Source: Candidatus Poribacteria bacterium (lineage in GTDB: Bacteria > Poribacteria > WGA-4E > WGA-3G). From it: 64,000 bases of DNA. The stretch spans positions 1-64,000 of the forward strand of contig JAPPES010000158.1 of NCBI GenBank assembly GCA_028824125.1, in the 5' to 3' direction. Under the pieces are notes generated by a model. It was not told where the DNA came from and did no database searches. It worked only from the letters and a program-made list of their open reading frames with translations. Position numbers and translations under genes: made by a program. Positions within the stretch are counted from its first letter, which is position 1, and each line of letters begins with the position of its first letter. Positions 1-64,000 of this stretch are shown one piece after another.

Positions 1-8
1 CGAATGCG

Positions 9-50
9 CGTATGGCATTCGCCATGATTCATACCGTTGATTTGGTGCCG
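9..50. repeat. Fragment of dispersed palindromic repeat (GTTGATTTG family)
   Basis: The stretch contains GCGTATGGCATTCGCC followed by ATTCATACCGTTGATTTG. Closely related copies occur at 15384-15515 and 17320-17413, and a shorter version lies inside the IS982 transposase at 50760-50793. It looks like a mobile palindromic unit. The remaining bases up to position 236 hold no convincing gene. Confidence 0.7.
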
Positions 51-140
51 TCCGCCCGTGCGTGTTGTCTGAATCGCAGAGAGCGCGGAAGGGGTGTTGG
101 AGCTGCCCTAACACCTATGCAAAGTGTGATGTTCAAATGT

Positions 141-162
141 GGCGAGGTTAGGAAACCTCGCT
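141..162. repeat. Core hairpin of the GGTTAGGAAACC family
   Basis: The palindrome has stem GCGAG-CTCGC around a centre reading GTTAGGAAAC. The same centre recurs at about a dozen intergenic sites in this window with varying stem bases. It lies about 75 bp upstream of a strong promoter. Confidence 0.8.
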
Positions 163-237
163 CTATTACCGATGCTGACAACAAGGACCGAAAAAACATA
201 CCAATTTCAGTTAATTGCAAACTTTTTGAAATTTAAT

Positions 238-266
238 TTGACATTTTATTATTTATGTTATATAAT
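238..266 (+). promoter_or_regulatory. Consensus sigma-70-type promoter
   Basis: A perfect -35 box TTGACA at 238-243 is separated by exactly 17 bp from a perfect -10 box TATAAT at 261-266. Transcription would start near 273 and run directly into the hairpin-rich region at 273-660, so this is the main argument that the region is transcribed. Confidence 0.85.
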
Positions 267-272
267 ACTTAT

Positions 273-660
273 ATCGTCTAAGAGTTAAGTTCAAATGGGT
301 ACCCATTTTTCTAAAAAGGATTTTTAGAGCTTAGCTTTAGACGGCAGGGTGCCCGGATTTTTTTAAGGAGCGGGTAACCCTACCGCTAACGCAACAGATG
401 GATATCCATAAATCATAAGGTGTTTCGCATGCACGAGTGTGCATGTGTTACACCGGGGCACGCAACCCCCTTGGGGGGCGCGCTGATAGTGTTCGTGCAC
501 TCCAGCGCGTAGCCGTGTCATAGACGAAGTATGACAGGGCTGGTTTTCATTTTAGCACAAGCACAGGGTCTGTGACTATTGAAAGATGGAAACCAGCGGG
601 CCCGAAAGGTTAGAGGCATTAGGAACCGTTCCTTTTCACTTTTTCTCCTTTCGGGACTGT
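273..660 (+). ncRNA. Candidate structured RNA of unknown family (or long 5' leader)
   Basis: Immediately downstream of the consensus promoter lies a run of consecutive hairpins that I paired by eye. CGTCTAA (274-280) pairs with TTAGACG (335-341) and encloses ATGGGTACCCAT and a TCTAAAAA/TTTTTAGA stem. CGGCAGGGT (340-348) faces ACCCTACCG (379-387), with an inner CCCG/CGGG. GGTGT/ACACC encloses CATGCAC/GTGCATG. A CGCGCTG/CAGCGCG stem, an AGCC-TGTCATA/TATGACA-GGCT stem, GCTGGTTTTCAT with ATGGAAACCAGC, and finally CCCGAAAGG (600-608) with CCTTTCGGG follow. No RNase P, tmRNA, SRP or 6S signature was recognised. It may be a free RNA or the leader of the gene at 733, since no clear terminator separates them. 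The ends are estimates. Confidence 0.6.
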
Positions 661-732
661 CAAAATCAGAAAAACTAATAACATTTTCGCTGAATACAGC
701 GGAAAGATTACTTTTAGAAAAGGAGTTTTCTC

Positions 733-1275
733 ATGTTAAAAAAGAGAGTCTTTCAAATCGCAGTTATCTTGGCTGCACTCATGATGATTAATTTAACGGT
801 TTATAGTGGTGAATCTTGTAACAGACCTACCGACGTTGACAGCGGTGTTCGCCCAAACACTGGTGCCTTCGGGCATGCAGAAGTTGTCATGTTGGGATGG
901 TGGAGGTATGGCAACAAGCACTATACCGGTGTAACGTTATGGGGATACGTTGAGAACGTCAGTCTTGAAAAAATATCTGCGTCCGTTCTGTATGATTTTC
1001 GGGTTATTGAACTGACCCCGAATTTCAATTTTAAAGCGCAGATATATGTTCCCCCTATTACCGTAGTTGCGGACCAACTAGATCCAGGTGAAACTCTTAT
1101 GCCTTCTTCTTACACGAACGGCCTGATGGTTCCTGGCGGTGATTGGCTGGCAGGTACGATATACCGCGCTGAGACTATGATCCAGGCTGAAGCAAGAGGA
1201 GGAAAACGTGGACAACTGGTCGACGTATGGGTCGCATGGGGATGCGTCGACATAGAATTTCCAGACAATAATTGA
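733..1275 (+). CDS. Small exported protein of unknown function
   Basis: The product is 180 residues and begins with a basic stretch and a hydrophobic signal segment (about residues 5-25), so it is probably secreted to or beyond the periplasm. The start at 733 is supported by AGGAG about eight bases upstream. The mature part is rich in beta-forming residues, with a stretch resembling an Ig-like sandwich: alternating hydrophobics around GYVENVSLEKISASVLYDF, followed by a DPGE turn near residue 120. The two lipoproteins at 15754-16866 show the same TVEN...APGE layout, suggesting an FxLYD-like fold, but this is inference. It is preceded by a roughly 460-nt structured leader and followed by a terminator, so it is probably a single-gene transcript. 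I do not recognise a family. Confidence 0.75.
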   Translation: MLKKRVFQIAVILAALMMINLTVYSGESCNRPTDVDSGVRPNTGAFGHAEVVMLGWWRYGNKHYTGVTLWGYVENVSLEKISASVLYDFRVIELTPNFNFKAQIYVPPITVVADQLDPGETLMPSSYTNGLMVPGGDWLAGTIYRAETMIQAEARGGKRGQLVDVWVAWGCVDIEFPDNN

Positions 1276-1294
1276 TTGTTCAACACGTTTTCTG

Positions 1295-1328
1295 CACAGG
1301 TGTCTTGATACAAGGCACCTGTGTTTTA
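1295..1328 (+). terminator. Rho-independent terminator
   Basis: CACAGGTG (1295-1302) pairs with CACCTGTG (1316-1323), with an additional inner CTTG/CAAG stem around ATA, followed by TTTTA. It lies 20 bases after the stop codon of the gene at 733. Confidence 0.8.
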
Positions 1329-1362
1329 TCGTAAATTATGTAAATAAGTTCACATGTATTCT

Positions 1363-1497
1363 GTAGGAGCGATCTCCGAATCGCGACGAAACCACTGGTA
1401 GGAGGGAATCGGAGTTCCCTCCTACAAATCAATGTCAAGTTAATTATAAAATTCACTATACATTGGCGAGGTTAGGAAACCTCGCCAGCAGCGGAGG
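1363..1497. repeat. Three intergenic palindromic repeats
   Basis: A TGTAGGAGCGA...TCGCGAC repeat starts at 1363 and recurs at about 42069. A perfect 11-bp inverted repeat GTAGGAGGGAA/TTCCCTCCTAC lies at 1398-1425. The GGTTAGGAAACC core hairpin with a GGCGAG/CTCGCC stem lies at 1465-1486. None looks coding. Confidence 0.75.
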
Positions 1498-1533
1498 AGA
1501 TTTGGAGCCTCCCTTTATATAAGGAGTTTTTTC

Positions 1534-2568
1534 ATGAAATATAAACCTTTTCAGGCACGTTACCAGAAAAGTATAACTCTCGTTATTCTACTTCTTTTAG
1601 GCTTCTCCATTTCGCAAAGTTCGGACGCAAAAATTGTCTTCATGTCTGACCGAGAGGGGAATATTCCGCATATTTACGTGATGGAAGACAACGGTAGCAA
1701 TGTCTGCAGAATCACAGACCCAGCGTTTTATGACAATCGCCCTCACTGGTTTCCTGATGGAAAACGGGTTGTGTTTGAAAGAGACCTATCACGTGGAGAT
1801 GGGACGAACTTCAATGCTGAATTTGTTATCGTTGACCTCAAACCTCGGGAGGAATACCATTTTATGAAAAATCATCGGACAGATCGTTTTCCGAGGATAT
1901 CGCCTGACGGGAAACAGATCGCATTTTACAGCAACCGCTTAAAAGATTGGCATATTCATGTGGCAGACTTAGAGAGCGGTGCGGAAACGGCTATCACTGC
2001 TGGACACCGTGATTTAGGTTTCCCCAGCTACATGAATTGGTCTCCCGATGGGAAACAGCTTGTTTACCTACACAAGGAAAATGATGTGGGAGATCAGATA
2101 TGGATCATGAATGCTGATGGTAGTCGTCCCAGCCGCCTCAGTCATCCGGTTGGGGGAGGAATCAATAGGGTTTTGAAGTATCTACCGAGTTGGTCGCCAT
2201 CTGGTCAATTCATCATGTATTCAGAAGTTACCCTAACGCCTAATTTCGAAAAGGTAGGCCCTACACGGCTCGTTTTCCAGAATGTGAGTACAAGACGTAC
2301 CAACGTACACAATTTTCCGAGGGATTATGCGATCAACAACGGGTGTTGGATAAATGACCGCATAGTGCTTTTAGCTATAAAAGCAGGGGTAGGTGAACCA
2401 GAAGCTAATTGGGAGATTTATAGATATGACCTTACCAGCAGAAAATTGACAAACCTAACGAAACATCCTGAAGATGATACCCGCCCAGATTGGATTAGTG
2501 GGACGCTTGCTGTGTTTCCATTGGATAAACTCACTATTCGCTGGGCACACCTCAAGCAGCCGGATTGA
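1534..2568 (+). CDS. Exported TolB-like (PD40/WD40-type) beta-propeller protein, copy 1
   Basis: The 344-residue product has an N-terminal signal segment (about residues 12-30) followed by repeated propeller blades. Each blade ends in the PD40 signature, for example WFPDGKRVVF, ISPDGKQIAFYS, WSPDGKQLVYL and WSPSGQFIMY, with IYVMEDNGSN and IWIMNADGSRP as the connecting TolB-like motifs. Such proteins act in the periplasm or at the surface as interaction scaffolds; no enzymatic residues are evident. AAGGAG lies just before the ATG. The next gene is a very close paralogue (copy 2), so this is a recent tandem duplication. The exact partner cannot be inferred. Confidence 0.88.
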   Translation: MKYKPFQARYQKSITLVILLLLGFSISQSSDAKIVFMSDREGNIPHIYVMEDNGSNVCRITDPAFYDNRPHWFPDGKRVVFERDLSRGDGTNFNAEFVIVDLKPREEYHFMKNHRTDRFPRISPDGKQIAFYSNRLKDWHIHVADLESGAETAITAGHRDLGFPSYMNWSPDGKQLVYLHKENDVGDQIWIMNADGSRPSRLSHPVGGGINRVLKYLPSWSPSGQFIMYSEVTLTPNFEKVGPTRLVFQNVSTRRTNVHNFPRDYAINNGCWINDRIVLLAIKAGVGEPEANWEIYRYDLTSRKLTNLTKHPEDDTRPDWISGTLAVFPLDKLTIRWAHLKQPD

Positions 2569-2625
2569 ATCATCCGCTAAATTGGAACCTCCCTATCAGG
2601 TGTGATTTCCAGACGGAGTTTTTTT

Positions 2626-3675
2626 ATGGAATATAGACTTTTTCAGGCACGTTACCAGAAAAGTATAACTCTCGTTATTCTACTTCTTTTTGGCTTCTCC
2701 ATCTTGCAGAGTGCGGACACAAAAATTGTCTTTACGTCAAAACGTAAAGACGCGGGCGATACCGCTTACCATATCTACGTGATGGAAGACAACGGCAGTA
2801 ATGTCCGCAGAATCACAGACCCAGCGTATTATGACCATCACCCGCATTGGTTTCCTGATGGACAACGGGTTGTGTTTGAAAGAGACCTGTCACGTGGGGA
2901 TGGAACGAACTTCAATACCGAATTTGTTATCGTTGACCTCAAACCTCGCAAAGAATACCATTTTATGGAAAATCACCGGACAGATATGTTTCCGAGAGTA
3001 TCTCCTGATGGGAAACAGATCGCATTTTACAGCAACCGCTTAAAAGATTGGCATATTCATGTGGCAGACTTAGAGAGCGGTGCGGAAACGGCTATCACTG
3101 CGAAACACGCTGATTTGGGGGTCCCCAGCTACATGAATTGGTCTCCCGATGGGAAACAGCTTGTTTATATACACGGGGAAAATGATGTTGGCAAGCAGAT
3201 ATGGATCATGAATGCTGATGGTAGCGGTCCCAGACGCCTTAGCCATCCGGTTGGGGGAGGAATCAATAGGGTTTTGAAGTATCCACCGAGTTGGTCACCA
3301 TCGGGTCAATTCATCATGTATTCAGAAGTTACCCTAACGCCTAATTTCGAGAAGGTAGGCCCTACACGACTCATTTTTCAGAGTGTGAGGACAAGACGGA
3401 CCGACGTACACAACTTCCCGAGGGATTATGCGATCAACAACGGGTGTTGGATAAATGACCGCATAGTGCTTTTAAATATAAAAACGGGAGCGGGAGGAAT
3501 TGACCCAGAAGCTAATTGGGAGATTTATAGGTATGACCTTACCAGCAGAAAATTGACAAACCTAACGAAAGACCCAGCAAATGACTACGAGCCAGATTGG
3601 ATTAGTGGGACGCTTGCTGTGTTTCCATTGGATAAACTCACTATTCGATGGGCACACCTCAAGCAGCCGGATTGA
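2626..3675 (+). CDS. Exported TolB-like beta-propeller protein, copy 2
   Basis: This 349-residue protein is nearly identical over most of its length to the preceding gene, with the same signal segment and PD40 blades (WFPDGQRVVF, VSPDGKQIAFYS, WSPDGKQLVYI, WSPSGQFIMY). The frame is open further upstream to a GTG at 2602, but I chose the ATG at 2626. It is preceded by CGGAG at usual spacing and aligns exactly with the start of copy 1 (MEYRLFQARYQ against MKYKPFQARYQ). Differences concentrate just after the signal peptide, where copy 2 has a slightly longer loop (SKRKDAGDTAYHIY), and near residue 290, where GGIDPEAN replaces GEPEAN. Cellular role is unknown. Confidence 0.88.
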   Translation: MEYRLFQARYQKSITLVILLLFGFSILQSADTKIVFTSKRKDAGDTAYHIYVMEDNGSNVRRITDPAYYDHHPHWFPDGQRVVFERDLSRGDGTNFNTEFVIVDLKPRKEYHFMENHRTDMFPRVSPDGKQIAFYSNRLKDWHIHVADLESGAETAITAKHADLGVPSYMNWSPDGKQLVYIHGENDVGKQIWIMNADGSGPRRLSHPVGGGINRVLKYPPSWSPSGQFIMYSEVTLTPNFEKVGPTRLIFQSVRTRRTDVHNFPRDYAINNGCWINDRIVLLNIKTGAGGIDPEANWEIYRYDLTSRKLTNLTKDPANDYEPDWISGTLAVFPLDKLTIRWAHLKQPD

Positions 3676-3706
3676 ATCTGACGCTAAATTAGAACCTCAC
3701 CTTGCA

Positions 3707-3745
3707 GGCAGGTATCCGTTTTGGGTATCTGCCTTTTCTTTTGTC
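3707..3745 (+). terminator. Rho-independent terminator
   Basis: GGCAGGTATCC pairs, with G-T wobbles, with GGGTATCTGCC around GTTTT and is followed by a T-rich run (TTTTCTTTTG). It closes the tandem propeller-gene unit. Confidence 0.75.
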
Positions 3746-3749
3746 TTTT

Positions 3750-4114
3750 GTACCGTAAACTTTTAGTTTGCGTCTTTTGGCACAAACTAAAAGTTTATAC
3801 TACAAAACGCTTGTGAGTTTTGACATCATCCGCGATTCTGACAAGTTTTGATGCGTCTTCCTGATGGGCTGCTCTATGTGACAAAAACTTTACACACCCA
3901 AAGCAGCAGAGACATTCAATTGTCACAACATCTTTGTTGGAGGGGTTACATGAAGTTTAAATAAATATTTCGGTAAGGGGGCGAGGTTAGGAAACCTCGC
4001 CAGCAGCAAGTGTACATCTCTGCTGGCGAGGTTTCCTAACCTCGCCAAAGGACCCAATTTATTTTTTAATCTTCATCAACCCCCTCCAACAATAGCGAAA
4101 ATCGACAATTGAAT
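3750..4114. repeat. Nested palindromic repeat cluster
   Basis: This gene-free stretch is built from inverted repeats. TAAACTTTTAGTTTG pairs with CAAACTAAAAGTTTA at 3753-3800, and TGACAAAAACTTTACACACC follows at about 3879. A large nested structure then spans 3914-4114: outer ATTCAATTGTC/GACAATTGAAT, then GTTGGAGGGGTT facing AACCCCCTCCAAC, then an ATGAAG...CTTCAT element (3950-4076) that itself carries two oppositely oriented GGTTAGGAAACC core hairpins. The ATGAAG element recurs at 21088 and 27810. Confidence 0.8.
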
Positions 4115-4139
4115 ACCTCTGCCCAAAGCAGTGAAAGAC

Positions 4140-4169
4140 TTGTCCTTTTAATACATTTTGCGTTATAAT
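4140..4169 (+). promoter_or_regulatory. Sigma-70-type promoter for the LolA-like gene
   Basis: TTGTCC (4140-4145), an 18-bp spacer and a perfect TATAAT (4164-4169). The predicted start lies about 60 bp before the ATG at 4236. Confidence 0.65.
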
Positions 4170-4235
4170 GAAAGTATGGTAGGTCCTTACGATCACCTAT
4201 ATTGCACAGTCTAAAAACCAAAGGATGGCCAAGAA

Positions 4236-5057
4236 ATGATGAAATCTAACCTTTTTACCCCCGATTTTCGCTCACATTTTAAGATAAATAAGGCAGTGCT
4301 GAGTTTGATAGTATTTTTCTTCTTTGTGTTTGTCACGACTGCTAACCTAATCGCAGCCAATCACACCGCCTCGCCTGATGTTCAAAAAATCATCAAGCAT
4401 ATAGATCAACTCTACCGCAGTAAAACGAGTCAAGCCGACATGGAGATGCATATTGTCACACCCCATTATGAACGCACATTAAAGATGTTGATTTGGACAA
4501 AAGGAACGGACAAAACTTTTATCCGAATTACTGCACCGAAAAAAGAACAAGGAGTTGCAACACTGCGCATCGGAAATGAAATGTGGAACTATCTGCCGAA
4601 GGTAAACAAAACGATGAAAATTTCGCCATCAATGATGATGGGGTCGTGGATGGGATCCGATTTCACGAATGACGATCTGGTCAAAGAATCGTCAATGCTG
4701 GACGATTACACATACCAACTGATTACGCCAGAAGATGCATCTGCGGATCTGCTTTATGTCCAACTTATACCGAAGGAAGATTCCTCTATCGTTTGGGGAA
4801 AGATTATTGCTGCTGTACGAGCCAAAGATTATATACCGGTGTGGCAGCACTTCTATGATGAAAAAGGGAAATTGATGCGCGTCCTGAATTTCAAAGAAGT
4901 TAAAAAGTTTGGACGTAAAACCGTTCCTTCTGTCATGGAAATGATTCCACAAAACAAGGAAGGACACAAAACGGTTGTTCGCTGGGTAACTGCTACATTT
5001 GACTCAAGCGTCGATAATAAAATCTTCACACGTAGAAATCTGCAAAAAAGAAGATAG
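4236..5057 (+). CDS. LolA-like outer-membrane lipoprotein-sorting family protein
   Basis: The 273-residue product has a signal or anchor segment at about residues 20-42. A LolA-like half-barrel domain follows: ADMEMHIVTPHYERTLKM, FIRITAPKKEQGVATLRIG and WNYLPKVNKTMKISPSMM are characteristic of the LolA-like family (COG2834/DUF4292-like). Family members bind lipid or lipoprotein acyl chains in the periplasm and often accompany RND- or FtsX-type transporters. AGGA lies about ten bases before the start, and an ATG-ATG pair makes the exact start ambiguous by one codon. It has its own promoter. The downstream barrel-like and FG-GAP genes follow without a clear terminator, so co-transcription is possible. 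A link with the FtsX/LolD-type system at 30147-42957 is only suggestive. Confidence 0.85.
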   Translation: MMKSNLFTPDFRSHFKINKAVLSLIVFFFFVFVTTANLIAANHTASPDVQKIIKHIDQLYRSKTSQADMEMHIVTPHYERTLKMLIWTKGTDKTFIRITAPKKEQGVATLRIGNEMWNYLPKVNKTMKISPSMMMGSWMGSDFTNDDLVKESSMLDDYTYQLITPEDASADLLYVQLIPKEDSSIVWGKIIAAVRAKDYIPVWQHFYDEKGKLMRVLNFKEVKKFGRKTVPSVMEMIPQNKEGHKTVVRWVTATFDSSVDNKIFTRRNLQKRR

Positions 5058-5070
5058 CGTTTTTCATTGG

Positions 5071-5152
5071 AGTAAAATCTATAATTCCAAGACATTTTTT
5101 TGGCTTTACTGCGTTTGTAGTCGCGCAATTCATTGCGCCTCTTACATTGAAT
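5071..5152. repeat. Relic of TA-flanked element with GCGCAATTCATTGCGC palindrome
   Basis: AGTAAAATCTATAATTCC at 5071 matches the terminal repeat of the elements at 22080, 37697 and 49950. The following GTAGTCGCGCAATTCATTG at 5116 is the same palindromic cargo carried by the elements at 37697 and 49950. The right end is not recognisable. Confidence 0.6.
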
Positions 5153-5200
5153 ACAGTATGCTTGAAATTGATACGATATTTCTATTAAAAGGAATCCTGA

Positions 5201-5767
5201 ATGTACTTTATTATAAATCACGATTTAATGCGAAAAATAAAAACACACACATTTATCTACTTACCCTGCCTCTTTTTAAGTTTAATATTTTGCACCTCAA
5301 TTCAAGCACAAGAGGCTAACCTTACAAAAAATTTCGGTATTGGATCGCAAGGAGCAACGCCCGCATTTGGTGGCATGAGTTTTCGGTATAACGGACTGGC
5401 ACCCATATATCTTCAAACCGTCGGACGTTTCATTCTCAATGATCAGGACGGGGACCACATGTTAGGTGCTGGTATTTCGTACGCCATCTTTGAACACCGA
5501 GGCAAGTGGAACGAAGCACGCCTCTATTTCACCTTAGAAGGCGGTTGGCGGTATAAAACAGAAATGGATATTGAGAAAGAGATTGTCAATACCACGACAC
5601 TGGCAGCTGGAGTCGCTTTCGGAGGCGAGCTTGTGTTTTCACTTGGCGGGATTCCACTCGGCTTGAACATTAGTATCGGTCAAGGGGTTGGTAGGGAAAA
5701 CAGTAGTTCTCAATCTAAAGGGATTGCGGGGGTCTACGTAGGAGCGGGCATACATGCCTATTTTTAG
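5201..5767 (+). CDS. Predicted outer-membrane beta-barrel-like exported protein
   Basis: The 188-residue product has a hydrophobic signal segment at about residues 14-35 ending in IQAQEA, then alternating amphipathic strands rich in Gly and aromatic residues. It ends in the aromatic pair YF, typical of small outer-membrane barrels; the family is not identified. AAAGGA precedes the ATG at 5201. A second Met nine codons later (5228) would give a more standard signal peptide but lacks a ribosome site. The last 14 bases overlap the start of the FG-GAP lipoprotein gene, so the two are almost certainly translationally coupled and may work together at the outer membrane. Confidence 0.7.
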   Translation: MYFIINHDLMRKIKTHTFIYLPCLFLSLIFCTSIQAQEANLTKNFGIGSQGATPAFGGMSFRYNGLAPIYLQTVGRFILNDQDGDHMLGAGISYAIFEHRGKWNEARLYFTLEGGWRYKTEMDIEKEIVNTTTLAAGVAFGGELVFSLGGIPLGLNISIGQGVGRENSSSQSKGIAGVYVGAGIHAYF

Positions 5768-7382
5768 AAATCTTCTTCAGTGTTGCTTTTGTATACTCAT
5801 TTTTGGCATATTCCTATTAGGATGCTCCAGGGTACCCAGTGGAGAAATTAAACAAACAGCACCTGTTCTCAGTGCAACAGTCTCGTTCAAGCAACACAAG
5901 ATCATCACTGGTACCACAAAACGCCAGACCGTTTTGACAGGATTTCTTTTGGGAGGAACTATTGCCGAACTCGCTGTGGTGAACGTTGAGAAAAATAACG
6001 ATCCTCGTTTACGTATTTATGCGTTTAGTGAGAATGCTTGGGTGCCAAGACTTGATACAAAACTACGCCCAAAAGTGCTATTCGTTGACGTTGCAACTAT
6101 TGATGGGCGCGATAGACTCATCACCTATGAACATGGGCGCCTTAACTGGTTTGATCTTGACTCAATGGTGGAACGCGAACTAATAAGCATCACTACCAAC
6201 TATAAGGCGATTGATGCAAGTGAAATCCCCCATATTAAAATCACCCAAGACCTAAATGGAGACGGACTCGACGACATAGTTGTGCCAGATATTGATGGTT
6301 TCTGGATAACCACACAATTAAACAACGGTTCATTCTCTGAACCGGTAAAACTCGGACCGCCTGATCCTTTCCTTGACAAGTTTGCGATGGATGAATCCCG
6401 CAGCTACCGCGAAGTAGGGATAAATGCTTTGACAGTTTTCTGGTACTTGAGTCGTCTCCATCAGATGGACTACGACCGCGATGGACGTAACGACCTTGTG
6501 TTCTGGAATGAGGACCATTTTGATGTTTATCGCCAAAACGTACACGGCATGTTTTCTACAGTGCCTGAAACCTTCACTGTTGACGTACCGTTTGACACAG
6601 ACGGTGCCTACTCGATCGCCTTCGGACTCAGTGGTGAAAACATGTTCGCGCTTATCTCTGGTTTCAGGGAGAACACGAAACGAAGGATATTATATACATT
6701 CCGAGATATGAACGGTGACGGGGCTGCTGATATGGTAATTCTTGCTCTGGAGGGGCGGAGTCTTGGTAAACAGCGCAGCCGATACGAAGTCCATTTTGGC
6801 ACGCCAATTCCCAACGGTACTGCGTTTGCACAAGATACCAGCGTGACGATTCAGCCGCGAGGTACCGCTGGCGCGTTACTGCCCTGGGGTTATTCGTCTC
6901 AATGGTTGCAAGATTTTGATGAAGATGGTGATCTTGACATTCTGTTCAGAGACGTAAAAACTGGGCTCGGTGGGATGACTCGCGCGATGGTCGGTAGTTC
7001 CATCGCGATAGATATCGAGTTATACCACATGGAAGACGGTGTCTATTCCAAAAAGCCGACTACCAAACGTAAAATCAGGCCGACCTTTGATCTGTTTGAG
7101 AAAAAAAGAGTCTTCTTTCCAGCAGTACTGTTGGGTGATGTGAACGGCGACAAGCGTCCAGACTTACTTATAGGGAAAAACTGGGAAGAGATGCATCTCT
7201 TCCCAGGTGTGCCGGGGCCGGAGCTGTTCGCGCGAAGACCTCAAAAAATAACGGTTGCCATGCCTGAAGATGAGCGAAATATACGGTTAGTAGACCTCAA
7301 TAAAGACAATAAAAAAGACATTCTCATATACTATAGGGCCAACACTGAACCACATCAGATAACAATGTTGGTCGTCCAATAA
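5754..7382 (+). CDS. Lipoprotein with FG-GAP/VCBS calcium-binding-type repeats
   Basis: The 542-residue product begins with a lipoprotein signal peptide ending in the lipobox FLLGC near residue 24. At least six Asp-rich FG-GAP/VCBS loops follow: DLNGDGLDDIVV, DYDRDGRNDLVFW, DMNGDGAADMVI, DFDEDGDLDILF, DVNGDKRPDLLIG and DLNKDNKKDILIY. These loops bind calcium in integrin-like propellers; the protein is probably a surface or periplasmic adhesion or scaffold protein. AGGAG lies ten bases before the ATG, inside the end of the preceding barrel-like gene, indicating an operon. The substrate or partner is unknown. Confidence 0.85.
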   Translation: MPIFRNLLQCCFCILIFGIFLLGCSRVPSGEIKQTAPVLSATVSFKQHKIITGTTKRQTVLTGFLLGGTIAELAVVNVEKNNDPRLRIYAFSENAWVPRLDTKLRPKVLFVDVATIDGRDRLITYEHGRLNWFDLDSMVERELISITTNYKAIDASEIPHIKITQDLNGDGLDDIVVPDIDGFWITTQLNNGSFSEPVKLGPPDPFLDKFAMDESRSYREVGINALTVFWYLSRLHQMDYDRDGRNDLVFWNEDHFDVYRQNVHGMFSTVPETFTVDVPFDTDGAYSIAFGLSGENMFALISGFRENTKRRILYTFRDMNGDGAADMVILALEGRSLGKQRSRYEVHFGTPIPNGTAFAQDTSVTIQPRGTAGALLPWGYSSQWLQDFDEDGDLDILFRDVKTGLGGMTRAMVGSSIAIDIELYHMEDGVYSKKPTTKRKIRPTFDLFEKKRVFFPAVLLGDVNGDKRPDLLIGKNWEEMHLFPGVPGPELFARRPQKITVAMPEDERNIRLVDLNKDNKKDILIYYRANTEPHQITMLVVQ

Positions 7383-7484
7383 TACTAAATTAACGTGAGT
7401 TGCCACAACCGATTGTGCAGGATAAGTCCGTAGCAGTCCCAACATTGACTTCCTTAAACTGGGGTAAATCAGCAACAATTTCCC

Positions 7485-7513
7485 TTGCAAACAAAACCTA
7501 AATTGCGTATACT
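7485..7513 (+). promoter_or_regulatory. Sigma-70-type promoter for the helicase gene
   Basis: TTGCAA (7485-7490), an exact 17-bp spacer and TATACT (7508-7513), about 40 bp upstream of the TTG start at 7555. Confidence 0.7.
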
Positions 7514-7554
7514 TTATACATTACTATGACAAATCACATCTATGGAGAAATTTC

Positions 7555-9711
7555 TTGTCCGACAATCTATTAAGTAACTTAAACAGTGTGCAACGAGAGG
7601 CTGTCCAACACACCGAAGGACCGCTCCTCATCCTATCTGGGGCAGGGAGTGGTAAAACGCGCGTCATTACCCATCGTGTTGCATACCTCATCAAACATCA
7701 CCGCGTCTCTCCCTTCCGTATCCTTGCAGTGACGTTTACCAATAAAGCAGCAAACGAAATGAAGGAACGGCTGGATGGACTCGTTGGAGAGGGTACAAGT
7801 AAAAATCTATGGGTTGCAACTTTCCACGCGACCTGCGCGCGTATCCTGCGCCGAGACATTGAACAATTAGACGGCTTTACCCGTAACTTTACAATATACG
7901 ATAAGAGTGAGCAAGTAACGGTTGTCAAAGATATTATTAGACAGCACGGATTGGACGACAAGATGTATAATCCGCGCACCATTCACGATCTAATTGGTAA
8001 AGCAAAAAACAACTCTATAAAGCCGGAAGTTTACGCAAATACGGCTGACGGTTTCTATGAAAAGATTGTGGCAAAAATATATCCCATGTATCAGGACACG
8101 CTGCGCAAAAACAATGCATTAGATTTTGACGATCTGCTCAACTTTACAGTGGAACTTTTCAAAAAATATCCAGATGTGCTTGAATACTATCAAAAAAAGT
8201 TTGAACATGTGCTTGTAGATGAGTATCAGGACACAAACCGCTGCCAATATGAATTGGTACGCTATTTAGCTGGCGAAAAAAAGAATGTGTGTGTTGTGGG
8301 GGATGATGACCAATCTATCTACGGGTTTCGTGGTGCAGACATCCATAACATACTCGATTTTGAAAAGAATTACCCGAATACATGTGTGCTACGTTTAGAG
8401 CAGAATTACCGTTCAACGCAAAATATCTTAGATGCAGCATGGAGCGTTGTTAGCAACAACAAAGAACGGAAAGAGAAAAAACTTTGGACAAAAAATGAGG
8501 AAGGCGAACTTGTCACCTGCTATGAAGCGATGGATGAACGTGATGAAGCCGGTTTCGTGGGAACAAAGATAGAAGATTGGCACGCAGAAGGGGTTGATTA
8601 TAAGGACTTTGCGATCTTTTATCGGACGAATGCGCAATCCCGTATATTTGAGGAAGCACTCCGCGCTGCGAATATCCCCTATCAGATTGTCGGTGGATTA
8701 GGTTTTTATGACCGGATGGAAATCAAGGATCTGATTGCTTACCTCCGCGTCATGTGTAATCCTTTTGACTCAATGAGTCTCAGACGTATCATCAACGTCC
8801 CGACTCGCGGCATTGGTGCCACATCACTTGAACGTCTCATGAATTTTGCGGAGCATGAAGAAATTCCGCTGATTGAGGCTATTGATCGCGTTGAAGAAAT
8901 TTCAAAGATTAACGCTGGCATCAGGGGAAAAATCCGCCGTTTCGCTAAAATCCTTGACGAATTTGACGGAGATGAGCTGCCATCTGACGCACTTGAACAT
9001 GTTTTAGACACGACTGGTTATCTTGAAAACTTCAAAGGACAACGGACAATAGAGGCACAAAATCGAGTTGAAAATATTGAGGAACTGCGGAACGCTGTTT
9101 ACGAATATGAAATGATTGCTGAGGATCCGACACTTTCGGACTATTTAGAAAATGTTGCACTCATAGCCGATATTGACACAATGCAAACAGATGATAACAC
9201 AGATGAAACAAATATTGTAACACTGATGACTCTACACAGCGCAAAAGGGTTAGAATTTCCTTTCGTTTTTATGGTTGGCATGGAGGAAGGTTATTTGCCG
9301 CATCAACGTTCCGAGTGCACAGAATCGGGTTTAGAGGAGGAACGTAGGGTCTGTTATGTCGGAATTACGCGTGCAATGGAGCAGCTTTTTCTGGTGCATG
9401 CACAATCGCGTAGAACGTGGAGCGGTGCGGAATACAGGGTCCCTTCTCGTTTCATTGAGGAAATTTCGCCGCATCTTATTCAGCGAGTTGACCGTTATAA
9501 CTCCCCGTTTTCCCAACCAGAAATCAGTTACATTGAAGAGGAACAAGTTGATTTATACGCAATTGGTCAGATTGTCCACCATCCGAAATTTGGGCGAGGA
9601 AAAGTAACGGAACTCACCGAATCAGGCTCAAGTACTTATGTGACAGTTCGGTTCGACCGTGCTGGATCAAAACAATTTGATGCTGCGTTGGCGCAGCTGC
9701 AAGCAGTTTAA
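7555..9711 (+). CDS. pcrA: UvrD/PcrA-type superfamily 1 3'-5' DNA helicase
   Basis: This 718-residue ATP-dependent helicase acts in nucleotide excision repair and in clearing proteins and RNA polymerase from DNA. All SF1A motifs are visible: the Q-motif LNSVQREAVQH, Walker A GAGSGKT (about residues 29-36), Walker B DEYQDTN (about 221), GDDDQSIYGFRGAD, LEQNYRST, TLHSAKGLEFPFVF and VGITRAMEQLFL. The C-terminus has the Tudor-like module typical of PcrA (VHHPKFGRGKV...VRFDRAGSKQF). Length matches the family. It starts with TTG, preceded by GGAG, and has its own promoter. The last 13 codons are duplicated just downstream (see the repeat at 9672-9814). Confidence 0.95.
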   Translation: MSDNLLSNLNSVQREAVQHTEGPLLILSGAGSGKTRVITHRVAYLIKHHRVSPFRILAVTFTNKAANEMKERLDGLVGEGTSKNLWVATFHATCARILRRDIEQLDGFTRNFTIYDKSEQVTVVKDIIRQHGLDDKMYNPRTIHDLIGKAKNNSIKPEVYANTADGFYEKIVAKIYPMYQDTLRKNNALDFDDLLNFTVELFKKYPDVLEYYQKKFEHVLVDEYQDTNRCQYELVRYLAGEKKNVCVVGDDDQSIYGFRGADIHNILDFEKNYPNTCVLRLEQNYRSTQNILDAAWSVVSNNKERKEKKLWTKNEEGELVTCYEAMDERDEAGFVGTKIEDWHAEGVDYKDFAIFYRTNAQSRIFEEALRAANIPYQIVGGLGFYDRMEIKDLIAYLRVMCNPFDSMSLRRIINVPTRGIGATSLERLMNFAEHEEIPLIEAIDRVEEISKINAGIRGKIRRFAKILDEFDGDELPSDALEHVLDTTGYLENFKGQRTIEAQNRVENIEELRNAVYEYEMIAEDPTLSDYLENVALIADIDTMQTDDNTDETNIVTLMTLHSAKGLEFPFVFMVGMEEGYLPHQRSECTESGLEEERRVCYVGITRAMEQLFLVHAQSRRTWSGAEYRVPSRFIEEISPHLIQRVDRYNSPFSQPEISYIEEEQVDLYAIGQIVHHPKFGRGKVTELTESGSSTYVTVRFDRAGSKQFDAALAQLQAV

Positions 9712-9814
9712 CATTTTTGCTGGAGGGTTTAAAAGTAGTAGGCACACGCCGTGTGCCGTCCACAATTTGATGCTGCGTTAGCGCAGCTGCAAGCAGTTTA
9801 ACATTTTTATTGGA
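9672..9814 (+). repeat. Tandem duplication of the pcrA 3' end around a 32-bp palindromic unit
   Basis: Bases 9672-9724 recur at 9762-9814 with about three differences. The second copy contains the same stop codon but is not translated. Between them lies a unit at 9732-9763 containing GGCACACGCCGTGTGCC. The same 32 bp occur at 29761-29792, where an inverted partner completes the element. Confidence 0.85.
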
Positions 9815-9862
9815 ACGGACTGCGAATGCAAGTGTAAATTAAAAGAAAGGGCCTTAAACTAT

Positions 9863-10159
9863 ATGGCAACAATCACCACAGAAGGCGTTAGCCACGTTGC
9901 AAACTTAGCACGTCTTGAGTTTAACGAAGAAGAGACACAGGATTTCACCGAGCAACTTTCAAGAATCTTGGATTATATCGGCAAGTTGAATGAATTGAGG
10001 ACAGATGACGTTCCACCGACGTCACATATCCATCCGCTGCACAATATCACCAAGGCGGATGCTGTCAAAACCTCGTTACCGCGCGATGCTGTGCTTGCAA
10101 ACGCGCCGGAGCCTGAAGAAGGGTATTTTGGCGTGCCCAGAGTCATTGACATAGAATAA
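9863..10159 (+). CDS. gatC: Aspartyl/glutamyl-tRNA amidotransferase subunit C
   Basis: This 98-residue protein has the GatC pattern throughout: an N-terminal VANLARLEFNEEE helix, a central LSRILDYIGKLNELRTDDV segment, then PTSHIHPL and the C-terminal region ending EEGYFGVPRVID. It stabilises GatA and anchors it to GatB in the GatCAB complex, which amidates misacylated Glu-tRNA(Gln) and Asp-tRNA(Asn) in the cytosol. AAGAAAGGG precedes the start. gatA follows 14 bp later, so the two form an operon; gatB is not in the window. Confidence 0.95.
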   Translation: MATITTEGVSHVANLARLEFNEEETQDFTEQLSRILDYIGKLNELRTDDVPPTSHIHPLHNITKADAVKTSLPRDAVLANAPEPEEGYFGVPRVIDIE

Positions 10160-10173
10160 GGAGCAGAAACTGA

Positions 10174-11652
10174 ATGTCGCTTTATCAATTGACTGCCCAC
10201 GAACTACACGATAAACTCAAGGCGCGTGAAATCTCTGCTGTAGAATTAGCCGAATCTGTTTATGGACGTATTGAGGAGGTGGAACCCCACGTCAAAGGGT
10301 ATTTGACTTTAACGAAAGAGATCGCATTAGAACAAGCGGGTGCTGCAGATGCAGGATTCCAAAATGGAAATGAGATGCCACCTCTTGCCGGGATTCCAAT
10401 TGCGATTAAAGATGTGATATGCACTAAAAATGTTCGGACTACGTGTGCCTCTAAAATCCTGAGCAACTTTGTGCCGCCTTACGATGCGACTGTCATGACA
10501 AAACTCCACCAGCAAGGCGTGGTGGTGATAGGCAAAACGAACATGGACGAGTTTGCGATGGGATCGTCTACGGAAAATTCTGCGTATCAGATTACACACA
10601 ATCCGTGGGATTTGGAAACGATTCCCGGTGGCTCAAGTGGTGGTTCAGCGGCGGTTGTGTCTGCAGACACGGCTATCTGCTCATTGGGTTCAGATACTGG
10701 CGGTTCTATTCGCCAACCGGCAGCACTCTGTGGTGTGGTCGGTATGAAACCGACTTATGGTCGGGTTTCCCGCTATGGACTGGTTGCTTTTGCCTCATCG
10801 CTTGATCAAATCGGTCCGTTTACAAAAGATGTGACGGATTGTGCATTAGTTCTCAACGCCATCTGTGGAAACGATGAGATGGACTCTACCTCCGTTGATG
10901 TACCCGTACCAGATTTCACACAGAGTCTCATCAACGATGTGAGAGGTTTGAAAATAGGTGTGCCAAAAGAATATTTCACTGAAGGTTTAGACACAGAAGT
11001 AGCGGATTGTGTGCAAACAGCTATCGCTGAGTTGGAAAAACTTGGTGCGTCTGTTGAAGAAATTTCACTACCACATACCGATTATGCCATCGCGACATAT
11101 TATATTATCGCACCAGCCGAAGCGAGCGCAAACCTTGCGAGATATGACGGTGTCCGCTACGGCTATCGGACTGAAGAACCTGCAGACCTTATCAATATGT
11201 ATAAAAAAACCCGAAGTGAAGGCTTTGGGCAAGAGGTAAAACGCCGTATTATGCTTGGCACTTTTGCTCTCAGCGCAGGATACCAAGATGCATATTACAA
11301 AAAAGCGCAAAAGGTGCGGACATTGATAAAATCCGATTTTGACAATGCTTTTAAGAAGGTTGATGTGATAGCAACACCGACTTCACCAACACCTGCCTTT
11401 AAAATTGGTGAACGAACAGCAGACCCGTTACAAATGTACCTGTGTGATGTGATGACAACACCTGCGAGTCATGCGGGATTACCAGGGATTTCTATTCCGT
11501 GCGGTTTTGTGGAAAATGGTCTGCCGGTTGGGTTACAATTACTTGCGGCACCTTTTGAAGAGGAAAAAATCTTGCGAGTTGCTTATACCTTTGAACAGAA
11601 CACTGAGCATCATTTACAAAAGCCTGAAATATCTAACGTTAAAGGAAAATAA
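10174..11652 (+). CDS. gatA: Aspartyl/glutamyl-tRNA amidotransferase subunit A
   Basis: This 492-residue amidase-signature enzyme releases ammonia from glutamine for the GatCAB transamidation reaction. The Ser-cisSer-Lys triad is in place: Lys in [10 protein letters not shown] (about residue 79), Ser in [10 protein letters not shown] (about 154) and the nucleophile region [12 protein letters not shown] (about 178). [15 protein letters not shown] and the C-terminal LPVGLQLLA region fit GatA rather than a generic amidase, and length is normal. GAGCAG precedes the ATG at 10174. Its stop codon overlaps the start of the next membrane-protein gene by one base, which suggests translational coupling. 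Confidence 0.96.
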
Positions 11653-12152
11653 TGAAGATTATAATTGCTCCTTTAGGCGGTCTCATCGGCGCGATATTAG
11701 GCGGTATCCTCTGGGCGAAATATATTCAGTGGACAGGGAATACTGCGGGTTTCATTGCTATTGGCATCGGTGCCCTGACCGGGATAGGGATGCTTCTAAC
11801 ATGTTCGGGTGCTATTGAAACTAACGCCAAAAATCATTGGTTAATGGTTGCATTTGGTGCTGCTGTTTTTGCTATAGCGGGTATCTTTATTGGGAAATAT
11901 CTTGATGTTCAGTGGAATGCGGTTCCGCAGATTGCAGAACAATTAATGGCAAATGAGCCACATCTTTTGGAAGAAGCAGCCATATCTATTGCTGAAACTC
12001 AGTATTCAGGCCAGACAAAATGGGAACACATGAAAGACCGTATGGATTGGTTCGACCTACTCTTTGGTGTCGTAGCTGTCTTTGTCGCTTTTTACATCAC
12101 ATTTAACTCGCGAGTCCGAAATATAATTTACAAATTTGGCGGGAGTAATTAA
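11652..12152 (+). CDS. Small membrane protein with four predicted helices, unknown function
   Basis: The 166-residue product has Gly-rich hydrophobic segments at about residues 3-22, 30-52, 63-85 and 133-150, with a polar loop between the third and fourth (residues 90-130). No family is recognised. Its ATG shares a base with the gatA stop codon, and an S41 protease gene follows 35 bp later, so it is probably made from the gatCA transcript. A role with the protease is possible but not shown by the sequence. Confidence 0.75.
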   Translation: MKIIIAPLGGLIGAILGGILWAKYIQWTGNTAGFIAIGIGALTGIGMLLTCSGAIETNAKNHWLMVAFGAAVFAIAGIFIGKYLDVQWNAVPQIAEQLMANEPHLLEEAAISIAETQYSGQTKWEHMKDRMDWFDLLFGVVAVFVAFYITFNSRVRNIIYKFGGSN

Positions 12153-12186
12153 AATTACCCTTTTACAAATAGAAATGGAGTAAAAA

Positions 12187-13632
12187 ATGAAAAAAAATTG
12201 TTTATACATCATAATTTTAACTTTTCTCATCTCTGTTTTACTACCTTTAAGTTGGAGTTTTGCTGAAACTGAAAACGCAAAAACAGAGAATGAAAAACTA
12301 TTAGAGAATCTTGCACTCTTTTCTGAAATTTTGGCTTATATAAAACAGGAACACTTTGACGATCCGCACGATGAAAAACAGGAAGAAGACGTAATAGACG
12401 ATAAAAAACTGATGGAAGGCGCAATAAAAGGGATGCTCCGGACCTTGGACCCATACAGCCAATATATCCCTGACTATATTACATTTAGCACACAGAATCG
12501 GGGAAATTATGGTGGACTCGGTATGACCGTTGGCATGCGTAATGATATGATTACTGTCATTACACCTTTCAAAGGCAACCCCGCCGCACTTGCGGGGATA
12601 CAAAACGGAGATATTATCAGTCAGATTGATGGTGAATCAACAGCAGTCATGTCATTAAATGATGCGGTTGACTTGTTGAGAGGTGAACCTGGCACTTCCG
12701 TTTCAATTACCATTATTCGTCCAAAAGAAAGCCGTCCAATAGAAGTTACAATCACGCGGGAAGTTATTCGGATGCCGAGCGTGGAAACAGAAATTATTGG
12801 GGATAATATCGGATACATCAAAATCAATCAGTTCCTTCAAACTACAGCAAACGACGTGGATAACGCTTTTGCGGAATTTGATCAAAACAATATCAACGGT
12901 ATCATTCTCGATCTACGCTTAAACCCAGGCGGACTTCTTGGCTCCGCTGTTGATATCGCAAGTGATTTTCTTGAACCTGGACAACTCGTCGTTTATAGCC
13001 AAGGAATTGAGGATCGCCAGGACTTTTCCGCGCAAGGAGAAGCAAGAGAAAAATTCCCATTGATCGTTTTGGTCGACGGTGGCAGCGCAAGTGCCTCCGA
13101 AATTGTTGCTGGCGCAATAAGAGACCATAGAAGAGGGCTTGTCATAGGTAATAAAACCTTTGGAAAAGCGTCAGTGCAAAAGGTTTTTCCACTCAGTGAT
13201 TCCAAAGCAGCGGTTAAATTAACGGTTGCGCACTACTATACGCCAAAAGGCGTGAATATCAATAAAATTGGCATCATTCCCGATGTTGAAACGTCAGGAT
13301 TTAGTCGTTCTGAACGGCAGATGCAGTTCAAACTGCGCAATCACGAGACATTAAATTCTTTTCTTGAAGAACACGGTGATGATATATTAGAAAAATTAGC
13401 AGCAGCTGAACATGCCCCAAGCGATGACCGTGAAGCCGCAAAGCTTCTGCAAGCCTATAGACGTTTTACGGATGCGCTTACTGAGGAACAGATTGTCCTT
13501 AGCGATATCGGAATAAAGTATACTCTTGCCCTGGTTACTGAGAACATTAAGGATGAACTTGAACATGACCCACAGATCGTCGCTGCGGTAGAGCAAATGA
13601 AAGTAATCAGGCTGTTAGGTAAGCAGAATTGA
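12187..13632 (+). CDS. ctpA: S41-family C-terminal processing protease
   Basis: The 481-residue product has a signal segment (about residues 5-27), an N-terminal helical region, a PDZ domain (about residues 105-190, with GGLGMTVGM and PAALAGIQNGDIISQIDG) and the S41 catalytic core. The nucleophile Ser lies in GGSASASEIVAGA (about 304) and the general-base Lys in FGKASVQ (about 329). DLRLNPGGLL is the conserved oxyanion-region motif. CTPs degrade or trim periplasmic and envelope proteins from their C-termini. A roughly 90-residue helical tail follows the protease domain. ATGGAG precedes the start. Several paralogues exist in most genomes, so the symbol denotes family only. Confidence 0.92.
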   Translation: MKKNCLYIIILTFLISVLLPLSWSFAETENAKTENEKLLENLALFSEILAYIKQEHFDDPHDEKQEEDVIDDKKLMEGAIKGMLRTLDPYSQYIPDYITFSTQNRGNYGGLGMTVGMRNDMITVITPFKGNPAALAGIQNGDIISQIDGESTAVMSLNDAVDLLRGEPGTSVSITIIRPKESRPIEVTITREVIRMPSVETEIIGDNIGYIKINQFLQTTANDVDNAFAEFDQNNINGIILDLRLNPGGLLGSAVDIASDFLEPGQLVVYSQGIEDRQDFSAQGEAREKFPLIVLVDGGSASASEIVAGAIRDHRRGLVIGNKTFGKASVQKVFPLSDSKAAVKLTVAHYYTPKGVNINKIGIIPDVETSGFSRSERQMQFKLRNHETLNSFLEEHGDDILEKLAAAEHAPSDDREAAKLLQAYRRFTDALTEEQIVLSDIGIKYTLALVTENIKDELEHDPQIVAAVEQMKVIRLLGKQN

Positions 13633-13635
13633 TTA

Positions 13636-13785
13636 TAGTAAAGTCTATAATTACTTGAGCACTGCTGTAGCATAAACTTCGAGTTTGTGCGTTGATATAC
13701 ACAAACTGGAAGTTTATGCTACAATACCTTGGTCTGTGCGTTTTCCTAACCTCACCACATTACCGATTTATTTCTCAGGCTTCAT
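13636..13785. repeat. Left composite repeat flanking cobA-hemD
   Basis: It begins with the terminal repeat TAGTAAAGTCTATAATTACT after TA. The palindrome GCATAAACTTC...GAAGTTTATGC (about 13671-13722) and a GGTTTCCTAACC-type remnant follow, and it ends with ATTACCGATTTATTTC...GGCTTCAT, the right end of the ATGAAG element. The same modules in reverse order and orientation lie at 15335-15567, beyond the gene. Confidence 0.75.
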
Positions 13786-13794
13786 CAATGTCTT

Positions 13795-15318
13795 ATGGAA
13801 ACAACACATACCGGTATCGTTTACATCGTAGGTGCAGGGCCTGGTAATAAAAAACTTATTACCGTCAAGGGAGTAGAATGCCTTCAACAAGCCGATATTG
13901 TTATTTACGATCTGCTCCTGAACGATGCCCTATTGGAACATTGCCCTGCACATACCGAGAAGATTCGAGCACCCGACCCGAGAATCCGAGCTAATCGTCA
14001 AGCTGAACTCAATCAATTGCTTGTCCAGCATGCGAAAGCTGGTAAAGTTGTTGTTAGACTTAAAGGTGGGGACCCTTATGTCTTCGGGCGCGGCGGCGAG
14101 GAAGCGATGACACTCACCCAAGCAGGGATACCTTTTGAAATTGTGCCGGGTGTTACCTCTGGAATTGCTGCCGCTGCTTACGCAGGAATTCCGGTTACGC
14201 ATCGCGACTATGCTTCATCAGTTGCTTTTGTTACAGGTCATTCCGCGGCGTTACACCCTGATTCAAACATCAATTGGGAACAGCTCGCCACTGCAGTAGA
14301 TACACTCGTAGTCTATATGGGAGTAGCGCATCTCCGTGAGATCATGGAACGTTTGATAACACATGGCAGAGATCCGCAAACTTCAGTCAGTTTGGTCCGT
14401 GTCGGAACAACTCCACAACAATTTGTAATCCAAGGCACTCTCTCGGATATTGTTGAGAAGGTTGAGGCGGTTCAACTGAAAAGTCCAGCAATTATCGTTA
14501 TAGGAGAGGTGAACCGGCTGCGTGAAGAACTCCGATGGTTTGACAATAACCCTCTCTTTGGAAAACGTATTCTTGTCACACGTGCCCGCGCGCAGGCAAG
14601 CGAATTTGCCGGCCTTCTGGAAGCAAACGGTGCTGAAGTCATTCAATTTCCCACAATAGAAATTCGTCCGCTTGAAATTGAGAGTACAGAGATTCCTTCC
14701 CCCGATCAGTATGATTGGATCATCTTTACGAGTGTTAATGCTGTTGAGATATATTATGAGCAGTTACGAAAAAAGAGGCAGGACACGCGAGTCTTTGGTG
14801 GATGCAGTGTATGTGCCGTTGGACCGAAAACGGTTGAAGCACTAAACAGCATTGGTATTTATCCCGATTTTGTGCCGTCACATGCCAGTGGAAAAGTTGT
14901 CGCAACGGAAATAGAAAATATACAAGAAAAGAAAATCCTGTTACCACGCGCGAAAATTGCAATTGCTGATCTACCCACTATCTTACGCGAAAGAGGCGCA
15001 CATGTTGATGATATTCCGATCTACGATACTGTCAAAGTGGAAAGTAAATGTAGCAATACTATCCAAAAAGACCTTTTAGATGGTAGAATTGACTTTGTTA
15101 CGTTTACAAGTTCTTCAACTGTCACCAATTTTCTTGAGATGTTTCCATCGTATGCTGCTAAAGATTTATTGGCAAAAGTTCGAGTGGCAGTTATCGGTCC
15201 AACAACAGAAGCAACTGCAACAGAACATAGTGTAAGGGTTGATATCGTAGCGAAGCAAGCTACAATAGAAAGTCTTGTAGAAGCGATTATTGTAGAATGC
15301 TCAAATCTATCGGAATAG
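13795..15318 (+). CDS. cobA-hemD: Uroporphyrinogen-III C-methyltransferase / uroporphyrinogen-III synthase fusion
   Basis: This 507-residue bifunctional enzyme belongs to tetrapyrrole synthesis. Residues 5-245 are the SAM-dependent methyltransferase (SUMT), with IVGAGPGNKKLITVKG, VVRLKGGDPYVFGRGGEE, VPGVTSGIAAAAYAGIPV and VVYMGVAHL; it makes precorrin-2 for sirohaem and cobalamin. Residues 258-500 are the HemD-type synthase (ILVTRARAQASEFAGLLEANG, PTIEIRPL, WIIFTSVNAVEIYYEQL and FTSSSTVTNF), which closes and inverts ring D. The fusion is known in other bacteria. No strong ribosome site is visible, because the upstream bases belong to a repeat element ending at 13785. The gene is flanked by mirrored copies of the same composite repeat. 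Confidence 0.94.
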   Translation: METTHTGIVYIVGAGPGNKKLITVKGVECLQQADIVIYDLLLNDALLEHCPAHTEKIRAPDPRIRANRQAELNQLLVQHAKAGKVVVRLKGGDPYVFGRGGEEAMTLTQAGIPFEIVPGVTSGIAAAAYAGIPVTHRDYASSVAFVTGHSAALHPDSNINWEQLATAVDTLVVYMGVAHLREIMERLITHGRDPQTSVSLVRVGTTPQQFVIQGTLSDIVEKVEAVQLKSPAIIVIGEVNRLREELRWFDNNPLFGKRILVTRARAQASEFAGLLEANGAEVIQFPTIEIRPLEIESTEIPSPDQYDWIIFTSVNAVEIYYEQLRKKRQDTRVFGGCSVCAVGPKTVEALNSIGIYPDFVPSHASGKVVATEIENIQEKKILLPRAKIAIADLPTILRERGAHVDDIPIYDTVKVESKCSNTIQKDLLDGRIDFVTFTSSSTVTNFLEMFPSYAAKDLLAKVRVAVIGPTTEATATEHSVRVDIVAKQATIESLVEAIIVECSNLSE

Positions 15319-15334
15319 GAAGCAAGTTTATATA

Positions 15335-15567
15335 ATGAAGCTTAAGTTTTTAATTCGGTAATTTTCTGTCCCCTGCTGGCAAGGCGGGGAATCATGGCGA
15401 ATACCATACGGGGAATCATGCAGCATGCCACACGCGCATTCATACCGTTGATTTGGCGTATTCGCCATGATTCATACCCGGGGAATGACTAAACGTCATT
15501 CATACCGTTGATTTTTTGATTTCTTCCTAACCTCGTCAATGTGCAAGTAATTGTGGACTTTACTATA
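15335..15567. repeat. Right composite repeat flanking cobA-hemD
   Basis: It starts with ATGAAGCTTAAG...ATTCGGTAATT (15335-15366, the ATGAAG-element left end). Two or three copies of the GGGGAATCATGGCG / ATTCATACCGTTGATTT palindromic unit follow. It ends in CAAGTAATTGTGGACTTTAC with TATA at 15567, the right terminal repeat of the TA-flanked family. The bases from 15568 to 15753 hold no convincing gene. Confidence 0.7.
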
Positions 15568-15753
15568 AAAATTAGCGTTGCAAGCGTCCCTTCTCCCCTC
15601 ACTGCTGCCTACACTTGACTTCGCTGATAACGTCATATTATACCATAAAAATCACGACCAGGAGGTCGCTCAGACAGAATAGGAAAAGGGAGCAATTGGC
15701 GTATTACTCCCTTAAGAAAGGTTGCAATGCATCGAAACTGCCTACACTGCAAA

Positions 15754-16275
15754 TTAATTATGGCCACCTTGGCCGTGTTCACCGCCACCTTCGCTACCGC
15801 CTTCGGCACCTTCACCGCCACTTTCAGCACCGCCTTCGGCACCTTCATTTGCACCTTCACTACCGCTTCCACTGTTGGGACCGACTTCGGGATGTGCTGT
15901 CCATGTATCAAAGGCTGGGCCTTCTGCCATGAGCTCAATCGGTATTTGTTCACCGGGAGCAAGGTCAACCGGTGTTGTTGGACCAAGTTCAATCCCATTT
16001 GATAAGTGAATTTCGACGCGAACTTGCGTTAAAGTTGCACTGGTAGTATTTTCAACTGTGCCTGTAAAAGAATTGGTAGCTGCATCGTAGAGCATAATCA
16101 GATGCGCCCCATTCCGGATTTTATCATACGTCTCGTCAAGAGCGAGTTGGACTGTAGATTCTTCGTCATCTGTTGGCATCGTAGGTATTATCTGCTGCGG
16201 TGAGCGTTCACAGCCGACGGTCGCTGCTATCAATATAACAGCAAGTAGGGCGAGGGTTCCAAAATTGCGTTTCAT
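15754..16275 (-). CDS. Lipoprotein with Ig-like (FxLYD-type) domain and Gly/Glu-rich tail, copy 1
   Basis: The 173-residue product has a lipoprotein signal peptide with Cys after AATVG near residue 21. A 90-residue beta-sandwich-like domain (SFTGTVENTTSATLTQVRVE, LAPGEQIPIEL) follows, then a low-complexity tail of Gly, Glu, Ala and Ser ending GEHGQGGHN. The frame is open to 16299, but AAAGGAGCATACCC lies directly before the ATG at 16275 and the resulting N-terminus is a normal lipoprotein leader. The tail is about 40 residues and acidic, with a few His, perhaps a spacer or weak metal-binding segment. A shorter sister gene lies immediately upstream. Confidence 0.85.
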   Translation of the reverse strand: MKRNFGTLALLAVILIAATVGCERSPQQIIPTMPTDDEESTVQLALDETYDKIRNGAHLIMLYDAATNSFTGTVENTTSATLTQVRVEIHLSNGIELGPTTPVDLAPGEQIPIELMAEGPAFDTWTAHPEVGPNSGSGSEGANEGAEGGAESGGEGAEGGSEGGGEHGQGGHN

Positions 16276-16410
16276 GGGTATGCTCCTTTCTGAAAGCATG
16301 AATTGTATAAGTTAATGAAAGATAAAGTGTAATTCACTATTGTTGCCTCTACAGAAAAGCGGCGCTTCGTATATTGCTCGCTTAAAGAGGCATTCCGACT
16401 ACGTGGTCCA

Positions 16411-16866
16411 TCAATTATGCCCGCCGCCTTGACCATGTTCACCGCCACCTTCGCCACCACTCCCACTGCTGGGACCGACTTCGGGATGTGCTGTCCACAT
16501 GCCAAAATTAGTGCTTGTTGCGGTGAGCGAAACATCTGTTTTTTCGCCAGGGGCAAGGTCAACCGGTGTTGTCGGACCGAGTTCCACTCCATTTGATAAG
16601 TGGACTTCAACACGAACTTGCGTTAAAGTTGCACTGGTAGTATTTTCAACTGTGCCTATAAAAGAATTGGTAGCTGCATCATAGGACATAATCAAATGCG
16701 CCCCATTCCGGATTTTATTGTACTCATCATCAAGGGTGAGTTGAACTGTTGATTCTTCGTCCGTTCCAGAGGTTATTGGATTTGCTGTGTCGGTACTTGA
16801 ACATCCGGTTATACTGACTATCAACGCGAAAGCGATTGTTGTGAGAATTCCCAAATAATGATTCAT
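16411..16866 (-). CDS. Lipoprotein with Ig-like (FxLYD-type) domain, copy 2
   Basis: The 151-residue sister of the previous gene has a lipobox ending SITGC near residue 22. It shares the near-identical core (KIRNGAHLIMSYDAATNSF, GTVENTTSATLTQVRVE, LGPTTPVDLAPGE) and an almost identical WTAHPEVGP motif. Its Gly-rich tail is much shorter (SGSGGEGGGEHGQGGGHN). Tail length therefore differs by about 20 residues between the two copies, as expected from slippage in the repetitive GGTGAAGGC-like codons. AAGGAGCATAGTA precedes the ATG. The two genes probably share a transcript starting upstream of 16866. Function is unknown. Confidence 0.85.
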   Translation of the reverse strand: MNHYLGILTTIAFALIVSITGCSSTDTANPITSGTDEESTVQLTLDDEYNKIRNGAHLIMSYDAATNSFIGTVENTTSATLTQVRVEVHLSNGVELGPTTPVDLAPGEKTDVSLTATSTNFGMWTAHPEVGPSSGSGGEGGGEHGQGGGHN

Positions 16867-17457
16867 TACTATGCTCCTTAATAATATATTCGGTATAAGT
16901 TTACTTTGCTTAGGATTTTTCCATGTGCTTCATACCTATTACAACGTATTTCTAAATAGTTGAATAGGTTTCATTCGTTCAACGATTATATATCGGATTT
17001 AGTTTACATTGCTGCTGATGGATAGCAAATTTCTGCAATGTTCCAGGTTTTTACCCATTCTTCTCATGTTCCAGACGATACCGAGCCGTTTTTGGAACCA
17101 GAAAATACGTCATATCTTTAATGAGTATACCAAAGGCAATTTCATTTTCAAGAGAAAATGTTGGCATGGAGTGTGTATTCAGAAGAGAGATAGGTTTGGG
17201 AGGGCGGGGTCTGTTATTGTCAGAATCGCAGATTATCACCGGACGACACAGGTGCCGTGGATATGAATACTCCCTGGTAGGTTCGGTTAGGAAACCGAAC
17301 CCGCTAAATCATGCAGAATACCACACGGGGAATCATGGCGAAATACCATACGCGTATTCGCCCAATGGTATTCATACCGTTGATTTGGCGTATTCTGCCA
17401 AGCGCATTTGGTGTTGATTTGTAGTGTAGATAATTATGGATTTTACTATAAACACTT
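16867..17457. other. Gene-free stretch with repeats
   Basis: The first part (16867-17270) holds no ORF with a ribosome site or recognisable motif. The second part contains a GGTTAGGAAACC core hairpin with a GGTTCGG/CCGAACC stem at about 17277-17300. The GGGGAATCATGGCG and ATTCATACCGTTGATTTG units follow at 17320-17413. A right terminal repeat TAATTATGGATTTTACTATA ends at 17450, eight bases from the next gene's stop codon. Confidence 0.65.
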
Positions 17458-18573
17458 TTACGGTTTTACTGACTTCACACAGCGAAACCCCTCATTAGGA
17501 TTTGTATCCGTAGGCACTCGCCAGTTACGGTTTGCAGTCCGAGAACTTTGAGCACTACTAAGCCATGAACCGCCTCGCAACACACGATTACTTTTTAGAT
17601 TGATGAAATTTTTAATGACTTCATCAATACTGTTAGCACCTGCAATAGGATTTTCGCGCGGAGAATTAATATAATACCCCGCATCATACACATCAAGACA
17701 CCATTCTCGCACATTGCCTGCCATGTCAGACAAGCCAAACCCGTTTACCGGATAAGTTCCAATAGGTGTCCGTTCTTTGTCAGTTCCGTCGTAGTAATTT
17801 GCTTTGGTTGCATCAATAGAATCTCCCCATGGGTATATCTTATCTATCAACCCGCCGCGAGCTGCTTTTTCCCATTCAGCCTCAGTGGGTAACCGTTTAC
17901 CTGCCCACTGCGCGTAAGCCATCGCTGCATACCAACTCACATAGACGACAGGGTAGTTTTCCTTTCCAGGTGGAAAATCGTTATCATTCCAATGCGCTAA
18001 ATAGTAACCATCGTGATATATGCGCGGAATCTGGTCTTTTCGCCACTCAGGATTGGCATCAACAAACTTCTTATATTGCGCATTCGTTACTTCAAATTTG
18101 TCCACATAAAACGCATCAAGATAAACGGGATGCGCCGGTTTTTCGTCTGTAAATCCACTACTGCTGCCCATCTGAAACTCGCCTGCTGGGATAAAAACCA
18201 TATCAGATTCAGGATCCTCCAACTCAAAATCAAAGACTATCTTAATCTTAATACTCACCGGTTTTCCTGCTTTTGTAGCTGGGTGAAAAGTCGCTTTTTT
18301 AAATGCTTCAATTGTTGCTTCCTCTAAACCGAAACCGAGATTTGTGAGTGCAACAACGTCTTGTGGTATGCCTTTCACATCAATAGTTGCAGTAAGAATA
18401 ACTTTTCCCTCTTTGCCTGCTTTTATTGCTTCCTTTGGATATTCAGGTTTCACTGATTTCTTGGAACGAGGTGGTTCAGTGGCAATGGGATCGGGAATAG
18501 TATCGGCAATTAAGTAGCTTGAGGTGAAAATTAGAAAACCGATTATTGTGCAGAAAACTTTAATACCTTTCAT
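17458..18573 (-). CDS. TonB C-terminal-like domain fused to formylglycine-enzyme-like (FGE/SUMF1) domain
   Basis: The 371-residue product has a signal segment (residues 4-22). A TonB C-terminal-type fold follows at about 38-120 (PEYPKEAIKAGKEGKVILTA, VDVKG-like turn, ATFHPATKAGKPVSIKIKI). A full FGE-sulfatase domain then spans about 128-370 (MVFIPAGEFQMGSS, EVTNAQYKKFVDANP, PVVYVSWYAAMAYAQWAGKR, LPTEAEWEKAARGG, YPWGDS, GLSDMAGNVREWCLDVY, VLRGGSWLSS, NEGFRCV). Catalytic FGEs have a Cys in the CRxxxR segment after RGGSW; here it reads SSRTANR, so formylglycine synthesis is unlikely and a binding role is more probable. CGGAGG just before the ATG at 18573 fixes the start; the longer open frame runs into a repeat. 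Confidence 0.88.
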   Translation of the reverse strand: MKGIKVFCTIIGFLIFTSSYLIADTIPDPIATEPPRSKKSVKPEYPKEAIKAGKEGKVILTATIDVKGIPQDVVALTNLGFGLEEATIEAFKKATFHPATKAGKPVSIKIKIVFDFELEDPESDMVFIPAGEFQMGSSSGFTDEKPAHPVYLDAFYVDKFEVTNAQYKKFVDANPEWRKDQIPRIYHDGYYLAHWNDNDFPPGKENYPVVYVSWYAAMAYAQWAGKRLPTEAEWEKAARGGLIDKIYPWGDSIDATKANYYDGTDKERTPIGTYPVNGFGLSDMAGNVREWCLDVYDAGYYINSPRENPIAGANSIDEVIKNFINLKSNRVLRGGSWLSSAQSSRTANRNWRVPTDTNPNEGFRCVKSVKP

Positions 18574-18590
18574 ATCGCCTCCGTTTTGAA

Positions 18591-18707
18591 GTAAAATCCG
18601 ATGGTAGGTTCGGTTTCCTAACCGAACTATGCCTATGGTTTCCACTGACGAACAGAGTGGTTAGGAAACCGAACCTACCGCAGTGCATACACAATTATGG
18701 ATTTTAC
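18591..18707. repeat. Element with long GGTAGGTTCGGTTTCC palindrome
   Basis: GTAAAATCCG (18591) and ATTATGGATTTTAC (ending 18707) are degenerate terminal repeats of the TA-flanked family. Inside, GGTAGGTTCGGTTTCCTAACC (around 18603-18624) and its reverse complement (around 18658-18680) form a hairpin. It sits between two divergently regulated minus-strand genes. Confidence 0.65.
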
Positions 18708-18786
18708 GAAATAGGCGCGCCCTATACAGAGAGCACGCCTACTGTGGTGGTAAAATGTGGTCTACAGAAAAAGAACTTAGCCCGGA

Positions 18787-20862
18787 TTAAGCCTCTTCCT
18801 CTTCCGTTTTGGATGCAGCAATTACCTTCTGCGCAACATCATCAGGAACAATCTCGTAATGCGCGAATTCCATTGTGAATTTACCACGCGCACTTGTCAT
18901 AGATCTCAGATCAATGGAATAACGGAGCATCTCCGCAAGCGGCACTATAGCGTTGATTGCTTGGCGTTTACCTGTCTGTTCAACACCCATCACCTGCCCA
19001 CGGCGTCCGTTGAGGTCCCCGATGATACTTCCCATAAACTGGTCCGGCACTGAGATTGAGACGTTCATAATCGGTTCAAGCAAACATGGATCCGCTTGTC
19101 CTACGGCAGTGGCAAAAGCCATGGAGCCAGCGATTTGGAATGCCATATCCGAAGAATCTACATCGTGGTATTTGCCATCGTGGAGGTCAATTTGGATATC
19201 AACCAATGGATACCCTGCTATCGCTCCGCGTTCCATCCTTTGACGGATACCTTTTTCTACAGCCGGAATGTAGTTGCTCGGAATCACGCCACCCTTGATA
19301 TTGTTAACGAACTCAAACCCTTCACCACGTTCTAACGGTGCCAAATTAATCGTGACATCTCCGAATTGCCCTTTACCGCCCGATTGCTTTTTGTGCCTTT
19401 CTTGGACATTTTGCACGCGCCTGCGAACCGTTTCACGGTAAGGCACTTTGGGAGGGACAACTTGTGTTTCGACGCCAAATTTCTCAACAATTCGGGCACG
19501 ATTCACGGTAATGTGAAGTTCACCCAAACCAGAAACCAGCAGCTGCTTTGTGACATCATTCCGTTCAATCTTGAAAGCGGGGTCTTCCTCACCTATTCGT
19601 GTCAGCGCGGTAATTAATTTTTCGTCATCACCCTCCCGTGCTGGACTAATAGCATAAGAGATAACTGCATTTGGAAACTCAACCCCCGGAAGTTTAATAG
19701 GGGCATCTCTGGCACATAACGTATCACCCGTCCGCGTAACGTTGAGTTTTGTCAGCGCGCCAATATCACCAGCCGGTACATTAGGCGTATTGATAGCTTT
19801 TTTGCCATTCATGAAAGTCGGTTTTCCGAGACGTTCCATCTCCCCTCGCGTTGAATTGCTTACCTGTTCATCGCCAGTTAATGTACCAGAGTAAACTCGG
19901 AACAAGCTCAGTTGTCCAGAAAACGGATCGGCAATAGTTTTAAAAACAAGCGCTGATAGTGAGGTATCCGCTGAAGGTTCACGCGTCTTCGCTTCGTCCT
20001 CAACATCCTGCACCGGACCCGCCTGTACTGGAGATGGACAACAACTAATAATCATATCCATTAGTTGCTGTACCCCGATGTTCTTTAATGCTGATCCGCA
20101 TAACACAGGGACAAATTGATTTTCAAAAATCCCGGTTTGTAACCCGCTTTGTATTTCCTCATCAGAAAGTTCACCTTCAAAATACTTTTCTATAAGTTCA
20201 TCATCGCTCTCTGCTGCAACTTCAACAAGTGCTTCTCTGGATTCTTCGGCAGCACCTGCTAAGTCATCAGGAACATCAGATTTCGCGACAGGCGAGCTTC
20301 CATTGGGTTCGAGGTACGCAGCATCCTGAATCACATCAACGACACCCGCAAACTGCTCCTCTTTCCCAATAGGGAGTTGGGTTGGGACCGCGCGTGTCTC
20401 TAATATATCCGAAATACTTGCAAGCGCGTTTTCAAAACTCGCGTTTTCCTTATCCATCTTGTTGATAAAGAGGATTCGTGGAAGTTCATATTTATCTGCT
20501 ATTTCCCAAACTTTTTCTGTTCCGCCCTCTACGCCTGTAGTCGCATCCACGACTACGATAACTGCGTCAACGACTCGCAGCACACTGTGAAGGTCGCCGT
20601 AAAAATCCTCTGCGCCCGGCGTATCAATAAGATTGAGTTTATGATCTCCCCATTCCGCAATGCACACTGAACAATTGAGTGATGTTTTGCGTTCAATCTC
20701 ATCAGAGGCATAGTCAGCTACCGTGTTTCCGTCATCTACGGACCCCATCCGCTCAATGGCACCGCCGTTATAGAGCATCGCTTCAATTACGGATGTCTTG
20801 CCAGCCCCTGAATGAGCAATAATTCCGATATTCCGAATCTTTTCTGTTCTGTATTGTCTCAT
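18787..20862 (-). CDS. EF-G-like translational GTPase (EF-G2-type paralogue)
   Basis: The 691-residue protein has the elongation factor G layout: a G domain with P-loop IGIIAHSGAGKTS, G3 DTPGAED and G4 NKMDKENASF, then domain II, domain III, the domain IV segment (GGKGQFGDVTINLAPLERG) and a domain V ending LRSMTSARGKFTMEFAHYE. The P-loop reads HSGAGKTS instead of the HIDAGKTT of canonical EF-G. This marks the divergent EF-G-like group whose translocase role is uncertain. The ATG at 20862 was preferred to a GTG ten codons upstream, because AAAGGAG lies between them. A minus-strand promoter lies 70 bp upstream. Confidence 0.92.
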   Translation of the reverse strand: MRQYRTEKIRNIGIIAHSGAGKTSVIEAMLYNGGAIERMGSVDDGNTVADYASDEIERKTSLNCSVCIAEWGDHKLNLIDTPGAEDFYGDLHSVLRVVDAVIVVVDATTGVEGGTEKVWEIADKYELPRILFINKMDKENASFENALASISDILETRAVPTQLPIGKEEQFAGVVDVIQDAAYLEPNGSSPVAKSDVPDDLAGAAEESREALVEVAAESDDELIEKYFEGELSDEEIQSGLQTGIFENQFVPVLCGSALKNIGVQQLMDMIISCCPSPVQAGPVQDVEDEAKTREPSADTSLSALVFKTIADPFSGQLSLFRVYSGTLTGDEQVSNSTRGEMERLGKPTFMNGKKAINTPNVPAGDIGALTKLNVTRTGDTLCARDAPIKLPGVEFPNAVISYAISPAREGDDEKLITALTRIGEEDPAFKIERNDVTKQLLVSGLGELHITVNRARIVEKFGVETQVVPPKVPYRETVRRRVQNVQERHKKQSGGKGQFGDVTINLAPLERGEGFEFVNNIKGGVIPSNYIPAVEKGIRQRMERGAIAGYPLVDIQIDLHDGKYHDVDSSDMAFQIAGSMAFATAVGQADPCLLEPIMNVSISVPDQFMGSIIGDLNGRRGQVMGVEQTGKRQAINAIVPLAEMLRYSIDLRSMTSARGKFTMEFAHYEIVPDDVAQKVIAASKTEEEEA

Positions 20863-20930
20863 CTTTTTAGAAAGTTCTCCTTTTGTAACCACACGGAATA
20901 GGTCAAACTATGCCGTCTTTAAGATATAGT

Positions 20931-20960
20931 ATTTTAGCACATATAACAAAATAATTTCAA
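20931..20960 (-). promoter_or_regulatory. Sigma-70-type promoter for the EF-G-like gene
   Basis: On the minus strand TTGAAA (20955-20960) is followed by an 18-bp spacer and TAAAAT (20931-20936), about 65 bp before the ATG at 20862. Confidence 0.6.
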
Positions 20961-21056
20961 CAAAAACCGTAACAGTGAATTCGTGTTAGCGCAAGAGTAG
21001 TATTTTAAGAATTTTTGCCCAAATTCTATAGGTATCGTGTATAATGAACTATTATA

Positions 21057-21326
21057 ACCTAAGTTGTCACCTTGTAGCACAATCTGTATGAAGATTAAGA
21101 AAATATTTCGGTAATTCTAATTTTTCCCAAACCCGGTAGGTGCGGTTTCCTAACCGCACTGGATCGTTCTCCAAAATTACCGAATTAATAACTTAATCTT
21201 CATTTAGATTGTGCCTGCAAGTGCGTAAACTAACCAGTTTGCGCTACAAATATTGACTAATTATCAGCATATTTTCATTTAAGACGGTGTCCCCGTATCT
21301 AAAAACTTATACGTAGCAACTTGGGT
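21057..21326. mobile_element. Nested MITE-like element pair (ACCTAAGTTG ends around an ATGAAG element)
   Basis: The outer ends are ACCTAAGTTG at 21057 and the inverted CAACTTGGGT at 21326, matching the ends of the well-defined element at 47157-47307. Inside lies GCACAATCT/AGATTGTGC flanking a second element at 21088-21203. Its ends ATGAAGATTAAG...TTTCGGTAATT and AATTACCGAATT...TTAATCTTCAT are inverted copies of about 29 bp. At its centre is a core hairpin with stem GTGCGG/CCGCAC. There is no ORF. The stretch 20863-21505 holds only this and the promoter at 20931-20960. Confidence 0.75.
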
Positions 21327-21505
21327 TAATTTAGAAAGGTCAATGCCCAATGCAACCTTCTAAATAAAATTGATTTGCAGAAAATATACATTTATAGTAT
21401 CATATAAACGTGCATATTTTATCATTAAAGGTACTGCATTCGTCTTTTGGGCAAATAGGAGTAGTGCCTTGCATTTTATTTTTAGACTGATAAGGAGCAA
21501 ATAAT

Positions 21506-21805
21506 ATGAGCAATGAAGCATTAGGAATGGTTGAAACACGTGGGTTGGTCGGTGCGATTGAAGCTGCCGATACAATGGTCAAAGCCGCAAACGTCAAATT
21601 AATAGGAAAAGAACAGGTAGGCGGCGGTTTTGTAACCGTCATGGTCCGTGGAGATGTCGGCGCAGTACAGGCTGCTACAGATGCAGGGGCAGAAGCTGCC
21701 AAAACGGTCGGTGAACTGGTATCAGTACACGTCATTCCGCGTCCACATTCGGATGTTGAAACGATTCTTGCTGGAAAAGCTGCAGCCGCCGATTCGGATG
21801 AATAA
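21506..21805 (+). CDS. Bacterial microcompartment hexameric shell protein (BMC-H, EutM/PduA-like)
   Basis: This 99-residue single BMC domain protein starts [20 protein letters not shown], then [19 protein letters not shown] and [14 protein letters not shown]. All are hallmarks of PduA/EutM-type hexamer tiles that form the facets of microcompartments. The pore loop reads VGGGF, which matches the EutM-type GGG pore rather than the GSG of PduA. AAGGAG lies eight bases before the ATG. An encapsulated-type aldehyde dehydrogenase follows 420 bp later on the same strand, separated by two MITE-like elements. No BMC-P pentamer or other shell gene is visible here. Confidence 0.95.
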
Positions 21806-21877
21806 ATTCGGTGTTTGTGTTGGACACGGCGCGATATAAAGATCGCGCCTACGAGAATGGGTAAGTAACCTATACTT

Positions 21878-21986
21878 ATACCATTATATAATGTCTCTCT
21901 TTTGTAGTATAAACTTCCAGTTTGTGCCGCATTCCGCTTTATTTCTAAACAACCGGTAATGAGACAAAAATTAATAGAAATGGTAT
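21878..21986. mobile_element. MITE-like element with ATACCATT ends
   Basis: ATACCATTATATAATGTCTC at the left and AATAGAAATGGTAT at the right are inverted ends. The inside carries the ATAAACTTCCAGTTTGTGCC motif. A near-identical element lies at 51336-51449 and a truncated one at 29896. It holds no ORF. Confidence 0.75.
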
Positions 21987-22079
21987 TACGGTGTCCAATC
22001 AACACATAAACTGTGGTGATGCATGGATTTCTGAACACGAATCGGTGTTTACGCTACTCTACTGATTTACTTTAGTTTA

Positions 22080-22192
22080 TAGTAGAATCCACAATATACC
22101 TGGGCATTGGCGAGGTTCGGAAACCTCGCCAGCGAGAGCGTGTGTGAGGATCGTTGTTCATTGAGGTGTCCACATATTTTCGGACTTTACTA
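22080..22192. mobile_element. TA-flanked MITE (TAGTA...CTTTACTA ends)
   Basis: The 113-bp element runs from TAGTAGAATCCACAATATAC to CGGACTTTACTA and is flanked by TA on both sides. It carries a core hairpin GGCGAGGTTCGGAAACC (22109 onward), a one-base variant of the family. It ends 35 bp before the aldehyde dehydrogenase start codon and separates that gene from the shell-protein gene. Confidence 0.75.
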
Positions 22193-22227
22193 TAAGTGCG
22201 TGCCTACTTGAGGTATTGGAGGGTTGA

Positions 22228-23655
22228 ATGGCACAAATTGATGAGAAACAGATTGAACAAATTGTTTCGCAAGTTTTAACAACACTGCAGAAAGATGGGG
22301 CGGTAACTGTGCCTTCTCCTGTAACATCTGGGGTGAGTTCTTCGCGGTCAGGTGTTTTCGGAACTGTTGAGGAGGCTATCGGCGCAGCAAAAACAGCACA
22401 AGAAGCACTTGTCAAGCTTGGGTTTGCCAAAAGACGCGAAATTATTGAGGCGATAAAACAGGTCTCGCTTGAAAACGCAAAACGACTCGCGGAACTGGCT
22501 GTTCAAGATACAAAAATGGGCACCGTGGAACACAAGGTGATGAAAAATGAAGGTGCTGTGAACTTGTCACCCGGTATGGAAGACCTTGTGTCGGAGTCGA
22601 TGTCCGGAGATGATGGCACCCTTTTGATTGAGTATGTTCCGTTTGGAATTATTAATTCAATTACGCCCACCACCAATCCGACTTCTACAGTGATTAACCA
22701 TGCGATTATCATGATTGCCGCGGGGAATGCCGTTGTGTTTAGTCCGCATCCGAACGCAAGTGAATGCACGGAAGAGACGATGCATGTCATTAACGAAGGG
22801 ATTGTAAAAGCGGGCGGCCCTGCGAATTTACTCGCCTCCGTTGCGAATGCTACACTGCGGACAGCAAAGCAAATTATGGATCATTCCGACATCGCAATGG
22901 TCGTTGCGACTGGCGGGGCAAGTGTTGTGCGGGCAGCATTAACAAGTGGCAAAAAAGCAATTGCCGCAGGACCAGGCAATCCTCCTGCGATTATTGACGA
23001 AACAGCGGATATTCCAAAAGCAGCGAGGGATGTGATTGCGGGAACAAGTTTTGACAATAATCTCCTCTGTATCGGTGAAAAAGCGCTTTTTGTTGTTGAA
23101 TCTGTTGCAAATGAAACGATCCAAGAATTGACAAAGAACGGTGGACACCTTCTCGGCGCAAGTCAACGCGAGGCACTTGAGGCGGTTGTCACGGAGAACG
23201 GAGAATCAAACAAGGAATACATCGGCAAAGACGCAAAAATCATATTAGACGCGGCGGGTATTTCAGCACCTGCACAAACAGTTGCAATTGTCGTGGAAGT
23301 GCCAGCTGACCACGATTTTGTTATCAATGAATACCTGATGCCGATTTTGCCTGTCGTTCGGGTGCGCGATTTTGGCGAGGCACTCAAAGGTGCGCTCGCA
23401 GCAGATGGCGGCAGAGGACACACCGCCATGCTACACACTAACAACACAGCGCGCATCACACAATACCACAAGGCAATGAATTGTTCCGTTGTTGTTGTCA
23501 ATGCCCCCTCTTATGCATGTTGTGGATTGGAAGGCGAAGGCTTTTTAGCGATGACTATTGCTGGCCCGACTGGTGAAGGATACACCCGTCCTCGTACATT
23601 TACACGTCAAAGACGCTTAACCCTTGCCAAAGACCTATCTGCACATACATTGTGA
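22228..23655 (+). CDS. Microcompartment-type CoA-acylating aldehyde dehydrogenase (EutE/PduP family)
   Basis: The 475-residue enzyme would convert an aldehyde to its acyl-CoA with NAD+ and CoA inside a microcompartment. The first 20 residues form an amphipathic helix (DEKQIEQIVSQVLTTLQK) followed by a flexible Ser/Pro linker, the typical encapsulation peptide. The Rossmann and catalytic regions follow: GIINSITPTTNPTSTVINHA, AAGNAVVFSPHPNA, VVATGGASVVRAAL, AAGPGNPPAIID and the nucleophile Cys in FDNNLLCIGEKALF (about residue 279). It pairs with the BMC-H gene just upstream. GGAGGG precedes the ATG. The actual aldehyde (acetaldehyde, propionaldehyde or lactaldehyde) cannot be told from sequence alone. 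Confidence 0.94.
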   Translation: MAQIDEKQIEQIVSQVLTTLQKDGAVTVPSPVTSGVSSSRSGVFGTVEEAIGAAKTAQEALVKLGFAKRREIIEAIKQVSLENAKRLAELAVQDTKMGTVEHKVMKNEGAVNLSPGMEDLVSESMSGDDGTLLIEYVPFGIINSITPTTNPTSTVINHAIIMIAAGNAVVFSPHPNASECTEETMHVINEGIVKAGGPANLLASVANATLRTAKQIMDHSDIAMVVATGGASVVRAALTSGKKAIAAGPGNPPAIIDETADIPKAARDVIAGTSFDNNLLCIGEKALFVVESVANETIQELTKNGGHLLGASQREALEAVVTENGESNKEYIGKDAKIILDAAGISAPAQTVAIVVEVPADHDFVINEYLMPILPVVRVRDFGEALKGALAADGGRGHTAMLHTNNTARITQYHKAMNCSVVVVNAPSYACCGLEGEGFLAMTIAGPTGEGYTRPRTFTRQRRLTLAKDLSAHTL

Positions 23656-23991
23656 GGGAAATAGTCTTATTACGACCAGTTTGAGTCGTTTATAATTAAG
23701 ACAAACATTACCACTTTTGGCAATGCTCGGGACAGGGCCAATCCCTCTGTTCCTTGTCTTCCTTTTAACACTGTTTAGTAGATGAAACAGGACACTATTA
23801 CAGCGTTGACATTGACAGTATAGATGACATTTATGACTACGCGGAATAACTGAAGGTAACCGTGCATCGCTATGAAGCAACCGTTAATCAAATCTGATTT
23901 TTGGAGGCAAAGCGTCGTTAAATCACACATGCAGAATTATAAGTAAAGCTAAATATTAACGGAAAATACCAGACTATCTTCTATCGCATTT
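23656..23991. other. Gene-free stretch, possibly decayed coding sequence
   Basis: No intact gene is visible. A short frame at about 23774-23848 reads like a protein C-terminus (ETGHYYSVDIDSIDDIYDYAE, then stop) but has no start. A Cys-rich open frame on the other strand lacks a ribosome site. I treat the region as decayed sequence. Confidence 0.4.
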
Positions 23992-24020
23992 TTGATATAT
24001 TTTGGTAAACTGTGTATAAT
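23992..24020 (+). promoter_or_regulatory. Sigma-70-type promoter for the coiled-coil gene
   Basis: TTGATA (23992-23997), an exact 17-bp spacer and a perfect TATAAT (24015-24020). The predicted start is about 30 bp before the ATG at 24056. Confidence 0.75.
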
Positions 24021-24055
24021 ACAAGTACCAACTTTATCTAGAAGAGGAGCAGGTC

Positions 24056-24372
24056 ATGGCAGAATCTCAAAAGGATATACTTGAGTACCTAAAAGGCTAC
24101 AAGGATAGCAAAGAAGAGTCTGACATTGAGTTAGTCAAGGTCGAATCGCGCCTTGAAGAACGGATTAAAGAAGTTAAAACAGATCTTAAGAGTGACATTA
24201 CACAGCTCAAAACAGACCTTGAAAAGACATCAGAGAAGCTAAAACAGATCTGAAAGATGACATAAAAGAGATAAGAAACACCATGCGGACGATGACTAAT
24301 CTCGTCATAGCTTGCGGCATTGGCATCCTTGGTGTAATTGTTACTTTAATTCTGAATATAGTTTCAAAATAA
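24056..24372 (+). pseudogene. Coiled-coil protein with C-terminal membrane anchor, split by a one-base frameshift
   Basis: The first frame gives 65 residues of highly charged heptad sequence (RLEERIKEVKTDLKSDITQL) and stops at 24253. Shifting by -1 at the GAAAAG at 24221-24226 continues the same pattern (EKDIREAKTDLKDDIKEIRN). It then adds a transmembrane segment (NLVIACGIGILGVIVTLILN), ending at 24372. The full product would be a 105-residue coiled coil with a C-terminal anchor. A lost A in the A-run is the simplest explanation; a programmed shift or sequencing error cannot be excluded. AGGAGCAGGTC precedes the start, and a consensus-like promoter lies upstream. Confidence 0.7.
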
Positions 24373-24391
24373 TAAATACAGGAGATTAAAG

Positions 24392-24697
24392 ATGTCAGAA
24401 AGAGCACCTGGTTTTGAAAACTACACCCCATCTCGTTTAGAATGGCTGGCACTCATGTTAAATTCACACATGTCGTATGTAGATGCCACCCTTGTAAAAA
24501 ATGCCGATATAAATAGAATATATATTCCAAAGCATGATGGAAAGACACTTAAATTAATTGTCAGTCACCCTAAAGACATAAGTTCTGAACTATTAGAAAA
24601 GATCATAAACGAGATGGTAAAATACACTGAAGGTATTGCTAAAGTCTATAAATGGGCGTCATGGCTTGAGATTGAAGTGGAACGTCATTCAGAGTAA
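24392..24697 (+). CDS. Small soluble protein of unknown function
   Basis: The 101-residue product has no signal peptide or membrane segment. It begins APGFENYTPSRLEWLALMLN and has a mixed alpha/beta pattern, with a KLIVSHPKDISSELLEKI segment in the middle. CAGGAG lies seven bases before the ATG. It follows the frameshifted coiled-coil gene by 19 bp and may share its promoter. I do not recognise a family. Confidence 0.7.
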   Translation: MSERAPGFENYTPSRLEWLALMLNSHMSYVDATLVKNADINRIYIPKHDGKTLKLIVSHPKDISSELLEKIINEMVKYTEGIAKVYKWASWLEIEVERHSE

Positions 24698-24736
24698 ATA
24701 ATCACTCACACTCCACTGAAATTCTTGCTTCTGTTA

Positions 24737-24820
24737 AAACGTAAATACTATATTGACGACCGACCCGAAATATCAGATGCAGACTTTGACGCACGCATGC
24801 GACAACTTGAGAAACTTGAA
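24737..24820 (+). pseudogene. Duplicated fragment of the ligA 5' end
   Basis: Translation reads KRKYYIDDRPEISDADFDAR and continues MRQLEKLE. This closely matches residues of the LigA N-terminal Ia domain encoded at about 25482-25565 ([20 protein letters not shown], then MRQLEELE). About 84 bp are shared with high nucleotide identity, and the downstream sequence is unrelated. The fragment lies directly upstream of the lipoprotein gene at 24836, in the same frame and orientation as the true ligA 745 bp further on. Confidence 0.85.
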
Positions 24821-24835
24821 GATGGAGGGAGAATT

Positions 24836-25234
24836 ATGAGTCGATGGAAATACCTATTCTTGATAGTAATCTGTTTATCATTCACAAGCTGCACCGCCCT
24901 ATTAACAAAACAAGAGTATGTGCTGATTGATCAAAAAATATCGGAAAAGCCCGTATTCTATGGTGTTGTTTATTCTATTCCAGAAAGAGCAAAAATTTAT
25001 AAGATTGTACTGCTCGGTACTGGTAGGGTTCAAAATTACGAGATTTCTGTCCGTGATAAAAAGAATAAGTGGAAACCGGTGAAACAGATAAAAAGAGCGA
25101 TTGAGTTTCCGTTTGAAATTACACTTGCGGTTGAGACAGATGCTATCAAAATATCTCACTATTCTGTAGTTGGAAGAGGGCGTCTTGACACGATTCAGCT
25201 TTACACATTGGTTGAGAAATATCCTACAAAATAA
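24836..25234 (+). CDS. Small lipoprotein of unknown function
   Basis: The 132-residue product has a signal peptide ending in the lipobox SFTSC (about residue 19). A domain of short beta strands follows (VFYGVVYSIPERAKIYKIVL, NYEISVRDKKNKWKPV), reminiscent of discoidin-like folds but not assignable. The frame is open upstream to 24725, but those codons are the duplicated ligA fragment. GGAGGGAGAATT directly before the ATG at 24836 sets the start. A canonical terminator follows 100 bp after the stop. Confidence 0.75.
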   Translation: MSRWKYLFLIVICLSFTSCTALLTKQEYVLIDQKISEKPVFYGVVYSIPERAKIYKIVLLGTGRVQNYEISVRDKKNKWKPVKQIKRAIEFPFEITLAVETDAIKISHYSVVGRGRLDTIQLYTLVEKYPTK

Positions 25235-25336
25235 GATCTTCCAAATCAAAACGCATGTAGATTTTACAAAACTTAATTCGCTGGTGCTGTCAAGTTTAAT
25301 TCAGATTTCATTAGCCCTTTTTCCTAACATTACAAT

Positions 25337-25361
25337 GGCGGAGGTTGCTCCGCCTTTTTTT
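25337..25361 (+). terminator. Rho-independent terminator
   Basis: GGCGGAG (25337-25343) and CTCCGCC (25348-25354) form a perfect 7-bp stem with loop GTTG, followed by seven T. It separates the lipoprotein gene from ligA. Confidence 0.93.
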
Positions 25362-25367
25362 ATGTAA

Positions 25368-27757
<2,390 letters not shown>

Positions 27758-27772
27758 GACACTTCTGTAGCG

Positions 27773-27964
27773 CAATCTGTTAGATTGCGTTCTCACAGGC
27801 ACAATCTAAATGAAGTTTAAATAAATATTTCGGTCCTTTGGCAAGGTTAGGAAACCTCGCCAGCAGCAGGTGTACATCTCTGCTGGTGAGGTTTCCTAAC
27901 CTCACCAAATTACCCATTTTTTTATCTTCATACAGATTGTGCTACTATATGGCAACTTAGGTTA
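27773..27964. repeat. Nested palindromic element with ATGAAG ends
   Basis: An empty palindrome GCGCAATCTGTTAGATTGCG (27779-27789 and beyond) is followed by GCACAATCT (27799). An ATGAAGTTTAAATAAATATT...ATCTTCAT element containing two oppositely oriented core hairpins comes next, and AGATTGTGC ends at 27942. CAACTTAGGT, the end of the ACCTAAGTTG family, follows at about 27953-27962, just at the stop codon of the next gene. Confidence 0.75.
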
Positions 27965-27965
27965 A

Positions 27966-28835
27966 TCAGCAAGGAAGATAGAGAAAAGTTATCACCTGCT
28001 TCGTGCTCGGAATTCGCCGTGAATGTTCAAAAATCTTGCCGTTTGCACTTTCCGACTTACCAGCATTCATTCGCGATTCTTTTGGTTTGCACCAGTAATT
28101 TAGCGGCACTTCACCCATTAACTCACCAGCGCTTACCCTATTATTAAACTGAGACGCGAATGCCTTCGGATGAAGCGGTTGTCCGCTCACCAAATAGCAG
28201 TCCTTGTTTTCGCGAAACCCATCAGAATAGGCGAAGTAACGAATGACTCCTTCCTCCGAAAACACTATCGCGCACACAAATTTGGACAACCTTGTGTAAT
28301 GAATACCTGTGCTTGTTAAAGACGTACCGTACTGTGAAGCAAGCGCAGCAATCGCTGGTAACCCCACTTGTGCATGTGAAGATGAATCCGCCGAAAAGAT
28401 GGGGGTAGGCATTAGCAATTCAGCAGCAAATTGATTCGCTCGCTGTTCACTTTGTAGATACGCCTGTTTATTTGGCTTTCCCTGTTCGGTGTCCTCATCC
28501 TGCTCTGCCATCACAGCATTTAAGCGTTCATCCAGTGAACAAGAACCGACGGAATCGCGCTCTAACAAGTAGTGACCGATTTCATGCGCGATGGTAAAAT
28601 TGCGCCGAGACTCTGATCGGATCCGCGCGTTGACAAGAATACCCCACGCATCTCCGACTCGCATCAGACAACCGTCACAAGTATCGGGAAGTTCACGTTC
28701 CCAAATTACGATACCGAGTTGTGTCGCGATGTGCCTTGGGTCTATCGGAAAATCTTGGACTTTAAGATCGCGAAGGATGCCCCACGCCGCTGCAGCGGGG
28801 CTGCCCTTCGCATATTGCAAACGGTTATTCAGCAT
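27966..28835 (-). CDS. ImmA/IrrE-family metallopeptidase
   Basis: The 289-residue product carries the zinc motif HEIGHYLLE (about residue 95) and the downstream ANQFAAELLMP helix, the two signatures of ImmA/IrrE peptidases. These cleave partner XRE-type repressors to relieve repression under stress or in mobile elements. About 110 C-terminal residues after the peptidase domain are unassigned. The start at 28835 lies 11 bases inside the end of the XRE gene, so the two are translationally coupled. The longer open frame to 28895 would overlap the XRE domain much more. Confidence 0.9.
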   Translation of the reverse strand: MLNNRLQYAKGSPAAAAWGILRDLKVQDFPIDPRHIATQLGIVIWERELPDTCDGCLMRVGDAWGILVNARIRSESRRNFTIAHEIGHYLLERDSVGSCSLDERLNAVMAEQDEDTEQGKPNKQAYLQSEQRANQFAAELLMPTPIFSADSSSHAQVGLPAIAALASQYGTSLTSTGIHYTRLSKFVCAIVFSEEGVIRYFAYSDGFRENKDCYLVSGQPLHPKAFASQFNNRVSAGELMGEVPLNYWCKPKESRMNAGKSESANGKIFEHSRRIPSTKQVITFLYLPC

Positions 28836-29190
28836 CAACGAAACTTTCACTTGATGTTGCTTGCTCTTGTGCCTTGAGAAATTTATACATCTCAACGAGC
28901 GTTTCTTTATTTTTTTCTGTAAGTGTCATCATTCCCCTCAGCATGACACTTACCGCTGGATCCGCCAATAAGTCTTCAAAACCCAGATCCTTTTTACCAA
29001 GCAGGTAATCTGTTGACACCTTCAGGGCATCAGACAGATTGGAAAGCGTTTTAAAAGAGGGTTTTCGGCTACCCGACTCAAATTGAGAAATAGCCGCAGG
29101 CGTTAGATTCGCTTCTTTTGCTAATTCAGTTTGTGTCATTTTTAGTTCACGTCGACGTTTTTTTATTCGTGAGGTAACTTTTTCACTCAT
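28825..29190 (-). CDS. XRE-family helix-turn-helix transcriptional regulator
   Basis: The 121-residue product has an N-terminal Cro/CI-type HTH (RIKKRRRELKMTQTELAKEA, TPAAISQFESGSRKPSFKTL, LSDALKVSTDYLLG) and a 45-residue helical tail. It is the expected target of the ImmA-like peptidase encoded next to it and likely represses its own operon. GAAAGGAATTACTT precedes the ATG. The upstream region is very AT-rich (29191-29330) and could hold operators, but I could not fix one. Confidence 0.93.
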   Translation of the reverse strand: MSEKVTSRIKKRRRELKMTQTELAKEANLTPAAISQFESGSRKPSFKTLSNLSDALKVSTDYLLGKKDLGFEDLLADPAVSVMLRGMMTLTEKNKETLVEMYKFLKAQEQATSSESFVDAE

Positions 29191-30081
29191 AAGTAATTCC
29201 TTTCATTTGTAAATAAAAAGCATAAATTTCTAAATAATAAACGAAATTCAATAAAAGCGTGAAATATAGTTTAACATAAAATTTAATTAAATGCAAACTT
29301 TTTTTACACTATTTTTATAAAATCTATCAGTATTCCGTTCCTAACTCAGAATTTATTAGTGAGAAATATCACATAATGAATACAATTTTGCTCTTATTGC
29401 AATCCTAAATTGACACCTTTTTGGTACAAATATTTACATTTACACACCATAACTGTGGATATGTAAAGTTTTTGACACCATAGGTGTCAATTTAGGGATA
29501 TATCCTATTGTTGGAGGGGTTTGTAACCCCGATTTTATAGGGTGAGGCGGACAAAATCGGGCTTGCAAAGCCCTCCAACAAGAAAATCTGGCACTAAATT
29601 GACGCCTATGGTGTGTAAAGTTTTGGACACCTATGGGTAGAACGCAGTGAAACCCGACACGCCCAGTCCTTGTCGGATTTCGCAAACTCTACCCATGGGC
29701 GTCAATTTAAGAAACACAACTTCTTGTGAGAGGTGTTTCAACTCCGATAAATCGGTATGCAAAGTAGTAGGCACACGCCGTGTGCCGTCCACCCAAAATG
29801 TAAAGCGGACGGCACGCGGAGCGTGCCTGCCACTTTTAAATCAACGCTAAATTAACGGCTATGGGTTTCGCAAACTCTATCCGACCTACTATATAATACC
29901 ATTTCTGATATATAATGTCTCTTTTTTGTAGCATAAACTTCCAGTTTGTGCATAAAACCAATCTGAAACGACTCGTCATCACCAAAAACACCTTCCGCGT
30001 CCTCCGTGTGCTCCGCGCTAATCCGCGATTCAGACAACACACATGTCAAAAACTTTACACACCCATTGTCCAATTTTATTA
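29191..30081. repeat. Gene-free repeat-rich stretch before the giant permease gene
   Basis: From left to right it holds an AT-rich regulatory region for the XRE operon (29191-29400). Several copies of ATGTAAAGTTTTTGACACC and ACACCTATGGGT-like units in both orientations follow (29450-29720, 29860-29885). A TTGGAGGGGTTTGTAACCCC / GGGCTTGCAAAGCCCTCCAA palindrome lies at 29511-29580. A complete element with AAAGTAGTAGGCACACGCC ends lies at 29761-29837. The left half of an ATACCATTTCT element lies at 29896-29955, and TGTCAAAAACTTTACACACC at 30043-30062. No gene is supported. Confidence 0.75.
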
Positions 30082-30110
30082 TTGACAATAATTTTGAAAT
30101 TTGTTACACT
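30082..30110 (+). promoter_or_regulatory. Sigma-70-type promoter for the giant permease gene
   Basis: A perfect TTGACA (30082-30087), an exact 17-bp spacer and TACACT (30105-30110). Transcription would start near 30117, 30 bp before the ATG at 30147. This excludes the earlier in-frame start at 30006. Confidence 0.8.
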
Positions 30111-30146
30111 AAAAAACAAGCGAAACAGAACGAATCGGGGAATTAT

Positions 30147-33100
30147 ATGAGAATTCGAAATTATAGTATAGTCTATTTATTAGTTTTTTGGGGTTGCGTT
30201 TCATTCGGTTATGCAGCAGAAGGCGGTAAAAAATTAGGGTTGTCGGAGGCGGCAATCCAAATTCGGGATGAGATATCTATCCGCAACATTCGGAAAGATA
30301 TCGCCCGTTTATCAAGTCTGGAAAGCCGCGTGACTGGCTATCCGCAAGCGGCAAACGGCAGTAAATATATTTTTGACCGTTTTGTTGATATGGGGTTGAA
30401 GAATGTTGAAAGTCGTGAATTTACTGTCACAGTTCCCGTTGATCACGGTAATAGTGCTATTGACATCCTATCCGATGATGGCAGCGTGCTACACACATTC
30501 CTACTCAAACCGTTGTGGCCAAACCTTGTCCGAACATCCCTGCTTGCTGATGGTGTAAAACATACCGTTGAAGCTGGCGAAACCCTTGAAGAAATTGCAG
30601 AAAACTATGCGGTTTCCCTAACAGCCATTGCTGAAAATCCACACAATCAATATTTACCCACACCTCTTGTGGAGGGGAACACGGTTTTCGTCCCGACTGG
30701 CGGTCTTACCGGTCCCCTATTTTACGGAGACGATGCCCAACTTTCAGATTTCAACGGAAGTAAAGTCGGCGGCTTTTGGTACAGACTCCAAGAAGGTGAT
30801 ACACTCGCTTCACTGGCAAGACGTTATCGCGTTACAAAAGCGAGTATAACCGATGATGTACTCAACGGACATCTGCAGAAAGCCTCCGATGGCATTGATA
30901 ACAATGAGGATGGCGTTATTGATGAATACGGTGAAATTCCGCTTTTATCGGAAATTCTCGGATGGGCAACAGATGGCATTGACAATAATGCTGATGGTTG
31001 GACTGATGAAATTCCCGGCGATGCCACAGACGGCATTGATAACAATAAAGACGGTCAGATTGACGAAACCGGTGAATTCATCGCGGCAAGCGAATCTGAT
31101 ATTTTTATCCCGAAAGGCGCAATCGTTCTTACAGAATTTAACTCTGGCACCCGATGGATTAACGCGGCGATGCTTGGGGCATCCGCAGTTATTTTTATAG
31201 AACCGGAAACAACAATTCGCGGTGAAGCAGAAAACAAATTCCTCACTGTGCCAGCAAACATTCCCCGATTTTGGATTTCTAATACAGATGCTGCCCAATT
31301 AAAAGGATTCCTTGATACGGGTGAAGAGGTCAATGTTCGCTTGCGCGGTAAAATGACTTGGGAACGGCGCGTCGGTCAAAACATTCGCGGCTTCTTAGAG
31401 GGTGGTGATCCTGTCCTACGCGATGAATTGGTCGTCCTTACCGCGTACTACGATTCTATGTCTGTTGTTCCAGCAATCGCTCCTGGTGCTGACCCAACCT
31501 GTGGGATTGCCGTCCTCATGGAACTTGCACGTTTGTTCGGACAAGCAGAATATCGTCCCGGTCGTTCAGTCCTATTTGTTGCTGTTGACGCACATTTCCA
31601 AGGCTTAGCTGGCATGCGTGCGTTTATGGAAGGTATTGGACAAGATATTGTTGGTTCAGCAACCGATTCACCAGGAACACCCACTTTGCACGGATTGAGG
31701 CGCGGATTATCTAATGATATTATCGAATTTGAGGAATTAGGACGCAAACTGTTGCTTTCCATTGATCGAAGTATTTTGGTGGACTTAGATGCAGATTTCT
31801 ACCACGGCGTTCACGGTGTAAAGGAAGACCTGAAATCACTTGCAACAACGTTGACGGGGCTCTCTACAACACGGTCTCAAATTGATTGGTTACACAGAGC
31901 GCAACGCGATTTCTCAGAACGCCAGAAAAGACAGGTAGATCGCAACCGCAAACGCGAAAAACAGGGATTCACAGAGGAAGAAAAATCGAGACTAAATGCC
32001 AACCTTGTCCGCTTTGAAAAAGAAGCATTGCAAACTACGCATTTTCTCCGCCAGATTGTTGAACGGCTTGCGCAGATTCAGAAATCCGCTCTGAAAACGA
32101 GTAAGGATTCCCAGCGAGAACTCATTGAAACCATTGCTTTGCCCATTGCACGGTTGGACACATGGGCAGTGGATAGACTTATGCGAGAGCTTGACTCAGG
32201 TGAGATAGCTGATCAATACGGCACACATCCGAATGCATCATATCTGTTCCCTGTCAAGAACGGCTCCGATTATGAAGTGCCAACACCTGACGATCTGCCG
32301 CCAGAATTGTCCGCTGAAATTGAACAGTTGAATAAGACCCTTGCCAATTGGGAGATGAGCGACTCACGGAAGTTTGCTTTAATGTGGACACCTGATAAGG
32401 TCCTTGATCGTCATTTAGATTTGCCGACTCTCAGAAAAGCGCGCGCTGCGCGAAAAACCCTCGCAAATACCACTGAATCCAAGGAAGATGCGATATTACG
32501 AGAGCGAGACCTTTTGGAAAAAATAAAGGAAAATCTCAAGGACACCGCTTCCATTGAAAGTCAAATTAAAGATGCCATTACAAAATTGAGCAGTGATCGT
32601 GAGCATGATCTTCCAGATGAAGTATTAAAGCAATATCTAACTGAAGAATCACAAGAACGGATAAACAGAATTGATGATCAACTCCGGCAACGTTTGACCG
32701 AAGCAGTCTCAGCGTCTGTTGCAGGCGAAGGCGGAGACGGTTCGTCCACATCCATCCTAATTGAAGATTTGACACGCGATAAACAAGGTATTTTTGAAAT
32801 TGCGCTGCGGAATGCCCGTTTAGAACAGGCGCGCATCCAGTATCTTCTTGATTTCCATGAAACCCTCACCCGTGAGTTTCTTGATGAGGAGTTATTAATT
32901 CTGAACAGTTATCTATCGGATGATGAAGTTGAACAAGTAAAAGAGGCACGCAAACATGTTGCAGCGTATCTGGTTGAGGCTGAAATCTTGCAGGCAGTCA
33001 AACAGAACGCGGCTTCGGATGTGATCGCCCTTGAAAATCTAATCAAGCAACTCCCTTCACTAACAAGGGATATAGACGCACAGACAAAGGTGCTTCTCCG

Positions 33101-36100
33101 TGATAATATGCTCACCTTGAGGAATGCGAGATTCCGAAACATTCAGAGCAGGGTTGAGAAGATGTCACGCATAAGCGAGATAGAATATAATCGCAAGCTC
33201 ACACAGATTGAAGCCGCAGTTGCGCTACAAGACCTTTTCAATCGGTATTATACATCGCTTTTCTGTAGTATTGATCTTTCCTCTCAATCGAATCAATTCG
33301 GCGTATTTAACAAAGGTTGGTTTTATGACCAACAACCGGAATTTGTGTTGCGACGTGAGTTCGCGAGTATCGGCAATAAACTTGCTGCCTATGCTGCGGA
33401 TGCTGATTTCGGAGTACGTGTTAGAAAATTATGGCGGGCAACGGACGATCAAATTCGCCAAGCAGTGATGGCACGTCAGTGGTCAGTAGCAAGCCAAATC
33501 TCCGATAAAGCTGACCTTGAAGGGAAAACGCTTGAAACTCTTCTCAGCGCACATTATGGGAAGCTCACAGGTTTAGGTGGGGTAAGTCGTCTCATGAGGA
33601 TGCAGTTTGAACAGTGGCGAAACCGGGGCGAACCGTCTGAAGATATGCTCAAAGATATGGACTATATCCGCAAGGAAGTTGAGCGGTTTATTCGCAACGA
33701 TGTGCGTAGCGCAAAGAAAAACCGAAAAAACAGTATCCGCATGCGCGAACAGTTAGACGCCATGCTCAGACTCCGACACGAAGACCCCGATACATTCACA
33801 GAAGATGAGATAGAGGATATCAAAACATTAATCTCAATTGTCGGATTGGGTGGCGGTTCCAACTTTGTCAACGCAATTTCCGCAAGTGGTGGCAAAACTT
33901 GGAAAACCTATATTCCGGGGAAAATCGCCTTTGACAGTGAAGTTGCAACGCTTGTAGGCAAAACAGGTATCGCCTTTGCAACGATTGAAGATGCGCGCGT
34001 CCTTACCGACACACCACTTGATACGATTGAACGTGTTGACCTACGTGAAGATGGTAATCTACATCAACAAGCGAAAACATTAGCATCTCTACTGATACAG
34101 GCACTACGGGACCCACAGATGCCCACTGCAGCACGCGTTGGGAACTTCTACTGTAACCTTTTCGGTGATGTGGTTGAATTTGATGCACGTGAATCTGCGT
34201 TACCAAATAAACCCGTGCCATACCCGATTGTAACACTTCGTCGTAGACATAAAACGATGATGGGGGTACGCGGTGATCTATTTGCCATGGGAGATAATAA
34301 AGGCAATTTTGAAGTTGCAGGCTTGGCAATGGAAGGCAGGGCAACTCGCAGGCTTGGTGGTGCACAGGAAGTTGAGGCATACATCCTTGACCCCGATTCT
34401 GGGGATATTGTCTATGCACCCGATTTGGGAAATTACGGTGCGAAATTGCTACCAAATAAAGTGCCGATTAACACACGGCGACGCGGATGTCGAGTTGTTA
34501 CCTTCCCGTGTGTATCCACAACTATCTATGACTTGGTTGACCAACGCTATCTCCGAACCTTACGCGAATTAGAGGTATATGATGCGCTGTCCGATAGCCC
34601 ACCTGAAAAATTCGGCGTGTCTAAACCGTGGCAACAGGAAGGTGTTTCTGCCGCTGAACCTATCGCACTTGTCTATAGCGAACCGCAAAGCCGTATAAAA
34701 ATCGGAATGGCGTACGGGCAAATCGGTAAACGTCTACTCCTGATTAAAGCGACCAAAAGCGGTATGAAAAACCCAACGCTTTACACTGGCGAAGGGTTTG
34801 TTGTGCGAGAAAACGGCAGTATCCGTCTTACCCCTTATGTGGTTGTACGTGATATGTGGTGGCTTGATGAAAACCGATCTCGTCTTTACAAACGGTTCGG
34901 TATTTCAAGTGACCGTCTTGATAAATTGCATCAATTTGCCAATGAATATCTCTCACGAGCAGAAACTGCGCTTTTCCAAAACGACTATCAACAAGCTCTC
35001 AAGTTGGCGCGCGCTGCATGGGGATACGAATCACGCGCGTATCCAGATGTTAAAAGAACAGGCAACGATGTCGTTAACGGTATTATGTTCTATCTTGCAC
35101 TTCTGATGCCGTTTGCATACTTTATGGAACGTCTTATATTCGGTTTCCCGAACATCCACAAACAGATTTTAGCCACTTTCGGTATTTTCCTCCTCGTCTT
35201 TTACTTCTTAAGTCAGGTTCATCCTGCATTCCAAATAACAACAACACCTATAATTATCTTAATCGCATTCGTTGTGCTTGCGTTGACAGTGCTTGTCATC
35301 AGTATTATTGTTAGGAAATTTGAGGAACAACTTGAAAAGATTCGTCAACAAGGCAATAAGGTGTATAAGGCAGATGTCGGTAGGTTAAGCGCAAGTGCTG
35401 CGGCATTTAGTCTCGGTATCTCCAATATGCGGAAACGGAAAGGGCGGACCATTCTGACCTGCGCAACACTTGTTATCCTTACGTTCACTGTTATTTCGTT
35501 CACATCAGTACGGACATTTATGCGTCCGAACCGAACCAGTTTACCACAGGTTACACCGCGTTATACAGGTTTGCTCATCCGAGACCAGTATTGGCGCCCG
35601 CTTGAAGAACCTGTCCTTAACTCAATTCTAAATGACATGCAGAAGACGCAAGTTACTGTAGACGATTTAGAACGACTTCTGGCACAGAAAAATCTACTCC
35701 TGGCTAAGCGAGGGCAAACACCGCTGGATATACCAGCAGCAATAGCAGGATTACAGGAAAATGGGTTTATCACAAACATTGACGAGGAACCAGTTCTTGC
35801 CGTTCGAAATGTTGTGGCACCACGCGCATGGTATCAGTCTTCAGGAACAGGTGACCAATCCTTTGTACAACTGACACGGAGTCCAAATGCACAGGATCCG
35901 GTACCGCCGACACATCCACTCACAGGTGAAGCGTTGCGTTTCGCCGCAAACATGCTTGTCGGCATGAGTGAGACAGAGCCCGCAGTCACGGGTATTGATC
36001 GCTACCTCCAATACGGAAAATGGTTTAACCGCGCCGATGCTGCCAATTGGCCAACTGAATGGCCTTATGCTATTGTGCTTCCCAAGGGAATGGCGGATCT

Positions 36101-37433
36101 CCTCAAACTAACCGAAAGTGATATGGGGAAAGCCACAATCTCTGTATACGGTGCTGACTTCACCGTCGTCGGTGTTTTGGGAATAGGATTCAAGGATTTG
36201 ACTGATAACGATGGCGAAGAAATGACACCTGTCGACTATCAATTAATGCAACAGCAACAAAGTCGTGGTGGCACAGGCGATGAAACGCTTGAGGGAGAAT
36301 TACAAAAATATCTCCATCTCACGCCAGATAGTATTGCTGTTTTACCTTATGAAGTTGTCATGAACCAAGGTGGAACACTTAGAAGCGTTGCAGTTAACAT
36401 GGAACCTCAAGAAGATGATCCAGAACTGCTTGGGGCAATTGATAAACTTGATCTTATCATGGCACCACTGATGAACCGCATTGCGCTTGACTTTTTTGTC
36501 GGTCGCGACAAAGATACCTACCTTTATAGCAGTATCGGTATGACAAGTTTTAGCGGGATGGGTAACCTATTCGTGCCAATCCTGATTGCTGCGTTGATTG
36601 TTTTGAATACGATGCTCGGTGCGGTTTATGAACGTGTGCGTGAAATCAGTATCTACAGTTCTGTGGGACTTGCTCCTATTCACATCGCTTTCCTCTTCCT
36701 CGCCGAAGCCTGCGTATATGCGATTGTTGGGGCTGTTTTAGGGTACCTGACGGGACAAGTGATCGCAACAACGTTGGTGCATTTCGGTTGGCTTGCTGGT
36801 TTAACGCTCAACTATTCTTCAATGTCTACCGTTGTAGCAACGGTTATTGTGATGATTGTGGTGCTGCTCAGCACGCTGTACCCTGCTATTAAAGCCTCGC
36901 GCATGGCAGTGCCAGATATTGAACGGAAATGGAAGTTGCCTGAACCTGAAGGTGATGTGTGGCATTTTAATCTGCCTTTTACCGTCTTGGCGGAAGAAGC
37001 ACTCGGTTTGAACGTCTTTATGCGCGATTATTTTGATGCACATGCTGATGAATCTGCCAGCGATTTCTATACGGACAATGTTACTTTCAGCACAAAACCC
37101 GAAGAGGATTCTTACGAGATAGGAATGATGGTCTGGTTAGCACCTTACGATTTGGGCGTAAGTCAATCTATCCAGTTTATTACCTCGCCCGTTGGCGGAG
37201 AAGAGGAAGACCTATACAAAATCACGTTAGATGTGAACCGCGAAAGCGGGGAGATTGCGTCCTGGAAACGGGTTAATCGTCGTTTTCTTAATCTGTTGCG
37301 AAAGCAGCTGCTGATATGGCGAACCTTCAGCGTTGATGTTCGTTCTGAATTCCATGAACGTGGCAGAACCGAAAGCACGGATACGGAGGAAGGCACTGCA
37401 CGATTGGATCCCGTCGTAGCACCAGCTGATTAA
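30147..37433 (+). CDS. Giant exported LysM / pseudo-M28 peptidase / FtsX-type permease fusion
   Basis: The 2428-residue product has a signal segment (residues 5-24) and two LysM-like modules (about 136-186, HTVEAGETLEEIAENYAV, and 210-240, LQEGDTLASLARRYRV). Three DGIDNNxDGxxDE calcium-type loops (about 246-306) and an M28-peptidase-like domain (about 310-560) follow. A long charged coiled-coil region (about 570-1020), an unassigned domain and three close helices (about 1645-1720) come next. The C-terminal part is MacB/FtsX-like: a helix near 1770, a large extracytoplasmic domain, then three helices (about 2139-2250, FSGMGNLFVPILIAALIVLN, YERVREISIYSSVGL). The M28 part reads AYYDS where the metal His is expected and VDAHFQGL where the catalytic Glu pair is expected, so it is probably inactive. 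It is the obvious permease partner of the ATPase at 42151. Confidence 0.88.
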   Translation: MRIRNYSIVYLLVFWGCVSFGYAAEGGKKLGLSEAAIQIRDEISIRNIRKDIARLSSLESRVTGYPQAANGSKYIFDRFVDMGLKNVESREFTVTVPVDHGNSAIDILSDDGSVLHTFLLKPLWPNLVRTSLLADGVKHTVEAGETLEEIAENYAVSLTAIAENPHNQYLPTPLVEGNTVFVPTGGLTGPLFYGDDAQLSDFNGSKVGGFWYRLQEGDTLASLARRYRVTKASITDDVLNGHLQKASDGIDNNEDGVIDEYGEIPLLSEILGWATDGIDNNADGWTDEIPGDATDGIDNNKDGQIDETGEFIAASESDIFIPKGAIVLTEFNSGTRWINAAMLGASAVIFIEPETTIRGEAENKFLTVPANIPRFWISNTDAAQLKGFLDTGEEVNVRLRGKMTWERRVGQNIRGFLEGGDPVLRDELVVLTAYYDSMSVVPAIAPGADPTCGIAVLMELARLFGQAEYRPGRSVLFVAVDAHFQGLAGMRAFMEGIGQDIVGSATDSPGTPTLHGLRRGLSNDIIEFEELGRKLLLSIDRSILVDLDADFYHGVHGVKEDLKSLATTLTGLSTTRSQIDWLHRAQRDFSERQKRQVDRNRKREKQGFTEEEKSRLNANLVRFEKEALQTTHFLRQIVERLAQIQKSALKTSKDSQRELIETIALPIARLDTWAVDRLMRELDSGEIADQYGTHPNASYLFPVKNGSDYEVPTPDDLPPELSAEIEQLNKTLANWEMSDSRKFALMWTPDKVLDRHLDLPTLRKARAARKTLANTTESKEDAILRERDLLEKIKENLKDTASIESQIKDAITKLSSDREHDLPDEVLKQYLTEESQERINRIDDQLRQRLTEAVSASVAGEGGDGSSTSILIEDLTRDKQGIFEIALRNARLEQARIQYLLDFHETLTREFLDEELLILNSYLSDDEVEQVKEARKHVAAYLVEAEILQAVKQNAASDVIALENLIKQLPSLTRDIDAQTKVLLRDNMLTLRNARFRNIQSRVEKMSRISEIEYNRKLTQIEAAVALQDLFNRYYTSLFCSIDLSSQSNQFGVFNKGWFYDQQPEFVLRREFASIGNKLAAYAADADFGVRVRKLWRATDDQIRQAVMARQWSVASQISDKADLEGKTLETLLSAHYGKLTGLGGVSRLMRMQFEQWRNRGEPSEDMLKDMDYIRKEVERFIRNDVRSAKKNRKNSIRMREQLDAMLRLRHEDPDTFTEDEIEDIKTLISIVGLGGGSNFVNAISASGGKTWKTYIPGKIAFDSEVATLVGKTGIAFATIEDARVLTDTPLDTIERVDLREDGNLHQQAKTLASLLIQALRDPQMPTAARVGNFYCNLFGDVVEFDARESALPNKPVPYPIVTLRRRHKTMMGVRGDLFAMGDNKGNFEVAGLAMEGRATRRLGGAQEVEAYILDPDSGDIVYAPDLGNYGAKLLPNKVPINTRRRGCRVVTFPCVSTTIYDLVDQRYLRTLRELEVYDALSDSPPEKFGVSKPWQQEGVSAAEPIALVYSEPQSRIKIGMAYGQIGKRLLLIKATKSGMKNPTLYTGEGFVVRENGSIRLTPYVVVRDMWWLDENRSRLYKRFGISSDRLDKLHQFANEYLSRAETALFQNDYQQALKLARAAWGYESRAYPDVKRTGNDVVNGIMFYLALLMPFAYFMERLIFGFPNIHKQILATFGIFLLVFYFLSQVHPAFQITTTPIIILIAFVVLALTVLVISIIVRKFEEQLEKIRQQGNKVYKADVGRLSASAAAFSLGISNMRKRKGRTILTCATLVILTFTVISFTSVRTFMRPNRTSLPQVTPRYTGLLIRDQYWRPLEEPVLNSILNDMQKTQVTVDDLERLLAQKNLLLAKRGQTPLDIPAAIAGLQENGFITNIDEEPVLAVRNVVAPRAWYQSSGTGDQSFVQLTRSPNAQDPVPPTHPLTGEALRFAANMLVGMSETEPAVTGIDRYLQYGKWFNRADAANWPTEWPYAIVLPKGMADLLKLTESDMGKATISVYGADFTVVGVLGIGFKDLTDNDGEEMTPVDYQLMQQQQSRGGTGDETLEGELQKYLHLTPDSIAVLPYEVVMNQGGTLRSVAVNMEPQEDDPELLGAIDKLDLIMAPLMNRIALDFFVGRDKDTYLYSSIGMTSFSGMGNLFVPILIAALIVLNTMLGAVYERVREISIYSSVGLAPIHIAFLFLAEACVYAIVGAVLGYLTGQVIATTLVHFGWLAGLTLNYSSMSTVVATVIVMIVVLLSTLYPAIKASRMAVPDIERKWKLPEPEGDVWHFNLPFTVLAEEALGLNVFMRDYFDAHADESASDFYTDNVTFSTKPEEDSYEIGMMVWLAPYDLGVSQSIQFITSPVGGEEEDLYKITLDVNRESGEIASWKRVNRRFLNLLRKQLLIWRTFSVDVRSEFHERGRTESTDTEEGTARLDPVVAPAD

Positions 37434-37466
37434 GGAGATGGAATCTAACTAAACAAGGAATTGTAT

Positions 37467-37658
37467 ATGGAAAAATTAGCAAGTGTTATCATCATCATTG
37501 GGACTGCCTTCTGGTTCGTCAGCGTTCTGTTCTTAGGGGGACGTTGGCAGTGGCAGATGTTGGCAGCACTTATATTAACTATCGGAATTTTCATCGCGCA
37601 TTTTTGGGAAGAGCTCAGCGAAGGAAAGAACAAAAATACACCGAAAGATGATAATTGA
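37467..37658 (+). CDS. Small two-helix membrane protein
   Basis: The 63-residue product has two hydrophobic segments (about residues 4-24 and 31-48) and a Lys/Asp-rich tail. AAGGA seven bases before the ATG at 37467 fixes the start; a TTG two codons earlier is less well placed. It begins 33 bp after the giant permease gene and is probably co-transcribed. It may be an accessory subunit of that permease, but this is inference from position and size only. Confidence 0.7.
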   Translation: MEKLASVIIIIGTAFWFVSVLFLGGRWQWQMLAALILTIGIFIAHFWEELSEGKNKNTPKDDN

Positions 37659-37696
37659 ATAGTATTCGGTTCTTAGTATCTGTGGCATGCACATTA

Positions 37697-37843
37697 TAGT
37701 GAAATCTAAAATTACTTGGACAGTTCTTTAGAGGTTTGATGCGTTTGTAGTCGCGCAATTCATTGCGCCTCTTACATTGAACGGTAGGCGAGGTTTCCTA
37801 ACCTCGCTGGCGTAGAGTGTAAAAGTAATTTCAAAATCTACTA
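37697..37843. mobile_element. TA-flanked MITE carrying two palindromic modules
   Basis: The 147-bp element runs from TAGTGAAATCTAAAATTACT to TTTCAAAATCTACTA and is flanked by TA on both sides. It carries the GTCGCGCAATTCATTGCGCC palindrome (about 37750-37770) and a core hairpin with GCGAGG/CCTCGC stem (about 37787-37807). It separates the small membrane protein from the transporter gene. Confidence 0.8.
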
Positions 37844-37918
37844 TAATTCGCGACAGCAAAGTTACTTACTGATTGCTGACAGCTGAAAACCGAATGCTAA
37901 CATAAAGGAGAACATTAA

Positions 37919-39907
37919 TTGGCGAGAGAGAGAATCTCACAAGCAGATGAATGGCAAACGTGGGCACAACGCTACGACATAGAAGGCGGCATCCGAACCT
38001 TTGAATCCGGATTAACCGGCAAAGTGTTCTTCGGCGCACTCTTTGTTGGGTTGCTCATGATGCCCGGTTCCATCTATCTGAGCTATGTATCTGGTCAATC
38101 CGGTGCAGCGGCTGCCCCTTGGGTTGCAGTTATCCTGTTTACCGAATTAGCCCGACGTTCCTTCACCACGGCACGCCGTCAAGAACTCTATATGCTGCTG
38201 AGCCTCACAGGCGCAGCAGTCGGCAGCGGTATGCAATATCGGAGTTTTATTTGGTATGCATATTTTGTAAACACACCGCAAGCCATCTCTTATGAAATTG
38301 CTGATAAAATCCCCGCATGGGTCGTGCCAGCAGGTGATTCGGCAGGAGTGTTGACGCGGAGTCTGCTGCATCCCGATTGGTTGTTGCCCATAGGTATCTA
38401 CCTTGCAGGAAAGTTACTTGGCACGCTACGTGTTGTCAGCGGTCAGTATATTCTCTTTAGACTTACTGCCGACCTTGAACGACTTCCCTATCCGATGGCA
38501 CCGATTACTGCACAAGGGGCAACTGCTTTAGCAGAGACGACCGGTAAACAGGAAACATGGCGATGGCAAGTATTTTCTATCGGGTCTATGGCGGGCTTAA
38601 TATGGGGATTCATCTATATCGGTATTCCTGCGCTTACTGGCGTGATGATGAGTCAACCGATACAAATACTAAAGATACCGTGGATAGACTTTACGCAAAG
38701 CATTGAGGGATTCGCGCCGACAGGGGTCTTTGCACTCCGAACAGACTTCGGACAGATGCTCTTCGGATTTGTCTTGCCGTTCCCTGTGGTGATGTCGGAG
38801 TTTGTCACCGCGATGCTATCGCAATTTGTTCTCAATCCGCAAATCCTTTACAGAAACGAGATATTGCATCAATGGGAACCTGGGCTTGATGTACGTGCAA
38901 CTGGACTTTTCAACGATCTCGATTTCTGGCGGAGTTACGGCATAGGTAAAACGTTTAGCCTCGGTCTTGTTGGCATGGCAGCCTCTGTGCCAATGCTTTT
39001 CAAACTTCGCAGCTCTAAGAAAAAGGCGGGGGAACGTGGTTCACTTGCCACGCCACCGAATCGTGGTGATTTTCCGCTATGGCTTATGGGGATACTATGG
39101 CTTATCGGTATGGGCGGATTTGTTTGGCTCATCCATTGGATGGTACCAAATTTCCCACTGAGTTTCTTACTTGGGTTCGCGTTCTTATATACGCCGATTA
39201 ATTCATATATCACCGCAAGGACGTTCGGTGTGCTCGGGCGAGACTTATTTGAAATACCTTACTTGCATGAGATCACCTTTATTCTCAGTCGGTACGAGGA
39301 GATTGATATCTGGTTTGCCCCGCTACCTGACGAAGATTACGGAGCAGGCACACAAGGATGGCGCGTGCTTGAATTGACAGGAACAACTTTTACATCAAAC
39401 CTTGCTGCGACACTACTGATTATGCCTATCTTGATTATCAGTGGAATTGTGGTGCAGCACTTTATCTGGCAAATTGCCCCGATACCGAGCGCGCAATATC
39501 CGTTTGTTCAGATGATGTGGCCGATTAACGCAACAAATGAATGTCTTATGAAAACATCACTGCGCGATGGGAACAGTGAGATTATACAAGCCATTCGGGG
39601 TGATTATGTTGCTGCAGGATTTACCTCCAGCCTTGCTATCTATGGGCTGCTTTGGGTGTTTAAATACCCATCCATGTGGTTTTACGGTATCATCGGTGGA
39701 ATTGGGGCTGACCCGGGCAGCATGGTTGCACGGTTGCTTGGTGCTATCATCGGTAGATTCTATATGATTAAGCGGTTCGGTTTGAAACGTTGGTTTATGT
39801 TCAATCCGGTGTTGGCGGCTGGCTTTGCTTGTGGCGTAGGTTTGATCGGAATGGGGACCGTTGCAGTTGCCCTTGTCTCTAAAGCGGTTATTGTTAAACC
39901 GTTTTAG
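37919..39907 (+). CDS. OPT-like oligopeptide transporter family membrane protein
   Basis: The 662-residue protein has about 13-15 hydrophobic segments and a conserved-looking LERLPYPMAPITAQGATALA segment after a membrane helix (about residues 185-205). This is typical of the OPT (oligopeptide/YSL) superfamily and its prokaryotic relatives. GIGADPGSMVARLLGAIIGR near residue 600 fits the repeated OPT core. The product would be a secondary transporter for peptides or metal-chelate complexes in the inner membrane. AAAGGAG lies ten bases before the TTG start. Its position between the FtsX-type permease and PqqD-like genes suggests a shared peptide-related role. Family assignment is probable, not certain. 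Confidence 0.7.
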   Translation: MARERISQADEWQTWAQRYDIEGGIRTFESGLTGKVFFGALFVGLLMMPGSIYLSYVSGQSGAAAAPWVAVILFTELARRSFTTARRQELYMLLSLTGAAVGSGMQYRSFIWYAYFVNTPQAISYEIADKIPAWVVPAGDSAGVLTRSLLHPDWLLPIGIYLAGKLLGTLRVVSGQYILFRLTADLERLPYPMAPITAQGATALAETTGKQETWRWQVFSIGSMAGLIWGFIYIGIPALTGVMMSQPIQILKIPWIDFTQSIEGFAPTGVFALRTDFGQMLFGFVLPFPVVMSEFVTAMLSQFVLNPQILYRNEILHQWEPGLDVRATGLFNDLDFWRSYGIGKTFSLGLVGMAASVPMLFKLRSSKKKAGERGSLATPPNRGDFPLWLMGILWLIGMGGFVWLIHWMVPNFPLSFLLGFAFLYTPINSYITARTFGVLGRDLFEIPYLHEITFILSRYEEIDIWFAPLPDEDYGAGTQGWRVLELTGTTFTSNLAATLLIMPILIISGIVVQHFIWQIAPIPSAQYPFVQMMWPINATNECLMKTSLRDGNSEIIQAIRGDYVAAGFTSSLAIYGLLWVFKYPSMWFYGIIGGIGADPGSMVARLLGAIIGRFYMIKRFGLKRWFMFNPVLAAGFACGVGLIGMGTVAVALVSKAVIVKPF

Positions 39908-39936
39908 GCAAAGTTCTTGTCTGGTGGAAAAGAGAT

Positions 39937-40884
39937 ATGGACTGGAATCTTTTTGGTTGGGCAGGGATTCAGTTAGAGATTCCGACAACTTGGGAAATCA
40001 GCGGCATCAGTGGTGATGAGAAGAATGGCTACCTCCGTTTAGATGACGCAGAGATGCCTCGCTTAGAACTCAAATGGGCAAAAACACGGAAGAAGAAACC
40101 CGACCTACACAAAACACTTGACGAATACTTTAAGTTAGTCCGTAAAAACTATAAACGTGGTGGCAATGTATCGTTTCGTAGGAACGTTGACCTTATCAAA
40201 GATGAGGATTTCTTAAAGGGGCACACAGTGCTTGGGTTCAGCTGGAAAGGAGGCATCCGCGCAAACGGGTTGATTGTGCATAGTCCTGATACTAAACGGA
40301 TTACCATTGTCCAAGTCATGGGGAGGCTTAAAGAGAATTGGCGTCCTACGGTGCTTCGCATCTTTCAATCTATTTCGGACCAAGAAGACCTAAAGCACAC
40401 CGTTTGGAGTGCGTATGGCCTTAGACTTGCTGTTCCGAAAAACTACAAGTTAGAAAGGCAAAAACTTCTTAGCGGATATCTGTTGTTTACATTTGCCAGA
40501 GGGAAAAGTCGTAAACTTAGCGTTGAACGTTACGGGCCTGCGGAGGTGCTATTAAACGAATTTACGGCAGAACCGAATCCGTTAGAGACCTGGTTTCGGG
40601 CACGCTACGCAAAAGCGATTCGGGGTTATGGGTTTGAAGTAACACCGCACGAAGAGCACGGAGACGAACACATAAATTTTGTCGGACAGCAGACACGGCT
40701 TTACGACAGTATGCCGTTTTCACCTTTGTTGGCACTTGATAAACTCCGAAAACGGGTAAGACTTACGTTTTTTATTTGGCACTGCCATCGGACCAACCGT
40801 ATCTATGTAGTGCAATCAATCGGACGTCACGAGACATCTGAGAAACTTGCACAAGAGGTTGCAAAGAGTATACATTGCCACTAA
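39937..40884 (+). CDS. Two-repeat soluble protein of unknown function
   Basis: The 315-residue product has no signal or membrane segment and seems to contain two copies of a domain of about 150 residues. The first (residues 8-150) has AGIQLEIPTTWEI, RLELKWAKT, DEYFKLVRKNYKR, KRITIVQVMGRL and LRIFQSISD. The second (residues 158-315) has YGLRLAVPKNYKL, LFTFARGKSRKLSVERYG, ETWFRARYAKAIRGYGF, NRIYVVQSIGR and EEVAKSI-like ends. The layout recalls a beta-sheet lipid- or peptide-binding fold, but no family is recognised. GGAAAAGAG precedes the ATG, 30 bp after the OPT-like gene. It is probably part of the same operon as that gene and the PqqD-like gene. Confidence 0.75.
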   Translation: MDWNLFGWAGIQLEIPTTWEISGISGDEKNGYLRLDDAEMPRLELKWAKTRKKKPDLHKTLDEYFKLVRKNYKRGGNVSFRRNVDLIKDEDFLKGHTVLGFSWKGGIRANGLIVHSPDTKRITIVQVMGRLKENWRPTVLRIFQSISDQEDLKHTVWSAYGLRLAVPKNYKLERQKLLSGYLLFTFARGKSRKLSVERYGPAEVLLNEFTAEPNPLETWFRARYAKAIRGYGFEVTPHEEHGDEHINFVGQQTRLYDSMPFSPLLALDKLRKRVRLTFFIWHCHRTNRIYVVQSIGRHETSEKLAQEVAKSIHCH

Positions 40885-40956
40885 ATTTAGGATTGATGAA
40901 CACGAAGATTTGATAACACTCCTTCACTAATCTACACATCAAGGGAGATTAAAACC

Positions 40957-41178
40957 ATAGCTGAGTCAATTATTGAACAGGGCAAAAGACAAGCACTAAC
41001 ACAAGCGAAACAGGATGCAGTTATTATACTGCTGGAGTTTCGATTCCAGGATATTTCAGAAGAAATTTCTAAAAAAATCTCTTCTATCAATAGTATCTCA
41101 AATCTTGATGCCCTTTATGAGAAAGCAACTACCGTACAGACACTTGACGAAATTGATTGGCAAAATTATAATGAATGA
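40957..41178 (+). pseudogene. C-terminal remnant of an Rpn-family (PD-(D/E)XK nuclease/transposase-like) protein, ATA in start position
   Basis: The 73-codon open frame reads AESIIEQGKRQALTQAKQDA, then VIILLEFRFQDISEEI and NLDALYEKATTVQTLDEIDW before TGA. This is the C-terminal tail typical of Rpn/PD-(D/E)XK family proteins. A good ribosome site AAGGGAG lies at normal spacing, but the codon in start position is ATA and no ATG, GTG or TTG occurs in frame. Either an ATG decayed to ATA or this is a truncated relic. The nuclease domain is absent. The rest of 40885-41218 holds nothing else. Confidence 0.6.
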
Positions 41179-41218
41179 TACCAAATTAATCTAAAGTATG
41201 TCCAGACACTACTAAAAT

Positions 41219-41683
41219 ATGCTCAACAAAATTCTATACACACTTAAACTAAAAAAACGACCCGATGTAGATAGAAGTAAAGTCCTCAAAGCATTCCCGT
41301 TACGCAATCAGCTGATAACGTGGGAAATGGACGACAAAGGTGAGGCATCGCTCGTTATTCCGCAAAAAGACAAATTCTGGGTGAAACTGACAAGTAAACT
41401 CTTTATGCTCCCCGATAAACGCGTCGTTGTGCTGGACAGCATGGGTGCGTACGTATGGCAAATGTGTGATGGGAAACACACTATTTCACAGATTATCAAG
41501 GCTCTTCAAAAAAAACATCAATTGACTCGAAAAGAGGCGGAAACTTCGCTTTTTACTTTTGTCCAGCAACTTGGAAAACGAAATTTTATCCAATTTGCTA
41601 TTCCGACTGAAGCTAAACCGAATGAAGCAGCAACACAGAAACCGGCACAACAGAAACGTTTCGGATTTTTATCTAAAGGATAA
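41219..41683 (+). CDS. PqqD-like protein (RRE-type peptide-binding fold)
   Basis: The 154-residue product has a central PqqD-type winged-helix domain: VVVLDSMGAYVWQMCDGKHT, ISQIIKALQKKHQL and AETSLFTFVQQLGKRNFIQF. PqqD-like domains bind leader peptides of ribosomally made peptides and hand them to modifying enzymes. Here an 80-residue basic N-terminal part precedes it, and a Lys/Gln/Pro tail (about residues 130-154) follows. No radical SAM enzyme or precursor gene is visible nearby. It lies between the OPT-like transporter and the ABC ATPase, suggesting a peptide-sensing or scaffold role in that system. No strong ribosome site is visible. Confidence 0.85.
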   Translation: MLNKILYTLKLKKRPDVDRSKVLKAFPLRNQLITWEMDDKGEASLVIPQKDKFWVKLTSKLFMLPDKRVVVLDSMGAYVWQMCDGKHTISQIIKALQKKHQLTRKEAETSLFTFVQQLGKRNFIQFAIPTEAKPNEAATQKPAQQKRFGFLSKG

Positions 41684-41695
41684 GTGATGCTTTTA

Positions 41696-42095
41696 TAGTG
41701 AAATCTATAATTACTTGCACACAATTGTAGCGCAAACTTTTTGAAGTTTAAATAAATATTTCGGTAATTTCTTTAGTCCCATAGGGACGATATGTTTATA
41801 GAAAAACGAAATAAATCCTTCTCTTGAGTTCCGTAGGAACGATATGTGGATACCAATGACAAGTCCATAAACATTGCGTCCCTACGGGACTAAAGAGGTG
41901 AGTTGAACATAATTCTATAAACATTGCGTCCCTACGGGACTGAAGAAGGTTTCCATGTTTAGAAAATCCTAAAATTGAGACCTATGGTTCGGTTTCCTAA
42001 CCGCACACTTAGCAAGACGGATCACGTTAATTGAGTATAACAAGTTCAGGGTTTTTTGGTTAAGAAATCGCGACCAGGAGGTCGCTCCTACAGCG
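41696..42095. repeat. Repeat cluster: terminal repeat, ATGAAG-type end and four GTCCCGTAGGGAC units
   Basis: TAGTGAAATCTATAATTACT at 41696 is a left terminal repeat. TGAAGTTTAAATAAATATTT at 41743 is an ATGAAG-type end. Four copies of a unit of about 30 bp with the palindrome GTCCC(A/G)TAGGGAC and CGATATGTTTATAG lie at 41772, 41825, 41866 and 41921; the last two are inverted. A core-type GGTTTCCTAACC remnant lies at 41993, and ATCGCGACCAGGAGGTCGCT at 42067. No gene is supported in 41684-42150. Confidence 0.75.
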
Positions 42096-42150
42096 GAAAC
42101 CGATAGCCGATGGCTGACTGCCGAAAGCCAATGAAAAGGAGAAAACAGAT

Positions 42151-42957
42151 ATGCAAGCAGAAATAGGCGGCGTACAACCGAATCTCGCTGAAACGCCAGA
42201 ACGATTCCAGCGCCTTATTCCGAAAGAGAACACCGTCCGAGTCAGAAACCTCATTAAACGGTATGAAATGGGGACAACGACTGTGGATGCACTACGCGGT
42301 GTCAATTTCCAAATTCAACGCGGCGAATATATCTCTATTATGGGTCCCTCTGGCTCTGGAAAATCTACGCTTTTTAATATGATTGGCGGGTTAGACAAAC
42401 CCACCGAGGGCAGAGTCTATATTGACGAAGTAGACATTGCGCAACTTGACGCTTATGAGTTAGCGTGGTTGCGTTGTCGGAAAATCGGTTATATCTTTCA
42501 ATCGTTCAATCTTATCCCCGTTATGACAGCGCTTGAAAACGTCTCGCTCCCGATGATTTTTGCTGGCATGAGTGCCGATGAGAGTAGGGAAAAAGGGGTT
42601 GATTTACTCTCCCTTGTGGGATTAGGTGACCGCGTCCAACATAAACCGCTTGAACTCTCTGGTGGACAACAGCAGCGTGTTGCAATTGCTCGTTCTCTCG
42701 CTAACGACCCCGCCATTGTCTTGGCAGATGAACCGACAGGTAACTTGGATACCAAAACAGGCCTTGAAATCATTGATTTACTCCGCCGCCTCAATGATGA
42801 AAACGGTGTGACCATTATCACCGCGACACACGACCACAAAATGCTTGATGTATCAGACAGGATTTTCCACATGGTAGACGGCAAAGTTGACAAAATTGAG
42901 TCACGCGATGAAATTGATCTGCATGTCGGAAAATTGGACGGCCAGGAAGTCGGATAA
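42151..42957 (+). CDS. ABC transporter ATP-binding protein (LolD/MacB/FtsE type)
   Basis: The 268-residue ATPase has Walker A GPSGSGKST (about residue 68), a Q-loop in YIFQSFNLIPVMTALENV, signature LSGGQQQR (about 170), Walker B VLADEPTGNLD and the switch His in ITATHD. The sequence around ELAWLRCRKIGYIFQ is typical of the LolD/MacB/FtsE group that powers FtsX-type permeases. About 25 unmatched residues precede the domain. The most likely partner is the FtsX-type C-terminus of the 2428-residue protein at 30147; no other permease is in the window. AAAAGGAG lies nine bases before the ATG. A SelA-like gene follows after 8 bp. Confidence 0.93.
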   Translation: MQAEIGGVQPNLAETPERFQRLIPKENTVRVRNLIKRYEMGTTTVDALRGVNFQIQRGEYISIMGPSGSGKSTLFNMIGGLDKPTEGRVYIDEVDIAQLDAYELAWLRCRKIGYIFQSFNLIPVMTALENVSLPMIFAGMSADESREKGVDLLSLVGLGDRVQHKPLELSGGQQQRVAIARSLANDPAIVLADEPTGNLDTKTGLEIIDLLRRLNDENGVTIITATHDHKMLDVSDRIFHMVDGKVDKIESRDEIDLHVGKLDGQEVG

Positions 42958-42965
42958 ACTTCTCA

Positions 42966-44084
42966 ATGTCAATTTACAAACGTTTAGGCATTCGAACAGT
43001 TATCAACGGCAACGCAACGCTAACACGTCTCGGTGGTTCCATCATGCCACCCGAAGTGGTTGATGCAATGGTTGAGGCATCAAAGCATTTTGTTGACATC
43101 ATTGAACTGCAAAAACGAGTTGGCGAAGAATTAGCAAAACTTACCCATAACGAAGCAGCGTACGTCTCTAACGGTGCTGCAGCTGCCCTGACGCTTAGTA
43201 CTGCCGCCTGTATCACTGGACTTGATGCAAGCAAACGTGCAAAATTACCCCATCTTGACAACGCAATGAAAAGCGAAGTTATCGTGCATCGCCACGGCAG
43301 AGTCGGATACGATTTTGCTGTGCGGCAAGTCGGTGTAACATTCGTAGAGATAGGTGACGAAAACGGCACAACACCTGACGAACTTGAAAACGCTATCACC
43401 GACAAGACCGCTGCAATCTTTTACTTCGCCAATCCCAGCAGAGAACATCTTTGGGTTTCTTACGAAAAAGGTATTGAAATTGCTAAAAAACACGGTGTCC
43501 CATTGATAGTTGATGCTGCTGCACAGTTGCCACCGCCAGAAAACTTATGGAGCTTTACAGAGATGGGGGCAGATTTGGCAATGTTTAGCGGAGGAAAAGG
43601 GTTATGTGGTCCGCAAAGTAGTGGACTAATCGTTGGTAAAAAATCGCTGATTGAGGCTATAGCGCTTAATGGACCGCCCCATCCCTTCATCGGCAGAGGT
43701 ATGAAAGTTGGCAAAGAAGAGATGGTTGGGTTGCTGGCAGCGGTTGAGTGGTATCTGAATCAAGACCACGCACAATTAATGCAATCCTACGAAGATCAAG
43801 TTGCTTTTTATACAGAGGTTTTTAAAGATATCCAAGGTGTTAGTGTACATCGTAGTTTCCCATCTGAAGCGGGGCAACCGATGCCACGCACCGAAATCCG
43901 ATTTGATGCAGATCAACTCGGTATTACACGTGATGAAATTCTCCATCAACTACAAATAGGTGAACCTTCGATAGATATTGCTGGCGCAGGTGCGAACGGC
44001 GTACTTATCAATGGACAAACCTTGATGCCGGGAGAAATAGAAATTATTGCTAAAAGATTAAAGGAGATTCTACTTGGAATGTAA
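42966..44084 (+). CDS. PLP-dependent SelA-like enzyme
   Basis: The 372-residue fold-type I PLP enzyme resembles the SelA family: RTVINGNATLTRLGGSIMPP at the N-terminus, AAYVSNGAAAALTLSTAACI for cofactor phosphate binding, PLIVDAAAQLPPPENLW with the PLP-pyridine Asp, and the Schiff-base Lys in FSGGKGLCGPQSSGL (about residue 209). Most members outside true selenocysteine synthase act on sugar-acid or amino-acid substrates, for example D-glucosaminate-6-phosphate ammonia-lyase. The exact reaction cannot be assigned here, and no selB or tRNA-Sec is nearby. It starts 8 bp after the ABC ATPase, so they share a transcript. The two genes together are enclosed by inverted terminal repeats at 41696 and 44166. 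Confidence 0.85.
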   Translation: MSIYKRLGIRTVINGNATLTRLGGSIMPPEVVDAMVEASKHFVDIIELQKRVGEELAKLTHNEAAYVSNGAAAALTLSTAACITGLDASKRAKLPHLDNAMKSEVIVHRHGRVGYDFAVRQVGVTFVEIGDENGTTPDELENAITDKTAAIFYFANPSREHLWVSYEKGIEIAKKHGVPLIVDAAAQLPPPENLWSFTEMGADLAMFSGGKGLCGPQSSGLIVGKKSLIEAIALNGPPHPFIGRGMKVGKEEMVGLLAAVEWYLNQDHAQLMQSYEDQVAFYTEVFKDIQGVSVHRSFPSEAGQPMPRTEIRFDADQLGITRDEILHQLQIGEPSIDIAGAGANGVLINGQTLMPGEIEIIAKRLKEILLGM

Positions 44085-44111
44085 CGCAAGGCCTCTAATC
44101 CAGACAAGCTC

Positions 44112-44166
44112 TCGCTGGCGAGGTTTCCTAACCTCGCCAATGTCCAGGTAATTGTGGATTTTACTA
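44112..44166. repeat. Core hairpin plus right terminal repeat
   Basis: A core hairpin with GGCGAGG/CCTCGCC stem (about 44116-44137) is followed by GGTAATTGTGGATTTTACTA ending at 44166 before TA. The outward-facing partner end is at 41696. Confidence 0.7.
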
Positions 44167-44219
44167 TAAGGATACATTTAGATCAGTTATTATACACCAT
44201 AAATAATTAGGAAACATAA

Positions 44220-44930
44220 ATGAAACTTAACAACGGTATAAGCCTAACGTGGCTCGGACATGCCACCTTTAAAATTGAAGTAGACGGAAAAACCCTCTTA
44301 ATTGACCCTTGGGTTGATAGCAACCCTGTTTGCCCCGATAAACTCAAAACCTTTGATAGCCTTGACGTTATGCTGATAACGCATGGACATTGGGATCACA
44401 TGGCAGATGCTGCCTCAATTGCAAAAAAACACGCTCCCACAGTGGTCGCTATGATTGAAATAGCAAAATGGTTGGAGAATCAAGGTGTTGACAACACAAT
44501 TGGCATGAATAAAGGGGGTACGGTTACAGTCGGTGGCGTAAAAGCAACGATGGTCACGGCAAATCATAGCAGTAGTTTCACAGAAGAAGATGGAACGATA
44601 GTCTATTTAGGCGAACCTGCGGGTTTTGTGCTTGAATTTGCAAACGGCTATAAAATATATCATGCTGGGGATACAAATGTGTTTGGGGATATGAAAATCA
44701 TCGGAGAGATATATCAACCTGACTTAGCACTGCTTCCTATCGGTGACCATTTCACAATGGGACCGCGTGAGGCAGCTTATGCCGTCCAATTGCTCAATGT
44801 GCCAACAATTTTGCCCATGCACTACGGTACATTTCCGCTGTTGACAGGAACGCCGGAAGAATTCCGAAAATTAACAGCATCTCAAAATGTAGAAATTGTT
44901 GAATTAGAGGTTGGAGACACCTTAGATTAA
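44220..44930 (+). CDS. UPF0173-type metal-dependent hydrolase (metallo-beta-lactamase fold)
   Basis: The 236-residue product has the metallo-beta-lactamase fold: WLGHATFKIEVDGKTLLIDP at the N-terminus, the metal motif THGHWDHMADA (about residue 58), TANHSSSF, YHAGDTNVFGDM with the bridging Asp (about 153) and LPMHYGTFPLL (about 202). It matches the YtkL-like UPF0173 family, whose substrate is not established. The ATG at 44220 is preceded by an AT-rich stretch with AGGAAACATAA. The gene stands alone, followed at once by its own terminator. Confidence 0.93.
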   Translation: MKLNNGISLTWLGHATFKIEVDGKTLLIDPWVDSNPVCPDKLKTFDSLDVMLITHGHWDHMADAASIAKKHAPTVVAMIEIAKWLENQGVDNTIGMNKGGTVTVGGVKATMVTANHSSSFTEEDGTIVYLGEPAGFVLEFANGYKIYHAGDTNVFGDMKIIGEIYQPDLALLPIGDHFTMGPREAAYAVQLLNVPTILPMHYGTFPLLTGTPEEFRKLTASQNVEIVELEVGDTLD

Positions 44931-44938
44931 GGTGTTTT
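44917..44938 (+). terminator. Rho-independent terminator overlapping the stop codon
   Basis: ACACCTTA (44917-44924) and TAAGGTGT (44928-44935) form a perfect 8-bp stem with loop GAT, followed by TTT. The TAA stop codon lies in the second arm. Confidence 0.75.
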
Positions 44939-45014
44939 GCTAACTAACTTTTTATCCAACATTGTTTCACATAAGCAGAACAATTGAAAATATTACTCAT
45001 GGTTGATACGTTTT

Positions 45015-45093
45015 TCAGTCCCGTAGGGACGATATGTTTATAGAAAACGTCATACACACATTGTTTAGTCCCGTAGGGACGATATGTTTATAG
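45015..45093. repeat. Two direct GTCCCGTAGGGAC units
   Basis: Two copies of CAGTCCCGTAGGGACGATAT / TAGTCCCGTAGGGACGATAT with GTTTATAG tails, 48 bp apart. They belong to the same family as the four units at 41772-41946. Confidence 0.8.
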
Positions 45094-45149
45094 CACAAAA
45101 CCTAAAATCCGTGAAAACAATAAAAACAATTAGTCAACTGGCACAAGTC

Positions 45150-46064
45150 TTAGATTAAGGTATCTTGATAGGGTCCGTGAAGCCCAAAGGCATAAGCAGT
45201 TTTTAGTAATTCTTGCGGGTTGCCAGTATCGTAACGTTTGCCTGCGACGCGGTAACCGTACATACCTTCCTGTCGGATCATTTCAGCCATGGCATCGCGC
45301 AATTGAATCTCACCATGCGTCAGAATCTTGTTGCGATAATTGTGATCCAATATATCAAACAGGAGAGGGGTGAGCAGATCAATCCCGAAATGGCAGAGAT
45401 ATTTATGCGTTTCCTGTGCATCCCATATCCCTTCAACGCGCATGTGTTCTCGAGCATAGTCTACTGTGGGTTTTTCTGCAATGCATGCTAATTTGAAGAG
45501 GTCTGGATTGTCAGGAGTGGGACTCCCTTGTACAATGCCATTCACAGAAAGTTCACTTTCATCACATACATCAAGACTGGTGACAGATTTGCCGACTTGC
45601 GTATAGACATCTGCTAACTGTTTTGCACAAGAAACATCTGTCTCTGAAATATAGAGGTGGTCACCGAGCAGGATCATAACAGGTTTGCCTGCAGCAAAAT
45701 CTTTCGCACAATAGATGGCATGTCCGAACCCTTGCGGTTCTGCCTGAATTGCAAATTGTAAACGTTCACCGATTTCTGCCAACCTATCAGCTTGCACCGC
45801 CAGTTCCGACTTTTCACGAATAGCGTCTGGCACATCTCCTGAAAAATAGGCGGTAATCGGTTCGACTTGGTGCGATTGTGCAACGAGACACACCTCTTCC
45901 ACGCCAGCCGTTAGTGCTTCCTCAATAATCAACTGAATGATCGGTTTTGCCAGACCATCCTGCGCTATAATTGGGAAAAGTGCTTTCGGTACAGCTTTCG
46001 TTGCGGGGAAGAGGCGTGTTCCGTATCCAGCGATCGGAATAATCGCCTTTTGAATTGTTTGCAT
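45150..46064 (-). CDS. GalU-like nucleotidyltransferase (UTP-glucose-1-phosphate uridylyltransferase family)
   Basis: The 304-residue product has the GalU pattern: AIIPIAGYGTRLFPATKAVP with the nucleotide-binding loop, KALFPIIAQDGLAKPIIQLI, QAEPQGFGHAIYCAKDF and PVMILLGDHLY with the metal Asp. It would activate a sugar-1-phosphate to a UDP- or NDP-sugar for envelope polysaccharides. The substrate is not certain, since the Lys-rich GalU segment is altered. The start at 46064 gives the standard N-terminus and follows the LamG stop codon by nine bases, so the two genes form an operon. A second, decayed copy of its 5' part lies at 46987. A related domain is fused to a GHMP kinase at 52414. Confidence 0.88.
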   Translation of the reverse strand: MQTIQKAIIPIAGYGTRLFPATKAVPKALFPIIAQDGLAKPIIQLIIEEALTAGVEEVCLVAQSHQVEPITAYFSGDVPDAIREKSELAVQADRLAEIGERLQFAIQAEPQGFGHAIYCAKDFAAGKPVMILLGDHLYISETDVSCAKQLADVYTQVGKSVTSLDVCDESELSVNGIVQGSPTPDNPDLFKLACIAEKPTVDYAREHMRVEGIWDAQETHKYLCHFGIDLLTPLLFDILDHNYRNKILTHGEIQLRDAMAEMIRQEGMYGYRVAGKRYDTGNPQELLKTAYAFGLHGPYQDTLI

Positions 46065-46072
46065 TAGACCAT

Positions 46073-46930
46073 TTAACTTCTCTTCCGCTTGAGTGTACCC
46101 CAAGTGGTAGTTGTCTTTCCTATAGCATCAACTGCAAAAACACCTTCAATGCCATTGCCGAGTGATTTAACTTCTTCTTCGGAAAGTGGCACATTAAAGA
46201 TGACAATTTCATCAATGATACCGCCCCAATGACATCTTCCGTTAGGTTCATTACAACCGGCATCAGCACCGATGTAAACCGCTTCAAAAGAATCCCAAGG
46301 CTGTCCTACTGCATCTGCACTGCCTTGTAGTTCACCGTTAACATAGATATGGATTTTCGCTCCATCCCATACACCGACAAGATGGACCCACACATTTTGG
46401 AGAAGTTCTTCTCCGAGTGCTTCAAATTTCTCGGGTGCGCTTCTCGTTCGAAAATGAAACGAAGCTCGGTTAATTCTTCCGCCGACATTTTCATGGGCAC
46501 CGGTTCCAAGTAGATATTGTGACCAACTTGAACATCCTTTCCCTTTCCATATCACACATTTTCCGTTAGGTGGGACAGTTGACAAAACCCATGCATGGAT
46601 CGAGAAACCTTTAGAGTCCTTGAAATTCAAGGCTGCCAAAGTAGCAGGTTCATCTTCCTGCCCGATACGAACATAGTTTTGTGCCTCAACGCCGCTGAAC
46701 TCTATACCACCACCGAATTTGGCATCTACCCATTTGATATCCCCAACAAATACACCGTCACTACCATTTCCTGAAAGATCCTTGACAATTTCACCTTTAC
46801 CCTCTTCAAAGGTCCACATTCCTTGGATTGTATTTGCAGCAAACCTTGCTTCACCTGTCTCCATCATTGCGAAACTGAGTGAGATAATGGCAAATGTAAT
46901 GAGCATGTAATTCATATATACTTTTGTCAA
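46073..46930 (-). CDS. Exported LamG-domain (concanavalin-like) protein, copy 1
   Basis: The 285-residue product has a signal segment (about residues 8-28). A LamG-type jelly roll follows with GMWTFEEGKGEIVKDLSGNG, FSIHAWVLSTV, VIWKGKGCSSWSQYLLGTG, WVHLVGVWDGAKIHIYVNGE, AVYIGADAGCN and GGIIDEIVIFNVPLSEEEVK. It presumably binds carbohydrate or protein at the cell surface. It starts with TTG eight bases after AGGAGG; an ATG five codons later is the alternative. It is paired with the GalU-like gene downstream and is a close paralogue of the next LamG gene upstream. Confidence 0.9.
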   Translation of the reverse strand: MTKVYMNYMLITFAIISLSFAMMETGEARFAANTIQGMWTFEEGKGEIVKDLSGNGSDGVFVGDIKWVDAKFGGGIEFSGVEAQNYVRIGQEDEPATLAALNFKDSKGFSIHAWVLSTVPPNGKCVIWKGKGCSSWSQYLLGTGAHENVGGRINRASFHFRTRSAPEKFEALGEELLQNVWVHLVGVWDGAKIHIYVNGELQGSADAVGQPWDSFEAVYIGADAGCNEPNGRCHWGGIIDEIVIFNVPLSEEEVKSLGNGIEGVFAVDAIGKTTTTWGTLKRKRS

Positions 46931-46986
46931 AACATGTTCCTCCTAAGAACAGAAAATTAATTGCGATATTTCGACGGTTGATAAAC

Positions 46987-47149
46987 TAAACACGCCTCTT
47001 CCACGCCAACCGTTAACGCTTCCTCAATAATCAACTGAATGATCGGTTTTGCCAGACCATCCTGCGCTATAATTGAAAAAAGAACTTCGTTGCGGGAAAG
47101 AGGCGTGTTCCGTACCCAGTGATCGGAATAATCGCCTTTCGAATTTAGC
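46987..47149 (-). pseudogene. Decayed 5' fragment of a second GalU-like gene
   Basis: About 160 bp match the 5' end of the intact gene (45890-46057) at high identity, for example AATGATCGGTTTTGCCAGAC on the plus strand. An internal deletion of about 15 bp lies near 47087, and no start codon remains. The position directly downstream of LamG copy 2 shows that the LamG/GalU pair was duplicated as a unit and the second GalU was lost. Confidence 0.9.
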
Positions 47150-47156
47150 TGTATTA

Positions 47157-47307
47157 ACCCAAGTTGCCACCTATTGCGAATGCTCTTGTCCGAGGGGTTT
47201 CTAACCCCGATGTATAACAGAAAACATAAGAATCAGCGGAAATGCCCTGTTTTTTTCGTAGAAAGCAGTGGCCGCCACCTCGAAATCTTGTCCGTAGCAA
47301 CTTAGGT
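47157..47307. mobile_element. MITE with 7-bp target duplication (ACCTAAGTTG-end family)
   Basis: The 151-bp element has inverted ends ACCCAAGTTGCCAC and GTAGCAACTTAGGT (14 bp, two differences) and is flanked by TGTATTA on both sides (47150-47156 and 47308-47314). The paralogous site next to the intact GalU gene (about 46058-46064) carries TGCATTA once and no element. This defines the insertion and its target duplication directly. There is no ORF. A TTTCTAACCCC-like palindrome lies inside. Confidence 0.88.
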
Positions 47308-47320
47308 TGTATTAGACCAT

Positions 47321-48184
47321 TTAGTTTCTCTGGCGCTTGAGTGCTCCCCAAGTGGTAGTTGTTTTTCCTGCGGCATCAACATCTAATGCACCTTCAATTC
47401 CACTGCCGAGGGATTTAACTTCATTTTCAGAAAGTGCTACGTTGAAAACAACGACCTCATCCATGATACCATTCCATTGGCACCGTTTATTACAACCTGG
47501 ATCGGCACCTATATAGACTGCTTCGGGGGATGCCCATGGTGGTCCTGCCACGTCTGCACTGTTTTGTAGTTTACCGTTCACGTAGATATGGGCTTGCTTT
47601 CCATCCCAAACACCTACAAGGTGAACCCACTCTTGTGCCGGAAGTGCATCTCCGAGTACCTCTTGTCTTGCACCACCGTTTCCGGCACGGATATGAAACG
47701 ATGCTTTATTGACGTTCCCATCCCCGTTTTCATGTGCACCTGTTCCAAGTAGGTATTGTGACCATGTTGAGCATCCAAGTCCTTTCCATATAACACATTT
47801 GCCAACTGGTTCTACTTCAGAATAAACCCAAGCGTGGATTGAGAACCCTTCGGATTCCTTAAAATCCAAAGCTGCTAAGGAATCAGCATCACCTTTCGTT
47901 CCGATCTGAACCCAGGTGTCCGCTCCGTCAAACTCTAATCCACCACCGAATTTGCCTTTTGCCCATTTGAGGGCACCGACAAATACACCATCGCTCTCAT
48001 TACCAGAAAGGTCTTTGACCTCTTCGCCTTTACCTTCTTCAAATGTCCACATTCCCGCAATTGTTGCTTCGTCAAGTTTGGCATCAGCTGTGTTTACATA
48101 CAATATAGCTGTAAGTAATAAGCTGAGGATACAGATTACTTTATAGATTTGAAAATCATTTAAATTCTCCTTTAGTTCCGGCAT
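47321..48184 (-). CDS. Exported LamG-domain protein, copy 2
   Basis: The 287-residue paralogue of the LamG protein at 46073 has a signal segment near residues 15-33. It shares the blocks GMWTFEEGKGEEVKDLSGNE, FSIHAWVYSEV, VIWKGLGCSTWSQYLLGTG, WVHLVGVWDGKQAHIYVNGK and MDEVVVFNVALSENEVKSLG. Both end in TTTTWGxLKRxRx. The annotated ATG at 48184 has no good ribosome site. A strong AAAGGAG lies 20 bases downstream, followed by an ATG in another frame, so the 5' end may have suffered an indel. It is the upstream member of the duplicated LamG/GalU unit. Confidence 0.85.
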   Translation of the reverse strand: MPELKENLNDFQIYKVICILSLLLTAILYVNTADAKLDEATIAGMWTFEEGKGEEVKDLSGNESDGVFVGALKWAKGKFGGGLEFDGADTWVQIGTKGDADSLAALDFKESEGFSIHAWVYSEVEPVGKCVIWKGLGCSTWSQYLLGTGAHENGDGNVNKASFHIRAGNGGARQEVLGDALPAQEWVHLVGVWDGKQAHIYVNGKLQNSADVAGPPWASPEAVYIGADPGCNKRCQWNGIMDEVVVFNVALSENEVKSLGSGIEGALDVDAAGKTTTTWGALKRQRN

Positions 48185-48386
48185 CCGAAGAGCATATCTG
48201 TTTGCTTGTCGAATGCTACCTTATTAATAAATTGTATACATAGTTTAATAGATATGATTAAATTCGTCAAGAGCATTATAAAAAATTTAGTTAGAAAGTG
48301 TGACATTTGCTTTTGTCCCGATTCGGTGCATCTCCCTCTAAAAGCAGGATTTTACGGATACCAAACGAAAAGACAAAGCACATATT

Positions 48387-49187
48387 TTATGGACGATGGT
48401 TCGTGTTAATAGGTGATTCGTCGTTTTCCAAAAAACGTTCTATAGTGTTATGCGTAGCAGGACTTGTCCGAAAATCGGCAATCCACGGTTCGCGGAAGTA
48501 TGCCTGCTTTTCTCTTGAAAGTCCATTTAACACCTCTGGTGGAATACGCAGGCGATGCCAGTGTGTGGCAAGATGTGCATAAGCGTTTAGAATCGCGATG
48601 CGTGGGGTGTCACGTTGCCACACGGGCCCCGCATGACACAAGTTTTCTGTAAAAAATATCGCACTACCGGCAGGACATTCGTAGGTCGTTAAAAACGGAC
48701 TCCGTTTACCTTCTTCCAACGACATGTGATCTGGATGCATCGGGAAGTTTGACTTATGACTTCCCACGATAAAATGCGTTCCCCCATCATTTTTGGAAAC
48801 ATCGGTAAGTTCAAAGACAACGCGGACCATGCCAGCGTGTATCCTACCATTATTCACACGATATCCAAAGATCGGATCTGCTTGCCGGGGACCACCGCCG
48901 TGGAGTCCCCCATGTTCTTGTCCCTTTTCACGCCACACAAAAAAGGTGCTTTCCATTCGGATATCGGGGCCAATGATTTGGTGCAAAACTTCAATTACTT
49001 TGGGATGGTCAATAAGAATACTTGAAGCTCCGCCTGGCACCGCACGGTGTTCTGGGGGTAACGATTCAGGGTTATGTCTAATCCGATCCAGTTGATCAAC
49101 AATAGAATCCACTTCGTCCTTGCTCAGAATCGCTGGACGCACGAGGAAACCAGATAAATCAAAACGAAATTTTTCTTCATCAGTCAT
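48387..49187 (-). CDS. Phytanoyl-CoA dioxygenase (PhyH)-like Fe(II)/2-oxoglutarate oxygenase, copy 1
   Basis: The 266-residue product begins FDLSGFLVRPAILSKDEVDS, the usual PhyH entry. It has a jelly-roll core with HGGLHGGGPRQADP (metal-ligand region, about residue 95), VFELTDVSKNDGGTHFIVGSH and AIFFTENLCHAGPVWQRDTP, which carries the distal His and the 2-oxoglutarate Arg. Members hydroxylate varied small molecules; the substrate is unknown. AAGGAG lies nine bases before the ATG. A distant relative lies at 59433. It is followed on its strand by the LamG genes and preceded by the broken nitrilase gene. Confidence 0.9.
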   Translation of the reverse strand: MTDEEKFRFDLSGFLVRPAILSKDEVDSIVDQLDRIRHNPESLPPEHRAVPGGASSILIDHPKVIEVLHQIIGPDIRMESTFFVWREKGQEHGGLHGGGPRQADPIFGYRVNNGRIHAGMVRVVFELTDVSKNDGGTHFIVGSHKSNFPMHPDHMSLEEGKRSPFLTTYECPAGSAIFFTENLCHAGPVWQRDTPRIAILNAYAHLATHWHRLRIPPEVLNGLSREKQAYFREPWIADFRTSPATHNTIERFLENDESPINTNHRP

Positions 49188-49303
49188 AGTTGCAATCTCC
49201 TTGCTTAAAACACTTTGCTTAAAACACTTAGAGAAATACTACACCTTTAGCACAAATATCTCAACATAAAAACGCAAGTGATATTTGGCTGCATATTACG
49301 GTT

Positions 49304-50278
49304 CTATACCTTTTCCACAAACTCACATCCTTCCCGAAACCACTTTCTGAGTATCGTATTTTCATTGTAAGTACGTTTCGCCTGTGAACCTGTGGCATGT
49401 GAGAGGTCAATTGTAGCAGAAACGATTTCATCTCCGAAAAATCCTGCTTCTTTGAGAACATTACCGTTCGGATGCACGATTTTGGAGTTTCCATGGGACG
49501 ACCCGGCCGCTCTTATATCATCTGGATTGGCGGGTGTGTTTGCCATCACAAGATAAATTCCATTTTCCGTTGCACGCGAAATTGGCATCGCACGGTAAGC
49601 AGAGAGTTTATATTCTGATAGTAACCCTGATTCACAGGAGCAGAAAAAACAGATTTGTGCCCCCATCGCAGCAGGCAATTTGACCAATTCCGGATAGCGC
49701 ACATCGTGGCAAATGATAAAACAGCACGCAACATCCGCTAACTGCACAATCGGCAGTTTACCATGATTATTCGTACACCACTTCTCACCAGCGAGGAAAG
49801 TTTTCCCATAACGGTATTGAAGGCTGTCTTGCCGATCAAATATCGCTAAGTCGTTATGCCAATTTTCGCCATCGTGATGCGCAGAACCGACAATGACTGC
49901 CATTTTGTGTCGCCGTGCAGCTTCTGCTATCTTTGCTTCTACTTCTTTATAGTGAAACCCATAATTATTTTTACATTCTGTTCTTATGTGGATTTCAAAC
50001 ACACCATAAATGTCCGAGGCGCAATGAATTGCGCGACTACAAACGCTGCTAATCTTAAGAAAATGTAAAAGTATTTTTTGACTTTACTATAAATACTTGC
50101 GGCGATATCTGTTCCCAATAATCTGTATCACAACAGTAACCAAACAGACACCCTCAGGAAATGCAGCTATCTGTATCTCCATTTCTGCACAAACTTCTAT
50201 CTGCTGAAGCACTTTTGTGGTGCTTGCGACAACATCTTTGCTTGTAAGTAACTGACATGCCGCTATTTTAATATTATT
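49304..50278 (-). pseudogene. Nitrilase-superfamily (carbon-nitrogen hydrolase) gene broken by a MITE, a frameshift and an IS
   Basis: The 5' part (50278 down to 50092) encodes KIAACQLLTSKDVVASTTK...AAFPEGVCL with the catalytic Glu. A missing G near 50139 shifts the frame, after which YCCDTDYWEQISPQVF follows. A 140-bp element (49950-50089) then interrupts it. The 3' part (49947 to 49304) continues KEVEAKIAEAARRHKMAVIV with the catalytic Lys (YRYGKTFL) and Cys (CCFIICHDVRYPEL). Removing the element with one TA copy joins QVF to KEV in frame. The start codon is lost because the IS982 element abuts at 50279. A 699-bp open frame covering the 3' part remains but lacks the catalytic Glu. Confidence 0.9.
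49950..50089. mobile_element. TA-flanked MITE inserted in the nitrilase gene
   Basis: The 140-bp element runs from TAGTGAAACCC to GACTTTACTA, flanked by TA at 49948-49949 and 50090-50091. Its ends match those at 22080 and 37697. It carries the GGCGCAATGAATTGCGCGAC palindrome found at 5116 and 37750. The TA duplication and mariner-like end suggest mobilisation by an IS630/Tc1-type transposase. Confidence 0.88.
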
Positions 50279-50300
50279 AACGTGAGTTTGATAAATAGTT

Positions 50301-51240
50301 TTAGAAGTTACATATCATTGGCAACCGACAGTCTTTTTGCTGTAGTTCTTTATGTTTGAGTGAAGGTTTTTTCTGTAGACAGGTATAAGCGATCAAGGCA
50401 GCAACTGTGTTCACTTGGAAGTTAACAGGACTTCTATGCCGTGTGTGTTGTCCCTCTGTCTGGCTTTTGAGTTCTTTATTTACCGACTCAATGAGCATCC
50501 GTTTTCGTAAAAGTGCTGCATCAGCATCGGACAGAGGTTCAGGTTGCATATTCTTACGCACCCTGTAAATGAGTGTCACACCATTTTCTTGGAGTCTCTC
50601 CCGCAGACTTTTGATGATATATCCTTTATCGGCAAATAGTTTGCCAAAGAGCCCTTGACATAACTGTGGCACAGGTTGCCTGTCATCTACGTTGCCCGCT
50701 GCCACCATAGCTGACAGAAGTTCGCCGTGGTCGTTGATAACAAGATGTAGTTTGAACCCGCTGAATGCCATACGCGCATTCAGCGTTGATTTGATAGAAC
50801 CATCCCATAGAGGTTTTAGAACGCTCCGCATAACCCGTGAAGACACGATGTGCTGAAATCCGACGATTGTGGCAGACCGGCAGCGGTGTTGACTCTATGA
50901 AGGAAGTCCCACTACACTCGCCGAAACGGGTGTTCAAAAAAATAGACAACACAACCAATACCTCTTGTGAGAGCTGCACAAAACGACTATAACTCACAAG
51001 GTTTGGAAACGCCCAACGCAGGTGGCAGCAGACATAATCCTGATAATAGGTTTTAAAGTTTTTATACCGCTTATGATGAAAAAGCACAAGTATCGTCATG
51101 ACTTCACTCGGATGAAGGCACCTAGGTCTGCCACGCCTATTGCGGGTTCCGGATATTTCTGGCAACTGGTGTTGTGCTTGATATTGTTCATACAAAAGAA
51201 AAAAGTCGTCAATTTCACAGAAAAGTGTTATGATATCCAT
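50301..51240 (-). pseudogene. IS982-type transposase interrupted by a 34-bp palindromic repeat
   Basis: The N-terminal frame (51240 downward) begins MDIITLFCEIDDFFLLYEQY after AAAGGAG. It continues HPSEVMTILVLFHHKRYKNF, FPNLVSYSRFVQLSQ, FIESTPLPVCHNRRI and RSKTSMGWFY. The rest continues in another frame with GFKLHLVINDHGELLSAMVA, GNVDDRQPVPQL, KLFADKGYIIKSLRERL, KRMLIESVNKELKSQTEGQH and the catalytic DDE region. In the family GWFY is directly followed by GFKLHL, so the 34 intervening bases (50760-50793) are an insertion that breaks the frame. Confidence 0.9.
50760..50793. repeat. 34-bp palindromic unit inserted in the transposase gene
   Basis: GCTGAATGCCATACGCGCAT and the following TCAGCGTTGATTTG form a hairpin (GCTGAATGC/GCATTCAGC) with the GTTGATTTG tail of the dispersed family seen at 9-50, 15384-15515 and 17320-17413. 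No target duplication is visible. Confidence 0.85.
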
Positions 51241-51335
51241 CAGAGAACTCCTTTGTAAATATAGGGTATACTTCATAATAACAAAGGGGTTCTCTATTTA
51301 CCAGTTTAATTATCAAACTCACGTTACTATAAATA

Positions 51336-51449
51336 ATACCATTTCTGATATATAATGTCTCTTTTTTGTAGCATAAACTTTCCAGTTTGTGCCACATGCC
51401 GCTTCATTTCTAACAACCGCTAATGGACAAAAATTGATAGAAATGGTAT
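51336..51449. mobile_element. MITE-like element with ATACCATTTCT ends
   Basis: ATACCATTTCTGATATATAA at the left and TTGATAGAAATGGTAT at the right are inverted ends; inside lies GCATAAACTTTCCAGTTTGT. It is very similar to 21878-21986. It lies directly beside the IS982 right end. Confidence 0.8.
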
Positions 51450-51474
51450 AACCTTGAGCTCACGTTAAGTCATG

Positions 51475-51503
51475 TTGACCTAAGCTGCATTATATTATAT
51501 AAT
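51475..51503 (+). promoter_or_regulatory. Sigma-70-type promoter placed for a leaderless mRNA
   Basis: TTGACC (51475-51480), an exact 17-bp spacer and a perfect TATAAT (51498-51503). The next gene's ATG is at 51511, seven bases after the -10 box. The predicted transcription start therefore falls on or next to the start codon, and no ribosome site exists. Confidence 0.75.
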
Positions 51504-51510
51504 ACTACGT

Positions 51511-52371
51511 ATGGAAATTGAAGTTTTCTTTAGTGATGATGCAAGCTGGGTGTTAAACGAAGCTAACTTGTTTCTAAGTTCAGAACCAGTCCACCATAAT
51601 CTCACGCTATCACTTTTGCATACCCGAATTGATGACCGTGAACCTGGGCGGTATTGGGTAGCAACGAACAGCAGAGGGGTAGTTGGCGTTGTTGTCCAAT
51701 CACCTTTGAACTCTCGTGCAATTATTACACCTATGAAGTCGGAGATTGTTGGTAAAGTCGTTGATGCCATATTAGACGCGAATGTGGTGTTGCCAGGGGT
51801 AGCTGGAGATGCTGCAACTACGGCACGCTTCGCCGGAGAATGGGCAGAACGAAACAAGTCTCCTGTGTTTCCCTTTTTAGGATTGCGTCTTTATGAAGTC
51901 CCTGAAGTACAGGAATTTTCAACCGTTAGAGGACATTTCCGTCCAGCAGATTTGGCTGATCGAGAACTACTCATTGACTGGGTCACCTGTTTTTCCGTAG
52001 ATATTGGGGAACAGGAAAACACTTCTGACGAGGAAGAATTGCAAAAACGTAGGGTTACTTCTTCACACATCGTTGACAGGCTCGTATCTGATGGTCATCT
52101 TTGGCTATGGGAAGATACAGAACCTGTGTCAATGGTAGCGCGAACAACCGCAGTTGCGGGTGTTGTCCAAGTGCGACTCGTCTATACACCACAAAAGTAC
52201 CGAAACCGTGGTTACGCTACCACCTGCGTTGGTAAACTCTCAAAACAGATTCGCAACGAAGGATACCGTTGTATCCTCTACACCGATTTATGCAACCCAA
52301 ATTCTAATGCGATCTACCGTAGAATCGGCTACTGTGCTGTAGCCGAGGCAATTCAATATCGATTTGCGTAA
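51511..52371 (+). CDS. GNAT-family N-acetyltransferase
   Basis: The 286-residue product has a C-terminal GNAT domain (about residues 135-286). VQVRLVYTPQKYRNRGYATT carries the acetyl-CoA pyrophosphate loop (QKYRNRGYA), followed by CVGKLSKQIRNEGYRCILYT and NPNSNAIYRRIGYCAV. The N-terminal 130 residues resemble a degenerate, GNAT-like half. The substrate is unknown. The ATG at 51511 directly follows a strong -10 box, and no Shine-Dalgarno sequence is present, so translation is probably leaderless. The kinase/nucleotidyltransferase fusion follows 42 bp downstream, and the two may be co-transcribed. Confidence 0.9.
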   Translation: MEIEVFFSDDASWVLNEANLFLSSEPVHHNLTLSLLHTRIDDREPGRYWVATNSRGVVGVVVQSPLNSRAIITPMKSEIVGKVVDAILDANVVLPGVAGDAATTARFAGEWAERNKSPVFPFLGLRLYEVPEVQEFSTVRGHFRPADLADRELLIDWVTCFSVDIGEQENTSDEEELQKRRVTSSHIVDRLVSDGHLWLWEDTEPVSMVARTTAVAGVVQVRLVYTPQKYRNRGYATTCVGKLSKQIRNEGYRCILYTDLCNPNSNAIYRRIGYCAVAEAIQYRFA

Positions 52372-52413
52372 GCATTGATCAGCTGTTTTATTTTTTAACT
52401 ATAAGGACAAACT

Positions 52414-54333
52414 ATGAAACTTTTTGTGCCAGGACGTATCTGCTTATTTGGTGAACACAGCGATTGGGCAGGAGGACATCGGCGAACCAACGCCGAGCTT
52501 GAGAAAGGTTATACTTTAATCACGAGTACGAACCAAGGAGTCTACGCTGAAGTACAACCACACCCTACAAACCTCATCCTGAAGACAACACTCAGTGATG
52601 GTACACGTCACGGTCCTTATACGTTGCCTATGGAGCCGGCAGCGTTGCTTGCTGAAGCAGAGAAAGGCAGTTTTTTTAGTTATGCTGCGGGGGTGGCTTA
52701 TCAGATACTCACCAATTACCGCGTTCAAGGCTTAGAAATTGATAACTATCTAACGGATTTACCTGTAAAAAAAGGGCTTTCTTCCAGTGCAGCTATCTGT
52801 GTTTTGGTTGCCCGTGCTTTCAACCGGATATACGACTTGAAAATGACGACGCGCGGAGAAATGGAATGCGCCTATCAAGGTGAGATTAAGACCCCATCTC
52901 GTTGCGGGAGAATGGATCAAGGTTGTGCATATCAACACCCTATCCTTATGAGTTTTGATGGTGAAAATATTGAGGTTCGCGAATTTAGTGTGCCAACGAA
53001 TCTGTACATGGTAATTGTAGACTTAGGAGCAGGAAAAGATACACGACTAATATTAAAGCAGTTACATCACTGTTACCCATTTGCCGAAAATGAACTTCAA
53101 GAAAATGTGCAGCGCTATCTCGGCCCCTTGAGTAAAAAAATCACCGATTTAGCTTATGATGCACTTCGCCAGGGCGATGCGGAAGCCGTTGGAAAGTTGA
53201 TGACACGCGCACAACAGGAGTTTGATGAACATCTGATACCCGCCTGCCCATCGCAATTGACCGCCCCTGTCCTTCACAAAGTCTTAAATTATGAACCGAT
53301 TCAACCATATATTTGGGGTGGTAAGGGAGTCGGGTCGCAAGGTGATGGATCAGCACAATTCATTGTCAAAGACGAAGAGAGTCAAAGCCGCGTCATTGAA
53401 ATCATTGAAAGAGACCTACAGATGTCTTGTCTTAAATTAGTGATTGAAGCAAGCAGGCATGTGCGTAAGGCTGTTATCCCTGCAGCAGGTTTTGGTACTA
53501 GACTTTTTCCCGCTTCAAAATCAATAAAAAAGGAACTCTTTCCTATTATTGACCATGCCGGACGTGCAAAACCAGCAATTATGGTAATCGTTGAAGAGGC
53601 TGTCAACGCGGGGATTGAGGAAGTATGTCTGATTGTGCAGCGCGGAGATATTGAGTTATTTGAATCCTTCTTTAAAACACGTCCTCGTATTGAACACTAC
53701 AACAAACTAAGTAAAGAAAACAAGGCATATTGCGATTATTTAGTAGAATTAGGCAGCCGAATTTCACTGGTCACACAAGATGTTCAGGAAGGGTTTGGAC
53801 ATGCGGTCTACTGCGCTCGAGACTGGGTCGATAATGAACCTTTTCTGTTAATGTTAGGGGACCATCTCTACGGTTCAGATGAACCAGACTCGTGTGCAAA
53901 ACAGGTTTTGACTGCTTATGAAAAAGTCGGTCACAGTGTAGTCGGATTAAAAGAAACACCAATTACGGAACTGTCTAACTTCGGATGTGTTACGGGGGTA
54001 TGGCAAGAAAACCAGTCAATGTTGTCTGTAACAGAGTTTTACGAAAAACCTGATCCTGAATATGCAAGAGAACATCTACATGTTGATGGAATGGATGCTG
54101 ATAGTTTTCTTACTGTTTTTGGTATCTACGTGATAGAACCACAGATTTTTGGGTTTCTTGAGCAGAATATTGAGCACAACTTCCGTGAACGAGGTGAATT
54201 TCAACTCACCTCTTGTTTGGATGAATTACGAAAGACAGATGGGTTTTCTGGTTATGTTGTGAAAGGACGGCGATTTGATATCGGTGTTCCAGAAGAGTAT
54301 CGGCAAACGGTGATTGATTTTAGAAATGCATAG
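52414..54333 (+). CDS. GHMP-type sugar kinase fused to GalU-like nucleotidyltransferase
   Basis: The 639-residue product has an N-terminal GHMP kinase (about residues 1-345) with motif 1 PGRICLFGEHSDWAGG, motif 2 KKGLSSSAAICVLVARAF (about 125) and motif 3 GGKGVGSQGDGSAQF (about 307). A GalU-type domain follows (about 350-635): KAVIPAAGFGTRLFPASKSI, KELFPIIDHAGRAKPAIMVI, QDVQEGFGHAVYCARDW and LLMLGDHLYGSDE. It would phosphorylate a free sugar at C1 and then couple it to a nucleotide, making an activated sugar in two steps (a salvage route). This is the reverse domain order of the known fucokinase/GDP-fucose pyrophosphorylase FKP. The sugar is unknown. AAGGA lies seven bases before the ATG. Confidence 0.9.
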   Translation: MKLFVPGRICLFGEHSDWAGGHRRTNAELEKGYTLITSTNQGVYAEVQPHPTNLILKTTLSDGTRHGPYTLPMEPAALLAEAEKGSFFSYAAGVAYQILTNYRVQGLEIDNYLTDLPVKKGLSSSAAICVLVARAFNRIYDLKMTTRGEMECAYQGEIKTPSRCGRMDQGCAYQHPILMSFDGENIEVREFSVPTNLYMVIVDLGAGKDTRLILKQLHHCYPFAENELQENVQRYLGPLSKKITDLAYDALRQGDAEAVGKLMTRAQQEFDEHLIPACPSQLTAPVLHKVLNYEPIQPYIWGGKGVGSQGDGSAQFIVKDEESQSRVIEIIERDLQMSCLKLVIEASRHVRKAVIPAAGFGTRLFPASKSIKKELFPIIDHAGRAKPAIMVIVEEAVNAGIEEVCLIVQRGDIELFESFFKTRPRIEHYNKLSKENKAYCDYLVELGSRISLVTQDVQEGFGHAVYCARDWVDNEPFLLMLGDHLYGSDEPDSCAKQVLTAYEKVGHSVVGLKETPITELSNFGCVTGVWQENQSMLSVTEFYEKPDPEYAREHLHVDGMDADSFLTVFGIYVIEPQIFGFLEQNIEHNFRERGEFQLTSCLDELRKTDGFSGYVVKGRRFDIGVPEEYRQTVIDFRNA

Positions 54334-54353
54334 ATAGTTAAACCATTCACCTA

Positions 54354-57300
54354 CTATGCAGATGCAGATAACCGTTTAACAACAACAAGCGTTAAATCAT
54401 CGTACTGTTCTGCCTCCTCCACAAAACTTTTAACATCTTCAACGATATGTTGAATTACCTCTTCAGCACTGCATTCTTCAGGAATTTGTGCAGTCAATTC
54501 TTTGAAACGATCCGTTCCGTACATGTCGTGGTTAGCGTTGAGAGCCTCAATTAGACCATCTGTATGGAAAATAAGAACATCTCCCTCATCTAAATCAAAT
54601 GTTATAGATTCGTATTGCACGCGCTTCATACTTCCCAAGGGAAGGTCACTATTTTCAATTTCAATAATTTCAGAACCTCTTTTGAGAATAGGGTAAGGTT
54701 GTCCACCGTTTGCATAGTCAACACGTTTCTCGGATTCGTCCAGGACTGCTAAGTTGAGAGCAATAAAACTTGGGCCATACATACGAGGTGCCAACCCAGC
54801 ATTGAGATCGCTCAAAATAACATCAGCATCTGATTTGAATCGGGCAACTTCATGTAACATTCCATTCGTAAGCACAGCATTCATCGCGCCCCGTATACCT
54901 TTTCCTGCCGCGTCTGCCACAGCAATGGCAGTTTGACCGTTCGCCACAGTCAAGTAGTCGAAAAAATCACCCCCAACTTGTGTAGCAGGAATTGACATCC
55001 CCGCGATATCAAATTCTTGTGTATGCGGTGCTTCAGGAGGCAGGAGTGCCGTTTGGATATTTTGTGCTTCGTTCAACTCAGCACGGATTCGTTGCATCTC
55101 CGCTTCTTCTTTTTCTCGCATTTCAATACGCAGTTGTGCAGTTTGTCTTCGGTTTACTATCAATCTAAAAAGCAAAGAACCTGCAGCTGCGAGTAGAATT
55201 AGGGAGGGTAGGTAATTCCGCCATCGGGTCCAAATAGGTTGGTCAATAGTAAAATTCAAAACCGCAGGTTGTTGTGTGTAAGGCCATCCTTCACGAAAAG
55301 CCTTTATTAAAAAGGTATAACTCCCGGATTTTAGACCTTCATAACGTATTTGCGGCAAACTCTTGGTTTCCCCTACTTCTTGCGATTGAAAGAATTGTAC
55401 AACATCACCCTTAAATGTTTTCTGATTATTTTCGTTGGTGTTAGACGAAACACTTGTCCAAGCGTTGTTATCAAGTCCGATTAACCTAAATTTGTACTCG
55501 ACATCATCTCTCAGTGGACTAACACCTTGAAAATGGATAGTAAGGTTTTTGAGTCCCGCTGGCAGTAGTTCGATTATCTCCGTAAAGGTACGTTTACCGG
55601 ATTTTTCCATAAAAAGTTCTGTGAAAGATTTTCCCGCATCAACAGAGACAATACGACAAAATGGAAGTGCCCCAAGACTCGCGCGATACTGTGTAGCACC
55701 GCCTTCTGTGCCAAACCACAGTTCTCCCTCATTAAAGGCATGAATGCTTGATACATTGTTATGAATAAGACCGTCCTTGGTGGTAATAGATTGAAAGGAG
55801 TCGCCATCGTATCTGACAACGCCGCCACCCCATGTAGCAAACCATAAGTTGCCCCAATGATCTTCGTGCACATCGCGCAAATCATCAACAAGGAACCCAT
55901 CGTCCGCTGTTGTGTAAGTTGTAACCTCATCGCCATTATAACGAATTGCACCTTGTGAAGTTGCTAACCAAAGAGCACCATTCGTTGCAGTCAGACCCTT
56001 TCTGATTTTGTCAAGTTCAATAGGGACAGCATGTTTCAATTCTGTTCCCTGATAGGTCTTAATACCGTCTTGAAAAATAAACGTAATTAATTCTGGTGAT
56101 TTTTGAGCGGGCGTAGAAGTCTGAACACTCCAAAGCGGAGGGCCACTCGCTGCGCCGGGGAGTTCAGTTAACGTGCTGCCAATGTCAGGATTTTCCCAAT
56201 ACATTAACTGCCCACTCACAGTATTATAAAACCATTTTACAACTTGTGCTTCAGTAATACCTAAGACTGGAATGACTGATTTTAATGGAAGCACTTCAAC
56301 TTTTGGCTGGCTTCCCCTACGCCGAAGATTCGTAAACCGTTTCACTTCTCCAGATTCAAAATAACACCATAGTCGATCCTGGCTATCAGTATGAAAAGCT
56401 GTTATAGCATCGGTTGCAGGTGGTAAAGATTCTGTTGTTTTAAAAGGTGATATTTTTGATTCACCATTTGGTGAGAACCGATATAATCCATCGCTTCTTG
56501 GTAGAAAGAACCAGCCACCTAAAACGACCCAAGGATCATTATCTGAAGATACAAGCACTGAATCATTATAGCTTGTTTCACCGCCTGGACCAATTTCAGC
56601 ACCGATAAAGAGAGAAAGTTTTTCAAATACACCATTCCTATAGCGGAAAATTCTGAAAAAGGTAAAACCACCTTGATGTTGAATAGGTTTATCCAGAAAC
56701 CAGATGTCGCCATTTACCTCAAAAATTTTGATTATTTCAGGGCGTCGATTTAATTGCTGATCATTAAAAGTGATCTCAATCTTTAGGCTTCCAGTTTGCA
56801 CAGTAAAGTTTGTTAATGGAATTTGATGAAGTATATCGTCTTTTGCATCGTATCTGGCAACACCACCGAGAATGCTCAACCACAATCCGCCTGTGCTGTC
56901 CGAATACATCATCCGAACACTGTTACTTCCTAAATTCGTCCGTGTTGTATGATTAACGATTGCGGGTTGCGGTTCATAAGATGTCACACCGTTGTCATGA
57001 CCGAACCAGATTTTACCATCCATCGCTTCAAAAATAGTCTGAATGTTATCACTTCCGAGGCCATCGTCAACACCATAAACTTTGTGGACTAATTCCGGTG
57101 AATCAATAAGTGAAGATTCCAATTGAAAATTATCTGTAGCCTCTTTTTCAAAATATTTGTTTTCGTATAAATGTGCCCCCGTTTCACTGGCAAACCAGAG
57201 TCTGTCCCAAGCATCTTCAACTTCAAAAGCACCGTACAAGAAGTCTTGGTTTGCTCGCTTGGTAATATTTCTCAATCGTTGAAGGTCTTTACCATCCCAC

Positions 57301-58190
57301 CAACGCAATTGTTTGCTATCGTTAAACCATATCCTTCCGCGTCTATCAGTCTTCACAGAAACTTTTCTATTTTCTGATTTACCAAGTGTTTGTTCAGATT
57401 TTAATATATCTTCAAATTGTGTGCCATCATAACGAAGAAGGATCGATTGTCCACCGAACCAGATATTGTCATCTGTGTCTTGGGCAATCACCTGAATTGC
57501 ACGGTCTTTTGGAAGGTTCGGTAGGTTATCTAAACGTTGTAAGTTTGCTGCAGTTGCCCAACCGTTAACACCCCCTTGGAAACGCATAATAAGTGCTCCT
57601 TGAGCATCGTTTCCACCTATCCATATTGTGCCATCTCGACTTTGGAAAATGACATTTATTTTCGCAACAGAAGCACCGCTGACATTGAATGGAACAAGTT
57701 GCGGAACATCTTGGCTACTTATTACTGTAAATCGCGTTACAGTATTATTTCCACCTACCCAAATATTTCCTTCATTATCAACTGCGAGACAAGTGCCATC
57801 AGCAATATGTTTAAATTCTGGTTCTTTTTGATCTTCGGAAGTATTTCTTGTATATCTACTAACAACACCTGTGCCTTCCGCTGGGTGTTTGCTTAGAAAC
57901 CAGATATGTCCCCACTTATCTTCAACGATGTTTTCTGTTTTGCCACGGAAAGCCTTAGAATCGCCAGAGTAAGAAACAAAAGTGTTACCGTCAAAATGGC
58001 TTACACCTCCCCGATCAGAACCGAACCAAAGTACACCCCGGCTATCCTGAAATATTACAGGGACTATCGGACCTACAAGACCGTCTGCAACTGTATAGGT
58101 TTGCATCTGCTCATAAGCTGCAGCGTGTTCAGCAAATCCGAAGCAGAAACTTAAGATTAAAAGGGAGACAATTTTTTTCAAACGATACAC
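54354..58190 (-). CDS. Two-component-regulator-propeller sensor with SpoIIE/PP2C-type phosphatase
   Basis: The 1278-residue product has a signal peptide (about residues 5-25) and many periplasmic propeller blades of the Reg_prop type (VIFQDSRGVLWFGSDRGGVS, VEDKWGHIWFLS, VDNEGNIWVGG, DVHEDHWGNLWFATWGGGVV). A Y_Y_Y domain (VEYKFRLIGLDNNAWTSVSS), one transmembrane helix (about 1020-1040) and a short coiled coil follow. The cytosolic SpoIIE-type Ser/Thr phosphatase (about 1070-1278) has VGGDFFDYL, VADAAGKGIRGA, HTDGLIEAL and YDDLTLVVV, all metal-binding motifs present. It would convert an extracellular signal into dephosphorylation, probably of an anti-anti-sigma factor, none of which is in the window. 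The start is GTG after AAGGTGG. Confidence 0.93.
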   Translation of the reverse strand: MYRLKKIVSLLILSFCFGFAEHAAAYEQMQTYTVADGLVGPIVPVIFQDSRGVLWFGSDRGGVSHFDGNTFVSYSGDSKAFRGKTENIVEDKWGHIWFLSKHPAEGTGVVSRYTRNTSEDQKEPEFKHIADGTCLAVDNEGNIWVGGNNTVTRFTVISSQDVPQLVPFNVSGASVAKINVIFQSRDGTIWIGGNDAQGALIMRFQGGVNGWATAANLQRLDNLPNLPKDRAIQVIAQDTDDNIWFGGQSILLRYDGTQFEDILKSEQTLGKSENRKVSVKTDRRGRIWFNDSKQLRWWDGKDLQRLRNITKRANQDFLYGAFEVEDAWDRLWFASETGAHLYENKYFEKEATDNFQLESSLIDSPELVHKVYGVDDGLGSDNIQTIFEAMDGKIWFGHDNGVTSYEPQPAIVNHTTRTNLGSNSVRMMYSDSTGGLWLSILGGVARYDAKDDILHQIPLTNFTVQTGSLKIEITFNDQQLNRRPEIIKIFEVNGDIWFLDKPIQHQGGFTFFRIFRYRNGVFEKLSLFIGAEIGPGGETSYNDSVLVSSDNDPWVVLGGWFFLPRSDGLYRFSPNGESKISPFKTTESLPPATDAITAFHTDSQDRLWCYFESGEVKRFTNLRRRGSQPKVEVLPLKSVIPVLGITEAQVVKWFYNTVSGQLMYWENPDIGSTLTELPGAASGPPLWSVQTSTPAQKSPELITFIFQDGIKTYQGTELKHAVPIELDKIRKGLTATNGALWLATSQGAIRYNGDEVTTYTTADDGFLVDDLRDVHEDHWGNLWFATWGGGVVRYDGDSFQSITTKDGLIHNNVSSIHAFNEGELWFGTEGGATQYRASLGALPFCRIVSVDAGKSFTELFMEKSGKRTFTEIIELLPAGLKNLTIHFQGVSPLRDDVEYKFRLIGLDNNAWTSVSSNTNENNQKTFKGDVVQFFQSQEVGETKSLPQIRYEGLKSGSYTFLIKAFREGWPYTQQPAVLNFTIDQPIWTRWRNYLPSLILLAAAGSLLFRLIVNRRQTAQLRIEMREKEEAEMQRIRAELNEAQNIQTALLPPEAPHTQEFDIAGMSIPATQVGGDFFDYLTVANGQTAIAVADAAGKGIRGAMNAVLTNGMLHEVARFKSDADVILSDLNAGLAPRMYGPSFIALNLAVLDESEKRVDYANGGQPYPILKRGSEIIEIENSDLPLGSMKRVQYESITFDLDEGDVLIFHTDGLIEALNANHDMYGTDRFKELTAQIPEECSAEEVIQHIVEDVKSFVEEAEQYDDLTLVVVKRLSASA

Positions 58191-58207
58191 AATAAACCAC
58201 CTTATAA

Positions 58208-59386
58208 TTATTGAGTGGAAAAATCTCTAATTCGCGTAATAGCTTCTTCAATTACCGCATTTGGATACGTAAGCGAAATTCGGAAATAGCCTTCGCTCCA
58301 TTGTCCATATCCAAGTCCTGGTGTAATAACAACACCCGCTTCCTCAAGAAGTGCAGTCGCAAATGCACGACTTGAACCGTTAAAACGTTCCGGCACAGGT
58401 GCCCAAACATACATTGTGGCTTTCGGTTTTTCAAGTGCCCAGCCGCTTTGTGTCAGCTCATCAACCACCATATCTCTACGTTTTTGGTAAATTTCATTCA
58501 ATTTAGGTGTAATTTCATCAGCGATTGAAAGCGCTTTTGCTCCAGAGAATTGTAAAGCACGTAACGAACCGTTGTCAATATTATCTTTCACTTTTTTTAC
58601 TGCTTCAACTGCAGTTGGATTACCGACAACAAATCCCAAACGCCATCCTGTCATATTAAATGCTTTGCTTAAGGAAAAGAATTCAACTGCGACTTCGTCA
58701 GCACCATCCACTTGTAGAATACTTGGAGATCGATAACCGTCGTAGGTATTTTCACTATAAGCGTTGTCGTGTGCAATGAGAATACTATTTTGACGTCCAA
58801 ATTCAACAGCACGTTTAAAAAAGTCCAAATCGGCGGTCGCTGTGGTAGGGTTGTTTGGATAGTTAATCCAAAGCACTTTTGCAAGACGTTTCACTTCGTC
58901 TGGAATTGCATCAAAGTTAACATAAAAATCGTTTTCTCGTAAAAGCGGGGCATAGTATGTGGTTGCACTGGCAAACACGTGTCCGATGTTGTAAGTCGGA
59001 TAGCCAGGACTCGCTGCGATTCCAACATCACCAGGATTCAATATGCCTAACGCCAATTTGACGATTGCATCTTTGCTACCAAGCGTTGTTACGATCTGAT
59101 CTTCGGATAAGGAAACGCCATAGCGATGTTGGTAAAATTCTCGGACTGCTTCAGGAAATTCGGCAACGGGACTGTCGCAACCGTAACGATGTCTATCAGG
59201 GTCTGACTGGTTTCGAATTGCGTTACACAAAGTCTCCACCACCGGATCAGGGGTTGGAAAATCTGGATCGCCGATGCCAAGACTTATAACATCAACGCCG
59301 CGTTCTTTGGCGGCAGCCATTTTTTGGCGTAAATCTACAAAAAGATATGGTGGAAGTTTCTGTAACCGTTCTGCAAGTGTAATCAA
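58208..59386 (-). CDS. DapL-like aminotransferase (LL-diaminopimelate aminotransferase type)
   Basis: The 392-residue fold-type I PLP aminotransferase has VISLGIGDPDFPTPDPVVET at the N-terminus, TLGSKDAIVKLALGILNPGD, INYPNNPTTATADLDFFKRA, the catalytic Lys in SLSKAFNMTGWRLGF (about residue 238) and ISLTYPNAVIEEAITRI at the end. The pattern fits the DapL/class I group, which converts tetrahydrodipicolinate directly to LL-diaminopimelate in lysine and peptidoglycan synthesis. dapB, the preceding pathway enzyme, lies 2.9 kb upstream on the same strand, which supports that role. Other class I activities cannot be excluded. The start is a TTG 11 bases after AGGAG. Confidence 0.82.
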   Translation of the reverse strand: MITLAERLQKLPPYLFVDLRQKMAAAKERGVDVISLGIGDPDFPTPDPVVETLCNAIRNQSDPDRHRYGCDSPVAEFPEAVREFYQHRYGVSLSEDQIVTTLGSKDAIVKLALGILNPGDVGIAASPGYPTYNIGHVFASATTYYAPLLRENDFYVNFDAIPDEVKRLAKVLWINYPNNPTTATADLDFFKRAVEFGRQNSILIAHDNAYSENTYDGYRSPSILQVDGADEVAVEFFSLSKAFNMTGWRLGFVVGNPTAVEAVKKVKDNIDNGSLRALQFSGAKALSIADEITPKLNEIYQKRRDMVVDELTQSGWALEKPKATMYVWAPVPERFNGSSRAFATALLEEAGVVITPGLGYGQWSEGYFRISLTYPNAVIEEAITRIRDFSTQ

Positions 59387-59432
59387 AATTTTATATTCTC
59401 CTATATATTTCTACCCTCCAAGTGGGCAAATT

Positions 59433-60176
59433 TTATTTGAGTTGAAGAATCGCTTGTTGTACTTCGTTGAGTTGATTCATGATGTTAGGACTAAAATGCA
59501 ATCCTTGACCACCCCAATCCGGCATATAACCGATGCTGTAGCAGTAGTAAAGTGTCCTACGTGGTTTTCCTGATACATTAATGACAGAACCGTGCGTGAG
59601 TGCCTCTGTGAAGATGATAGCATCACCCGCCTTAGCAGGTATCGGCGCAAGCACAGGATTTTCATCGGGATGACTTCCCCACGGTTTGGGAAAATTGCTC
59701 TTATGTGCGCCTGGGATTACCGCGAAACAGCCATCTTCAACATCACAATCAAGCATCGGGAAAACAGCTTTTGTCAATGTAGAAACCATCTCTCCATTTT
59801 TGCAGTGATACTGACACTTCGGAATAATCGGTGTTCCGTGCATGTGCATACCGGTATAACCGCCTCCCCACCGATAAATCGTGTAGGTATGATTAAGACG
59901 ATACGGACCACCAGTCACGCCTTCAACGACATCTAACACTTCTGGAATATCAACGAGCGCGTTAAATGTGCTATCTGCCTCCAATATATTGGAGATATAG
60001 AGTTCCCTTTCTGTTCGTTCTGTGCCGAGACATAACGGCTCTGGATAATCGCCAGGATCCATATTCTCGTATTCATCAAGCACAGCATTACAAGATTCAA
60101 TCACTGCCTGCGGGACAACATCTTTTAAAACGATGAAGCCTTGTAAATCAAAAAGATATTTTTGTTCGCCTGTCAT
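59433..60176 (-). CDS. Phytanoyl-CoA dioxygenase (PhyH)-like oxygenase, copy 2
   Basis: The 247-residue product begins FDLQGFIVLKDVVPQAVIES. It has a jelly-roll core with YTGMHMHGTPI (likely metal-ligand region), VEDGCFAVIPGAHKSNFPKP and AIIFTEALTHGSVINVSGKP, followed by RRTLYYCYSIGY with the 2-oxoglutarate-binding Arg. It is related to, but clearly diverged from, the protein at 48387. AAGGATGTGAAAAT precedes the ATG. It lies between the DapL-like and Ycf48-like genes and may be co-transcribed with them. The substrate is unknown. Confidence 0.9.
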   Translation of the reverse strand: MTGEQKYLFDLQGFIVLKDVVPQAVIESCNAVLDEYENMDPGDYPEPLCLGTERTERELYISNILEADSTFNALVDIPEVLDVVEGVTGGPYRLNHTYTIYRWGGGYTGMHMHGTPIIPKCQYHCKNGEMVSTLTKAVFPMLDCDVEDGCFAVIPGAHKSNFPKPWGSHPDENPVLAPIPAKAGDAIIFTEALTHGSVINVSGKPRRTLYYCYSIGYMPDWGGQGLHFSPNIMNQLNEVQQAILQLK

Positions 60177-60188
60177 ATTTTCACATCC

Positions 60189-62270
60189 TTATTTTGACTC
60201 TATCACCTCATATTTGAGTATTGTTCCACCTTGTCCTGTTACTAAACCACTGTGGGGGCTGCTCATGTGGATTGATGTCAAATCTGTCCGCGTATCTGTT
60301 CGCTGCGGTCTCCAGTTTTCACCACCATCGTTAGTATGTAGGATTAGTCCTTCTTTTCCAACAATCCATCCCTCGTTTTTAGAGATAAAAAACACATCGT
60401 AAAGGAAGTTTTGGGTGTGACTTTCTTGACGAGACCAGCTTTTTCCGCCATCATCGGTATGGAGTACCGTTCCATTTTCACCAACAACCCACCCTATTTG
60501 GGGAGAAACAAAATAGACAGCAAGTAGCCAGATATTCTCGTTTATATCCAATTTTGTATCCAATTTCGTCAGTTGACGAGTTAGGGTTGACAGTTGCCAC
60601 TGATTACCGCCATCAATTGTATATAGCAGTGTTCCAAAAAGCCCAACAACCCATCCTTCTCGTTTTGATGTAAAGTGAATATCAAATAGGTTATACGGAA
60701 CCTCGCTCTGTTGCCGAGACCATGTTTTGCCACCATCGGAAGTATGTACAATTTCGCCTGCACTCCCCACACACCAGCCTGTTTGTTCGTCTATAAAGAA
60801 AACAGCGAGCAGGTCTTGTGTCGTATTTGAGGTTTGTTGTTCCCAAACTGCACCACCGTTTGTCGTGTGTAAAATAACACCTGATTCCGCAACTGCCCAC
60901 CCTTTCTGTGGAGACACAAAATGTGTAGCACCGAAGCATTCTGCAGTACGGCTATCCTGTGCTTGCCATTTGGTTCCGCCATCGTTGGTTTGTAGAATCG
61001 CACCTCGGTCGCCGACAACATATCCCTTATCCTTCGCAACGATACAAACATCAAACAGTAGGTGCGTTGGACTTGATTGTGCCTCCCATGTAATGCCTCC
61101 ATTACGCGTGTGTAAAATCGTGCCGTTTTCACCAACAACCCAACCAAGTCTTTTAGATACAAAGTCAACGCCTAATAAGAGACCGTCAGCACTGTTATGA
61201 AAACGTGGTCCGCCGCGCTGATGTTTCCATACGCTGCTACCATCTTTCTTGATTCCAGTCGTAGTCCGAAGGATAACCCCCAAGTCTCCTACAATCCAAC
61301 CGTGCTGATTGTCTACGAAGTCAACATCGTAGAGTGTAAATGTATGTAAGGGTTCTTTGCCGAGATAATCCGGTTGACCATATTCTTCTTTGTGACGTTG
61401 GTTACTTCCGTCAGTGACAAACTCCCAGTTTTTGCCTCCATCTATTGTAACATAAAGACTCCGTTTATCTCCTACCACCCATCCTGTCATCTTGTCAACG
61501 AAGTGTAAACCGAATAGGGCGGGTTTTGTTGAGAATTGTTCTTTCCATGTCTTTCCGCCATCCGTGGTGTGATAGATATATCCTGCGTTTTCACTGTCAT
61601 TCGGCGTGCTGTAGGTAATGATCCAACCGTGAGAATTGTCAACAAAATAGATGTCTTTTAATGATTTTTCTCCAAAGATACTTCCATCAATTTTTTGAAA
61701 TGTTTTGCCGCCATCAGTTGTTTTAAGCAGGGTGCCCCAATCACCAACTATCCACCCAATAACTTTTCCTAAATAGAGGCTATGCAGATTATTTTGTGTC
61801 CCTGTTTCAATCTTCTGCCATGTCTTTCCGCCGTCTGTTGTGTGTATAACAACACCGGCTTCCCCGACACTCCATCCTTCGGATGCGTTGCGAAAATACA
61901 CTTTCCACAAAGGTTTTCCAAAAATTCCGCTATTTTGTCTATGCCAATTTTCACCGCCATCTGCTGTCCGAAGGATAATGCTCTCAGCACCTTCGGTATA
62001 AGATCGGTCTGTTCCATCAACAGTATGCCCAGAAAATATGCCTACCGAATTCCCTACTGCCCATCCGTGCGTTTCAGAGATAAAGTGGACATCATGTAGA
62101 TGTGCACTCCAATCTCCTTTCATGACGGTTTTCCACACACCTCTTGTCTGTTTGGGTGTGTTTGAACAACCGAGGAAACATAAAATTGTAATTATATTTA
62201 AGAGAAACAGACATGAAAGTGTTCGTTTTCCGCATCTATTTATTATTCTCAAAAAGGACTTCGCTGACAT
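60189..62270 (-). CDS. Lipoprotein with 14 Ycf48/BNR-type repeats
   Basis: The 693-residue product has a lipoprotein signal peptide ending in the lipobox FLGC (about residue 34). I count 14 repeats of about 45 residues of the form hhFhsxxxGWhVGxxGhIhHTxDGGxxW, for example EGWSVGEAGVVIHTTDGGKT and IGWVVGENGTVLHTDDGGKS. The closest named family is the Ycf48/Hcf136 photosystem II assembly-factor-like propeller, but with 14 blades it would form two propellers, and no photosynthesis gene is near. It probably acts as a periplasmic scaffold. GAGGATTACACG precedes the ATG at 62270. The gene overlaps the end of dapB by 35 bp, so it is coupled to dapB. An earlier in-frame ATG (62291) is less well placed. 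Confidence 0.88.
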   Translation of the reverse strand: MSAKSFLRIINRCGKRTLSCLFLLNIITILCFLGCSNTPKQTRGVWKTVMKGDWSAHLHDVHFISETHGWAVGNSVGIFSGHTVDGTDRSYTEGAESIILRTADGGENWHRQNSGIFGKPLWKVYFRNASEGWSVGEAGVVIHTTDGGKTWQKIETGTQNNLHSLYLGKVIGWIVGDWGTLLKTTDGGKTFQKIDGSIFGEKSLKDIYFVDNSHGWIITYSTPNDSENAGYIYHTTDGGKTWKEQFSTKPALFGLHFVDKMTGWVVGDKRSLYVTIDGGKNWEFVTDGSNQRHKEEYGQPDYLGKEPLHTFTLYDVDFVDNQHGWIVGDLGVILRTTTGIKKDGSSVWKHQRGGPRFHNSADGLLLGVDFVSKRLGWVVGENGTILHTRNGGITWEAQSSPTHLLFDVCIVAKDKGYVVGDRGAILQTNDGGTKWQAQDSRTAECFGATHFVSPQKGWAVAESGVILHTTNGGAVWEQQTSNTTQDLLAVFFIDEQTGWCVGSAGEIVHTSDGGKTWSRQQSEVPYNLFDIHFTSKREGWVVGLFGTLLYTIDGGNQWQLSTLTRQLTKLDTKLDINENIWLLAVYFVSPQIGWVVGENGTVLHTDDGGKSWSRQESHTQNFLYDVFFISKNEGWIVGKEGLILHTNDGGENWRPQRTDTRTDLTSIHMSSPHSGLVTGQGGTILKYEVIESK

Positions 62271-63045
62271 CGTGTAATCCTCGGGAGGCATTTACCACCC
62301 ATCTCGCCGCTCGGATAGCACCTTTTGCAAATGCTTCAGGGCTATGTGCCCGGTGTACTACACTTAACGTTTCACCTTCAGTCGCAAACATGACAGTGTG
62401 GTCGCCAGCAATATCCCCACCGCGAATCGCGTGAACGCCTATCTGTTTTTTAGGGCGAGGTCCAATGATACCATGACGACCATAGACACCGACTTCATCC
62501 AAATCACGTTCAACAGCATTGGCAACCGTCTCTGCCAATCGGAGTGCAGTACCACTGGGTGAATCTGCTTTATGGTTATGATGTGCTTCTATTATTTCAA
62601 TATCATAGTCATCGCCAAGTGCTTTCGCAATTAGTTCCAATGCTTGAATCATGACGTTAACGCCAAGGCTCATGTTCGGCGCCATCACACACCGAATCTT
62701 AGAGGCAAGTTCGTGAACTTCAGCTAATTCTTCAGTGCTAAATCCAGTCGTTGCGATTATCATTGCTTTATCCGCATCCACAACTTGCCGTAGATGCTGT
62801 AATGTGGCATCTGGTTTTGAGAATTCAATGACAACATCCGCGCTTTCGATTATATCGTTGAGTTCACTGCTGATTAGAACACCAATTTCACCTATACCCG
62901 CAACTACACCTACATCGCTACCTATTTCTGGATGTGCGGGAAACTCGATTGCCCCGACAAGTTCCATATCATCTTGTTGTGTAACGCCTTGGGTGATCAG
63001 TCTTCCCATACGCCCGCATGCACCATTTACGACTACATGAATCAT
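62236..63045 (-). CDS. dapB: 4-hydroxy-tetrahydrodipicolinate reductase
   Basis: This 269-residue enzyme of lysine and diaminopimelate synthesis reduces hydroxy-tetrahydrodipicolinate with NAD(P)H. The N-terminal Rossmann motif is VVVNGACGRMGRLI. VVIEFSKPDATLQHL and IATTGFSTEEL follow, then the family signature EIIEAHHNHKADSPSGTALR (about residues 153-172) containing the catalytic His pair and Lys. The C-terminus matches DapB length. It lies upstream of the Ycf48-like gene, with a 35-bp overlap, and of the DapL-like gene on the same strand. AAGGAAAATAAAACA precedes the ATG. Confidence 0.95.
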   Translation of the reverse strand: MIHVVVNGACGRMGRLITQGVTQQDDMELVGAIEFPAHPEIGSDVGVVAGIGEIGVLISSELNDIIESADVVIEFSKPDATLQHLRQVVDADKAMIIATTGFSTEELAEVHELASKIRCVMAPNMSLGVNVMIQALELIAKALGDDYDIEIIEAHHNHKADSPSGTALRLAETVANAVERDLDEVGVYGRHGIIGPRPKKQIGVHAIRGGDIAGDHTVMFATEGETLSVVHRAHSPEAFAKGAIRAARWVVNASRGLHDVSEVLFENNK

Positions 63046-63191
63046 TGTTTTATTTTCCTTGCTGTTGTTTTGTTATCTCTCAAAACATTAAAATCTTATT
63101 TTTATTCAGTATATCATATTCATTGAAAAAATCGGAGAAAAAACTATTCTACAGAGCCATTCAACGTTGTAAAAGGTTTTATAAGCCTGAA

Positions 63192-64000
63192 CTACAGTAA
63201 ACCGGATAATTGTGCTTGTTCACCTGCGTGATAGGAACTTCGGACTAATGGCCCCGACTCTACATGCCGAAAGCCCATCTCAATGCCTGCCGCTTTGAGT
63301 TCATCAAATTCCTCTGGTGTATAGTAACGTTGGATTGGCAAGTGGCGAGAGGAGGGAGAAAGATATTGCCCAATCGTAAGAATATCACAACCTGTCTCCT
63401 GAATGTCTTGCATCGTTTCCAAGAGTTCAATTACCGTTTCACCTAATCCTACCATAAGACCGGACTTCGTAAGCATTTCAGGATTCAGTTTTTTGCCGAT
63501 TTTGAGAAGTGAAAGTGTTTGTTGGTAATTTGCATAAGGACGCGCGCGACGGTAAAGGCGTTGGACTGTTTCCGTATTGTGGTTCAACACCTCTGGGCCT
63601 GCTTGCACAATAACTTTAAGCGCATCCCAATTGCCTTCAAGGTCAGGAATCAGAACTTCTATGGTACAATTGGGACGGTGTTTCCGTGCAGCAGCAATAC
63701 AATCTGCAAATACACCCGCGCCGCCATCGGGTAAATCGTCACGGTTGACAGAGGTAATAACAACATGATTAAGCTGCAAGTGGGCGACTGCTTCTCCGAG
63801 TCTTCGTGGCTCATCTGTATCTACAATACCAGGTTTGCCTTTCTTCACTGCACAGAACATGCACCGCCGTGTACAGACATCCCCCAAAATCATAAATGTA
63901 GCAGTGCGACTGTTCCAGCATTCACCAATGTTGGGGCAGCGCGCTTCTTCGCAAACCGTGTGAAGATCAAGATCACGCATTAATTTTTTAAGTTCAACGT
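63192..64000 (-). CDS. lipA: Lipoyl synthase, 5' end beyond the window
   Basis: This radical SAM enzyme inserts two sulfurs into octanoyl groups on lipoyl domains. The N-terminal auxiliary cluster motif [12 protein letters not shown] (CX4CX5C) and the radical SAM motif CTRRCMFC are visible, followed by [42 protein letters not shown] and the C-terminal RSSYHAGEQ. The frame stays open to the window edge ([20 protein letters not shown]), so about the first 20-30 residues lie outside. The ATG at 63980 is an internal Met, not the start. No terminator was seen between it and dapB; the 147-bp gap holds nothing recognisable. Confidence 0.96.

Follow-up and report, generated by a model that had tools for sequence, protein, structure and literature searches.

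Six neighbouring genes on a 64,000-nucleotide stretch of a Candidatus Poribacteria genome (the window) raise the question of whether a very large FtsX-type permease, a two-helix protein, an OPT-like transporter, a two-repeat soluble protein, a PqqD-like protein and an ABC ATPase (GIANT, TM2, OPT, REP2, PqqD and ATP1) belong to one system, and of what such a system would do. The original prediction, made from the sequence alone, took them for a new peptide-handling transport system. Our preferred reading, held tentatively and at somewhat less than an even chance, is that they encode an undescribed inner-membrane multi-protein machine, in which a heteromeric type VII ABC engine is coupled to an OPT transporter and to a pair of adaptors in the cytosol. 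As had been supposed, no described system of this composition was found in literature searches, whose results were judged mostly at title level.

All six genes were recovered as open reading frames in the predicted order, on the plus strand between 30147 and 42957 (Table 1), and the domain identities assigned to the permease, the two-helix protein, the two-repeat protein, the PqqD-like protein and the ATPase were borne out. The intergenic gaps of 260, 334 and 467 bp are not operon-like throughout; in the loci read outside the window, overlap of REP2 with PqqD is frequent, as is overlap of PqqD with the next gene. The DgaE-like and MBL genes at 42966-44930 were rejected as cluster members, since they lie downstream of the cluster in some relatives only.

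Table 1. Genes of the cluster and regions within GIANT (window coordinates).
Feature	Position	Residues	Strand	Description
GIANT	30147-37433		+	ORF, 2428 aa; permease
LysM, best stretch of GIANT	30780-30851	212-235	+	Pfam, 2e-7; within Poribacteria-specific insertion
M28-peptidase-like region of GIANT	31380-31631	412-495	+	Pfam, 1e-8; catalytic positions replaced
Poribacteria-specific insertion of GIANT	31767-33746	541-1200	+	Alignment; shared island near 1021-1080
MacB-like periplasmic core domain of GIANT	35949-36260	1935-2038	+	MacB_PCD; weak match, 0.003, below cut-off
FtsX permease core of GIANT	36573-36905	2143-2253	+	Pfam, 8e-12
TM2	37467-37658		+	ORF, 63 aa; two hydrophobic stretches; two-helix protein
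OPT	37919-39907		+	ORF, 662 aa; TTG start; OPT-superfamily membrane protein by predicted fold
REP2	39937-40884		+	ORF, 315 aa; tandem PsbP/Mog1-like by predicted model
PqqD-like protein	41219-41683		+	ORF, 154 aa; conserved N-terminal extension with P-x-RN motif
ATP1	42151-42957		+	ORF, 268 aa; LolD/MacB-type ABC ATPase, catalytic motifs intact

Counted over 59 related genomes of Poribacteria, GIANT is present in 56, OPT also in 56, REP2 in 55, and PqqD, like the ATPase ortholog, in 54. Within the limits of each contig, 52 of 55 Poribacteria loci have the genes in the same order, as do 23/23 main Poribacteria loci (a set that leaves out the extra GIANT copies L026 and L027 and shares part of its genomes with the 55-locus set). 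The flanking genes change among these loci while the cluster order stays, and a chance neighbourhood was rejected on this ground; the neighbourhood check thus supports a conserved multi-gene set more strongly than the prediction had claimed. Three of the 55 loci do not keep the cluster intact, which together with the occurrence of REP2 apart from the cluster speaks against one machine: L076 (genome G004) has GIANT-TM2-OPT followed by other genes, with REP2 and PqqD-ATPase on other contigs, L054 (G059) has OPT alone, and L114 (G052) has TM2-OPT. TM2 is an accessory, Poribacteria addition, present in 16 of the 23 main loci and absent from all other loci of the same reading.

In other lineages, the arrangement GIANT–OPT–REP2–PqqD–sFtsX–ATPase, in which sFtsX is a second FtsX permease of ∼220 aa that is absent from the window, occurs in 21 distinct loci (22 were read, two being the same record), and the set is largely kept together across several little-studied bacterial phyla. 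The modules GIANT-OPT, sFtsX-ATPase and REP2-PqqD can separate, yet they re-associate in several arrangements; at the OPT loci of Latescibacterota, no GIANT was found near OPT. OPT is present in 81 of 84 Poribacteria genomes searched; for Armatimonadota, of which 201 genomes were sampled, the figure is 149. In these 201, OPT and REP2 occur together in 141 genomes, neither in 48 and one only in 12 (141/8/4/48 for both, OPT only, REP2 only and neither, as plain genome counts without correction for shared descent), although the two are often at separate loci.

GIANT begins with what resembles, by eye, a signal peptide, and is laid out as a large predicted periplasmic part, three extra transmembrane stretches, an FtsX core with a periplasmic domain, and a C-terminal tail. 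It is conserved along most of its length within the phylum, and the C-terminal ∼1200 aa are common to other phyla, where the FtsX core is among the best conserved parts of the alignment. The MacB-like domain match in the GIANT of L128 (7e-5) is, as in the window, below cut-off. Residues 121-300 are largely unfilled in the 31 non-Poribacteria rows of the alignment, which marks LysM as a Poribacteria addition. Using the metal-ligand and catalytic glutamate motifs of M28 peptidases, three positions were examined in 54 aligned rows (one record entered twice): the E-E of the third motif is replaced by H-x in 54/54 rows and is never E-E, while the first ligand His and the bridging Asp are each retained in 1/54. 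The M28-like domain thus appears, in the rows aligned, to be a dead site without catalytic residues. DUF6785 proteins, which we judge to be another OPT-like family and for which literature searches gave no paper, lie near GIANT in L026, L027, L132 and L140/L192.

The window OPT matched no Pfam or NCBIfam family at E ≤ 1, including the curated OPT and DUF6785 models, and its assignment comes from a predicted model (pLDDT 81, pTM 0.81). In a structure search, this model matched barley YS1 (E 1e-9, probability 1.00, TM 0.61-0.66), whose structures in the presence and absence of Fe(III)-DMA were its only matches at E ≤ 0.001; the protein is therefore predicted to have an OPT-superfamily fold. The prediction of an OPT-like peptide transporter holds for the fold, but YS1, the nearest solved fold, transports a metal chelate, which speaks against plain-peptide cargo. 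REP2 of the window is likewise in no Pfam or NCBIfam family at E ≤ 1; Pfam on 59 members gave just scattered weak matches in one or two members each, and a PDB sequence search identified no sequence family. Its predicted model (pLDDT 94) matches PsbP (E 3e-5) and Mog1 (E 2e-3), with probability 1.00 and TMt 0.48-0.63, consistent with a tandem PsbP/Mog1-like protein, and with no transmembrane stretch by hydropathy it is predicted to be cytosolic. In 22 Armatimonadota loci, REP2 lies ≤200 bp from a TPR protein, which has HExxH in 20 of these and in which Pfam found nothing beyond TPR.

The ATPase matches ABC_tran (6e-35 for ATP1, Pfam) and carries the Walker A/B, signature, Q- and H-loop features of the LolD/MacB type, with Walker A, signature and Walker B kept in 67/67 rows (some rows being the same record). 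Its best NCBIfam match is LolD, at 236.9 bits against a cut-off of 307.75 that is not reached; the MacB equivalog gives 214.6 of 966 bits, and, unlike in MacB, ATPase and permease are separate genes. That the permease and the ATPase lack further partners, as predicted, is true within the window, but outside Poribacteria sFtsX lies directly before the ATPase in the six-gene loci, and the window's genome has a single sFtsX, with its own ATPase, on another contig (C6). The refuting outcome named with the prediction, pairing of the ATPase with a different conserved permease, is thus half borne out, the permease being an added partner and not a replacement. sFtsX matches PF02687 (1e-16 in L060, 8e-24 in L128), leaves little room for a MacB-like periplasmic domain, and is the probable missing partner of the window's permease and ATPase.

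In Poribacteria, sFtsX is found away from the cluster, next to another ATPase gene (ATP2). A first ATPase tree, with one ATP2 row, left undecided whether ATP2 is a duplicate; a second, with 13 ATP2 rows, placed ATP1 among the ATPases of other phyla and ATP2 outside the ATP1 and outgroup clade, and a recent duplication of ATP1 within Poribacteria was rejected. Given this position of ATP2, sFtsX-ATP2 might act in Poribacteria as a transporter in its own right. In 33 genomes picked by the analyst, a strong sFtsX was found in 27, with OPT in 27/27 and REP2 in 26/27 of those; the other six all lack REP2, and four also lack OPT. Genomes G005, G006 and G041 keep sFtsX-ATP2 with the GIANT cluster missing, owing either to loss or to a gap in the assembly.

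Both GIANT and sFtsX belong to the FtsX permeases, and in the six-gene operon a single ATPase gene follows the two. We infer that they would sit as a heterodimer on a pair of ATPases, similar to LolC/LolE, for which Poribacteria would employ two diverged ATPases; type VII ABC logic (PMC12646458) supports the engine reading. ABC-driven movement may then load, gate or work beside the OPT protein, which would carry a ligand, or part of it, across the membrane, with REP2 and the PqqD-like protein acting as cytosolic adaptors. Because PqqD folds bind peptides elsewhere, the PqqD-like protein may receive or recognise cargo or a regulator. Ligand and direction are guesses, the first being import of a cell-wall peptide. 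Rather unlikely in its full form is a composite transporter class, in which a dead-peptidase receptor on the heteromeric type VII engine drives or gates a secondary OPT carrier and the PqqD-like and PsbP-like adaptors pass cargo in the cytosol; such a class would use ATP to load a carrier that is otherwise driven by ions, acting on envelope or cell-wall peptides in phyla that have hardly any cultured models, if any.

Several other readings account for part of these observations. A cell-wall growth regulator similar to FtsEX, in which the ABC engine moves the periplasmic part of GIANT and so switches cell-wall enzymes while OPT recycles released peptides or is a side partner, would fit the LysM in GIANT and the RodA/FtsW-like protein within 80 bp of REP2 in 15 Armatimonadota loci (identified by Pfam on two of these proteins). 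We consider it clearly unlikely, given that LysM is a Poribacteria addition, that the RodA-like gene adjoins REP2 and not the ABC parts, and that no murein hydrolase was seen among the clustered recurrent neighbours, a minority of which were run against Pfam. A low probability is assigned to a machine extracting lipids or lipoproteins for the outer membrane, an analog of LolCDE or YbbAP in these lineages: LolD is the best match of the ATPase and lolCE that of the L128 sFtsX (63.1 of 362.45 bits), and GIANT and sFtsX would mirror LolC and LolE, but the LolD, LolC and LolE scores are all under their cut-offs, and we know of no role for an OPT transporter or a PqqD-like protein in a Lol-type pathway. 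Uptake of metal chelates or siderophore-like peptides by the OPT protein, with the ABC part supplying energy or acting as a gate, is quite improbable; the exclusive YS1 matches and the C-x2-C and C-H motifs of most REP2 members favor it, while the YS1 match may mirror the scarcity of OPT structures in the searched library and the window REP2 lacks the first C-x2-C.

The PqqD-like protein matches PF05402 (7.6e-12, 45.8 bits against a gathering score of 23.4) and its profile matches structures of the lasso RRE TbiB1 and of PqqD, although it is below the cut-off of every NCBIfam model that it matched. According to PMC7470986, such proteins near enzymes and transporters suggest a RiPP cluster, and they also occur outside RiPP clusters. 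Export of a RiPP-like ribosomal peptide, whose leader the PqqD-like protein would bind, is nevertheless very improbable, because the conserved set has no RiPP enzyme (loci were read and recurrent neighbours clustered, part of them run against Pfam). In L143, L214 and L217 the ATPase is followed by radical-SAM genes, which were rejected as RiPP enzymes; all encode Radical_SAM_N2 proteins, which we take to be a housekeeping type. There is equally little to recommend the idea that two or more transporters work independently and are no more than neighbours: the three modules separate, within Poribacteria too (L076, L054, L114), but they re-associate variously, and OPT and REP2 tend to be found in the same genomes, including those in which they are at separate loci. 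Since the M28 site is dead, YS1 is a metal-chelate transporter and no RiPP enzyme accompanies the PqqD-like protein in the conserved set, the peptide-handling role can be called plausible but not more.

The OPT and REP2 proteins of the window are in no Pfam or NCBIfam model despite their wide presence in Poribacteria and, for OPT, in Armatimonadota too. If the machine reading is true, an ABC mechanotransmission engine would be coupled to an OPT carrier, the PqqD-like protein would have a non-RiPP role and the dead M28 domain a role of its own, and the envelope biology of whole phyla would become testable in the few cultured Armatimonadota.

Among known systems, the OPT superfamily (YS1; DUF6785/DUF6784 in Pfam) is like the window OPT by predicted fold, whereas the latter has no Pfam or NCBIfam sequence match and is tied to an ABC system. 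The PqqD-like protein resembles PqqD and RiPP recognition elements by its family and profile matches, and differs in its greater length, conserved N-terminal extension and conserved set without a RiPP enzyme. The REP2 model matches the PsbP/Mog1-like fold (PsbP, Mog1, DcrB, LpqN, TplEi); unlike these proteins, REP2 is tandem, predicted to be cytosolic, and in no sequence family found. The GIANT permease module is not wholly new, as a related family exists in PADLOC-DB: CARF_m8 ‘CARF_LolE_TM’ (PDLC01991), which presumably originates in a CARF classification, is its best family match (5.9e-49 in the window, 1.3e-67 in L128). The best-matching stretches do not extend past position 686 of the 810 in the model; what lies beyond, presumably the CARF domain, stays unmatched in GIANT, in which Pfam found no CARF. 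Like the type VII systems MacB, LolCDE, FtsEX, YbbAP-TesA and BceAB, the cluster combines FtsX-fold permeases, an ATPase of the LolD/MacB type and a part that works in the periplasm, with the partner protein setting the job; unlike them, it has a permease fused to a dead M28-like domain and extra transmembrane stretches, a second, minimal permease without a large ectodomain, and an OPT transporter together with PqqD-like and PsbP-like proteins.

All six genes of the original prediction, a candidate peptide-handling transport system, were located in the window in the order claimed: a 2428-aa FtsX permease with M28-like and LysM parts (GIANT), a 63-aa two-helix protein (TM2), an OPT-like membrane protein (OPT), a two-repeat protein (REP2), a PqqD-like protein (PqqD), and an ABC ATPase (ATP1). 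No Pfam family was found at E ≤ 1 for the window's OPT or REP2, and the nearest NCBIfam model to ATP1 is LolD, with a score below the LolD cut-off. By eye, the intergenic stretches between REP2 and PqqD (40930-41190) and between PqqD and ATP1 (41690-42060) hold gene-debris-like sequence with short repeats; in many related genomes, these junctions are short or overlapping.

Coordinates of the cluster genes in the window and of recurring or inserted genes at compared loci (L-numbers)
Feature	Location	Remarks
GIANT	30147-37433	Pfam: FtsX, M28, LysM, weak MacB periplasmic domain
TM2	37467-37658	second gene of cluster
OPT	37919-39907	third gene of cluster
REP2	39937-40884	fourth gene of cluster
PqqD	41219-41683	Pfam: PqqD
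ATP1	42151-42957	Pfam: ABC_tran
RodA-like/REP2/TPR triplet	L195-L200, L202-L205, L207, L208, L213, L230	
Restriction-modification-type inserts	L022:1198-5701 and 9795-11996; L030:8834-10489	Pfam

Neighbourhood conservation upheld the grouping. Across the 59 genomes of the window's class (its own genome counted; 19 genera, 8 families), strong GIANT matches, intact or fragmented, and OPT are each present in 56, REP2 in 55, and PqqD and the ATP1 ortholog in 54 each. Some ATPase match at 1e-85 occurs in 58/59, although in G005, G006, G041, and G058 the sole such match is a ∼60% paralog. All five genes are missing from G005, G006, and G041, and two or three of them from G052 and G058 (completeness 79% and 61%). 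Phylum-wide, OPT occurs in 81 of 84 Poribacteria genomes, and both genomes from outside the class also carry GIANT, as pieces at contig ends. In a first set of 23 main Poribacteria loci, a single gene order was found as far as the contigs extend: 12 have GIANT-TM2-OPT-REP2-PqqD-ATP, three have OPT as a tandem pair, five lack TM2, and three are shorter fragments. In a second set of 55 loci (54 named records plus L054, the genomes overlapping in part with the first set), order is kept in 52 as far as the contig extends. The three that break it are L076 (G004), where GIANT-TM2-OPT runs into a 10-kb stretch of other genes and both REP2 and PqqD-ATP are found on different contigs; L054 (G059), OPT without other cluster genes; and L114 (G052), TM2-OPT only. 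Flanking genes (e.g., DgaE-like and MBL) vary from family to family, and the six-gene block therefore has edges.

Upstream of GIANT in the window lie a divergent XRE-type HTH gene and an IrrE/ImmA-like M78 gene (27966-29190, reverse strand), a possible regulator pair also seen at L021, L030, L031, L032, and L040; among 22 Poribacteria loci scanned, some with little upstream sequence, the former occurs in nine and the latter in five. Restriction-modification-type genes are inserted within the cluster at L022 (N6_Mtase and Methylase_S) and at both L022 and L030 (N6_N4_Mtase and HNH), and same-size ORFs occupy the same cluster position at L039:8005-10209 and L076:7429-9630. Extra, full-length GIANT copies without partners occur at L026 and L027 (G035, G038), near repeat-protein ORFs (PD40/TolB-like by eye) and a DUF6785 protein. 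DUF6785/DUF6784 proteins also sit between ATPase and GIANT (L192:4571-6592, the same Desantisbacteria record as L140), just before GIANT (L132:2874-4874), and close to REP2 (L199:3540-5636). Directly after the ATPase at L055:5177-9000 (G054), and noticed only there, are a polysaccharide-export protein (SLBB, Poly_export) and a Wzz/GNVR-type protein.

A genome-collection scan with the OPT alignment as query returned at least 546 relatives, from which 79 loci were kept. Non-Poribacteria matches share 39-45% identity, and their record labels include Armatimonadota, Latescibacterota, Planctomycetota, Desantisbacteria, and Firmicutes UBA5435. Not all labels can be trusted: the genomes that hold L138 (“Bacillota”) and L146 (“Actinomycetota”) group in the phylum to which G092, labelled Armatimonadota, belongs. 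Twenty-two non-Poribacteria loci (21 distinct, L146 and L194 being one record), all from Armatimonadota and the UBA5435 record, hold GIANT-OPT-REP2-PqqD-sFtsX-ATPase. Absent from the window, sFtsX is another FtsX permease, whose length of about 220 aa leaves little space for an ectodomain. In the seven loci that were compared first, the ATPase and ATP1 share 67-73% identity. Elsewhere, REP2-PqqD-sFtsX-ATP lies apart from OPT or GIANT-OPT (Latescibacterota-type L183-L185; Planctomycetota L190), both modules occur in swapped order (Desantisbacteria L140), or sFtsX-ATP-GIANT-OPT has REP2 further along (L230; in G180, G204, and G216, the places of sFtsX and OPT are consistent with this layout). 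The set has therefore been rearranged several times, yet stays together genome by genome.

In the window's genome, sFtsX lies on another contig, C6, adjoining the 60% ATPase paralog (ATP2), and it directly precedes ATP2 in 13/13 Poribacteria paralog loci, including those of G005, G006, and G041. Among 33 genomes chosen by us for a profile search, 26 have one strong sFtsX each and G084 has three partial ones; all 27 have OPT and 26 have REP2, G259 being the exception. The six genomes without a strong match all lack REP2; OPT is present in two of these (G101, G164) and absent from G107, G116, G129, and G134. In the ATPase tree, ATP1 is nested among the ATPases of other phyla and ATP2 branches outside these; Walker A, signature, and Walker B motifs are kept in 67/67 rows compared.

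Several observations run counter to a single machine. In 24 of the Armatimonadota loci retrieved (some close to contig ends), REP2 occurs with no other part of the set. A TPR protein is ≤200 bp from REP2 in 22 loci (HExxH in 20 of these) and a RodA-like protein ≤80 bp from it in 15; in bacterium HR15 (L191:8122-10732), an ABC ATPase and a CcmB-like permease come after REP2-PqqD, the genes overlapping. GIANT is not near the Latescibacterota OPT loci, order is broken in the three Poribacteria loci, and the position of ATP2 in the tree means that sFtsX-ATP2 could work alone in Poribacteria. Against separate action, the set persists by genome after rearrangement, and REP2 and OPT co-occur though sometimes apart. 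When one set of 201 Armatimonadota genomes was searched for each, 149 gave an OPT match (E ≤ 1e-20) and 145 a REP2 match (E ≤ 1e-10): both in 141, OPT only in 8, REP2 only in 4, and neither in 48 (Fisher p 5e-33, uncorrected for shared descent and incomplete genomes). Among the listed positions compared (122 of the 141 genomes), the two lie ≤1.5 kb apart in 70, ≤20 kb in 9, and further apart or on different contigs in 43. The RodA-like protein, REP2, and TPR protein (mostly with HExxH) also form a recurring Armatimonadota triplet.

The AlphaFold2 model of OPT (35-row alignment, pLDDT 81, pTM 0.81) matched barley YS1 twice in the PDB (Foldseek E 1e-9 and 4.5e-9, TM 0.58-0.66) and no other entry at E ≤ 0.001; as modelled, OPT has the fold of the OPT superfamily but lacks a sequence family. 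For REP2 (pLDDT 94 on 59 rows), the top fold matches are TplEi, an immunity protein, and PsbP (E 1e-5 to 7e-4), followed by Mog1 (2e-3), and REP2 is predicted to be a tandem PsbP/Mog1-like protein. Its first repeat carries C-x2-C (cysteines in 54/59 and 51/59 members), a pair lost in the window's REP2, and its second C..C-H (55/59, 53/59, and 51/59). A profile comparison links the PqqD-like protein to TbiB1 and PqqD structures, and its N-terminal extension is conserved. Canonical M28 motifs comprise an E-E third motif, a first ligand His, and a bridging Asp; in GIANT, H-x replaces E-E in 54/54 rows, and the His and the Asp are each kept in 1/54. The last ∼1200 residues of GIANT are common to Poribacteria and other phyla; residues 121-300 (LysM) and most of the 541-1200 stretch appear to be Poribacteria additions, since 31 rows from other phyla have mostly gaps there. 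Within the LysM insertion, residues ∼245-300 (30880-31050) hold three DGIDNN-D-G repeats, MopE-like acidic motifs with a weak Pfam match.

In the literature searched, no description of this gene combination was found. The GIANT permease module best matches the PADLOC family CARF_LolE_TM (5.9e-49 in the window, 1.3e-67 at L128), leaving the last ∼125 model positions unmatched. Type VII ABC systems use ATP to move periplasmic parts and typically pass no substrate across the membrane (PMC12646458). GIANT, sFtsX, and the ATPase fit this plan, in which GIANT and sFtsX would form a heterodimer, as in LolC/LolE. Since OPT, a frequent neighbour, would add a route across the membrane, we favour a model in which the ligand, direction, and physical complex are all inferred: the dead M28-like domain of the ABC engine would capture an envelope ligand, the engine would load or gate OPT, and REP2 and PqqD would be cytosolic adaptors.
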